A DNA stretch of 27,594 nt from a virus. Of the stretch, positions 1 to 27,594 are shown piece by piece. The position numbers and the translations under genes are program-made. The DNA lies in IMG/VR virus record IMGVR_UViG_3300034082_001807, positions 1 to 27,594 of that record. One strand, given 5' to 3'. The notes below the pieces were generated by a model. It had not been told where the DNA came from and did not search any database. It saw only the letters and a program-made list of their open reading frames with translations. Position 1 is the stretch's first letter; each line of letters starts with the position of its first letter.

Positions 1-791
1 CAAGCGATCTTTTACCTGTCTATACTGAGTCTAGTTGGTGTTATTTTTGGCAGTTATCTGATGTACGACAGTATGCAGAGAAGCATTTTGCCGATGTGGG
101 AAGACTGGCTCGTAATAGGGATGTGCGCCTTAGTTTTCATCCTGGTGGGTTTACCGTTCTTGCTAGCGATAGTCCCGATATCGTGAACAAAAGCATCGAG
201 GAATTTGAGTATCATGTAAACATGGCTCGCTGGATGGGCTACGGCATGCAATTTCAAGATCTTAAGCTCAATGTACACGTTTCAGGTAGGCGGGGTGCGC
301 AAGGCATGCGTGAGATGTGGGGCAGGCTCTCACCCGAAGCCAGGAATATGATTACCTTGGAAAATGACGAGATCTCTCACGGGCTGGATGTTTGTTTGGA
401 GCTTGCTGATCTTGCGCCAACAGTCTTGGACATTCATCATCATTTCGTGAAGACTGGCGAATATATTCAGTCTACTGATCCCAGAATTACCCAGATTGTG
501 GACAGCTGGCGCGGTGTACGTCCAGTTGTTCACTTCAGTGTTACTCGCGAGGATGTGCTGCCAGATCACTGCCCGAATACGCTGCCCTGCCACGCAACTC
601 TGACCGGTCGAGGAATTAACAAACAAAAGCTGCGAGCGCATAGCAATTACATGTGGAACAACGCAGTTAATAACTGGGCCTACACTCATTGGCAGTGGGC
701 TGATTTGATGGTAGAGTCAAAAGCTAAAAATCTGGCAAGTTTTCCGCTGGCAGATATGTATAAAAATTTAGACAGCAAGAATTCAGCATAA
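1..791 (+). CDS. uvsE: UV damage endonuclease UvsE/UVDE, 5' end outside window
   Basis: UVDE nicks DNA directly 5' of UV photoproducts and starts an excision repair that needs no glycosylase; in this phage it would fill the role of DenV in T4 (inference). The frame is open from base 3 to the window edge, so the GTG at 96 is internal and the true start is upstream. Counting from that GTG, the metal ligands of the TIM-barrel family are all visible: His15 (SFHPG), His61 (NVHVSG), Glu89 (TLEND), Asp112 and His115 (DIHHH), His146 (VVHFS), His182 and Glu207. No catalytic residue appears lost, so the enzyme should be active. It is followed after 8 bases by an unknown gene and then by RNase H, as expected for a replication and repair block. 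Confidence 0.9.
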   Translation, partial: SDLLPVYTESSWCYFWQLSDVRQYAEKHFADVGRLARNRDVRLSFHPGGFTVLASDSPDIVNKSIEEFEYHVNMARWMGYGMQFQDLKLNVHVSGRRGAQGMREMWGRLSPEARNMITLENDEISHGLDVCLELADLAPTVLDIHHHFVKTGEYIQSTDPRITQIVDSWRGVRPVVHFSVTREDVLPDHCPNTLPCHATLTGRGINKQKLRAHSNYMWNNAVNNWAYTHWQWADLMVESKAKNLASFPLADMYKNLDSKNSA

Positions 792-799
792 TTAGCTAT

Positions 800-1303
800 A
801 TGCTCAATAATCTTAAAAACTGGCTAAAATCATCTACTAAAGCGGTTGAACCTCCTGTTTCAGACACTGCCGTTACAGAATCTGAAGTAAAGGCCGCGCC
901 CGTAAAAAAGCGAAAGCGTTCATCTAATACTGACAAAAAGTCGAAGAAAAACAAAAAATCCAAAACTACTGAACTGTCTGTCAAAGAACAAGCTACCGCG
1001 AATGGCGACCCATATATTGCTATTCTAAAAGTAGACATAGATACTCAGGATCCTAGCATGGCAAGCGGTTCCTTCGAAATGGATTGGAATGAAAAATTCG
1101 TAGTAAATCTAATCAAAGCTGGCTATAAAATTAGATCAGACGATACTGATCAAGATATTGTAGAACGCTGGTATCAGACTATCTGCCGTAACGTAGCACT
1201 TGAATTGTACGAACAACAGCAAGCAGACCCGGAAAATAGAGCATCTGATATGCGAGTAATTAGATCCAAAGATATTGGAAACGGCCGTACTGAAGTAAGC
1301 TAA
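800..1303 (+). CDS. Conserved-looking hypothetical with basic N-terminal linker
   Basis: A 167-residue protein of unknown function. Residues 31-55 are very rich in Lys and Arg (VKKRKRSS and KKSKKNKKSK stretches) and look disordered, possibly a nucleic-acid-binding tail. Residues 70-167 look globular, with a predicted mixed alpha/beta pattern (DPYIAILKVDI, then helices around WNEKFVVNLIKAGYKI and DIVERWYQTICRNVALELYEQQ). No signal peptide or membrane segment is present. No strong ribosome-binding site precedes the ATG; it lies 8 bases after the uvsE stop and is probably translated by coupling. I do not recognise the fold. Its place between two DNA enzymes suggests a role in DNA metabolism, which is only inference. 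Confidence 0.75.
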   Translation: MLNNLKNWLKSSTKAVEPPVSDTAVTESEVKAAPVKKRKRSSNTDKKSKKNKKSKTTELSVKEQATANGDPYIAILKVDIDTQDPSMASGSFEMDWNEKFVVNLIKAGYKIRSDDTDQDIVERWYQTICRNVALELYEQQQADPENRASDMRVIRSKDIGNGRTEVS

Positions 1304-1310
1304 GTTTAGC

Positions 1311-1338
1311 TTGACACCAATAATAGTTGTGTTATACT
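1311..1338 (+). promoter_or_regulatory. Sigma-70-like promoter for RNase H unit
   Basis: TTGACA at 1311-1316 and TATACT at 1333-1338, spacer 16. The -10 box TATACT is echoed by its reverse complement AGTATA at 1353-1358, giving a 6-bp inverted repeat around the expected start of transcription that could bind a repressor. The RNase H ATG is at 1367. Confidence 0.75.
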
Positions 1339-1366
1339 ATGCTGATAAACACAGTATAGGTAAATT

Positions 1367-2368
1367 ATGCAATACGCATTAATCGATCTCGCAAACACGT
1401 TTTTTAGAGCCAGACATATCGCAAGCAAGAACTCTACTGCTTGGGAAAAGGTTGGGATGGCCCTTCATTTGACCATGTCTTCTGTAAATTTCGTAGTTCG
1501 AAATTTCAAGATCGATCACGTTGTTTTTTGTCTGGAAGGCCGAAGCTGGCGCAAGGACATTTATACACCGTACAAAGCCCATCGCAAACTTGCGGAGGCT
1601 GCAATGACTGAGGAAGAAGCAGAAGAAAACAAACTCTTCTGGGAAACGTATGATGCCTTTGCTGAGTATCTACGTGAACGCACCAATTGCTCGATTCTGC
1701 AATATCAGAAGGCTGAGGCAGATGATTTGATTGCCAGATTTATTCATCTTCATCCAGGTGATCATCACTATATTATTTCTAGCGACACTGACTTTGTTCA
1801 GTTGATTGCTCCAAATGTGCAACAATATAACGGCATCACCAATCAGTTAATTACCCTTGATGGATATTTTGACGATAAGGGTAAGTCAGTGCTTGATAAG
1901 AAAACCAACGAGCACAAAAAACTAAACGATCCTCGATTTATTCTGTTCGAAAAGTGCATGCGCGGGGACAGCGGGGATAATGTATTTTCTGCTTATCCTG
2001 GCGTTCGAACAAAGGGAACTAAAAACAAAGTAGGGCTAATTGAAGCCTGGGAAGATCGCGAAAAGCAAGGTTTCAATTGGAACAATCTAATGCTTCAGAA
2101 ATGGTTAGATCATGAAGGCAAAGAACACAAAGTCAAAGAAGATTACGAACGTAATCGAAAACTGATTGATCTGAGCGCACAACCAGATGATATTAAAAGT
2201 GAGATAGATCAATCTATCAGAGATAAACTTAGAGTAGCAATTATACCTCAAGTAGGTATTCATTTGATGCGTTTTTGTGCAAAATATGAACTGAACAAGA
2301 TCAACGAACAAGCAGAATACTATGGACGATGGTTAAATTCCCGTTATGCTGGAGTTCTTAAAGAATGA
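1367..2368 (+). CDS. rnh: T4 RNase H-like 5'-3' exonuclease / flap endonuclease
   Basis: Removes RNA primers and flaps from lagging-strand fragments, working with the ligase encoded at 5414. The 333-residue product has the acidic two-metal active site of the FEN/5'-nuclease family: Asp7 (ALIDLANTFFRARH), Glu57 (FCLEGRSWRK) followed by the basic helical-arch segment with Arg62, Lys63 and Tyr69, the triad Glu117-x-Asp119-Asp120 (KAEADDLIARF), Asp140 and Asp142 (ISSDTDFVQL), and Asp201 and Asp204 (CMRGDSGDNV) leading into the helix-hairpin-helix region. It is close to T4 RNase H (305 residues) and has no polymerase domain. It has its own promoter (1311-1338). The start is the first ATG, 6 bases after an AGG. 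All key residues are kept, so it is probably functional. Confidence 0.93.
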   Translation: MQYALIDLANTFFRARHIASKNSTAWEKVGMALHLTMSSVNFVVRNFKIDHVVFCLEGRSWRKDIYTPYKAHRKLAEAAMTEEEAEENKLFWETYDAFAEYLRERTNCSILQYQKAEADDLIARFIHLHPGDHHYIISSDTDFVQLIAPNVQQYNGITNQLITLDGYFDDKGKSVLDKKTNEHKKLNDPRFILFEKCMRGDSGDNVFSAYPGVRTKGTKNKVGLIEAWEDREKQGFNWNNLMLQKWLDHEGKEHKVKEDYERNRKLIDLSAQPDDIKSEIDQSIRDKLRVAIIPQVGIHLMRFCAKYELNKINEQAEYYGRWLNSRYAGVLKE

Positions 2369-2422
2369 AACGACTCTTCAACATAAGAAAGATTTATTCA
2401 AAATATTTTTAAAGGAGAACAC

Positions 2423-2875
2423 ATGACACTTATTGCCAAACCAATTATTAAAGATCAATATTGGGTAGTTACAGACGGCGTAAATAAAGTAGGCAACGTG
2501 ATTGCCGACGGATCTGGGTTTGAAGTAAAATTACACGGTGAGTTGACACACTTTACCAAAGTAGATGAAATTCAGACCAAGACCAAAATTAGATTTGAAC
2601 CTATCAAAACTAATAAGAAACCTCTTTCTTTACCTTACCTTGAATATCCTACCCCAGAAAATGTTTACAATTCAGTTTTAGACGTACCACGGAAATTGCA
2701 TCTATTCACTCAGACCGAAAAAAGCAAGTGTTATCATGTTGCTGGCTGGTTTGTGATTAATCAATCTGGTACAGACATCGTTGAATTTTGTCCTAAGTAT
2801 ATTTTCATTCAACGTTATTCCTATCGAGGTCCATTTAAAACTGAAGAAGAGGCTAAAACTGCTATAAATACTTGA
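2423..2875 (+). CDS. Conserved T4-like phage hypothetical (KCYHVAGWFVI family)
   Basis: A 150-residue soluble protein. I recognise the C-terminal half (RKLHLFTQTEKSKCYH, AGWFVI, FCPKYIFIQRYSYRGPF) as a recurrent hypothetical of T4-like cyanophages and their relatives, with no known function. The N-terminal half is predicted beta-rich (YWVVTDGVNKVGNVIADG). The start is well supported: AAAGGAG at 2411-2417 stands 5 bases before the ATG. It is the first of five tightly packed genes (2423-3948) that follow RNase H. Confidence 0.85.
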   Translation: MTLIAKPIIKDQYWVVTDGVNKVGNVIADGSGFEVKLHGELTHFTKVDEIQTKTKIRFEPIKTNKKPLSLPYLEYPTPENVYNSVLDVPRKLHLFTQTEKSKCYHVAGWFVINQSGTDIVEFCPKYIFIQRYSYRGPFKTEEEAKTAINT

Positions 2876-2876
2876 T

Positions 2877-3080
2877 ATGATTCATATCAAGAAATTTATC
2901 GACCGAGTTTCATTATTAGAAAGCAGAAACACTAAAGATCTGGTAATGCCTCTGAGCGAAGCTAGAGGTTTGCGAGATGAAATTACTAAATTGATATCAG
3001 ATTTATACGATAACAATAGAAAAAAAGACTCGGAAGAAAAGATTATTCAAATACAACTTAAGGGTGGCAATTTTAAGTGA
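2877..3080 (+). CDS. Small conserved phage hypothetical, helical
   Basis: A 67-residue, highly charged, mostly helical protein; the segment RVSLLESRNTKDLVMPLSEARGL and the following helix (RDEITKLISDLYD) resemble a short hypothetical I recall from T4-like cyanophages in the same neighbourhood. It starts 1 base after the previous stop and overlaps the next gene by 4 bases, so its translation is probably coupled. No function can be given. Confidence 0.75.
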   Translation: MIHIKKFIDRVSLLESRNTKDLVMPLSEARGLRDEITKLISDLYDNNRKKDSEEKIIQIQLKGGNFK

Positions 3081-3370
3081 GTCGAACTCAGCCAAAACTG
3101 ATACTTGAACACGTAGACAAGAATACCTACAAAGCTGTACAAGTAGTGGAAGCTAGTGGCATATGGGCTATATTCTATGATGATCAACCTATTAATCTTA
3201 AGTCTCAGCACTATCTGACAAATGATGCTGCCCCTAAGTACAAAAAGACTAGTTTCTCAAATCCTGGTCACGCAAGAAACTTGTGCAGAAAGTTGAACGC
3301 TCAGTTCAAAACTGGCAAGTTTACCGTCGTTTTCATGAACACTGGTCGCAAAGTCTATCCAGATGACTGA
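3077..3370 (+). CDS. Hypothetical protein, GTG start
   Basis: A 97-residue basic protein of unknown function with beta-strand-like segments (NTYKAVQVVEASGIWAIFYDD, KFTVVFMNT) and a basic helix (HARNLCRKLNAQFK). The start GTG at 3077 overlaps the preceding TGA in the arrangement GTGA; the preceding gene's AAGGGTGG serves as ribosome-binding site. Its end overlaps the next start by 8 bases. Confidence 0.75.
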   Translation: MSRTQPKLILEHVDKNTYKAVQVVEASGIWAIFYDDQPINLKSQHYLTNDAAPKYKKTSFSNPGHARNLCRKLNAQFKTGKFTVVFMNTGRKVYPDD

Positions 3371-3797
3371 TCGAACCAAGCAGAAATATCAAATTACAGA
3401 TCTACTAATAACTACTCTGAAGGCAAAAGGATTGCCTTTAAAGTCAGAAGTAGTTGATATTATGATACCAGTTTACTGGCATGCTGGCCGTTCTGGACGT
3501 AGTCTAAGACTGACAACTTGGGGTAGATCAGCATTCACTGCTGCGGAAATCAAAGGCTATGACTTTCCCATCAGTAACGTACAATACATTGACAAGACAA
3601 GTATGAATATCTTGAATGAGTCCAGTAAAAAAATCAGTTGTCCTTACTATTTTTGGTTAAAAACTGCTGCTGCTTCCAACATAGCAGCAAAGCATGTGGC
3701 ATGCGTTACCGTTTATGACGAGAAAATTGCAATTATGATAAGTATATATGGATGTCTTTTACAATTTCTAGAAAATTCAGGAGTCATTGATGAGTAA
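3363..3797 (+). CDS. Hypothetical protein
   Basis: A 144-residue product, not recognised beyond a general resemblance to T4-like phage hypotheticals. It begins with a helical region (KQKYQITDLLITTLKAKGLP), followed by mixed segments including MIPVYWHAGRSGRSLRL. Cys93, Cys112 and Cys129 are scattered and do not form a zinc motif. It overlaps its neighbours on both sides (8 bases each), so it sits in one cotranscribed unit. Confidence 0.72.
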   Translation: MTDRTKQKYQITDLLITTLKAKGLPLKSEVVDIMIPVYWHAGRSGRSLRLTTWGRSAFTAAEIKGYDFPISNVQYIDKTSMNILNESSKKISCPYYFWLKTAAASNIAAKHVACVTVYDEKIAIMISIYGCLLQFLENSGVIDE

Positions 3798-3948
3798 CGA
3801 TCAAAAACCAAACCCACTTATCGAAATTTTAAAGCGCAAGAAAATTAACAATCAAGGAAAATTCAATCCCAATCAGGGAAACTCAGGCAAGCCTCAAAAG
3901 GGATTTGGGGGATCTGCGGTGGTTCGCAAAACCGGCAGGGGTCGATAG
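3790..3948 (+). CDS. Small basic Gly/Asn-rich protein
   Basis: A 52-residue reading frame from ATG 3790 to TAG 3946-3948. The product is basic and looks disordered after a short helix (NPLIEILKRKK), with Gly, Asn, Gln and Lys dominating (NQGKFNPNQGN, then GKPQKGFGGSAV). The composition is similar in kind to short peptides seen at the ends of T4-like operons. Translation is probably coupled to the previous gene, whose last 8 bases it shares. No function known. Confidence 0.6.
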   Translation: MSNDQKPNPLIEILKRKKINNQGKFNPNQGNSGKPQKGFGGSAVVRKTGRGR

Positions 3949-3994
3949 TTCGTATTTAACAATATTATCGTTGTTATAAAACCTCGATAGAAAC

Positions 3995-4022
3995 TTGACA
4001 TCAATATTTTTTCGTGTAAACT
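3995..4022 (+). promoter_or_regulatory. Sigma-70-like promoter
   Basis: TTGACA at 3995-4000 and TAAACT at 4017-4022, spacer 16, in the 108-base gap before the gene at 4057. Just upstream, TAACAA at 3957-3962 and TTGTTA at 3971-3976 could form a weak 6-bp hairpin closing the previous unit, but it lacks a T run. Confidence 0.6.
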
Positions 4023-4056
4023 AGACCTCATTACCTCCTAGTTACGAGTCATTTAT

Positions 4057-4698
4057 ATGTATCGTGCAGAAGATGTTTGGGCCGCTGCCTTCGCCGCTTA
4101 TCGTGTTAACGGACAATATGTTCGTGCTGGCGATGTTGTAATGGGCACCAAAGAAGATAACACCATATACCAAATGCCTAGCAATCGTAGTCTTATGGCT
4201 AAGTTTTTGGAAGCATCAGATATTATTACTGACGAAGATCATATAGAAGGTCAGGCCTGCCGTGCTCACTTTAGGGCGTTGCCTTTCAGGATGCTTAGTC
4301 AGCCAAACGTGAGTCAATTTGAACAGTCTGTTTATTTGGCTAGCGAAATGGAAAGCTTTGAGTCGATGAAGAATTTTGGATTGATCGCCTGTTTGCCGAA
4401 CATTTGGCCCACGATCAAGGCTCGTATTGACGCAGACATGCGATTTGCCTTTTCATCTGGTTATGTTGGCAAGATTGGTGAAAAGGTAACGATCAGTGGC
4501 ACCGTTCTTGAATGTGTTTTTTCTAAAGCGTGGGTCACCCATTATGTAAGATTCTTGACTGATGACGAGAAGCCTGTTAGATTCAGTCTGAAACTTGCAC
4601 TTGAGATTGGATCAAGGATTACTATTGCAGGTCGAGTAAAGTCTCAGGCAGACAATTGCACTCGTCTTTCAAGAGTGAAGGTAATCGTGAATGATTGA
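4057..4698 (+). CDS. Hypothetical protein with probable C-terminal OB-fold-like domain
   Basis: A 213-residue protein. Residues 136-211 show alternating short strands and glycines (YVGKIGEKVTISGTVLE, then HYVRFLTDDEKPVRF, then SRITIAGRVKS, then RLSRVKVI). I recognise this pattern from phage replication or recombination accessory proteins that end in a small nucleic-acid-binding OB-like barrel. Residues 1-130 are mainly helical and unrecognised. It has its own promoter at 3995-4022. The ribosome-binding site is weak (only GAG near 4045). The end overlaps the WGR gene by 8 bases. A DNA-binding role is inference from the fold pattern and neighbours. Confidence 0.75.
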   Translation: MYRAEDVWAAAFAAYRVNGQYVRAGDVVMGTKEDNTIYQMPSNRSLMAKFLEASDIITDEDHIEGQACRAHFRALPFRMLSQPNVSQFEQSVYLASEMESFESMKNFGLIACLPNIWPTIKARIDADMRFAFSSGYVGKIGEKVTISGTVLECVFSKAWVTHYVRFLTDDEKPVRFSLKLALEIGSRITIAGRVKSQADNCTRLSRVKVIVND

Positions 4699-5001
4699 TT
4701 ATCTCTACATAGGATGGTGCAACGAAGGTAAACACGATAAAGTCTGGATAGCTATCAATTTGTCTACCTCTGATTCAGACGATTTATTTTTTAGGCATGG
4801 GAAAATTCTGACAATATGGGGTCGCAGGGGAGGAAAGCTCCGCAGCAAAGTGGTAGATGATACGCCAGATATTTGGAGCACCATGAGAAAAAACGTAATA
4901 AAGGATATAATGATATGTCTATTGAAAAACTCAACTTGGTGTATCCTGAATTTGCGGCAGATTTGGAAAAAGTATACATATTTTCTAAGTTATCGGAATA
5001 A
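4691..5001 (+). CDS. WGR-domain protein made only by -1 frameshift (or a single-base deletion)
   Basis: The first frame encodes a WGR-like domain: MIDYLYIGWC, HDKVWIAI and the name-giving WGRRGGKLRSKV at residues 43-54. WGR domains bind nucleic acid, in PARPs and in many phage proteins. The expected last part of the domain, a KGY-type helix, is not in this frame. It is found one frame back, from 4894, as RNKGYNDMSIEKL, then NLVYPEFAADLEKVYIF, ending at TAA 4999-5001. The two halves overlap only between the frame-1 stop near 4852 and about 4894, and that overlap holds A AAA AAC at 4888-4894, with AAA and AAC as zero-frame codons. Slippage there would give a 103-residue product. Read without a shift, the first frame runs by chance in frame into the next gene as a 218-residue fusion. 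A missing A in the run would explain it equally well. Confidence 0.7.
4888..4894 (+). other. Candidate -1 ribosomal slippery site A AAA AAC
   Basis: Zero-frame codons here are AGA AAA AAC; stepping back one base re-pairs both tRNAs on AAA AAA and continues with CGT AAT AAA GGA. The heptamer matches the X XXY YYZ rule. No strong downstream stem-loop or upstream internal Shine-Dalgarno is obvious, so efficiency in bacteria is uncertain, and an A6 homopolymer is also a typical place for a deletion or sequencing error. Confidence 0.5.
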
Positions 5002-5011
5002 GGGAGTAGTT

Positions 5012-5347
5012 ATGAACTGGGACGATGTAAAAAAGATCAAAAAGCTAGAAGCGGATCTTGCTGCGATTGGATTTAAACTTGCGCCAGGATTATTCAATTC
5101 GTCGTATACAGGACTTCGCGCTAACACGGTAGAAGATTTACCAGTATATGCGCGTGATGCTGAGATTCTGTTGTTTTCAACTGTTGAAGAAATTTCTCTT
5201 TTTATTCGAGGAGTCAAATGGGCACGCGATTATGATAGAATGCTATGGGGCAATAACCACACCGATCAACGAAAAAAGAAGGAAGTAGCAGTCCATCAAA
5301 AAAAGTTAGTAAAACTTATCAAAGGTGAAAAGGAGACAGCCGAATGA
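5012..5347 (+). CDS. Conserved T4-like phage hypothetical (LPVYARDAE family)
   Basis: A 111-residue protein starting at ATG 5012, with GGGAG at 5002-5006 as ribosome-binding site. This start is preferred over the long in-frame fusion with the WGR gene because the N-terminus MNWDDVKKIKKLEADL is a natural amphipathic helix. I recall the body (LPVYARDAEILLF, IRGVKWARDYDRMLWG) as a recurrent hypothetical of T4-like cyanophages and relatives. The C-terminus is Lys-rich. No function known; it lies just upstream of the ligase promoter. Confidence 0.82.
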   Translation: MNWDDVKKIKKLEADLAAIGFKLAPGLFNSSYTGLRANTVEDLPVYARDAEILLFSTVEEISLFIRGVKWARDYDRMLWGNNHTDQRKKKEVAVHQKKLVKLIKGEKETAE

Positions 5348-5353
5348 GGACAC

Positions 5354-5382
5354 TTGACATTTGGGCTTACTTTTAGTAGTAT
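5354..5382 (+). promoter_or_regulatory. Sigma-70-like promoter of the ligase gene
   Basis: TTGACA at 5354-5359 and TAGTAT at 5377-5382, spacer 17; TATAGA at 5380-5385 is an alternative -10 with a long spacer. The ligase ATG is at 5414, with GGAGA at 5403-5407. Confidence 0.65.
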
Positions 5383-5413
5383 AGATTGTAGTTATTTTTG
5401 ACGGAGAAATTCT

Positions 5414-6751
5414 ATGTCTTTTTCTTGGATCGCTAAGTTGAACGAATCTGATAGCAGACTTCACAAGGAAGCAGTGATCAAGAGTGCGCTTACCGCTGCC
5501 AAACTCGACAGTACTAACGCAATCAATTTTCTAAAGCTTGCTCGCGATGCTTATAACCCGTATATCACTTATGGTATCAAGCAGATTCCTGTCACTGAAG
5601 GTTTGACTGATCAGGAAAATCCATGGTCTGATTTCATGGTTCTACTAGATCAGTTGAGTCAGCGTCAGTTGACTGGTAATGCTGCTCGTCAAGCGATTGA
5701 ACTGATGAGTCAGCGATTTGACAGTGAAGAATGGAATGGATTTTGCCGTGCGGTCATCTGCAAGGACCTGCGTGCTGGCGTGTCCGAGAAGACCATCAAT
5801 AAAATCTGCAAGAAGACCGCATACGAAATTCCAGTTTTTGGCTGTCAGCTTGCCACCAACAATGAGGGAAGGCCTGAGATGCGAGGGCTTAAGCGTCTTG
5901 AACCGAAGCTGGACGGCGTGCGTGTGCTGATGTATGTTACTGGAGTCAATAGCTCTGGCCAGTGCGAAGCAACCTGTTTCAGTAGGAACGGTAAAGTTTT
6001 CGAGAACTTTGGCCACATTGAAAATCAGATCAAGGCCAATATTCAACACTTAATGGGACATTATCCCAGGCTGTTTGCAAATGGTTTTGTACTTGATGGC
6101 GAGGTAATTGGCAACACTTTCCAAGAATTGATGCGTCAGGCTCGCCGCAAGGAAAATGTTCAGGCAACTGATAGTGTGTTTAATATTTTTGATGTGATTC
6201 CACTGAATGATTTTATTCGTGGTGGCTGGAACAAGTCCCTGCGTGAGCGAATCGGTATTTTGGAGTCACTGCGTCCTGTGTTTGATCGAATGCCAAATGT
6301 CGAATTGCTTCCGCATATTAATGTTGATCTTGATACTGGCAGTGGTAGAGATCAGTTTCATCGTTATTGTAAGGATGTTGTTGCTCAGGGATTTGAGGGC
6401 GCTATGATCAAGGATCTTGAAGCACCATATGAATGCAAGCGTAATACATTCTGGCTTAAGTACAAGCCGACCATCACTGTTGATCTCGCAGTAGTTGGAG
6501 TCGAAGAAGGTACTGGGCGTAATGAGGGCAGACTTGGTGCTCTGATCTGCTCAGGAATCGATGATGGCAAAGAGATCACTGTCAATGTAGGCAGTGGCTT
6601 TAGTGATGAAGATCGCGATGATTATTGGCAGAACAGCCCTCAGGTTATCGGTCGCACTGCTGAGATTCTTGCTGATGCTGTTACACAGAATCAAGATGGT
6701 ACATATTCGTTGCGCTTCCCGCGCTTCGTTCGTTTTAGGGATGATAAGTAG
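5414..6751 (+). CDS. lig: ATP-dependent DNA ligase
   Basis: Seals nicks using ATP through a lysine-AMP intermediate, joining lagging-strand fragments after RNase H has processed them and closing repair nicks. All nucleotidyltransferase motifs are present in the 445-residue product: motif I EPKLDGVR with catalytic Lys165, motif Ia FSRNGK (189-194), motif III LDGE (227-230), IIIa FNIFDVIP (256-263), motif IV EGAMIK (328-333), motif V WLKYKP (347-352). These are followed by an OB-fold (353-445) with the basic motif VI ending FPRFVRFRDDK. Residues 1-150 form the helical N-terminal DNA-binding domain (CKDLRAGVSEKTINK is typical of T4-like ligases). The length is close to T4 ligase (487). It is preceded by its own promoter and GGAGA. 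Confidence 0.95.
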   Translation: MSFSWIAKLNESDSRLHKEAVIKSALTAAKLDSTNAINFLKLARDAYNPYITYGIKQIPVTEGLTDQENPWSDFMVLLDQLSQRQLTGNAARQAIELMSQRFDSEEWNGFCRAVICKDLRAGVSEKTINKICKKTAYEIPVFGCQLATNNEGRPEMRGLKRLEPKLDGVRVLMYVTGVNSSGQCEATCFSRNGKVFENFGHIENQIKANIQHLMGHYPRLFANGFVLDGEVIGNTFQELMRQARRKENVQATDSVFNIFDVIPLNDFIRGGWNKSLRERIGILESLRPVFDRMPNVELLPHINVDLDTGSGRDQFHRYCKDVVAQGFEGAMIKDLEAPYECKRNTFWLKYKPTITVDLAVVGVEEGTGRNEGRLGALICSGIDDGKEITVNVGSGFSDEDRDDYWQNSPQVIGRTAEILADAVTQNQDGTYSLRFPRFVRFRDDK

Positions 6752-6767
6752 TATCAGGAGGCATCCT

Positions 6768-7175
6768 ATGTCTGACGAGCAAGAAAAAAATAACAAACCT
6801 GCGAAAAGTTTTTCAGAAGATCTAGCAGAATTCCGTAAAGTCTGGAATGAAGCTATGAATAAGACAGAACAAGAATCTGAAGTCAAGTGGAATGCACTAA
6901 GCAAAGAGGACCAGCTGGATTATTTCTGTGCGGTCACGCGCAGGATCTATCAAGCTGAGATCGTAGATAAGGGTAGCTATCGTCATGCTCTATACAGTGT
7001 GTTTGGATTTGGTCCAGAAGCCTATGCCTCCGCCCAACTGGCAGGATATCTAGAGATTCACAACAGCATCTATCCTGGTAATTATGATGAAAAATTACTA
7101 GGTCAGTTTGCGGAGAAGCTGGGTATTGAAGACCGTGAAGAGAAAATTCAGGACTTTTTGATCGGTAAACGCTAA
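6768..7175 (+). CDS. Conserved phage hypothetical (FGFGPEAY family)
   Basis: A 135-residue acidic protein. The start ATG 6768 is preferred because a perfect AGGAGG stands at 6756-6761; the open frame reaches back into the ligase gene but that part is a shadow. The N-terminus is charged and disordered; the body (YFCAVTRRIYQAEIVDKGSY, LYSVFGFGPEAYASAQLAGY, EIHNSIYP) is a helical domain that I recall as a hypothetical in many myoviruses. It follows the ligase by 16 bases and is cotranscribed with it. Its stop codon TAA is the first element of promoter cassette A. Function unknown. Confidence 0.85.
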   Translation: MSDEQEKNNKPAKSFSEDLAEFRKVWNEAMNKTEQESEVKWNALSKEDQLDYFCAVTRRIYQAEIVDKGSYRHALYSVFGFGPEAYASAQLAGYLEIHNSIYPGNYDEKLLGQFAEKLGIEDREEKIQDFLIGKR

Positions 7176-7241
7176 GTCATTGATTTTGTTAGAGTTATTT
7201 TGGTTGCATTTTGATCTCAAATACCCTATAATGACTGTATG
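7173..7241 (+). promoter_or_regulatory. Promoter cassette A (stem-loop plus sigma-70 promoter)
   Basis: Copy A of the repeated cassette. It begins with the TAA of the preceding gene, followed by the conserved loop GTCATTGATTTTG and arm TTAGAGTT, then TTATTTTGG and a promoter: TTGCAT at 7204-7209, TATAAT at 7227-7232, spacer 17. The hairpin arms AACGCTAA and TTAGAGTT pair with one mismatch. Unlike copies B-D the Shine-Dalgarno GGAGA is changed to GTAAA, and the first ATG lies about 7 bases after the -10 box, so the transcript may be leaderless. Confidence 0.75.
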
Positions 7242-7514
7242 ATGAACGAACGTAAACAACAGGTAGAGAAGGAAATATCCAGTATCCTTGCTCACTACTC
7301 TCAACGAGGGCGAAACCTGTTTGCCTACACAAGCTCTGGCGAATGCGTTGGCAGAGCGGGCAATAGCTGGGCGGCTGCCTTTTGGGCAGGCTACGACGGT
7401 CAGACTTGGGGCGCTCGCGTCCCGGCAAGAAACGCAATTTCGCGACCGTGGTACACCGCAGGCAAGCGTGCTGCCAAAACTGAGCAAATGAAGAACGCAA
7501 ATGAACAGTCTTGA
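7242..7514 (+). CDS. Conserved phage hypothetical (AGNSWAAAFWAGYDG)
   Basis: A 90-residue protein; ATG 7239 gives one extra Met. The region GRAGNSWAAAFWAGYDGQTW, then GARVPARNAISRPWYTAGK, is a recurrent phage hypothetical of unknown function. The first residues MNERKQQ come from the ATGAACGAACG segment shared with other genes and with cassettes B-D, so this gene appears to have acquired its start from a cassette. No ribosome-binding site is visible and transcription should start almost at the ATG. It overlaps the next gene by 14 bases. Confidence 0.75.
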   Translation: MNERKQQVEKEISSILAHYSQRGRNLFAYTSSGECVGRAGNSWAAAFWAGYDGQTWGARVPARNAISRPWYTAGKRAAKTEQMKNANEQS

Positions 7515-7830
7515 AAATCAAGAAATCTATTACCTGACAGAATACAACTGGGAACGTGGTGTTCTACTCCGTGAAGGATCTAAAAATTACAAGATCAGGA
7601 CTCTAGCAGCTGGTGGTCTAGTGTCTCGTGAGATTCGTGTTCTCAAAGAAAAGTGCGCATGGCCAGACGAGAAGATTTGTGTGGTCTGGGAGACTTGGCG
7701 AGGCACAAATGGTCAGGGTGGATATCGTGTTGAGCGAGTGTTACACTCCGACAATCGTTTACCTGCGAGTCAAGTAGCTAGGCAATCTCGCGGACCAGGG
7801 AGGGTCACCGAGAAAGAAAAGCATAGTTAG
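7501..7830 (+). CDS. Hypothetical protein
   Basis: A 109-residue basic protein, beta-rich in the first 80 residues (NYKIRTLAAGGLVSREIRVL, KICVVWETWRG) with a polar tail. Not recognised. Its first 24 bases match those of the gene at 7906 in 23 positions (MNSLENQE against MNSLEIQE) while the rest is unrelated, so the two share a start segment rather than a common origin. Translation is probably coupled to the previous gene. Confidence 0.7.
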   Translation: MNSLENQEIYYLTEYNWERGVLLREGSKNYKIRTLAAGGLVSREIRVLKEKCAWPDEKICVVWETWRGTNGQGGYRVERVLHSDNRLPASQVARQSRGPGRVTEKEKHS

Positions 7831-7844
7831 GAGACAGATTTTTA

Positions 7845-7872
7845 TTGACTTTATTCTGAATTCAGCTATAAT
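7845..7872 (+). promoter_or_regulatory. Sigma-70-like promoter
   Basis: TTGACT at 7845-7850, TATAAT at 7867-7872, spacer 16. The bases around the -10 (CTGAATTCAGC before it, ACTTACAT after it) resemble those in cassettes B and C, but the stem-loop part is absent. The next ATG is 7906, preceded by GGGAGA. Confidence 0.8.
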
Positions 7873-7905
7873 ACTTACATCATCCACGAGACGGGAGATA
7901 CTGTA

Positions 7906-8178
7906 ATGAACAGTCTTGAAATTCAAGAATCAGTCTACCAGTTTCTCAAGGAACACGAGCACTATTACAATGCTCCCTATGGTGTGTTGACCAGTGCTCA
8001 CACTAACACCAACGGTCGCCCATACAAGTCAGTGACATTTGGTTGTGCAAGGTCGCTGGACGCTGAAGTGAGGATCTTCAATCGCAACTTCATCTTGCTG
8101 CGAACTAGCAGTAATGGTTCTGAAGTGTTCAAAAACATTGATGATCTTTTGAGTCGTTTGAACCCTAACAATAAGTAG
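7906..8178 (+). CDS. Hypothetical protein
   Basis: A 90-residue soluble protein of unknown function. N-terminal helix MNSLEIQESVYQFLKEHEHYY is followed by strands (RPYKSVTFGCARSLDAEVRIF, NFILLRTSSNG) and a C-terminal helix, suggesting a small alpha/beta domain. GGGAGA before ATG 7906 is a good ribosome-binding site, and a strong promoter lies 33 bases upstream. First gene of the operon that carries the first alanine-repeat array. Confidence 0.78.
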   Translation: MNSLEIQESVYQFLKEHEHYYNAPYGVLTSAHTNTNGRPYKSVTFGCARSLDAEVRIFNRNFILLRTSSNGSEVFKNIDDLLSRLNPNNK

Positions 8179-8188
8179 GAGCCACAAG

Positions 8189-8497
8189 ATGAACAAACTA
8201 ATCCGTGATGGCAAGGTTGCTGTTCTCATCAGCCCGGGATTTGGTGCTGGTTGGTATTCTTGGCACTGCAAGGAAGAACTGCTGTTTGATCCTGTGGTGG
8301 TCGAGATGTTGCTAGAGAGTCAGCACGATGAGATTGAATCCTATGTTGAAAAGACCTACGGAGACGATTTCTATCTTGGCGGCGTTGATGGTCTGACGGT
8401 AGTGTGGGTCTCCGAAGGTGCTGAATTCAGGATCAAGGAATATGATGGTGCTGAGTCGTTGGTTCTCAAAGAAGAAGACTATTGGATCAAGGCATGA
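8189..8497 (+). CDS. Conserved phage hypothetical (MNKLIRDGKVAVLISPGFG)
   Basis: A 102-residue protein that I recognise as a widespread phage hypothetical: the start LIRDGKVAVLISPGFGAGW, then LLFDPVVVEMLLE, then FYLGGVDGLTVVWVSEGAEF, with an acidic C-terminus. It looks like a small alpha/beta domain; no active-site signature is evident and no function is known to me. AGGAG lies at 8177-8181. Its TGA overlaps the ATG of the first alanine-repeat gene as ATGA. Confidence 0.88.
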   Translation: MNKLIRDGKVAVLISPGFGAGWYSWHCKEELLFDPVVVEMLLESQHDEIESYVEKTYGDDFYLGGVDGLTVVWVSEGAEFRIKEYDGAESLVLKEEDYWIKA

Positions 8498-8922
8498 ACG
8501 CTTGGAGTCATCTGCCTAACGCAGAGCACATTGATCGCATTATTGAGTTAATGAAAGCGCATCCAGAGGCTTGGGATGCGGCTTATACTGCGGCTAGGAC
8601 TTCTAGGACTTTGAATGCGGCTAGGACTGCGGCTTTGAATGCGGCTAGGACTGCGGCTTGGAATGCGGCTTGGAATGCGGCAAGAGATGCAGAATGGTAT
8701 GCGGCTAGGGCTGCGGCTTGGGATGCGGCTTATAGTACGGCATGGACTGCGGCTAGAGATTCAATCCTAGCTCTCATCGCTTATGATGACGCCGCCAGGT
8801 ATCTAGAGATGAGCAGCTATGAACTCAAGATTTGGGTAGTACTGAGTGAAGAACCGGCTGCTGTTCTTCTGTTGCCAACAGTGATGGCATTTGAACGAAT
8901 CCGAGAGATGAAGGCAGCATGA
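8494..8922 (+). CDS. Alanine-rich tetrad-repeat protein A1
   Basis: A 142-residue protein. The head (MNAWSHLPNAEHIDRII, then KAHPEAWDAAY, residues 1-28) and tail (DSILALIAYDDAARYLEMSS, then EEPAAVLLLPTVMAFE) are conserved between the four neighbours. The middle is a low-complexity helix of four-residue units, [D/A/N/T]-A-A-[R/W/Y]. The DNA of the units is nearly fixed as GCGGCT flanked by NNT and AGG or TGG codons. It starts at ATG 8494, matching its paralogues; the four codons upstream are in frame but not homologous. Proteins with such Ala/Trp/Arg repeats are often labelled putative immunity proteins in databases; I know of no proven role. Confidence 0.88.
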   Translation: MNAWSHLPNAEHIDRIIELMKAHPEAWDAAYTAARTSRTLNAARTAALNAARTAAWNAAWNAARDAEWYAARAAAWDAAYSTAWTAARDSILALIAYDDAARYLEMSSYELKIWVVLSEEPAAVLLLPTVMAFERIREMKAA

Positions 8923-9344
8923 ACGCTTGGAGTCACCTACCCAATGCAGGGCACATTGACCGCATTATTGCATCAGTGAAAGCACATCCAGAGGCTTGGG
9001 ATGCGGCTTATACTGCGGCTAGGGATGCGGCTAGGGATGCGGCTAGGGCTGCGGCTAGGAATGCGGCTAGGAATGCGGCTAGGACTGCGGCTAGGGATGC
9101 GGCTAGGAATGCGGCTAGGGCTGCGGCTAGGGATGCGGCTTGGGATGCGGCTAGGGCTGCGGCTTATAATGCAACTAGTGATTCAATCCTAGCTCTCATC
9201 GCTTATGATGACGCTGCCAAGTACCTAGAAATGTCCAGTGACCAAGTCAAAATTTGGGCAGAATTGAGTGAAGAACCGGCTGCTATTCTTCTGTTGCCAG
9301 CAGTGATTGCGTTTGAACAAATCCGAGAGATGAAAGCAGCATGA
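8919..9344 (+). CDS. Alanine-rich tetrad-repeat protein B1
   Basis: A 141-residue paralogue of A1 with a slightly different head (NAGHIDRIIASVKAHPEAW) and tail (AKYLEMSSDQVKIWAELSEE). Its repeat tract is the most regular of the four: more than a dozen perfect units of DAAR, RAAA, NAAR and TAAR type without interruption. It overlaps A1 by ATGA and A2 by ATGA, with the AAGG of the tail as ribosome-binding site. Its head is almost identical in DNA to that of B2, showing a two-gene duplication. Confidence 0.88.
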   Translation: MNAWSHLPNAGHIDRIIASVKAHPEAWDAAYTAARDAARDAARAAARNAARNAARTAARDAARNAARAAARDAAWDAARAAAYNATSDSILALIAYDDAAKYLEMSSDQVKIWAELSEEPAAILLLPAVIAFEQIREMKAA

Positions 9345-9784
9345 ACGCTTGGAGTCACCTGCCTAACGCAGAGCACATTGACCGCATTATTGAGTTAATG
9401 AAAGCGCATCCAGAGGCTTGGGATGCGGCTTATACTGCGGCTAGGACTTCTAGGACTTTGACTGCGGCTAGGGATGCGGCTAGGGATGCGGCTAGGGATG
9501 CGGCTAGGGATGCGGCATGCGTGGCGGCATGGGCTGCGGCTTATAATGCGGCATGGGCTGCGGCTAGGGATGCGGCTAGGGATGCGGCATGCGTGGCGGC
9601 ATGGGCTGCGGCTTATAGTGATTCAATCCTAGCTCTCATCGCTTATGATGACGCCGCCAGGTATCTAGAGATGAGCAGCTATGAACTCAAGATTTGGGTA
9701 GTACTGAGTGAAGAACCCGCTGCTATTCTTCTGTTGCCAACAGTGATTGCGTTTGAACAAATCCGAGAGATGAAAGCAGCATGA
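9341..9784 (+). CDS. Alanine-rich tetrad-repeat protein A2
   Basis: A 147-residue paralogue. Its head is nearly identical in DNA to A1, including the off-register insertion TSRTL. The tract holds a 72-base direct repeat: the segment encoding DAACVAAWAAAY occurs twice, at about 9512 and 9584. The last 40 or so bases (IAFEQIREMKAA) match B1 rather than A1, as if the 3' end had been converted from B1. ATGA overlap on both sides. Confidence 0.88.
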   Translation: MNAWSHLPNAEHIDRIIELMKAHPEAWDAAYTAARTSRTLTAARDAARDAARDAARDAACVAAWAAAYNAAWAAARDAARDAACVAAWAAAYSDSILALIAYDDAARYLEMSSYELKIWVVLSEEPAAILLLPTVIAFEQIREMKAA

Positions 9785-10221
9785 ACGCTTGGAGTCACCT
9801 ACCCAATGCAGGGCACATTGACCGCATTATTGCATCAGTGAAAGCACATCCAGAGGCTTGGGCTGCGGCTTGGGCTGCGGCTTGGGATGCGGCTAGGGCT
9901 GCGGCTAGGGCTGCGGCTTGGGATGCGGCTAGGAATGCGGCTAGGGCTGCGGCTAGGGATGCGGCTAGGGATGCGGCTTGGGATGCGGCTAGGGATGCGG
10001 CTAGGGATGCGGCTTGGGATGCGGCTAGGGATGCGACTTATAATGCGGCTAGGGATTCAATACTAGCTCTCATCGCCTATGATGACGCTGCCAAGTACCT
10101 AGAAATGTCCAGTGACCAAGTCAAAATTTGGGCAGAATTGAGTGAAGAACCCGCTGCTGTTCTTCTGTTGCCAGCAGTGATTGCCTTTGAGAAGATCAAA
10201 GAGACAGAATTTGTCAGTTGA
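9781..10221 (+). CDS. Alanine-rich tetrad-repeat protein B2
   Basis: A 146-residue paralogue and last member of the array. The head is almost identical in DNA to B1; the tract is rich in WDAA, RAAA and RDAA units. Its C-terminus is unique (EKIKETEFVS instead of EQIREMKAA), consistent with being the array end, and its stop lies against the TTGACA of the next promoter. Like the others it has no signal peptide or membrane segment and should be a soluble, long amphipathic helix flanked by two small conserved domains. Confidence 0.88.
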   Translation: MNAWSHLPNAGHIDRIIASVKAHPEAWAAAWAAAWDAARAAARAAAWDAARNAARAAARDAARDAAWDAARDAARDAAWDAARDATYNAARDSILALIAYDDAAKYLEMSSDQVKIWAELSEEPAAVLLLPAVIAFEKIKETEFVS

Positions 10222-10246
10222 CATTTTGATTTGATCTGTGTATAGT
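10218..10246 (+). promoter_or_regulatory. Sigma-70-like promoter
   Basis: TTGACA at 10218-10223, overlapping the stop codon of B2, and TATAGT at 10241-10246, spacer 17. TTAGGAG stands before ATG 10276. Confidence 0.75.
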
Positions 10247-10275
10247 TGATATTGATTTCTTAGGAGTCTATTAGA

Positions 10276-10953
10276 ATGCGTGTGAAAATTGGACCATACC
10301 GTAATTCCCCTTTCTCAACCTACGAGTGGGAGCGAAGCTATCTCTGCTGGCGACACGGCGTTGACGTATACCATGACGAGACCAAGTATAGCAGCCTAGA
10401 CCGTGCTGTTGTGAAGGTTCTCAACGCGATGGAACCCCTTGTCACGCCCATCAATAACTGGTGGTGCGCATGCCCTCGCAAGGAAAAGATCCGCATCGAC
10501 AAGTGGGATACATGGAACATGGATCACACACTGGCGCTGATCATTTCCCCCATGCTCAAGCAGTTGCAGGCAACCAAGCACGGTGCTCCCCATGTTGATG
10601 ATGCGGATGTGCCCGAGGAACTGCGCTCAACTGCTGCGCCACCAAAACTAAATGAGTGGGACACCGACGCCAACCATTTCAAACGTTGGGACTGGGTTCT
10701 TGACGAGATGATCTGGGCATTTGAGCAGCATGCCAGCGATGATGACAGTGAGCAGTTCCATCACAACTTTGAAAACTCAAAGGTTGAGTTCGTCAACGTT
10801 GCGGACAGCGATCATCAGGAACTCAAAATTGTTACCGTTGATCCCAGCAAGCCAGCGCACCACTATGATCTTGAAGGGCACAAGGCCCACGAAGAACGCA
10901 AGCGCCGAGCGTTCACACTGTTTGGCAAATACTATTCTGGACTCTGGGATTAG
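10276..10953 (+). CDS. Conserved phage hypothetical (KIGPYRN / WDTWNMDHTLALII family)
   Basis: A 225-residue protein I recognise as a very common hypothetical of large phages. Signature segments are VKIGPYRNSPFSTYEWER, WDTWNMDHTLALIISPML, KQLQATKHGAPHVDDADVPE, then FKRWDWVLDEMIWAFEQ and a charged C-terminus (AHEERKRRAFTLFGKYY). The many Trp and Asp/His residues in the core could bind a metal or nucleotide, but no function has been shown to my knowledge. It has its own promoter and AGGAG at 10262-10266. The central stretch around residues 35-65 is shorter than in relatives I recall. Confidence 0.9.
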   Translation: MRVKIGPYRNSPFSTYEWERSYLCWRHGVDVYHDETKYSSLDRAVVKVLNAMEPLVTPINNWWCACPRKEKIRIDKWDTWNMDHTLALIISPMLKQLQATKHGAPHVDDADVPEELRSTAAPPKLNEWDTDANHFKRWDWVLDEMIWAFEQHASDDDSEQFHHNFENSKVEFVNVADSDHQELKIVTVDPSKPAHHYDLEGHKAHEERKRRAFTLFGKYYSGLWD

Positions 10954-10957
10954 AACC

Positions 10958-11557
10958 GTGAAATTAAGAGAAATTATTACCAATCCACCTAGAGATGAAT
11001 ACCTGGATCAATATCAGCGTAAGTTCGATGATGCCGAATCATTAGTCACTATTCGCGGTCTTGTCTTGAAAAAGATCAGCACTGCATCAGAGATAGAATA
11101 TGGTCTTTTTGATGATCTAAATCGCTTGGTTGGATACATGGCACTCGACTATCGAGGCGACAACATTTGGGAAGTTACTTTAGTCCAGCTGGCGCAAGCA
11201 TATAAGGGACAGGGTTTTGGTTCATTTTTCTATGACTATGCAGTGATGAATGATAAATTAAAACTACTGTCCGACGCCACTAACACAGGAGGGCCACACG
11301 GATCACGCTCACTGTGGCAGAGACTGATCAGCAATGCTAGATATCAAATAGTGGGTTACGATACTCAAACAAAAAGCGTCATATCCGATGCTAGTCCAGA
11401 TATGATCTACGATAATCAACCTAATACACGTTGGTTGGCGATCCCACCCTTTGAAACCATAAATGAATCATTGCAGCGAATCCAAAGCACAATGAAAAAT
11501 CGCTATGTGGTTTGGTATGGCCCAGGTACTACCACCGAAGACTATTTCAATTTTTGA
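10958..11557 (+). CDS. GNAT-like N-acetyltransferase fold protein
   Basis: A 199-residue protein starting at GTG 10958, four bases after the previous stop; the open frame upstream is a shadow of that gene. Residues 45-130 follow the GNAT order: strands EIEYGLFDDLNRLVGYMALD, IWEVTLVQLAQ, the acetyl-CoA pyrophosphate loop AYKGQGFG (residues 83-88 fit x-x-x-G-x-G), then helix FFYDYAVM and strand LKLLSDATNT, and SRSLWQRLI. I recall similar GNAT-like proteins in T4-like phages, with SxSLWQRL conserved. The substrate is unknown; host or phage protein modification is possible. Confidence 0.7.
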   Translation: MKLREIITNPPRDEYLDQYQRKFDDAESLVTIRGLVLKKISTASEIEYGLFDDLNRLVGYMALDYRGDNIWEVTLVQLAQAYKGQGFGSFFYDYAVMNDKLKLLSDATNTGGPHGSRSLWQRLISNARYQIVGYDTQTKSVISDASPDMIYDNQPNTRWLAIPPFETINESLQRIQSTMKNRYVVWYGPGTTTEDYFNF

Positions 11558-11574
11558 ATCAGAGGATTGATCTC

Positions 11575-11793
11575 ATGCGTTATTTCAGCTATAATGATTA
11601 CAAGACCGATGCTTCTATTGATCCTTATGTTGCTACAGTTAGCGAAGATGATATCCGCAGGGATTACTATCCTCACTGGCATGAAAGAATGTGTAAGAGA
11701 TTTGGTAAAGAACATGTGGAAAAGACCTACTGTTTTGAAGATTGTTTGTACGATTGGATTGTGACCACGTGGGCTTGGGAGAGCAAAGAATGA
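11575..11793 (+). CDS. Conserved phage hypothetical (DDIRRDYYPHWHERMCKRFG)
   Basis: A 72-residue acidic, aromatic-rich protein. ATG 11575 is chosen because AGAGGA stands at 11561-11566 and relatives begin MRYFSY. The core EDDIRRDYYPHWHERMC, then KEHVEKTYCFEDCLYDWIV, is a recurrent phage hypothetical of unknown function. Cys41, Cys53 and Cys58 and two His are present, but no regular zinc pattern. The end overlaps the next gene as ATGA. Confidence 0.85.
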   Translation: MRYFSYNDYKTDASIDPYVATVSEDDIRRDYYPHWHERMCKRFGKEHVEKTYCFEDCLYDWIVTTWAWESKE

Positions 11794-11984
11794 ACAATTA
11801 CATTGATAACAACAAACAATACTGGGGTCCAGAGTTTGCCGAACTTGCTGAGGTGGAATACAAGCCCGAGCATGATGAGATTGCCGCAATGGGCTGTTAT
11901 ACCATGCTATATCACATTGCTGATAACTTTCGCGATGGTGAGTTTCGCGCAGAGATTTTGAAGATGGTGGGAGTTGAACAATGA
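11790..11984 (+). CDS. Small hypothetical ending in GVEQ
   Basis: A 64-residue acidic helical protein (ELAEVEYKPEHDEIAAMGCY, MLYHIADNFRDGEFRAEILKM) that ends VGVEQ like members of the MNERI family, although its body is different. The GGAGTTGA encoding that end is the ribosome-binding site of the gene at 11981. Overlaps both neighbours by 4 bases. Function unknown. Confidence 0.75.
   Translation: MNNYIDNNKQYWGPEFAELAEVEYKPEHDEIAAMGCYTMLYHIADNFRDGEFRAEILKMVGVEQ
11970..11983 (+). promoter_or_regulatory. GGAGTTGA translational junction
   Basis: GGAG at 11970-11973, then 7 bases and ATG 11981. The same bases encode the Gly-Val-Glu end of the upstream protein. Confidence 0.7.
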
Positions 11985-12286
11985 ACGAACGAGCTAAAGA
12001 ACTGTCAGACAGGATTACACAATATCTGGTAATGGGCGGAATGTTCAATCCTGAACTTGCCAACCACGAAGCGGTGAGAGATTTATTGATAGAATGTAGG
12101 AAGGTGTTAGATGATTTGTATCCGCATCCCAATGGCATTTGGGTGCTGTACGAGGATTACGAGCGGCTGAAGGCCGAGAACGAAGCCCTGCGGCGGGATG
12201 CAGAACTAGGGCGATGGATACGGGAAGAAACGCCGCCGATTGAAGAAATTGCCGCCCGCGTTGACGGAATGGAGGAAACGGAATGA
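11981..12286 (+). CDS. Chimeric hypothetical: MNER start plus GC-rich coiled-coil C-terminus
   Basis: A 101-residue protein with two parts. Residues 1-46 (MNERAKELSDRI to VLDDLYPHP) share the MNER start and AT-rich codon use of the neighbours. Residues 47-101 (LYEDYERLKAENEALRRDAE, ending in acidic residues) form a coiled coil with strongly GC-rich codons beginning near base 12130. This C-terminal type is common in betaproteobacterial prophages as far as I recall. The compositional break inside one gene suggests a recombination join. Overlaps the next start by 4 bases. Confidence 0.75.
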   Translation: MNERAKELSDRITQYLVMGGMFNPELANHEAVRDLLIECRKVLDDLYPHPNGIWVLYEDYERLKAENEALRRDAELGRWIREETPPIEEIAARVDGMEETE

Positions 12287-12738
12287 ACAAACGAATTCAA
12301 AAACTTGCTCAGCAGACTGATATTTGGTGTGATCAAAATCATGCCGGCGATGAGTTTTACCATCTTCGTTGGGAAGAGAAGTTTGCCCTGTTAATTGTTC
12401 AAGAATGTATTGATATTATTAGTCCATATACCATTAGTATGAGCAGAATCGGTGAAGAATACCTGCATCCTATTCAAGAAATTAAAAACAATTTCGGAGT
12501 TGGGGATGAACCAACGAAAATATATTCACCAGGAGAATCTGTGATGAGCGAGCAAGAAGAACTGAGATATGCGGCTTTTGCGTGGGAAATTAATTATCCA
12601 CGAGGCGGAGCAATGGACTTTATCGGACGTTATGCCACCGTGGAAGATGCTAACGATGCTCTATCTGGTTTGGGATTGAACTGGTATCAAATCGTAGACA
12701 CCGAGACTTTTCGCGTTGTAGAAGAGGGCCAGATATGA
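12283..12738 (+). CDS. MNKRI-family protein fused across an old gene junction
   Basis: A 151-residue frame. Residues 1-74 are a normal family member (MNKRIQKLAQQ, then WEEKFALLIVQECIDII, then NNFGVGDE). At the place where other members stop, the DNA still reads GGAGTTGGGG followed by ATGAACCAACG, the form of an intergenic junction, but no stop codon remains, so translation continues. After a short bridge a second module begins at Met88 (MSEQEELRYAAFAWEINYPR, ending in a beta-rich part). ATG 12544 for that module has its own AGGAGA at 12531-12536, so the downstream part may also be made separately (65 residues less the Met bridge, ending at 12738). The protein may thus be a fusion or a two-product gene. 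Confidence 0.7.
   Translation: MNKRIQKLAQQTDIWCDQNHAGDEFYHLRWEEKFALLIVQECIDIISPYTISMSRIGEEYLHPIQEIKNNFGVGDEPTKIYSPGESVMSEQEELRYAAFAWEINYPRGGAMDFIGRYATVEDANDALSGLGLNWYQIVDTETFRVVEEGQI
12544..12738 (+). CDS. Probable internal start: separate 64-residue product
   Basis: ATG 12544 with AGGAGA seven bases upstream opens an in-frame 64-residue product (MSEQEELRYAAFAWEIN, then FIGRYATVEDANDALSG, then WYQIVDTETF). It looks like a complete small domain of its own and is preceded by remnants of a gene junction. It overlaps the next gene's ATG by 4 bases. Whether the long, the short or both forms are made cannot be told from sequence. Confidence 0.5.
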   Translation: MSEQEELRYAAFAWEINYPRGGAMDFIGRYATVEDANDALSGLGLNWYQIVDTETFRVVEEGQI

Positions 12739-12950
12739 CCAGCGAACAACCCGAAACCCTGCGCGTAGCTGATGCGCTGGAAGTGAAGCACTCGCCGGGT
12801 GTTGTGCTGACTGTCGAGACTGTCCTCGCCGCCGCCCGTCTGCTGCGCGAGCAGCACGCTGAGATTGTGCGGCTGCGGGAGGAGGTTCTCGCGCTCCGGG
12901 GCGAGATTTGGGAGCTGCGTTCCGACCTGGAACTATTGAACGACCGCTAA
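12735..12950 (+). CDS. GC-rich coiled-coil protein, betaproteobacterial prophage type
   Basis: A 71-residue protein starting MTSEQPETLRVADALE and continuing as a heptad-rich helix (LLREQHAEIVRLREEVLAL). The start QPExLRxADALE followed by a helix is typical, from memory, of small hypotheticals in Burkholderiales phages. Codons are strongly GC-rich (GCC, CTG, CGC), unlike the AT-rich genes at either side, which points to recent transfer. Overlaps the previous stop by 4 bases. Function unknown. Confidence 0.8.
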   Translation: MTSEQPETLRVADALEVKHSPGVVLTVETVLAAARLLREQHAEIVRLREEVLALRGEIWELRSDLELLNDR

Positions 12951-12955
12951 TCCTC

Positions 12956-13044
12956 TAAGTCATTGATTCCATTAGAGTTATTTTGGTTGCGTTTTTCCTG
13001 CATTCAAGTATAATACTTGTATAGTAAATAAACGGAGACAGAAG
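12956..13044 (+). promoter_or_regulatory. Promoter cassette B (stem-loop plus sigma-70 promoter and RBS)
   Basis: Copy B. Arms CTCTAA and TTAGAG (6 bp) flank the loop GTCATTGATTCCA, followed by TTATTTTGG. Promoter TTGCGT 12987-12992 and TATAAT 13009-13014, spacer 16. The leader carries AACGGAGACAG with GGAGA as Shine-Dalgarno for ATG 13045. The cassette begins 6 bases after the previous stop codon. Confidence 0.8.
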
Positions 13045-13269
13045 ATGAGCAACTGGAATTTTGAAGGTCTGCGCGTTGAGGGCAAGTATCTAGGCGACTT
13101 CCCCGTCGCAGGTCTTGTGCAATCCAGCCGCGTCAAGTATGGCGGTGGCGTTCAGCATTCCGTTGTCCTTGATGACCGTTTGGACCTCTACGGTCGGGTC
13201 CGCGAGGCAGGCGAAGTCGTGCTGCTGGATCACAAGGACGTTGTCCGCGTCAAGAGTGAGAATGCTTAA
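13045..13269 (+). CDS. Conserved small phage protein (FEGLRVEGKYLGDFPVAG)
   Basis: A 74-residue beta-rich protein (two halves, FEGLRVEGKYLGDFPVAGLV and VKYGGGVQHSVVLDD, then a final strand EVVLLDHKDVVRV). I recall this as a widespread phage hypothetical, often with the sequence RVEGxYLGxFPVxG; the fold looks like a small barrel. The gene is directly served by cassette B. Function unknown. Confidence 0.87.
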   Translation: MSNWNFEGLRVEGKYLGDFPVAGLVQSSRVKYGGGVQHSVVLDDRLDLYGRVREAGEVVLLDHKDVVRVKSENA

Positions 13270-13296
13270 ATGTCTGAGGATTCAAAAGGTGAAGCC

Positions 13297-13602
13297 ATGA
13301 ACAAAATTGATAAAATGTGGACAGCACTTGCCGACCACCAGCCAGCGCCGGAGTACGCCGAAGCGTGGCAGAAAATGATCAAAGAGCGGACGTATGAGGC
13401 AGCGTACAAAGCGGCGGATGCGGCGTGGGCAGCGGCGGAGGCAGCGAATGTAGCGGCGGATGCAGGGGCGTCAGCGTCGTGGGAAGCCGCGGAGGATGCA
13501 GCGGCGGGGGCAGCGCGGGCAGCGTGGGCAGCGGCGGATGCAGCGGAGGAAGCGCGGGCAGCGCAGCGCGCCATCAACGAGATCAAGGAGGTGCAGTCGT
13601 GA
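13297..13602 (+). CDS. Alanine-rich protein C1 of second array
   Basis: A 101-residue protein with head MNKIDKMWTALADHQPAPEY, then AEAWQKMIKERTYEAAY, a tract of Ala with Ala-Ala-Asp and Ala-Ala-Glu units, and a tail AQRAINEIKEV. ATG 13297 matches the heads of the next two genes; ATG 13270 directly after the previous stop is possible and would add nine residues. Codons are GC-rich (GCG, GCA), quite unlike the GCGGCT units of the first array. The tail codons ATC AAG GAG GTG supply the AAGGAGGTG ribosome-binding site of the next gene. Confidence 0.82.
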   Translation: MNKIDKMWTALADHQPAPEYAEAWQKMIKERTYEAAYKAADAAWAAAEAANVAADAGASASWEAAEDAAAGAARAAWAAADAAEEARAAQRAINEIKEVQS

Positions 13603-13910
13603 ACGACAAACTTGACGAGATGTGGGCCGCGCTGTCCGCGCATGAGCCTGCGCCGAGCTACGCCGAGGCATGGGCGACCATGCTCCGCGAGCGGACAGAG
13701 GATGCGGCGGAGGCAGCGGCGCGGGAAGCGACGGCAGCGGCGCGGGCAGCGAGGCGGGCGGCGCTGGCGGGATGGGAGCGGGCAGAGACGGCAGCGACGG
13801 CAGCGTGGGCAGCGGCGGATTATGCCGCGGATGCAGCGGCGTGGGCGGCGGGGGCGGCGGATGCAGCACAGCGCGCCATTGACGCGATCAAGCGGGAGGT
13901 GAAGCCGTGA
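13599..13910 (+). CDS. Alanine-rich protein C2 of second array
   Basis: A 103-residue paralogue starting at GTG 13599, which overlaps the C1 stop as GTGA and follows a strong AAGGAGGTG at 13586-13593. Head MNDKLDEMWAALSAHEPAP, then SYAEAWATMLRERTEDAAE; the tract has Arg-rich and Trp-containing units (AARAARRAALAGWERAETAA); the tail AQRAIDAIKREV encodes GGGAGGTGA, the next ribosome-binding site. The open frame extending upstream is a shadow. Confidence 0.83.
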   Translation: MNDKLDEMWAALSAHEPAPSYAEAWATMLRERTEDAAEAAAREATAAARAARRAALAGWERAETAATAAWAAADYAADAAAWAAGAADAAQRAIDAIKREVKP

Positions 13911-14287
13911 ACGACAAACTGAACGAGATGTGGACGGCACTGGAAGCGCACGAGCCTGCGCCGAGCTATGCCGAGGCTTGGAAGAAAATGCTCAAAGAGC
14001 GGACGGCGGAGGCAGCGTACAAGGCGGCGTGTGTAGCGGCGGATGTAGCGGCGGGGTCACCGCCGCTGTCAGCGGATGCAGTGCGGGCAGCGGCAGCGGA
14101 GGCAGCGGCGTATGCAGCGGTGGAGGTAGCGCGGTCAGCGGAGGCAGAGGAAGACTTGCGGAAGGTGAACGCGGAACTGTTAGAAGCGTTGAAAACAGCG
14201 TTACATGCATCGTGGGACGGGCCAATGTCAGATTACGCACGGGACAAAGCCTGCGCCGCCATCGCCAAAGCAGAAGGGGTAAAATAA
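13907..14287 (+). CDS. Alanine-rich protein C3, chimeric C-terminus
   Basis: A 126-residue protein, GTG start with GTGA overlap. Residues 1-80 follow C1 and C2 (MNDKLNEMWTALEAHEPAPS and an Ala-rich tract interrupted by GSPPLS). From about residue 81 a different module begins (EEDLRKVNAELLEALKTALH, then SDYARDKACAAIAKAEGV). That module, LxxxNAELLEALK followed by ARAAIAKAEG, is a signature I associate with Burkholderiales prophage hypotheticals. The usual AQRAI tail is missing, so this is probably a fusion of the array's last gene with an unrelated one. Confidence 0.82.
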   Translation: MNDKLNEMWTALEAHEPAPSYAEAWKKMLKERTAEAAYKAACVAADVAAGSPPLSADAVRAAAAEAAAYAAVEVARSAEAEEDLRKVNAELLEALKTALHASWDGPMSDYARDKACAAIAKAEGVK

Positions 14288-14288
14288 C

Positions 14289-14666
14289 ATGGGCACTAAT
14301 TACTACGTTACAGAAAATGTCTGCGAATGCTGCAAGCGATACGATAAGAAGTATCACATCGGCAAGGCGTCCTACGGGTGGGCATTCACCTTTCAGGGCT
14401 ACAAGCATGATGGGCTGACCACTTGGCAGAAGTGGAAGGAGCACCTCAAGGACAAGATCATCAAAGATGAGTACGGGGACGATGTTCCCTACGAAAAGTT
14501 TGTTGAACTTGTGGAAACATACAAATCACCTAACTATGTAAATCCTGCAAACGGGCATAAGAATTCTATCCATAATGTTGAAGGGCGCAAGGAAGGTTGG
14601 TTCAATCCAGAGTATGACTGGGATGATCCCGAAGGATATTCATTCTGTTCTAGGGAATTTTCCTAG
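14289..14666 (+). CDS. Conserved phage hypothetical with Cys cluster (MGTNYYV)
   Basis: A 125-residue protein of a common phage family that starts MGTNYY, has a metal-binding-like cluster (Cys12, Cys14, Cys15, His23 in CECC and YHIGKASYGW), and ends with a repeat of aspartates and aromatics (NPEYDWDDPEGYSFCSREF). Zn binding is likely from the Cys/His spacing but the second pair is not obvious. It starts one base after the stop of C3. Codon use returns to the AT-rich norm halfway along. Function unknown. Confidence 0.88.
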   Translation: MGTNYYVTENVCECCKRYDKKYHIGKASYGWAFTFQGYKHDGLTTWQKWKEHLKDKIIKDEYGDDVPYEKFVELVETYKSPNYVNPANGHKNSIHNVEGRKEGWFNPEYDWDDPEGYSFCSREFS

Positions 14667-14676
14667 GAGTTGATTT

Positions 14677-15312
14677 ATGAGAATGATCAAACAGGACAAT
14701 CTTCATCGATTCTTTAATAAGCAAGGAGAAATTGCTTGGATTAAATTTGGCGTTCAAGGATTTAAATTATACATTGAAACCCCATCTGATTGGCATGAAC
14801 AAAAACGATTTTGGTTCTATTGGTCTCTAGGATTGATTTCTGGTGGATTTTCTCTGCCTTGGTATGGACAAGTTGTTCCAGACCATTATCAATGCTCTGG
14901 TCCTAGATATGGATTCAACTTTTTCTCAGATCTTTTGTTTGTGTACTATGGCAAAGACACAGGTCGTAGATCTTCTTCCAAATCCAAAGCGTTTTCTATG
15001 CCTTGGTCTTGGGGTAGTTGCGTAGAACACAAGATTCTTTCTGAAAAAGAGTCTCATCCATTCACCTATGTTCTCAAGAACGGTACTATTCAAAACAGAA
15101 CAGCAACAATCTACTCTGAGTACGGAAAGTGGACTAGGTATTGGATTCCGTGGGAACAAGAACATACTACCATTTGGGTAGAGTTTGATGATGAAGTGGG
15201 AGAGCGTTCTGGGTCGTGGAAAGGCGGAATTACTGGTACTGGATACGAAATGCTGCCCAATGAAACTCCTCTTGACGCACTTCGAAGGATGGAAAAAGAG
15301 CGAAAGCTGTAA
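14677..15312 (+). CDS. Conserved phage hypothetical (DHYQCSGPRYGFNFF family)
   Basis: A 211-residue protein, very rich in aromatic residues. I recognise the segments VPDHYQCSGPRYGFNFFSD, YYGKDTGRRSS, FSMPWSWGSCVEHKIL and GERSGSWKGGITGTGYEML as conserved parts of a phage family found in many large phages. No function is known to me; it may be a structural or host-take-over protein. Either ATG 14677 or 14683 could be the start. TAGGAG lies at 14664-14669. The TAA of this gene is the first element of cassette C. Confidence 0.88.
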   Translation: MRMIKQDNLHRFFNKQGEIAWIKFGVQGFKLYIETPSDWHEQKRFWFYWSLGLISGGFSLPWYGQVVPDHYQCSGPRYGFNFFSDLLFVYYGKDTGRRSSSKSKAFSMPWSWGSCVEHKILSEKESHPFTYVLKNGTIQNRTATIYSEYGKWTRYWIPWEQEHTTIWVEFDDEVGERSGSWKGGITGTGYEMLPNETPLDALRRMEKERKL

Positions 15313-15398
15313 GTCATTGATTTTGTTAGAGTTATTTCGGTTGCGTTTTTCCTGCATTCAAGTATAATACTTGTATAGTGAACGAACGGAGACAGAAG
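15310..15398 (+). promoter_or_regulatory. Promoter cassette C
   Basis: Copy C, starting at the TAA of the previous gene. Arms AGCTGTAA and TTAGAGTT pair with one mismatch and one wobble around loop GTCATTGATTTTG. Promoter TTGCGT 15341-15346 and TATAAT 15363-15368, spacer 16. The leader GTGAACGAACGGAGACAG contains both a possible GTG start (15378) in frame with the gene and the GGAGA ribosome-binding site for ATG 15399. Confidence 0.8.
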
Positions 15399-15590
15399 AT
15401 GAACTTTAGATTGCAAAACTACAATGAATTTAAGGATGGAGTTCGTTGGCACGACTATTTTGCTATCGTGATCAATGAATTTCCTGTAATCCTTGTCCGA
15501 AAGTATGACTGGCCTCATGAGGGCGATCAGTATACTTTCTCTGTCCAAATTTTGGGTTTCCGAGTTTATCAGCATATCGGAGTTGAGTGA
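15399..15590 (+). CDS. Small hypothetical ending in GVE
   Basis: A 63-residue beta-rich protein (RWHDYFAIVINEFPVILVRKY, YTFSVQILGFRVYQHIGVE). It is not a member of the MNERI family by its body, yet ends GVE encoded by GGAGTTGAG. ATG 15399 is preferred because GGAGA stands at the normal distance; the in-frame GTG at 15378 would add MNERRQK. Function unknown. Confidence 0.8.
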   Translation: MNFRLQNYNEFKDGVRWHDYFAIVINEFPVILVRKYDWPHEGDQYTFSVQILGFRVYQHIGVE

Positions 15591-15592
15591 TG
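15579..15592 (+). promoter_or_regulatory. GGAGTTGA translational junction
   Basis: GGAG at 15579-15582, then 7 bases and ATG 15590, which follows the TGA of the previous gene in the form TGATG. Confidence 0.7.
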
Positions 15593-15823
15593 AACGAAGA
15601 TAGGTCGGAAATATTTTCGCAACTCGCATACGATGTAGATAATCGGTATGTGGATTTATACCTTAGAAAAGTTTTTGGTGGTAATGCATTCGTGCTGGAA
15701 ATATCAGATACTTCCGATATTGAGTCGCAAGATACTGAGATTGAACTTTATCTCACAAAAGAAAATTTAAAATTGGTTATTGACCGATTGACAAAGGTAT
15801 TAGAAAATGAACAATCAAATTGA
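15590..15823 (+). CDS. Hypothetical protein
   Basis: A 77-residue acidic protein beginning MNEDRSEIFSQLAYD, with strands (YVDLYLRKVFGG, AFVLEISD) and a C-terminal helix (TKENLKLVIDRLTKVLENE). It looks like a small alpha/beta domain of unknown role. Start by comparison with other junctions: 7 bases after GGAG. Overlaps the next gene by 17 bases. Confidence 0.75.
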   Translation: MNEDRSEIFSQLAYDVDNRYVDLYLRKVFGGNAFVLEISDTSDIESQDTEIELYLTKENLKLVIDRLTKVLENEQSN

Positions 15824-16034
15824 AAAACTTGCTGAACAGGCTGGATTTATGGATTCTTGGTTTTCTGAATCCGGTGATGATTGTGAACAAGAACTTAAAA
15901 AGTTCGGCGAGTTGCTTATCAAGAAATGTGTTCAAGTAATTCAAGACGAGGCTTGCTATACAGGCAACGCCAAGGTTGCTGGTTTGGATATAGCGAAAGA
16001 AGCGATTCAAAAGTATTTTGGAGTTGAACAATGA
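15807..16034 (+). CDS. MNERI/FGVE family protein
   Basis: A 75-residue member: MNNQIEKLAEQAGF, then a variable region, KKFGELLIKKCVQVI, and QKYFGVEQ. The family has an N-terminal helix with LAEQAG, a central KFAELIxRECxxxI helix and a terminal xxHFGVE. I recall it as recurrent in environmental T4-like phages; function unknown. The start lies inside the previous gene by 17 bases. Confidence 0.83.
   Translation: MNNQIEKLAEQAGFMDSWFSESGDDCEQELKKFGELLIKKCVQVIQDEACYTGNAKVAGLDIAKEAIQKYFGVEQ
16020..16033 (+). promoter_or_regulatory. GGAGTTGA translational junction
   Basis: GGAG at 16020-16023, then 7 bases and ATG 16031; encodes the FGVE end upstream. Confidence 0.7.
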
Positions 16035-16210
16035 ACGAACAAATGATTGAGATGCTGAAGAAACTTGCTGGAGAAAACACTCTCGGCGAGAACATGATTT
16101 CTGCATACGAAGCCAGTGGTGGGAACTATGACGATGCCTATCGTATGGGCAGGGGCGACGGTAAGATTCTTCTTGCTCGCGAACTTCTAGAGATGCTGGA
16201 GAATCAGTGA
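16031..16210 (+). CDS. Small helical hypothetical (MNEQ start)
   Basis: A 59-residue protein, from ATG 16031 to TGA 16208-16210, with helices MNEQMIEMLKKLAGEN and KILLARELLEMLENQ around a Gly-rich polar middle (EASGGNYDDAYRMGRGDG). It shares the ATGAACGAAC start and the KLAG of the MNERI family but lacks KFAELI and FGVE. The GGGD and YDDAYxxG pattern may be a small fold of its own. The GGAG of the upstream family member is its ribosome-binding site. Confidence 0.72.
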   Translation: MNEQMIEMLKKLAGENTLGENMISAYEASGGNYDDAYRMGRGDGKILLARELLEMLENQ

Positions 16211-16392
16211 TGGAACATAAGACAATTTGCTGGGAGTGTGAGTTGGTTCTAACCGACAAGAACGGTAGGCACCACAACAGCAATTTTGACAGCAGATTGG
16301 TTTCTTTTACTCCCAAAATGACGGTTGACACTGCGTATGCATTGTGTGATAATTGCTATGATCAAGTGCTCAACAAACTAGGGCTTGAATAA
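16210..16392 (+). CDS. Small zinc-ribbon-like protein
   Basis: A 60-residue protein with two CxxC pairs (Cys7/Cys10 in ICWEC, Cys46/Cys49 in LCDNC), the spacing of a zinc ribbon, and strands between them (RLVSFTPKMTVD). It starts at ATG 16210 in TGATG; GTG 16207 is an alternative. The end reads GGGCTTGAATA before ATG 16392, a degenerate form of the GGAGTTGA junction. Such ribbons often bind nucleic acid or proteins; no specific function. Confidence 0.78.
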   Translation: MEHKTICWECELVLTDKNGRHHNSNFDSRLVSFTPKMTVDTAYALCDNCYDQVLNKLGLE

Positions 16393-16655
16393 TGAACGAA
16401 CGAATCAGTAAAGCGAAACGCTTAGAGATTGCCAATGTCTGCTATGCTAATGTAGCAGGGCTTTTTGCTATGTTTCAAAACCCTAGACATCGCGGACCAA
16501 ACTTTACTTGGAATACTTTTGCTGATTATTGCGAAGAAAATTCACAAGACTGGATGGTTATTCATAATGTTCGTGGTCATAAAGAAACGATTTTGGCTGA
16601 GGCTAAACTCTTATCTAAAGAGATTGCACAACGTCTAGTTGAAAGGATGTCATAA
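16392..16655 (+). CDS. Hypothetical protein with MNERI start
   Basis: An 87-residue helical protein. It shares the start ATGAACGAACGAAT (MNERI) with the family but the body is different (SKAKRLEIANVCYANVAGLF, TWNTFADYCEENSQDW, then AEAKLLSKEIAQRLVERM). It ends with AGGATGTCATA, in which AGGA gives a ribosome-binding site 7 bases before ATG 16655. Another case of a common start joined to an unrelated gene. Confidence 0.78.
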   Translation: MNERISKAKRLEIANVCYANVAGLFAMFQNPRHRGPNFTWNTFADYCEENSQDWMVIHNVRGHKETILAEAKLLSKEIAQRLVERMS

Positions 16656-16876
16656 TGAACGAACGAATTAAAGAACTCGCTAAACAGGCTACTGTCAAAG
16701 TGAATAATCCATTTGTTAACAGTGATGGAGAAGTAGTCTGCGATAGTTGGGAAGAAGGCATCAGCATTCAAAAGTTTGCCGAGTTGCTCATCAAAGAGTG
16801 CGGCGAGATCGCGGTACTTGGCGACCCGAGGTATTCTGCCCAACACAACATTCATAAGCACTTCCGGGTTGAGTGA
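16655..16876 (+). CDS. MNERI/FGVE family protein
   Basis: A 73-residue member: MNERIKELAKQATVKV, then SIQKFAELLIKECGEI, then HNIHKHFRVE. FGVE is changed to FRVE because the DNA is CGGGTTGAG, so the Shine-Dalgarno is weakened from GGAG to GGGT. The start is followed by the next gene in the form TGATG. Confidence 0.83.
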   Translation: MNERIKELAKQATVKVNNPFVNSDGEVVCDSWEEGISIQKFAELLIKECGEIAVLGDPRYSAQHNIHKHFRVE

Positions 16877-17256
16877 TGATTTCTGAAGAATTACGAAAAT
16901 ATATTGATATGGTAAGGCTGGAAGAATCCCGAGACTTGATCCATGAAATGGCGAATGTTGGTCCAAAACGACACGGGATTGAAAACGTTTATATTTTCGT
17001 AGGGAAAACAAATAAACAACATGGACTTAGAGTAAAAGTGTCAAAAGTTCCTGGGAAATATGATCATGATGATAACTTTGTGATTCAAATGCCAAGTTTA
17101 GATTATGATCCTACGCAAGTACCAAGATGGATTAAACACACGACAATGAAAAAAATCTTAGAATGGATTAAATTGAATCAAGAATTATTGTCTGATTATG
17201 AACACGGAAAAATTTGGGACACCGATGATTTCCTTAATAACATCTCTAAGGTATAA
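16876..17256 (+). CDS. Conserved phage hypothetical (VYIFVGKTNKQHGLRVKVS)
   Basis: A 126-residue protein. The N-terminal helix (SEELRKYIDMVRLEESRDL) and the beta-rich middle (NVYIFVGKTNKQHGLRVKVS, then DNFVIQMPSLDYD) followed by IKLNQELLSDYEHG resemble a hypothetical domain I recall from T4-like phages. ATG 16876 overlaps the previous stop; GTG 16873 is an alternative. Codons are unusually A/T-rich compared with the next gene. Function unknown. Confidence 0.78.
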   Translation: MISEELRKYIDMVRLEESRDLIHEMANVGPKRHGIENVYIFVGKTNKQHGLRVKVSKVPGKYDHDDNFVIQMPSLDYDPTQVPRWIKHTTMKKILEWIKLNQELLSDYEHGKIWDTDDFLNNISKV

Positions 17257-17257
17257 A

Positions 17258-17692
17258 ATGAACATTAACACACCAGATCGCGGATACTACTTCCACGCAG
17301 ATGCCATCAAGAAGATCCAAGATCACTATGGCGCCAAGTACATGGGCTATTGGGCAGTCGAGCGCAAGAATGGTTGGTCGGATGAACCCGTAGATGTGTT
17401 CTACCAGCCCACGCCCGACACTGCCAAGGGGCACAGTCACTACTTTGGCATGTTTGTCGATCCTGCTGGTACCTTGATGATCACGGACGCACAGAGTGCC
17501 TTCAGCGAGCCAATCTATGGCCTTTTGTGCGATGACGGCGAAGTGATTGTAAGTCGCTATCGTCACGATTATGTGACCAAGGATGGCTGCATGGTAGACG
17601 GTGGTCGCGACTACTTCAAGCGTAGTGATCGGGGCAAGACTGTGAAGATCATTGTGGATCGGGATCAGTTTGTGATCACGGAGGAACTCTAA
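17258..17692 (+). CDS. Conserved phage hypothetical
   Basis: A 144-residue protein starting at ATG 17258, right after the previous stop (TAAA ATG); the frame upstream is a shadow. Segments GYYFHADAIKKIQDHYGAKY, GYWAVERKNGWSDEPVDVFY, SHYFGMFVDPAGTLMITDAQ and YGLLCDDGEVIVSRYRHDY look like a compact beta-rich domain, which I recall as conserved among phages. Codon use is more GC-rich than in the previous gene. Its TAA is the first element of cassette D. Function unknown. Confidence 0.85.
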   Translation: MNINTPDRGYYFHADAIKKIQDHYGAKYMGYWAVERKNGWSDEPVDVFYQPTPDTAKGHSHYFGMFVDPAGTLMITDAQSAFSEPIYGLLCDDGEVIVSRYRHDYVTKDGCMVDGGRDYFKRSDRGKTVKIIVDRDQFVITEEL

Positions 17693-17778
17693 GTCATTGA
17701 CTTCCTTAGAGTTATTTTGGTTGCGTTTTTCTTGCGTTCATGTATAATGTATACATGATGAACGAACGGAGACAGAGT
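17682..17778 (+). promoter_or_regulatory. Promoter cassette D (best stem-loop)
   Basis: Copy D has the best hairpin: AACTCTAA and TTAGAGTT, an 8-bp perfect stem around loop GTCATTGACTTCC, followed by ATTTT, like a weak terminator that includes the stop codon of the upstream gene. Promoter TTGCGT 17721-17726 and TATAAT 17743-17748, spacer 16. ATG 17755 and 17758 lie within about 10 bases of the -10, while ATG 17779 follows GGAGACAG. The cassette therefore closes one unit and opens the next. Confidence 0.82.
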
Positions 17779-18063
17779 ATGAAACTCGAACACAGACACA
17801 GTTGGCAAAACAGACCTGATGTAGAAGTTGACACTTTTGGTTTAGTCAGTGGTTACGCTGGTTACGCTGATTATGCTGAGCTGCTGCTGCACCCCTATAG
17901 GCCTGGCGATAGTGTAGCTGTTAAAGTTCGCATCGAACGGTTGGCGACAATCGTTGCTCGTCTGATCGACCACATTGGCTTGACCGATGATGAGAAGCGA
18001 GCAATGTTTCGCGATATCTTGGGCGATTGGAAGTTTGTGGAGGATAAAAATGACCGACCGTGA
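17779..18063 (+). CDS. Hypothetical protein, cassette-driven
   Basis: A 94-residue protein (MKLEHRHSWQNRPDVEVDTF, a Gly/Tyr/Ala segment, then SVAVKVRIERLATIVARLID and DEKRAMFRDILGDW). ATG 17779 follows GGAGACAG; upstream in-frame ATGs at 17755 and 17758 would add MMNERRQS. Not recognised. The end overlaps the next gene by 14 bases. Confidence 0.78.
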   Translation: MKLEHRHSWQNRPDVEVDTFGLVSGYAGYADYAELLLHPYRPGDSVAVKVRIERLATIVARLIDHIGLTDDEKRAMFRDILGDWKFVEDKNDRP

Positions 18064-18373
18064 ACTGTTGGAATTGGCCGCGAAGGCGGCGGGGATTAAA
18101 ATTCCAAAGCCTAACCCATGGTTCACATACGACGAAGCGTATGGCTTCATGTGGATGAACATGGATGGTCGCGCAGTCGAAAAAAAATGGAATCCGCTCG
18201 CCGACGATGGCGACGCATTCAGGTTAGCGGTGCGGTTACGCATGATTGTGACGCCAGGAACCGCACGATTGCTTGATGGGCGAGTCTTTGGGAAAGACAT
18301 GGATTCCATAGAAGAAACTCGCCGCGCCATCGTGCGCGCTGCCGCAGAGATTGGGAGGAACATCGATGTTTGA
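18050..18373 (+). CDS. Phage ABA-sandwich-type protein of betaproteobacterial prophage family
   Basis: A 107-residue protein. The start MTDRELLELAAKAAGI, the segment KKWNPLADDGDAFRLAVRLR and the end IEETRRAIVRAAAEIGRN match a family I know from Burkholderiales phages that belongs to the phage ABA sandwich domain group. Function unknown. Codons are GC-rich compared with neighbours such as 18366, supporting transfer from a betaproteobacterial source. Start ATG 18050; the longer frame is a shadow of the previous gene. Confidence 0.85.
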   Translation: MTDRELLELAAKAAGIKIPKPNPWFTYDEAYGFMWMNMDGRAVEKKWNPLADDGDAFRLAVRLRMIVTPGTARLLDGRVFGKDMDSIEETRRAIVRAAAEIGRNIDV

Positions 18374-18746
18374 TCATTTTTCGCATCATCACAAGTCCGT
18401 CAGCATCAACCACACCATAGAGATCAACCGCGCACCAACAGATGAATCCGTTCGCTTGCTGCGTGAGATGGAACACAAGGCCAAAGAAGAAATTGTAAAG
18501 GCAGTGGCTGTTCAAAACACAGAGTTTAGCGCAGTCGTTCACACCAGACACGATCACATTTCGTGGCAACTGTTGGTCAAGGTCATTTACTCGTTCAATG
18601 GCAAGAAGCTGACAACGGACTTTTCCGCTAACTATGATGAGCCAAAGGAAGTTTGGATTCCCAAGTTGATCGATGCTCTTGCAAAAGACATCGCATGTCA
18701 TATTTTGAGTAAGGCTCTCACGCCTGAATTGTTGAGGAAGATCTAA
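18366..18746 (+). CDS. Conserved phage hypothetical (RAPTDESVRLLREMEHKAKE)
   Basis: A 126-residue protein starting at ATG 18366, with GGGAGGA just upstream. It begins MFDHFSHHHKSVSI, then INRAPTDESVRLLREMEHKA, a helix that I recall as conserved in phages, then VQNTEFSAVVHTRHDHISWQ and a strand-rich part. It looks like a small two-layer domain; no function known. Overlaps the previous gene by 8 bases and the next by 1. Confidence 0.87.
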   Translation: MFDHFSHHHKSVSINHTIEINRAPTDESVRLLREMEHKAKEEIVKAVAVQNTEFSAVVHTRHDHISWQLLVKVIYSFNGKKLTTDFSANYDEPKEVWIPKLIDALAKDIACHILSKALTPELLRKI

Positions 18747-19024
18747 TGAAGCAAGACATTCTAATTCTAGCAACACAGGCATTTGGCGACAAGGCTGCGA
18801 CTCTTTATATGCGTGAACTGGAAAGTTCGCAGAGCTTATTTCCGAAGACGAACGCGAGGGGCAAAGCCATGAAAGACGAAACGTGGGAACTGAAAGAACA
18901 GATCTGGACCAAAGTTCATGACTTGGTTGACGAGATGACCAAAAATCTAGACGAAGAAGAAGATGAAATACTTCGTCAGGCGCTGACAGAAGAGTTTAGG
19001 TTTTGGCGAAGGAGCGATCCATGA
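18746..19024 (+). CDS. Hypothetical helical protein
   Basis: A 92-residue charged helical protein (MKQDILILATQAFGDKAATL, TWELKEQIWTKVHDLVDEMT, then a run of acidic residues EEEDEILRQALTEEFRFW). Not recognised. The ATG shares a base with the previous stop (TAATG); the next gene overlaps it by 4 bases as ATGA. Confidence 0.75.
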   Translation: MKQDILILATQAFGDKAATLYMRELESSQSLFPKTNARGKAMKDETWELKEQIWTKVHDLVDEMTKNLDEEEDEILRQALTEEFRFWRRSDP

Positions 19025-19251
19025 CCCGCGAGGACATCGTCCGGATGGCGCGGGAGGCTGGTTATCCTCTAGACGAGGCGCAAAGCGACATCGTTCTGCG
19101 ATTTCAGGCCGTACTGGCCGATTTTGCTCAAGCCGCATACGCCGCAGGAGCCGCCGCCGAGCGCGAAACTATAGCAAAGAAGTTTGACGGACCCGTTTGG
19201 TCCTATGATTATCGCGAGATTGCCGCAGCGATCCGCGCAAGAGGAGAATAA
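19021..19251 (+). CDS. Small GC-rich protein, betaproteobacterial prophage type
   Basis: A 76-residue protein: MTREDIVRMAREAGYPLDEA, then RFQAVLADFAQAAYAAGAAA, ending YREIAAAIRARGE. The pattern MxREDIxRMAREAG followed by a helical part and AAAIRARGE is one I associate with Burkholderiales phages. GC-rich codons contrast with the AT-rich family members nearby. ATG 19021 overlaps the previous gene by ATGA; AAGGAG at 19009-19014 supports it. Function unknown. Confidence 0.83.
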   Translation: MTREDIVRMAREAGYPLDEAQSDIVLRFQAVLADFAQAAYAAGAAAERETIAKKFDGPVWSYDYREIAAAIRARGE

Positions 19252-19252
19252 A

Positions 19253-19573
19253 ATGTCAGGTGGACACTTTCAATACAAGCAGTGGGAAATTCAAAACATT
19301 GCCGACGAGGTTGAGCAGCTAATCCTCACCAACAATGAGGAGTCAGTTGACACTTGGGACAATAAGCGTTATAGTAGAGCTTACTCGCCTGAGACCATTG
19401 AGGAGTTCAAGCGAGGGATGATGATTCTACGCCAAGCCTATGTCTATGCTCAGCGCATTGATTGGCTGGTCAGCGGTGATGATGGTGAAGACAGTTTTCA
19501 TCGTCGCTTGAAGCTGGAACTGGACAAACTCAAGGACAACGCAGATGAACGAACGAATTCAAAAACTGATTGA
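19253..19573 (+). CDS. Conserved phage hypothetical (MSGGHFQYKQW)
   Basis: A 106-residue protein of a widespread phage family starting MSGGHF, with helix EIQNIADEVEQLILTNNEE and the conserved YSPETIEEFKRGMMILRQAY, then AQRIDWLVSGDDGEDSFHRR. ATG 19253 with GAGGAG at 19241-19246; the upstream frame is a shadow. Predicted mainly helical. Function unknown. Its 3' end overlaps the start of the next gene by 29 bases. Confidence 0.9.
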   Translation: MSGGHFQYKQWEIQNIADEVEQLILTNNEESVDTWDNKRYSRAYSPETIEEFKRGMMILRQAYVYAQRIDWLVSGDDGEDSFHRRLKLELDKLKDNADERTNSKTD

Positions 19574-19742
19574 ACAATGCACGATAGAATATCGCGATGG
19601 TAATGGTGGATACGTTGATCAAGTAGATGCGGAGAAGCTTGCCGAGTTGATCGTGCGGGAATGTAGCAACTTCTTGAAAGATACACTAGACGATCATTTT
19701 GCGGCAGAACAGTTAGAAGAACATTTTGGAGTTGAAGAATGA
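19545..19742 (+). CDS. MNERI/FGVE family protein
   Basis: A 65-residue member with a perfect family outline: MNERIQKLIEQCTIEY, then VDAEKLAELIVRECSNFL, then EQLEEHFGVEE. It begins with ATGAACGAACGAATTC inside the previous gene (29-base overlap), suggesting it was inserted over the end of that gene, which may have lost or changed its original C-terminus (residues DERTNSKTD are encoded by the MNERI start). Confidence 0.85.
   Translation: MNERIQKLIEQCTIEYRDGNGGYVDQVDAEKLAELIVRECSNFLKDTLDDHFAAEQLEEHFGVEE
19728..19741 (+). promoter_or_regulatory. GGAGTTGA translational junction
   Basis: GGAG at 19728-19731, then 7 bases and ATG 19739; encodes the GVE end upstream. Confidence 0.7.
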
Positions 19743-19981
19743 TTATATATTTGGTATGCAATACCGTCGATCTTGGCTATCATGCTGAGTATGCTTATAC
19801 TACGCTTGAGCGGGCAGAGGCTAAAATGGCTGAGTTAATAGAAGCGGCTAAACAACAATTCATCGAGTCAGCGATGACATCAACGGCTTATTGTGCTGGT
19901 AAAACTTATGAAGTGGCTGCTGAAGATGCTGAACAATACCATGAAAAATGGGAAATCGCCCAAGTAGAGGTAGAAGAATGA
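19739..19981 (+). CDS. Hypothetical protein
   Basis: An 80-residue acidic protein (MIIYLVCNTVDLGYHAEYAY, TTLERAEAKMAELIEAAKQQ, ending EIAQVEVEE). It resembles a small alpha/beta protein in which a helix with AKMAELI follows strands; not recognised further. Start set by the GGAGTTGA junction and ATGA overlap at its end with the next gene. Confidence 0.78.
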   Translation: MIIYLVCNTVDLGYHAEYAYTTLERAEAKMAELIEAAKQQFIESAMTSTAYCAGKTYEVAAEDAEQYHEKWEIAQVEVEE

Positions 19982-20115
19982 ACAAACAAATTCAAGACGC
20001 ATTAAAGCAAGTTAAGTTGATGGCAAAACAATATGGCAGAGACAGTAAGCAATACAAAGATGCCATAAAGCATCAAGCGGAACTCGTATCGAAAATATTT
20101 GGAGTTGAAGAATGA
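19978..20115 (+). CDS. Very short MNKQI/FGVE family protein
   Basis: A 45-residue protein from ATG 19978 to TGA 20113-20115: MNKQIQDALKQVKLMAKQYG, then a helical stretch and KIFGVEE. It keeps the MNxxI start and FGVE end but lacks the central KFAELIVREC, so it is a minimal or truncated relative. ATGA overlaps the previous stop; its own end carries GGAGTTGA for the next gene. Confidence 0.72.
   Translation: MNKQIQDALKQVKLMAKQYGRDSKQYKDAIKHQAELVSKIFGVEE
20101..20114 (+). promoter_or_regulatory. GGAGTTGA translational junction
   Basis: GGAG at 20101-20104, then 7 bases and ATG 20112. Confidence 0.7.
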
Positions 20116-20420
20116 TTAATCTAAATTTGAGTATCAGTAATCCATGGCGTGCATATCAGCATGGGCACAATTATTTTGCCAATGCTTGGCTGTTGAACAA
20201 AAACAAGAGCCTTGAAGTGCAGGTTAGTCACGGCGGTTCGGAACTTTTAGAGTTTCGGTTTTCATGGAGTATGAGAACTGACCATGCTGGCATAAGGATT
20301 GTATTAGGTTTGTTCTATAGGTTTATCCATGTTAACTTCTACGACATTCGGCACTGGAATGATGAAAAGGGTCGATATGTAGACTATAGTAATCCAGAAG
20401 AAGTTAAGGATTGGAGTTGA
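20112..20420 (+). CDS. Conserved phage hypothetical (SNPWRAYQ / FYDIRHWN)
   Basis: A 102-residue protein: MINLNLSISNPWRAYQHGHN, then SLEVQVSHGGSELLEFRFSW, then MRTDHAGIRIVLGLFYRFIH and NFYDIRHWNDEKGRYV. This beta-rich outline is a phage family I recognise, of unknown function. Its last codons GAT TGG AGT TGA contain GGAGTTGA in a different frame from the GVE-ending genes, so here the DNA junction survives without the peptide. Confidence 0.85.
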   Translation: MINLNLSISNPWRAYQHGHNYFANAWLLNKNKSLEVQVSHGGSELLEFRFSWSMRTDHAGIRIVLGLFYRFIHVNFYDIRHWNDEKGRYVDYSNPEEVKDWS

Positions 20421-20426
20421 ATGATG
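20413..20426 (+). promoter_or_regulatory. GGAGTTGA translational junction in another reading frame
   Basis: GGAG at 20413-20416, then 7 bases and ATG 20424. The upstream protein ends Asp-Trp-Ser, not Gly-Val-Glu, showing that the nucleotides rather than the peptide are conserved. Confidence 0.72.
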
Positions 20427-20684
20427 AACAATTTTCAAGATCGCATTGACAGAAGAATCAAACAACTTGCTGAACAGGCTGGCTACAGCCCACTATCGCC
20501 GCCAACTTTTGCCGATGAATTGAATGAAATTTTTATGCGAAAGTTCGCCGAGGCGATTGTTCGGGAATGTTTGGCACAGGCGGACACTATCCGTGACGGT
20601 TGTGAAGCAGATGGCGAAGATGAACAGGCACTAGGTGCTGACTTGGTAGGATTAGCGATTTCGAGACATTTTGACGTTGAGTGA
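20424..20684 (+). CDS. MNERI/FGVE family protein
   Basis: An 86-residue member: MNNFQDRIDRRIKQLAEQAG, then MRKFAEAIVRECLAQADTIR and ISRHFDVE. ATG 20424 is chosen over ATG 20421 because only it stands 7 bases after GGAG, as at the other junctions. FGVE is changed to FDVE (GACGTTGAG), which weakens the ribosome-binding site of the next gene. Function unknown. Confidence 0.84.
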   Translation: MNNFQDRIDRRIKQLAEQAGYSPLSPPTFADELNEIFMRKFAEAIVRECLAQADTIRDGCEADGEDEQALGADLVGLAISRHFDVE

Positions 20685-20965
20685 TGGCCAAGATTTATCA
20701 AGACGAAAAAGGTTTGTATTCTAAAGTTGGAGGCTACATTGTTCGCCCTGAAAATGGAACATCTGTTTTTTCTGTAGGCAACAAGACCGAAGGATTCCAT
20801 TTTGGCGGATCAACTTTGGTGGGTATGGGTAAGATCAAAGGTCGTCAAGGCAAATACCAAGAGTATTGGCGCACTCCAGATTACTTCTACGAACTGATGC
20901 AAATGGAAAGAGAAATTGAACTGAAAAAGCAAACAATAAATCCAAGTATGCCATATTCGTTTTAG
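20684..20965 (+). CDS. Hypothetical protein
   Basis: A 93-residue basic protein: MAKIYQDEKGLYSKVGGYIV, then TSVFSVGNKTEGFHFGGSTL, GKIKGRQGKYQEYWRTPDYF and a C-terminal helix YELMQMEREIELKKQ. Beta-rich first half; not recognised. ATG 20684 in TGATG; GTG 20681 is an alternative. Confidence 0.77.
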   Translation: MAKIYQDEKGLYSKVGGYIVRPENGTSVFSVGNKTEGFHFGGSTLVGMGKIKGRQGKYQEYWRTPDYFYELMQMEREIELKKQTINPSMPYSF

Positions 20966-20989
20966 TAATAACAACATTACGATGTATTA

Positions 20990-21052
20990 ATGGCATATTG
21001 GAACGATCAGATCAGTACAAAAGAAATGGTGATAGGATTAAAAAGTTTATGA
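20990..21052 (+). CDS. Possible 20-residue mini-gene
   Basis: In the 83-base gap before the next family member, ATG 20990 opens a 20-codon frame (MAYWNDQISTKEMVIGLKSL) whose TGA overlaps ATG 21049 as ATGA, the coupling used throughout this region. There is no clear ribosome-binding site. It could be a leader peptide, a remnant of a longer gene, or chance. Confidence 0.3.
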   Translation: MAYWNDQISTKEMVIGLKSL

Positions 21053-21264
21053 ACAAACGAATTGGTAACCTTGCTGAACAGGCAGGGTTTAACCTTATAC
21101 AACACGGTGATCATACTATATATGACATCTCAACAAAAGAGAACTTGAAGGAGTTCGCCGAGTTGATTGTTAGAGAATGTGTTATGATGGCAGATGAGTT
21201 TGAATTAGACGTAAATCAGTCGGGGCTTGTTGATAGAATGAAAAAACATTTTGGAGTTGAATAA
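21049..21264 (+). CDS. MNERI/FGVE family protein
   Basis: A 71-residue member: MNKRIGNLAEQAGFNLIQHG, then LKEFAELIVRECVMMADEFE, then MKKHFGVE, the clearest FGVE end. ATG 21049 is preferred over upstream in-frame alternatives by family alignment, although it lacks a GGAGTTGA before it; translation may be coupled to the mini-frame at 20990. It supplies GGAGTTGA to the next gene. Confidence 0.84.
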   Translation: MNKRIGNLAEQAGFNLIQHGDHTIYDISTKENLKEFAELIVRECVMMADEFELDVNQSGLVDRMKKHFGVE

Positions 21265-21266
21265 TG
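21253..21266 (+). promoter_or_regulatory. GGAGTTGA translational junction
   Basis: GGAG at 21253-21256, then 7 bases and ATG 21264. Confidence 0.7.
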
Positions 21267-21716
21267 CTAGATCATCCAGTTAACACTCTTCATCACTGCC
21301 TTGCACATGCGGCATATGTGGGGTTTCCTGATTACGAATATGAACAGATCGATTTGGATGCTACTCGCGACTGGACGATGAATCAGCGCAAAGAAGCTCA
21401 CAAATTGGGCACCACTCCCATGGCGAAGAAAACTCGCAAGCATGATGAGTACATCATGGAAGTCTATGCGATGTTCCCTCAGGTTTGGAGCAGCACCGCA
21501 CTGGGATTTGGTGGTCTGGGTGGCCAAGCTATCACATCTGCTTACACTGCTGTGATCGAAAGCCAAGTAGGTATGGGCTGTTGTGTATATTTTGGTGGAA
21601 GATTCGCATATCGTATTGCAAAACCCAACGAAACCTTTTATACTGACATTGCTAAACGTGAACTGCACAAAGTACCAGGAGCTAAGGAAAGATATGAGCA
21701 ATCTGAAAATACCTAA
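21264..21716 (+). CDS. Conserved phage hypothetical (FPQVWSSTALGFGGLGGQAIT)
   Basis: A 150-residue protein. The segment FPQVWSSTALGFGGLGGQA, then ITSAYTAVIESQ and CCVYFGGRFAYRI, is a strongly conserved phage signature I recognise, with unknown function. The N-terminus has His-rich LHHCLAHAAYVGFPDYEYE. It may bind a metal (His10, His11, His15), but this is speculation. The last 23 bases overlap the next gene. A/B junction-type start as in family members (TAATG). Confidence 0.88.
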   Translation: MLDHPVNTLHHCLAHAAYVGFPDYEYEQIDLDATRDWTMNQRKEAHKLGTTPMAKKTRKHDEYIMEVYAMFPQVWSSTALGFGGLGGQAITSAYTAVIESQVGMGCCVYFGGRFAYRIAKPNETFYTDIAKRELHKVPGAKERYEQSENT

Positions 21717-21921
21717 GAGAGAAGTCATACTCCAAGCTATGTATGCGATGAAGCAATCTGGTGTAATGCCCTATCCTGAGGTGTTTGAATCAATTCTAGA
21801 TCGTGTCTACGAATGCGGATATCAAGAGTGCCTTTACAACATTAGAAATAAAACCGTATCTCAGTATAGTGATCAATACACTGATATTACCAGCGACGGT
21901 GGAATGGACCCACGACGATGA
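21694..21921 (+). CDS. Hypothetical helical protein
   Basis: A 75-residue protein starting at ATG 21694 (AAGGAAA upstream), inside the end of the previous gene. MSNLKIPKREVILQAMYAMK, then MPYPEVFESILDRVYECGYQ, then a polar C-terminus. Helical; not recognised. The next gene overlaps by ATGA. Confidence 0.77.
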   Translation: MSNLKIPKREVILQAMYAMKQSGVMPYPEVFESILDRVYECGYQECLYNIRNKTVSQYSDQYTDITSDGGMDPRR

Positions 21922-22151
21922 ACAGCACAATCACTGAACTTGGAAAAACCTGCGATTCTGAATGTAGATTCGTAGAAGAAGGTCCATCACTGTCCACTGA
22001 TGTGTATTATCCGCCAGTTTATGACAAACATGGGGTCAATGTTAATCCTGATGGCAATACCACATCAGGGACTATTCGATGCACAGTTTGCAATAAGAGT
22101 TGGTCGTATTCATCTCAGTACGGCAAAACAGAATACAAACAACAGTCTTAA
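21918..22151 (+). CDS. Small Cys-pair protein, probable zinc ribbon
   Basis: A 77-residue protein with Cys12/Cys16 (TCDSEC) and Cys55/Cys58 (IRCTVCNKSW), a spacing compatible with zinc binding across an insert of about 38 residues. The insert (VYYPPVYDKHGVNVNPDGNT) looks like a beta hairpin. It could be a nucleic-acid-binding ribbon. ATGA overlap with the previous gene. Confidence 0.8.
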   Translation: MNSTITELGKTCDSECRFVEEGPSLSTDVYYPPVYDKHGVNVNPDGNTTSGTIRCTVCNKSWSYSSQYGKTEYKQQS

Positions 22152-22165
22152 TCAGGAGAACACAC

Positions 22166-22696
22166 ATGAGTAACAAATTTGACCGTTTTGACTTTGAACA
22201 GCAGATCATGAATTGCTGGAACGTGACAACTGATCTACGTGATCTACAGGAAGGTGTACTGGAAACCAACATGACCAAGGATCAGATCACCAACGTGCTG
22301 ATGGGCCTAGAGCAACTTTACCAGCTGCGGTTTGACAAGCTGTTCCGCATGTTTGAACAGGGTGTGCGCGAGCAAGCTTTTCAAAGCACCAAGACAGAGG
22401 ATGAGCACTTCTTCAACCAGACTTCTGATCGGGAATCAAATAATAATCTAAGCGATGCTACAGACAAGATTAATGCAGAGACGACGGATACTCAAAAGAA
22501 GTATGTTGAAATGCCCTACGCTCTGAGTCCAGAGGAAGCAGATGAGATCACTATGGCTAATCTGAGAGCGTATCGCGAGGACCTGACGAGTCAGCTTGAT
22601 CTTGTGTTCGCAAAGACAGGTGAGGAATTCAACTACAACATTATCGCTGCTCTTGATCTTGTACTGAGCAAGTTCAGTGTCACTGAACCTACGTAA
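22166..22696 (+). CDS. Conserved T4-like phage hypothetical (FDFEQQIMNCW)
   Basis: A 176-residue protein. ATG 22166 with AGGAGA at 22154-22159 is clear; the frame upstream is a shadow. The N-terminal half (KFDRFDFEQQIMNCWNVTTD, then TKDQITNVLMGLEQLYQLRF and DKLFRMFEQGVREQAF) is a helical domain I recall in T4-like phages. After a polar linker (residues 75-110) a second helical part MPYALSPEEADEITMANLRA, then EFNYNIIAALDLVLSKF, follows, which may be a separate domain. Function unknown. Its end lies in a perfect palindrome, see 22672. Confidence 0.87.
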   Translation: MSNKFDRFDFEQQIMNCWNVTTDLRDLQEGVLETNMTKDQITNVLMGLEQLYQLRFDKLFRMFEQGVREQAFQSTKTEDEHFFNQTSDRESNNNLSDATDKINAETTDTQKKYVEMPYALSPEEADEITMANLRAYREDLTSQLDLVFAKTGEEFNYNIIAALDLVLSKFSVTEPT

Positions 22697-22704
22697 GTTC
22701 AGTG
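22672..22704 (+). promoter_or_regulatory. Alternative hairpins at gene junction covering a GTG start
   Basis: GTTCAGTG at 22672-22679, CACTGAAC at 22681-22688 and GTTCAGTG again at 22697-22704. The first two form a palindrome with a single central base; the last two form an 8-bp stem with loop CTACGTAA that holds the stop codon of the previous gene and places the GTG start of the next gene (22702-22704) in the stem. The two pairings exclude each other, so translation of the downstream gene could be switched. Confidence 0.5.
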
Positions 22705-22956
22705 TCCGATAAAAAAGAAATCTGGCAACGGCTCAGAGAGATTGAACGGGCCCGTCGCGATAAACAGCACGAACTCATGGAAGTCTATGATCGCGATGTC
22801 TACTATCCTGCCATGAAGCAGCTAAGAGAAGAATGCTCTAAGCTGGGGCATAGTGGTGGGAAATTTCACAACAATGGATTTGGGTGGACTTGGTTCTACT
22901 GTGGTAGTTGCGGTGGTAGATACAACATCGAGGGACCCGATGGCAAAAGCATCTAG
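22702..22956 (+). CDS. Conserved phage hypothetical with zinc-ribbon-like tail
   Basis: An 84-residue protein with a charged helical N-terminus (IWQRLREIERARRDKQHELM) and a C-terminal Cys/His cluster: Cys45, His50, His56, and Cys67/Cys70 in WFYCGSCGGRY. The tail, HxxGKFHNNGFGWTWFYCGSC, resembles a ribbon domain I recall from many phages. GTG 22702 is the start; no ATG is available and no strong ribosome-binding site is present. Function unknown. Confidence 0.82.
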   Translation: MSDKKEIWQRLREIERARRDKQHELMEVYDRDVYYPAMKQLREECSKLGHSGGKFHNNGFGWTWFYCGSCGGRYNIEGPDGKSI

Positions 22957-22975
22957 GTCCAGGAAATACTGGACA

Positions 22976-23323
22976 ATGAAAATCCGCACTCCAGATACTT
23001 GGGTTGTTCTGCGATTTGTTAGCATCAAAAACAGCGATGAAGTATTCTATCGTTTGCTGTCAGGATGGACGGGTGGCTGGGCGCAGTCTGATGAATGGCG
23101 ACTAAACAGCGGCATCACCAAGATGGAAGATGCTGGCACATATTGGATTGTTCGTGGTGGCAGTGGCAGCGTTTATCACTGTCACAAAGAGTGTTACAGA
23201 CTGACTTCACTGACCTCTGGACTGTACGCCGAATGGCAAAATGAGCTTGGCGCGGAGAATATCCAAGTCATGCCAGAAGATACCGATTGGACAAATGTAA
23301 ATTGGGGGTTGACTGATGCGTAA
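22976..23323 (+). CDS. Conserved phage hypothetical (RLLSGWTGGWAQSDEWRLNSG)
   Basis: A 115-residue protein. I recognise WVVLRFVSIKNSDEVFYRLL, then SGWTGGWAQSDEWRLNSG and GSGSVYHCHKECYRLTSLTS as a common phage hypothetical, with a Gly/Trp-rich beta core and a Cys/His-rich loop. ATG 22976 (AGGA 15 bases upstream) fits the family start; ATG 22940 with GAGGGA and an overlap with the previous gene would add 12 residues. The end overlaps the next gene by 8 bases. Confidence 0.85.
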   Translation: MKIRTPDTWVVLRFVSIKNSDEVFYRLLSGWTGGWAQSDEWRLNSGITKMEDAGTYWIVRGGSGSVYHCHKECYRLTSLTSGLYAEWQNELGAENIQVMPEDTDWTNVNWGLTDA

Positions 23324-23912
23324 AGAATTAGACGAAGCACTGTGTAAAAAGTATCCCAAGATATTCCGTGATCGCACGGGCAACATGCAAGAAACTGCCA
23401 TGTGTTGGGGCATGGAACATGGCGATGGATGGCACGATATTCTAGATGCTCTTTGCGCCAGCATTCAGTGTCATATTGATAACAATGCCCAAAACCTAAA
23501 ATGGCACCAACTGTATCTTGCAGATCGAGAGATGGCTGCTCGGGGCAACTGGGATTTTTTCTATGGCATGTACAAGGGCAAGGAAGATTGGCTCCGCGAC
23601 AATCCAGACTGGGTTGAAGCACGAAAGCAAGAATATTTGGGCCCTCTTCCAGAATGGCGCAATAGCATTGAAGAAGTCCCTCAGGTTGTGGCAGTGCAGG
23701 TCAAGGAAAAGTATGGAACCCTGCGTTTCTACTATAATGGCGGGGACGATAAGATTGATGGCATGGTTGCGATGGCAGAAATCATGAGTGCGCGAGTCTG
23801 CGAAACCTGTGGTTCACCAGGCAAACTGAGAAAGGGTGGCTGGATTCGCACGCTCTGCGATCACCATGCAAAAGAGCAAGGGTATGTGTTAGAAGAAGTC
23901 AACCCCCTATAA
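23316..23912 (+). CDS. Conserved phage hypothetical, Cys-rich C-terminus (MRKELDEALCKKYPKIF)
   Basis: A 198-residue protein. The start MRKELDEALCKKYPKIF, the segments AMCWGMEHGDGWHDILDALC and QVKEKYGTLRFYYNGGDD, and the C-terminal Cys162/Cys165/Cys181 with His183 (CETCGSPGKLRKGGW, TLCDHH) are typical of a widespread phage family of unknown function. The last part probably binds zinc. The middle part (residues 55-120) is a variable insert. Overlaps the previous gene by 8 bases and ends the long operon. Confidence 0.9.
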   Translation: MRKELDEALCKKYPKIFRDRTGNMQETAMCWGMEHGDGWHDILDALCASIQCHIDNNAQNLKWHQLYLADREMAARGNWDFFYGMYKGKEDWLRDNPDWVEARKQEYLGPLPEWRNSIEEVPQVVAVQVKEKYGTLRFYYNGGDDKIDGMVAMAEIMSARVCETCGSPGKLRKGGWIRTLCDHHAKEQGYVLEEVNPL

Positions 23913-23931
23913 ATAATAGCTGTTTACAAAA

Positions 23932-24072
23932 GTGATTGAAAAAGTAAGTTCCTATGTTATTCCAGTCATCCTCATTATCATAGGAGTTGTATCAGCCTAC
24001 ATCCAAGTCAAAGTATGGGATAATTGCAGAAAAACTCATAGTTTCTCGTATTGCTATACCATGATTCTGTGA
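23932..24072 (+). CDS. Small single-span membrane protein
   Basis: A 46-residue frame from GTG 23932 to TGA 24070-24072. Residues 7-25 (SYVIPVILIIIGVVSAYIQ) form a clear transmembrane helix after a short basic start, followed by a polar tail with three Cys or His and aromatic residues. Small membrane proteins in this position of phage genomes can act in superinfection exclusion or lysis control, but nothing here proves that. The weak point is the GTG start without good Shine-Dalgarno. Its stop lies just before cassette E. Confidence 0.55.
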   Translation: MIEKVSSYVIPVILIIIGVVSAYIQVKVWDNCRKTHSFSYCYTMIL

Positions 24073-24178
24073 CTCTAAGTCATTGATTCTATTACTGTTA
24101 TTTTTTTTAAAAAACTCTTGACTTTGGGTAAAAATTGATTTATGATATCTCTACACTGACTTAGCGGAGATCTCTAAA
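24073..24178 (+). promoter_or_regulatory. Promoter cassette E, diverged
   Basis: Fifth, diverged copy: TCTAAGTCATTGATTCTATT then ACTGTTATTTTTTT, after which the sequence leaves the common pattern. It has its own promoter TTGACT 24118-24123 and TATGAT 24141-24146, spacer 17, and GCGGAGA (24164-24170) before ATG 24179. The T8 run after the loop would be a better terminator tail, but the second arm pairs poorly. Confidence 0.7.
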
Positions 24179-24358
24179 ATGAAGTCCTATCACTTTATTG
24201 ACGGTCGTAAAGACAAGTTCGGCAACTATCAGGTACTCTGGAGTCGGGGTAATTACGTCTACGAGATCGAGGATCGGACAGCAGGCAAGAAGTGTGTGTT
24301 CGAGGGCGACTTCGAAGATGCCAAGATTCTCTTTCAAGAAGTTTGCGATGGGTACTAA
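24179..24358 (+). CDS. Small hypothetical protein
   Basis: A 59-residue acidic protein, ATG 24179 to TAA 24356-24358: MKSYHFIDGRKDKFGNYQVL, strands around WSRGNYVYEIEDRTAGKKCV, and helix EDAKILFQEVCDGY. A compact beta-beta-alpha shape is likely. Strong promoter and GGAG are present, so the gene is well supported, although not recognised. The frame was too short for standard gene calls. Confidence 0.8.
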   Translation: MKSYHFIDGRKDKFGNYQVLWSRGNYVYEIEDRTAGKKCVFEGDFEDAKILFQEVCDGY

Positions 24359-24385
24359 TATTCAGAACTGCGAGATCGAGCAAGC

Positions 24386-24413
24386 TTGACTTCTAAGTAA
24401 AAATTGGTATAAT
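24386..24413 (+). promoter_or_regulatory. Sigma-70-like promoter
   Basis: TTGACT at 24386-24391, TATAAT at 24408-24413, spacer 16, followed by ACTT as in cassettes B and C. TGGAGACC stands before ATG 24445. Confidence 0.82.
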
Positions 24414-24444
24414 ACTTCTACAAGTTAATCACTGGAGACCTAAA

Positions 24445-24831
24445 ATGGCCTACGTTAATCAGGAAATGAAAAAGCGAGTCGCTGACGCTCTGAAGCCGGT
24501 TCTTAAGCGATACGGCGTCAAAGGCACGCTTTCGATTCGTAATCATCACGCTCTGACTCTTACTGTTAAGTCTGGTAAGATTGACTTTGTCAGCAATCTT
24601 GCAGGGACCAACGATATCAAAGTCAGGGATAACTATCTGCAAGTTAATCCCTTCTGGTATCAGGAACATTTCAATGGTGAGGCGCGAGATTTTCTGTCTG
24701 ATGCATTCAAAGCTTTGAAGAGCGCCGATTGGTACGACCGTACCGATGCCATGGTCGATTACTTCGATACCGCATACTACATTGACCTCAACATCGGTCG
24801 CTGGAACAAGCCTTACGAGGTAACTTCATGA
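24445..24831 (+). CDS. Conserved phage hypothetical (MAYVNQEMKK)
   Basis: A 128-residue protein. MAYVNQEMKKRVADALKPVL, then YGVKGTLSIRNHHALTLTVK and SGKIDFVSN, and the tail YFDTAYYIDLNIGRWNKPYE identify a phage family I have seen in many large phages. It looks like a mixed alpha/beta domain with the conserved RNHxAL core; function unknown. It has its own promoter and GGAG (24434-24437). ATGA overlap with the next small frame. Confidence 0.9.
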   Translation: MAYVNQEMKKRVADALKPVLKRYGVKGTLSIRNHHALTLTVKSGKIDFVSNLAGTNDIKVRDNYLQVNPFWYQEHFNGEARDFLSDAFKALKSADWYDRTDAMVDYFDTAYYIDLNIGRWNKPYEVTS

Positions 24832-24953
24832 TCGGCACTCTTGACAAGATTAAATTTTGGGTGTATAGTCACATTTCAAAGTTGAGTTTTTGGTTAGAAG
24901 TTAGTTTTGAATTGACTGTTATTACTTTCACAATTCTTTTTCTTTCTTATTAA
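24828..24953 (+). CDS. Small hydrophobic protein overlapping a promoter
   Basis: A 41-residue frame, ATG 24828 to TAA 24951-24953, opening with ATGA overlap. Residues 22-41 (WLEVSFELTVITFTILFLSY) are hydrophobic enough for one membrane span. However, the DNA also contains a near-ideal promoter (24841-24869) inside the frame, and the T-rich stretch could be a leader for the next gene. So the gene may be real, or an accident of a promoter region. Confidence 0.4.
   Translation: MIGTLDKIKFWVYSHISKLSFWLEVSFELTVITFTILFLSY
24841..24869 (+). promoter_or_regulatory. Sigma-70-like promoter
   Basis: TTGACA at 24841-24846, TATAGT at 24864-24869, spacer 17, giving a leader of about 90 bases before ATG 24965, which has AAAGGAGAT at 24952-24960. 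Confidence 0.72.
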
Positions 24954-24964
24954 AGGAGATAATC

Positions 24965-25273
24965 ATGCGTAAGTATAGTGCTCGGGTTCTTACTCGTAAC
25001 GGTAACATGACGGTTTTCACCACTGCGTATACGCCTTACGAGGCTCGACAGATTTTTGAAGATCAGTACGGACGGGATAACATTATGAGTAATATTAATG
25101 ATGCCGATCACTTTCATTACGGCGGTTCTCGCGAAACTTATAGCTGCCGTATCATGGACAGTCGTGGTTATCCGATCACTGCTTTTGTCGAAGCCAACAG
25201 TGTTTGGGAAGCTCGCGAGATGTTCGGCGCAATGTACGGATCGAATGTCATCGGCATTCCGTTGAAGGCTTAA
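24965..25273 (+). CDS. Hypothetical protein with internal duplication
   Basis: A 102-residue protein made of two similar halves: residues 4-41 (YSARVLTRNGNMTVFTTAYT, PYEARQIFEDQYGRDNIM) and residues 59-97 (YSCRIMDSRGYPITAFVEAN, SVWEAREMFGAMYGSNVIG). Each looks like two strands plus a helix with YEAR or WEAR followed by a helix ending in YG. This small repeat occurs in other phage proteins as far as I recall. AAAGGAGAT is a strong ribosome-binding site, and a terminator follows directly. Function unknown. Confidence 0.87.
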   Translation: MRKYSARVLTRNGNMTVFTTAYTPYEARQIFEDQYGRDNIMSNINDADHFHYGGSRETYSCRIMDSRGYPITAFVEANSVWEAREMFGAMYGSNVIGIPLKA

Positions 25274-25280
25274 CGAATTG

Positions 25281-25313
25281 AGGCACACTCAGATCAAACT
25301 GAGTGTGCCTTTT
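25281..25313 (+). terminator. Rho-independent terminator
   Basis: AGGCACACTCAG at 25281-25292 pairs perfectly with CTGAGTGTGCCT at 25299-25310 around loop ATCAAA, followed by TTTT. It lies 8 bases after the stop of the preceding gene. Confidence 0.9.
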
Positions 25314-25340
25314 GGTGTGTACTACTATGGTACATATGTT
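25312..25340 (+). promoter_or_regulatory. Weak candidate promoter
   Basis: TTGGTG at 25312-25317 and TATGTT at 25335-25340, spacer 17, in the gap after the terminator; a start is needed here for the next unit but the boxes are poor. Ribosome-binding site TGAGGT at 25355-25360. Confidence 0.3.
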
Positions 25341-25365
25341 TTAATCTGTAATATTGAGGTAATTT

Positions 25366-25701
25366 ATGACAAATAAGGTATATGTTTTCGCTGGAATCAC
25401 TAGTAAGCAGGGCGTGGCTAAGGCACGATGGACTAACAATCTCAGCCGCCGAGTCAAGCAGGTTGATAAGCTTGGTCATGATCGTGTAGATTTTGTTCTT
25501 CTGCCCCGTCAGATGAACAAGATGGACGCTCTTAGGTATCTGCTGGCTCATGAGAGCTTTCAGTCACCGGCTGATCAGGCTACTCTGAGCGAGGCACTGA
25601 CTGAACGTGAGTGTAAGATTCAGAAGCTTGCTCTCAAGCTCAGTGCTGCTGCCGCTCTTAATGTCGTTACTACTGAATCTGTTTCTGATTCTTTCGCTTA
25701 A
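25366..25701 (+). CDS. Conserved T4-like phage hypothetical (KVYVFAGITSKQG)
   Basis: A 111-residue basic protein. The start TNKVYVFAGITSKQGVAKAR, then LSRRVKQVDKLGHDRVDFVL and LPRQMNKMDALRYLLAHESF resemble a protein I recall from T4-like phages, with a small alpha/beta domain and an Ala-rich C-terminal tail. Function unknown; probably cotranscribed with the next gene, 22 bases downstream. Confidence 0.83.
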   Translation: MTNKVYVFAGITSKQGVAKARWTNNLSRRVKQVDKLGHDRVDFVLLPRQMNKMDALRYLLAHESFQSPADQATLSEALTERECKIQKLALKLSAAAALNVVTTESVSDSFA

Positions 25702-25723
25702 TTCCTAATAAAGGAGATAAACT

Positions 25724-26056
25724 ATGACTACTTCAAATCGTCTTTTCGCTGGGTTTGTTCTTGCTACAGATCCTAGCGGTCGTAATAAGGTTCGTTTTTG
25801 CGAATCCATGTCGGTACGTATTCCTAAGCTGCTTAAGGCTGGGTATGTTGTTCATGAGGAAGTTACGTTCCCTCAGCCAACCACGAAGCTGGACGGCATG
25901 ACTTGGGCAACTGCACAGAACTATCAGCATCCAGAGGCTAAGAATCTGGTGTACAGCAAGTATCTGTATCTTAAGAATCGAGTCGAAAAGAATGTGACTA
26001 AGGTAATTGTGTCGAAGGCTGAACTTGTAGAATCTGAGTCTGTTCTTGAAGCCTAA
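25724..26056 (+). CDS. Hypothetical protein, last gene of + strand block
   Basis: A 110-residue basic protein: SNRLFAGFVLATDPSGRNKV, RFCESMSVRIPKLLKAGYVV, then TTKLDGMTWATAQNYQHPEA and a Val/Ser-rich tail. The first 50 residues are similar in style to those of the previous gene, so the pair may be distantly related. AAAGGAG stands before ATG 25724. Function unknown. Confidence 0.83.
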   Translation: MTTSNRLFAGFVLATDPSGRNKVRFCESMSVRIPKLLKAGYVVHEEVTFPQPTTKLDGMTWATAQNYQHPEAKNLVYSKYLYLKNRVEKNVTKVIVSKAELVESESVLEA

Positions 26057-26062
26057 TCGAAC

Positions 26063-26091
26063 GGGGTTCTGTTGCTCTGTGACAGAACCCC
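26063..26091. terminator. Bidirectional hairpin between convergent units
   Basis: GGGGTTCTGT at 26063-26072 pairs with ACAGAACCCC at 26082-26091 around a 9-base loop. It lies between the stop at 26056 (+) and the stop at 26102 (-). There is no long T run on either side, so its strength is uncertain, but position and a 10-bp GC-containing stem fit a shared terminator. Confidence 0.75.
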
Positions 26092-26101
26092 TTCGCTAAA
26101 G

Positions 26102-26500
26102 TTAGGGCGCTGCGGTCAGAGCAAGATAGTAAGTATTTCCGTTTATCGTGACGGGAATCTTGAATGCTATCGTGGTATCAGTAGCAGCACCAGGATTGGT
26201 ATTTCCACCAATGATGATGTTAGCTAGTGTAACGTTGCCTGAAGTGACCAAATTTACTAATGTTCCTACGCTAGTAACGTTAGGTTGTGCTGCATTGACT
26301 ACTGAGTAGGCAATGTTAGCAATATTTGCAGGTACGTAGTTTGCACTGCCTGCACCAGCCAGAATGATGTTTCCCATATTCTGAACTGTAGTTTTTTGAG
26401 TTTCAGGAGTACCGGTCATATTAACGACTGGCAGCACGCTATTAGCAGCAATTTGACCGCCAATGTTAGTTAGTTGTGTGATTTTGATAAGTGTTGACAT
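26102..26500 (-). CDS. Short tail-fibre or baseplate-like structural protein
   Basis: A 132-residue protein with no membrane segment. The start MSTLIKITQLTNIGGQIAAN, then VLPVVNM and TPETQKTTVQNMGNII, follows the N-terminal pattern of phage fibre proteins in which KIxxL, then VLPVV, and KxT are conserved. It is followed by NAAQPNVTSVGTLVNLVTSG, a repeat that also occurs in the next gene and in many fibre proteins. The C-terminus TIAFKIPVTINGNTYYLALT may form a small beta domain. AAGG at 26511-26514 (as complement) is its ribosome-binding site. It lies 17 bases from the larger fibre gene and probably shares its transcript. Confidence 0.82.
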   Translation of the reverse strand: MSTLIKITQLTNIGGQIAANSVLPVVNMTGTPETQKTTVQNMGNIILAGAGSANYVPANIANIAYSVVNAAQPNVTSVGTLVNLVTSGNVTLANIIIGGNTNPGAATDTTIAFKIPVTINGNTYYLALTAAP

Positions 26501-26517
26501 TTTTAAATTTCCTTAAA

Positions 26518-27594
26518 TTAAGCTCCTACTGGAGTAACTGTTACAATGACTGAGGGTACATCGATGCCCATCGTAGTGTTTGCAGAATCGATTGCAATTA
26601 ACTTTGCAGCGATGTCTGCACTGCCCCACATTAATCTAAAATAATCTCCAGTATTGGCAGTTTCTACAAAATTCCATGCAGCAATTTCATATTCGTTCGC
26701 GGCGTCGAGTTTAAGTCTAGTACTGCTCCATGGAATTGTGTTGCCATTTTTGTCTAGCCATATCTCAATATAATCTACGCCACTGTCTGTTTTAGTGCAT
26801 TGAGCACTAAATTGTATGTTGTAAACTCCTGTCTTAGGCACAGTGATGTTTGAACTATTATTGATAAACACGCCACTGTTACTTGAGATGTTGTTAAACG
26901 TCATTGGAGTTGGAGTGCTTGCTCCAAGGGTGTTTTGAGTGACGTTGCTATAGAAAGCGCCGTAAATCGGATTGTAGTTGATGTTTCCGCTTACTTGTAG
27001 ATTGCCTGTTACATTTGCTGAGTTTGCGGTCAAGCCAGACAATGTTCCTAAACTAGTAATGTTTGGTTGCGCAGCAGTTGTTAGATTACCAGAAATAAGA
27101 TTGCCGATCAACGTGTTTGATAATCTGATTGATTGGAAGTCAACTACAGCATTTACACTGGTGCCCAGATTTGAGTTGGCTCTGTCAAAGTAAAAGTCAT
27201 CGTATGCGACAAATGTAGAAGCACCGCAATTTATTTTTGCTGGTGTTTGATCGGGGTTGACCGCCAGTGTATTTCTGATATTCAACACGCCGGCAGTAGA
27301 GTTTATTGCGTTGAATCCTGAGTTTGCAGGAGTATATAAGAGTGCATCAAATACGTTGAGAGAACCCAGTGTGAGATTTGCTTGCAGTGTGGTGCTGACA
27401 TTCAACAGATTTACCACAGCGTTTGCACTGTTGATCGTAAGCAACCCTATGCCTGTGTTACTGAATGTGACATTACCGGGACCTGTGATAGATACGGGCG
27501 TGATGTTTGCCCCCGCTGTTAAGTTCAGTTGCACATCTTGTATTGCTAGACCGCCGTTGCCGCTTTTTGATAAAGCGCCCACTATGTTTCCTGT
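26518..27594 (-). CDS. Tail-fibre protein, C-terminal part (5' end outside window)
   Basis: The frame is open through the window edge on the - strand (TGN and IVGALS precede the GTG at 27582), so only the C-terminal 358 or so residues are seen. Beta-strand repeats of the type NVTGNLQVSGN and AAQPNITSLGTLSGLTANSA run over the first part, forming a fibrous shaft. The last 145 residues (SGVFINNSSNITVPKTGVYN, IQFSAQCTKTDSGVDYIEIW, then NFVETANTGDYFRLMWGSAD, PSVIVTVTPVG) have the outline of a C1q/TNF-like jelly roll, a receptor- or sugar-binding tip found in cyanophage structural proteins. It should be made late and assembled into the virion. Confidence 0.87.
   Translation of the reverse strand, partial: TGNIVGALSKSGNGGLAIQDVQLNLTAGANITPVSITGPGNVTFSNTGIGLLTINSANAVVNLLNVSTTLQANLTLGSLNVFDALLYTPANSGFNAINSTAGVLNIRNTLAVNPDQTPAKINCGASTFVAYDDFYFDRANSNLGTSVNAVVDFQSIRLSNTLIGNLISGNLTTAAQPNITSLGTLSGLTANSANVTGNLQVSGNINYNPIYGAFYSNVTQNTLGASTPTPMTFNNISSNSGVFINNSSNITVPKTGVYNIQFSAQCTKTDSGVDYIEIWLDKNGNTIPWSSTRLKLDAANEYEIAAWNFVETANTGDYFRLMWGSADIAAKLIAIDSANTTMGIDVPSVIVTVTPVGA

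Follow-up and report, generated by a model that had tools for sequence, protein, structure and literature searches.

The window analysed here, the whole 27,594-nucleotide stretch of the viral record IMGVR_UViG_3300034082_001807, carries members of a multi-copy phage gene family. Most probably, short-homology recombination shuffles this family at its conserved joints, and the joint at the 3' end serves as a ribosome-binding site as well; we give this reading a probability of about 0.8. It draws on joints whose DNA is frozen, the reassortment of the variable modules between them (V1 and V2), the variety of downstream genes, tail copies read in a different frame, and GGAG loss from tails that no start codon follows closely (unplugged tails). 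In the proposed mechanism, V1, V2 and the gene behind the tail would be exchanged between phages at the conserved joints, most likely through homologous recombination between nearly identical stretches of about 20-35 nt, and the tail joint would place GGAG 7 nt ahead of the next start codon. We propose that, owing to this GGAG, the translation of any gene spliced onto the tail could be coupled to that of the upstream gene.

The family and its members in the window

The family, sampled as 689 members from IMG/VR (all data being metagenome contigs), consists of small phage genes, mostly of about 65-90 aa, that occur in multiple copies. V1 and V2 sit between three stretches of nearly constant DNA, namely a start joint (ATGAACGAACGAATT…GAACTTG), a middle joint of about 30 nt (AAGTTCGCCGAGTTGATTGT..GGGAATGT) and a tail joint (ACATTTYGGAGTTGAAGAATGA), and the conserved protein motifs are MNERI, FAELIVREC and HFGVE. 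The following members and middle joints lie in the window:

12283..12738, + strand: family gene with a decayed tail joint; its V2 also occurs after unrelated V1 in L318 and L113
12382..12408, + strand: middle joint of gene 12283, FALLIVQEC
15807..16034, + strand: family gene MNNQI…FGELLIKKC…KYFGVEQ
15903..15929, + strand: middle joint of gene 15807
16655..16876, + strand: family gene with the degenerate tail HFRVE (CGGGTTGAG)
16775..16801, + strand: middle joint of gene 16655, FAELLIKEC
19545..19742, + strand: family gene whose V2 (SNFLKDTLDDHFAAEQLE) is identical in L328, there after an unrelated V1
19638..19664, + strand: middle joint of gene 19545, LAELIVREC
19978..20115, + strand: short gene with the family start and tail, no clear middle joint
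20424..20684, + strand: family gene with the tail HFDVE, lacking GGAG despite a following start
20544..20570, + strand: middle joint of gene 20424, FAEAIVREC
21049..21264, + strand: family gene MNKRI…FAELIVREC…KHFGVE; its V1 also occurs in L046, there with an unrelated V2
21154..21180, + strand: middle joint of gene 21049, TTCGCCGAGTTGATTGTTAGAGAATGT; the bases are read directly, the joint status comes from family comparison

Decay of the tail joint in gene 12283 (GGAGTTGGGGATG at 12496) lets the reading frame run into the next gene. One window gene, 20424, departs from the Shine-Dalgarno (SD) rule, GGAG being absent ahead of a start.

With regard to similarity, at most 2 of 101 members match any one Pfam or PHROG profile (best E 0.00055), and sequence searches of Pfam, PHROG and PDB gave nothing useful except exonuclease and ligase genes. 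Foldseek against PDB reached a best E of 1.8, and a second structural look Z of 3.5 or below; matches in BFVD (best E 0.0013) are uncharacterised proteins of uncultured Caudovirales phages. A tblastn search for a cultured phage with the family gave no match at E up to 0.1, and five weak matches at E up to 10, none of them a cultured family phage. Searches with joint DNA returned ten matches of 17-18 bases and, in the others, the best 40 of 181 and the best 15 of 53 records, with no cultured family phage among the matches listed. Six partial matches were inspected and, by their start and middle motifs, 0/6 are family members. Tail DNA matched in Rheinheimera phage Barba1A, but within a protein ending EHLGGEE; the metagenome-derived MW202796 encodes an IKQDFGVE protein lacking the middle motif; and in Streptococcus Javan407, Lactococcus P118, Enterococcus VP14 and Erwinia MM7 only bases resembling the start joint match, the proteins having neither middle motif nor tail. 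Exact family strings were not found in open PMC text, nor, judged by title and abstract, was a description of such a shuffling and plug system.

Tail-joint copies in the window

The element GGAGTTGANNNATG has 8 matches in the window, all on the + strand, with 0.02 expected from 100 dinucleotide shuffles; a control pattern read backwards has 0.

11970..11983, + strand: GGAGTTGA, three bases and ATG; ends the 11790 protein (…VGVEQ, outside the MNERI family)
14666..14679, + strand: eighth copy, from the last base of the upstream stop, outside the GVE frame
15579..15592, + strand: ends the 15399 protein (…QHIGVE, outside the MNERI family)
16020..16033, + strand: tail joint of family gene 15807, KYFGVEQ
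19728..19741, + strand: tail joint of family gene 19545, EHFGVEE
20101..20114, + strand: tail joint of short gene 19978, KIFGVEE
20413..20426, + strand: out-of-frame copy (…KDWS-stop), preceding family gene 20424
21253..21266, + strand: tail joint of family gene 21049, KHFGVE

The preliminary description listed seven such junctions; all are where it placed them, but its count was one short, the copy at 14666-14679 having been overlooked. The constant 7-base gap from GGAG to ATG holds in 8/8 copies, and in six (11970, 15579, 16020, 19728, 20101, 21253) the bases specify Gly-Val-Glu at the C-terminus of the preceding protein, as had been stated. The 20413 copy is indeed read in another frame, as D-W-S-stop, and that at 14666 starts on the final base of the upstream stop (…REFS-TAG), so that 2/8 copies are outside the GVE frame. 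GVE was also correctly noted on proteins unrelated to MNERI, the 15399 protein ending in GVE and the 11790 protein in GVEQ. Degenerate copies had been reported at four positions: those at 12496, 16380 and 16866 are as described, but the one at 20674 (HFDVE, GACGTTGAG) is without any GGAG. In the second alanine array, for which analogous behaviour had been claimed, AAGGAGGTG does occur, at 13585, ahead of a GTG start, and CGGGAGGTG is found at the following junction, 13893.

Module reassortment

Among 486 complete genes from untargeted scans, 286 pairs share V1 only, 200 share V2 only and 13 share both; for the 548 genes of all loci, to which scans directed at a single V1 and a single V2 contributed, the counts are 383/412/28. 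Exact duplicate genes were removed before counting, which lowers the count of pairs sharing both, and genes with V1 or V2 below 12 aa and pairs between the two similarity cut-offs (3) were also left out. Shuffled modules, as a control, gave 0 similar pairs. At least two V2 types accompany 86/92 multi-member V1 types, and at least two V1 types 89/95 multi-member V2 types. One V2, AN[HQ]CDLLLDHKIS…, is found behind 15 V1 types, and several of its combinations are seen again under different IMG dataset numbers. The shared modules have a median nucleotide identity of about 0.8. Module-sharing pairs from different fetched loci number 483; 288 of them have no common 31-mer and 446 fewer than 100. 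From these sequence comparisons, V1 and V2 appear to be recombined almost freely. Co-inheritance with V1 stops, and that with V2 starts, inside the middle joint, where variable positions are few; a sharp crossover at its 5' edge did not hold up once clusters were weighted and an identity cut-off of 0.9 was applied.

The tail joint as a probable ribosome-binding site

A start codon lies 11 nt after GGA, in or beside the stop, in 635/689 tails, with ATGA and TAATG overlaps among the examples. GGAG is kept in 601/635 tails with a start at +11, in 25/33 with a start nearby and in 10/21 without a nearby start. Its loss is commoner in unplugged tails (10/21 against 601/635 keeping it, p=1e-8, an optimistic value because this class is small and holds near-duplicates: L337/L379, L446/L455, and L381 twice plus L215), and FGI is read in 10/21 of them, against 25/635 of the tails with a start at +11. 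The idea that unplugged tails are merely older copies was rejected, since the middle motif of these genes is equally canonical (0.83 vs 0.87, p=0.48).

The 15-mer ACATTTYGGAGTTGA is present in frame 2 in 13 copies, all with ATG at +11, the tail then reading …TFRS-stop or …TFWS-stop instead of GVE. These copies are not confined to unrelated proteins: 8/13 upstream proteins begin like the family and 5 are other proteins. Seven of the family-like ones (L115, L124, L194, L371, L376, L377, L379) have the middle motif as well, the eighth being L219, and L115, L194 and L371 have one V2 in common. As for frame-1 copies, at least 4/6 are GVE-frame tails misassigned by the longest-frame rule, which makes the frame +1 counts for tail copies elsewhere equally doubtful.

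The gene behind the tail is unrelated in 350/360 V2-sharing pairs and similar in 3; conversely, where the next gene is similar and lies outside the family (103 pairs), V2 is unrelated in 93 and similar in 10. The position of the bases and the variety of followers support the earlier proposal of a plug for many different genes, and the tail joint is, as far as sequence can tell, probably a Shine-Dalgarno plug at the DNA level. GGAG would act as a ribosome-binding site in the hosts, although GGAGTTGA is only a partial anti-SD match.

Frozen codons at all three joints

Selection on the nucleotides of the tail, as put forward in the preliminary description, is supported by codon use. In two codon-neutral samples, 100/104 and 171/179 of the Gly codons in the tail are GGA, compared with 74/305 among Gly codons upstream in the first sample and 15/40 in KHFGVE-stop of bacterial genomes, of which 39 of 40 are true controls, since L246 itself belongs to the family, its contig having been binned with a Bacteroidetes MAG. 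Varied synonymous codons under a kept GVE, the outcome named there as adverse, did not occur. Frozen third codon positions had also been offered as a test of the SD role: they are frozen at the tail, but not in a way specific to that role, as a similar degree of freezing is seen in MNERI and FAELIVREC, neither of which is a ribosome-binding site. Between random members, same-residue codons differ synonymously at 0.21 in the start, 0.27 in the middle and 0.23 in the tail joint, against 0.38 in the six residues that follow the start joint and 0.52 in the V regions. The start, middle and tail motifs of the family are all joints between interchangeable modules, the GVE tail being one of three, and the account by the plug alone had overlooked the module joints behind the freezing. 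Joint freezing could, rather than recombination, reflect an unrecognised DNA or RNA function.

A narrower reading would have the GVE codons frozen solely as the ribosome-binding site of the next gene, recombination playing no part. The GGAG loss from unplugged tails, the 11-nt spacing and the ATG at +11 of every frame-2 copy all agree with it; it is nevertheless improbable, because it accounts neither for the similar freezing of the start and middle motifs nor for the reassortment of modules and next genes.

Recombination genes and further explanations

Of 32 large family-carrying records, 23 have a match to PF00154 (RecA/UvsX-like), and the 9/32 lacking a RecA-family match all lack RecT too. 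We consider the recombination at the joints to be probably homologous and phage-driven. Variable DNA flanked by short conserved sites, and the GAGTTGA common to the middle and tail joints, would also suit a dedicated diversity machine, such as a diversity-generating retroelement, an integron or a shufflon. Reverse transcriptase (PF00078), expected of the first, is found in 0/32 large records, which may be fragments, as is tyrosine integrase (PF00589); the serine resolvase (PF00239) of a shufflon or invertase is over the cut-off in 1/32, with a weak match in one more. The three joints otherwise differ in sequence and the middle joint shows no single breakpoint, which together with these counts makes such a machine very unlikely.

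Conservation at the protein level only, with MNERI, FAELIVREC and HFGVE required by the fold and codons that look frozen because the family is young, would fit the AlphaFold2 models, which place MNERI, FAELIVREC and the tail HF in helices of one alpha-beta-beta-alpha-alpha fold, GVE falling past the last helix. However, related modules (pairs sharing V2, residues non-identical) already differ at about 0.33 of same-residue codons, against 0.21-0.27 for the joints of random members; some family genes keep the tail DNA yet read TFRS; and the change from GV to GI is commoner in unplugged tails, so that we assign this view a probability close to nil. It is equally hard to credit that assemblers joined unrelated halves at short repeats. 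The joints are many-copy repeats and all data are assemblies, which would allow this, but the same combinations recur across IMG dataset numbers (L156/L446/L452, L444/L448, L453/L456, although some close numbers may be one project), which argues against chimeras, as do the divergence of the shared modules and the extent of their reassortment.

Comparison with known systems

The closest parallel for the tail is the translational coupling of overlapping genes by termination-reinitiation, with which it shares the stop/start overlap and a GGAG within the final codons of the preceding gene; an SD motif at that 3' end is present here in 601/635 tails. In a study of E. coli overlapping pairs, SD removal lowered reinitiation in 4/5 cases (PMC6728339). 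The difference is that one fixed DNA element stands here behind many family genes and before many unrelated ones, sometimes in another frame.

For the modules, the T4-type adhesin gp38 offers a likeness, as conserved motifs separate its hypervariable segments, and these motifs serve as recombination points. We know of no SD role for them. However, gp38 is a single tail-tip adhesin, whereas here the proteins are small, multi-copy and have no assigned function, and in place of glycine-rich motifs they have MNERI, FAELIVREC and HFGVE. In Gp38 the hypervariable segments and the conserved motifs number four and five, respectively (PMC12529663). The mosaicism that homeologous or short-homology recombination produces in lambdoid phages is similar in that modules are swapped, in some cases, via short conserved sequences at their flanks, and divergence is tolerated by Red and Rad52-like recombinases (PMC2327257, PMC3945230). 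In contrast, the joints of the present family sit within a reading frame, and many paralogous copies use the same ones.

Integron gene cassettes are likewise interchangeable coding units joined by constant sequence. They differ from the present family, with its 32 large records in which no tyrosine integrase was found and its joints that lie within coding sequence and carry the SD of the next gene.

Implications

Beyond the main reading, we tentatively suggest that uncultured phages share a pool of V1 and V2, from which recombination at DNA joints within the gene would assemble small two-module proteins in many combinations. The scaffold would be a constant alpha-beta-beta-alpha-alpha fold, with V1 forming a beta-hairpin and V2 a helix end and a loop, and the last joint would be a universal translation plug. 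If this is true, the shuffling of modules, genes and operons would all use the same short sequences. Recombination could be expression-safe, since the next gene would find its ribosome-binding site in the joint. Phage mosaicism would be testable here at base resolution, with three short joints undergoing recurrent exchange and modules that can be tracked across metagenomes. A conserved C-terminal GVE with frozen codons need not, in this family, report protein function. The modules may give the proteins different binding targets, which would amount to a combinatorial repertoire of binding proteins across phages, plausibly with roles in host takeover or anti-defence, and this unannotated family may represent a reservoir of varied binding proteins.

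Tail joint and codon usage

Members of the family, small multi-copy phage genes, carry three stretches of near-constant DNA, namely, the start (MNERI), middle (FAELIVREC) and tail (HFGVE) joints. Hypervariable protein stretches lie between the start and middle joints (module V1) and between the middle and tail joints (module V2). The larger finding, as read from the sequences, is a phage gene family apparently shuffled at these joints; the tail joint would also be a translational plug for the next gene.

The window holds eight copies of GGAGTTGANNNATG in 27,594 bases, all on the + strand, where dinucleotide shuffles give an expectation of 0.02; the backward-read control has no copy in the window. 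The seven sites listed in the preliminary description were all correct, and 14666 adds an eighth. Six of the eight copies read Gly-Val-Glu (GVE), and those at 20413 (…KDWS*) and 14666 are read in another frame. The window is a complete virus record encoding a 5'-3' exonuclease and an ATP-dependent ligase, and megablast of its first 25,000 bases against 50,697 phage records gave no match. At 12496, the tail joint is decayed and a family gene continues through GGAGTTGGGGATG into the next gene, an apparent gene fusion that retains an internal remnant of an MNQR-type start in another frame. Paralogous alanine-rich proteins (AARDAARDAAR…) are encoded in two arrays, 8482-10221 and 13297-14287, whose genes overlap or abut; in the second, tail codons hold AAGGAGGTG or CGGGAGGTG as Shine-Dalgarno (SD) motif.

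With regard to codon choice, IMG/VR was scanned with patterns left free at every third position as a guard against bias, and counts were taken among the matches listed (about 120 stretches per scan). Among these, 104 distinct KHFGVE ends with an overlapping start use GGA in 100, GTT in 82 and GAA in 94 cases, compared with GGA for 74 of 305 Gly and GTT for 157 of 367 Val upstream in the same genes. In bacterial genomes, KHFGVE followed by a stop uses GGA in 15 of 40 cases, one of the 40 being itself a family member. A neutral FAELIVREC scan listed 206 genes, 179 of them with an FG[VI]x tail and 171 of these with GGA, and the freeze is present in all three contig GC classes (276/285, 300/306 and 43/44). 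The frozen third positions anticipated in the preliminary description are borne out for the tail, but the other joints are similarly frozen. Among the same 206 listed genes, the middle motif shows GAG in 182, TTG in 182, ATT in 202, GAA in 193 and TGT in 198, its Val and Arg codons being variable. Between random member pairs, same-residue codon differences amount to 0.21 at the start, 0.27 at the middle and 0.23 at the tail joint, compared with 0.38 over the six residues that follow the start and 0.52 in variable stretches. Codon freezing thus marks all three joints, and since no more than one of them can be a ribosome-binding site, that role must rest on other evidence.

Evidence for a ribosome-binding plug

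Such evidence comes from the 689 members in which both the middle motif and an FG[VI] tail are present. A start codon lies 11 nt after GGA in 635 of them (plugged tails), 601 of which keep GGAG; where the start lies elsewhere within +7 to +16, GGAG is kept in 25 of 33. It is kept in only 10 of the 21 members with no start nearby (unplugged; Fisher p=1e-8 against the 635, an optimistic value given near-duplicates among the 21). The tail change from Val to Ile, which destroys GGAG, occurs in 25/635 plugged and 10/21 unplugged tails. The middle joint is equally canonical in both classes (0.83 unplugged, 0.87 plugged, p=0.48); among plugged genes whose middle joint is poor, 293 of 313 retain GGAG.

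Tail DNA is also found in other frames, the frame being that of the longest open frame. In the first locus set, GGAGTTGANNN[AG]TG has 402 copies, of which 354 are in the GVE frame (22 of these outside FGV tails), 18 in frame +2, 13 in frame +1 and 17 behind short frames. For the 15-mer ACATTTYGGAGTTGA, the full set gives 483 copies in the GVE frame, 13 in frame 2, 6 in frame 1 and 13 behind short frames; on recheck, at least four of the six frame-1 cases are actually GVE-frame tails, and all 13 frame-2 cases stand. The latter end in TFRS* or TFWS* with an ATG at +11 in 13/13. Eight of the 13 upstream proteins have a family-like start, seven of these with the middle motif, and five are other proteins (loci L035 twice, L309, L322 and L392). 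The GVE peptide can thus be lost, also in family genes, with the DNA and the start retained. Family genes of loci L115, L194 and L371 carry one V2 behind three V1s with the tail DNA read as TFRS*, and the one-frame-off tail appears to be inherited together with its V2. The ribosome-binding reading of the preliminary description thus holds, but is incomplete, the shuffling at three joints having been missed.

A C-terminal SD analogous to the family tail is found in the cultured Rheinheimera phage Barba1A (L434, 4779-5024), where a non-family protein ends in EHLGGEE with AGGAGGTGAAGAATGA; the anti-SD match is fuller in Barba1A.

Reassortment of modules

V1 and V2 were scored by local similarity in all pairs of complete genes, exact duplicates being removed beforehand, which lowers the count of pairs sharing both modules. 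Of the pairs formed by the 486 genes from untargeted scans, 286 have V1 in common but unrelated V2, 200 show the reverse, and 13 have both modules in common; a further 3 fall between the similarity cut-offs, and shuffled modules gave no similar pair. When all loci are taken together, those from the scans for a single V1 and a single V2 included (548 genes), the counts are 383 V1-only, 412 V2-only and 28 shared-both pairs. At least two V2 types are paired with 86 of 92 multi-member V1 types, and at least two V1 types with 89 of 95 multi-member V2 types. Shared modules are diverged (median nucleotide identity 0.79 for V1, 0.82 for V2), and few are identical (12/286 and 9/200 pairs). Beyond the module, such loci mostly have little in common: among 483 module-sharing pairs from different loci, a few of which sit on one contig, 288 have no common 31-mer, and the number of common 31-mers is below 100 in 446.

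Of 27 stretches matched in a scan for the V2 ANHCDLLLDHKISSEW…, 25 belong to the family, and these carry 15 V1 types; a scan for the V1 ATTIEEHKWG… matched 11, of which 10 (one truncated by the contig end) are family members with six V2s. Assembly chimeras are a poor explanation, since the former V2 is seen with each of three V1s under more than one IMG dataset number (L156/L446/L452, L444/L448 and L453/L456), some of these numbers being close together and possibly from one project. Window genes are involved too: L328 carries the V2 of gene 19545 in identical form after an unrelated V1, L046 pairs the V1 of gene 21049 with a different V2, and the V2 of gene 12283 recurs in L318 and L113. Co-inheritance with V1 stops and that with V2 starts across about 30 nt of the middle joint, with no single breakpoint visible at the low resolution afforded by its few variable positions.

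The next gene behind the tail is likewise exchanged: of 360 V2-sharing pairs, 350 have unrelated next genes and 3 have similar ones, while pairs with both modules in common have a similar next gene in 9 of 17. Conversely, where a non-family next gene is similar (103 pairs), V2 is unrelated in 93 and similar in 10. In L011, L012, L046 and L340, relatives of the window gene at 14289-14666 (MGTNYYV…CECC…) immediately follow tail joints that belong to different genes, and this gene seems to be a recurrent passenger of the plug.

Probable recombination at the joints

In a chosen subset of 32 records over 100 kb, CGGAGTTGANNNATG is present in 26 (up to nine copies each) and GCCGAGTTGATTRT in 21 (up to eight). 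A dedicated system moving the modules is argued against by these same records: reverse transcriptase, expected of a retroelement, and tyrosine integrase, expected of an integron, are each found in 0/32, and serine resolvase, expected of a shufflon, exceeds the cut-off in just one. Of the 32, 23 encode a protein of the RecA/UvsX type, and RecT is absent from all nine others. The simplest fit would be homologous recombination over short stretches of near-identity. Two papers report phage recombinases acting on diverged and short homologies (PMC2327257, PMC3945230), and one of them gives 30 bp as the minimum for Red-beta. The joints would be kept alike because exchange requires or homogenises them, or through a further DNA role. 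With GGAG 7 nt ahead of ATG in the tail joint, an incoming gene could be translated immediately; one study of E. coli gene pairs reports that SD motifs inside upstream genes aid termination-reinitiation in most of those tested (PMC6728339). The middle and tail joint consensus have TTCG(CC)GAGTTGA in common, and recombination between the two could delete V2; window 19978-20115 is a possible instance.

A leader with a promoter-like site (TTGCGT…TATAAT) occurs in the window in three near-identical copies:

12956-13047, first leader copy
15310-15401, second leader copy
17690-17781, third leader copy

They terminate in CGGAGACAGA with an ATG a few bases further, and two of the three contain GAACGAACGGAGACAG. 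Since their GAACGAACG portion is family start-joint DNA, the promoter cassette may move by means of this same homology.

Family proteins

One family member, L246 (CAIVQI010000356.1), lies on a contig that was assigned to a Bacteroidetes MAG; this is probably a phage contig, and the assignment is a possible host hint. In L445, L460 and L462, an additional N-terminal module (MNENIKAGADIHAGDGGYS…GK-MRIREL) precedes the usual start helix, which suggests a third interchangeable module; the N-terminus of L435 8006-8182 is similar to it.

The same topology is predicted for two members with unrelated modules (pLDDT 88 and 86): a helix, a beta-hairpin (V1), a long helix (middle joint and V2 start) and a helix (V2 end and tail HF), with GVE past the last helix. 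Comparison of the models with PDB folds gave no good match, and matches in a viral structure library are uncharacterised proteins of uncultured Caudovirales phages. Exchangeable parts on one predicted scaffold suggest that the family may encode binding proteins.
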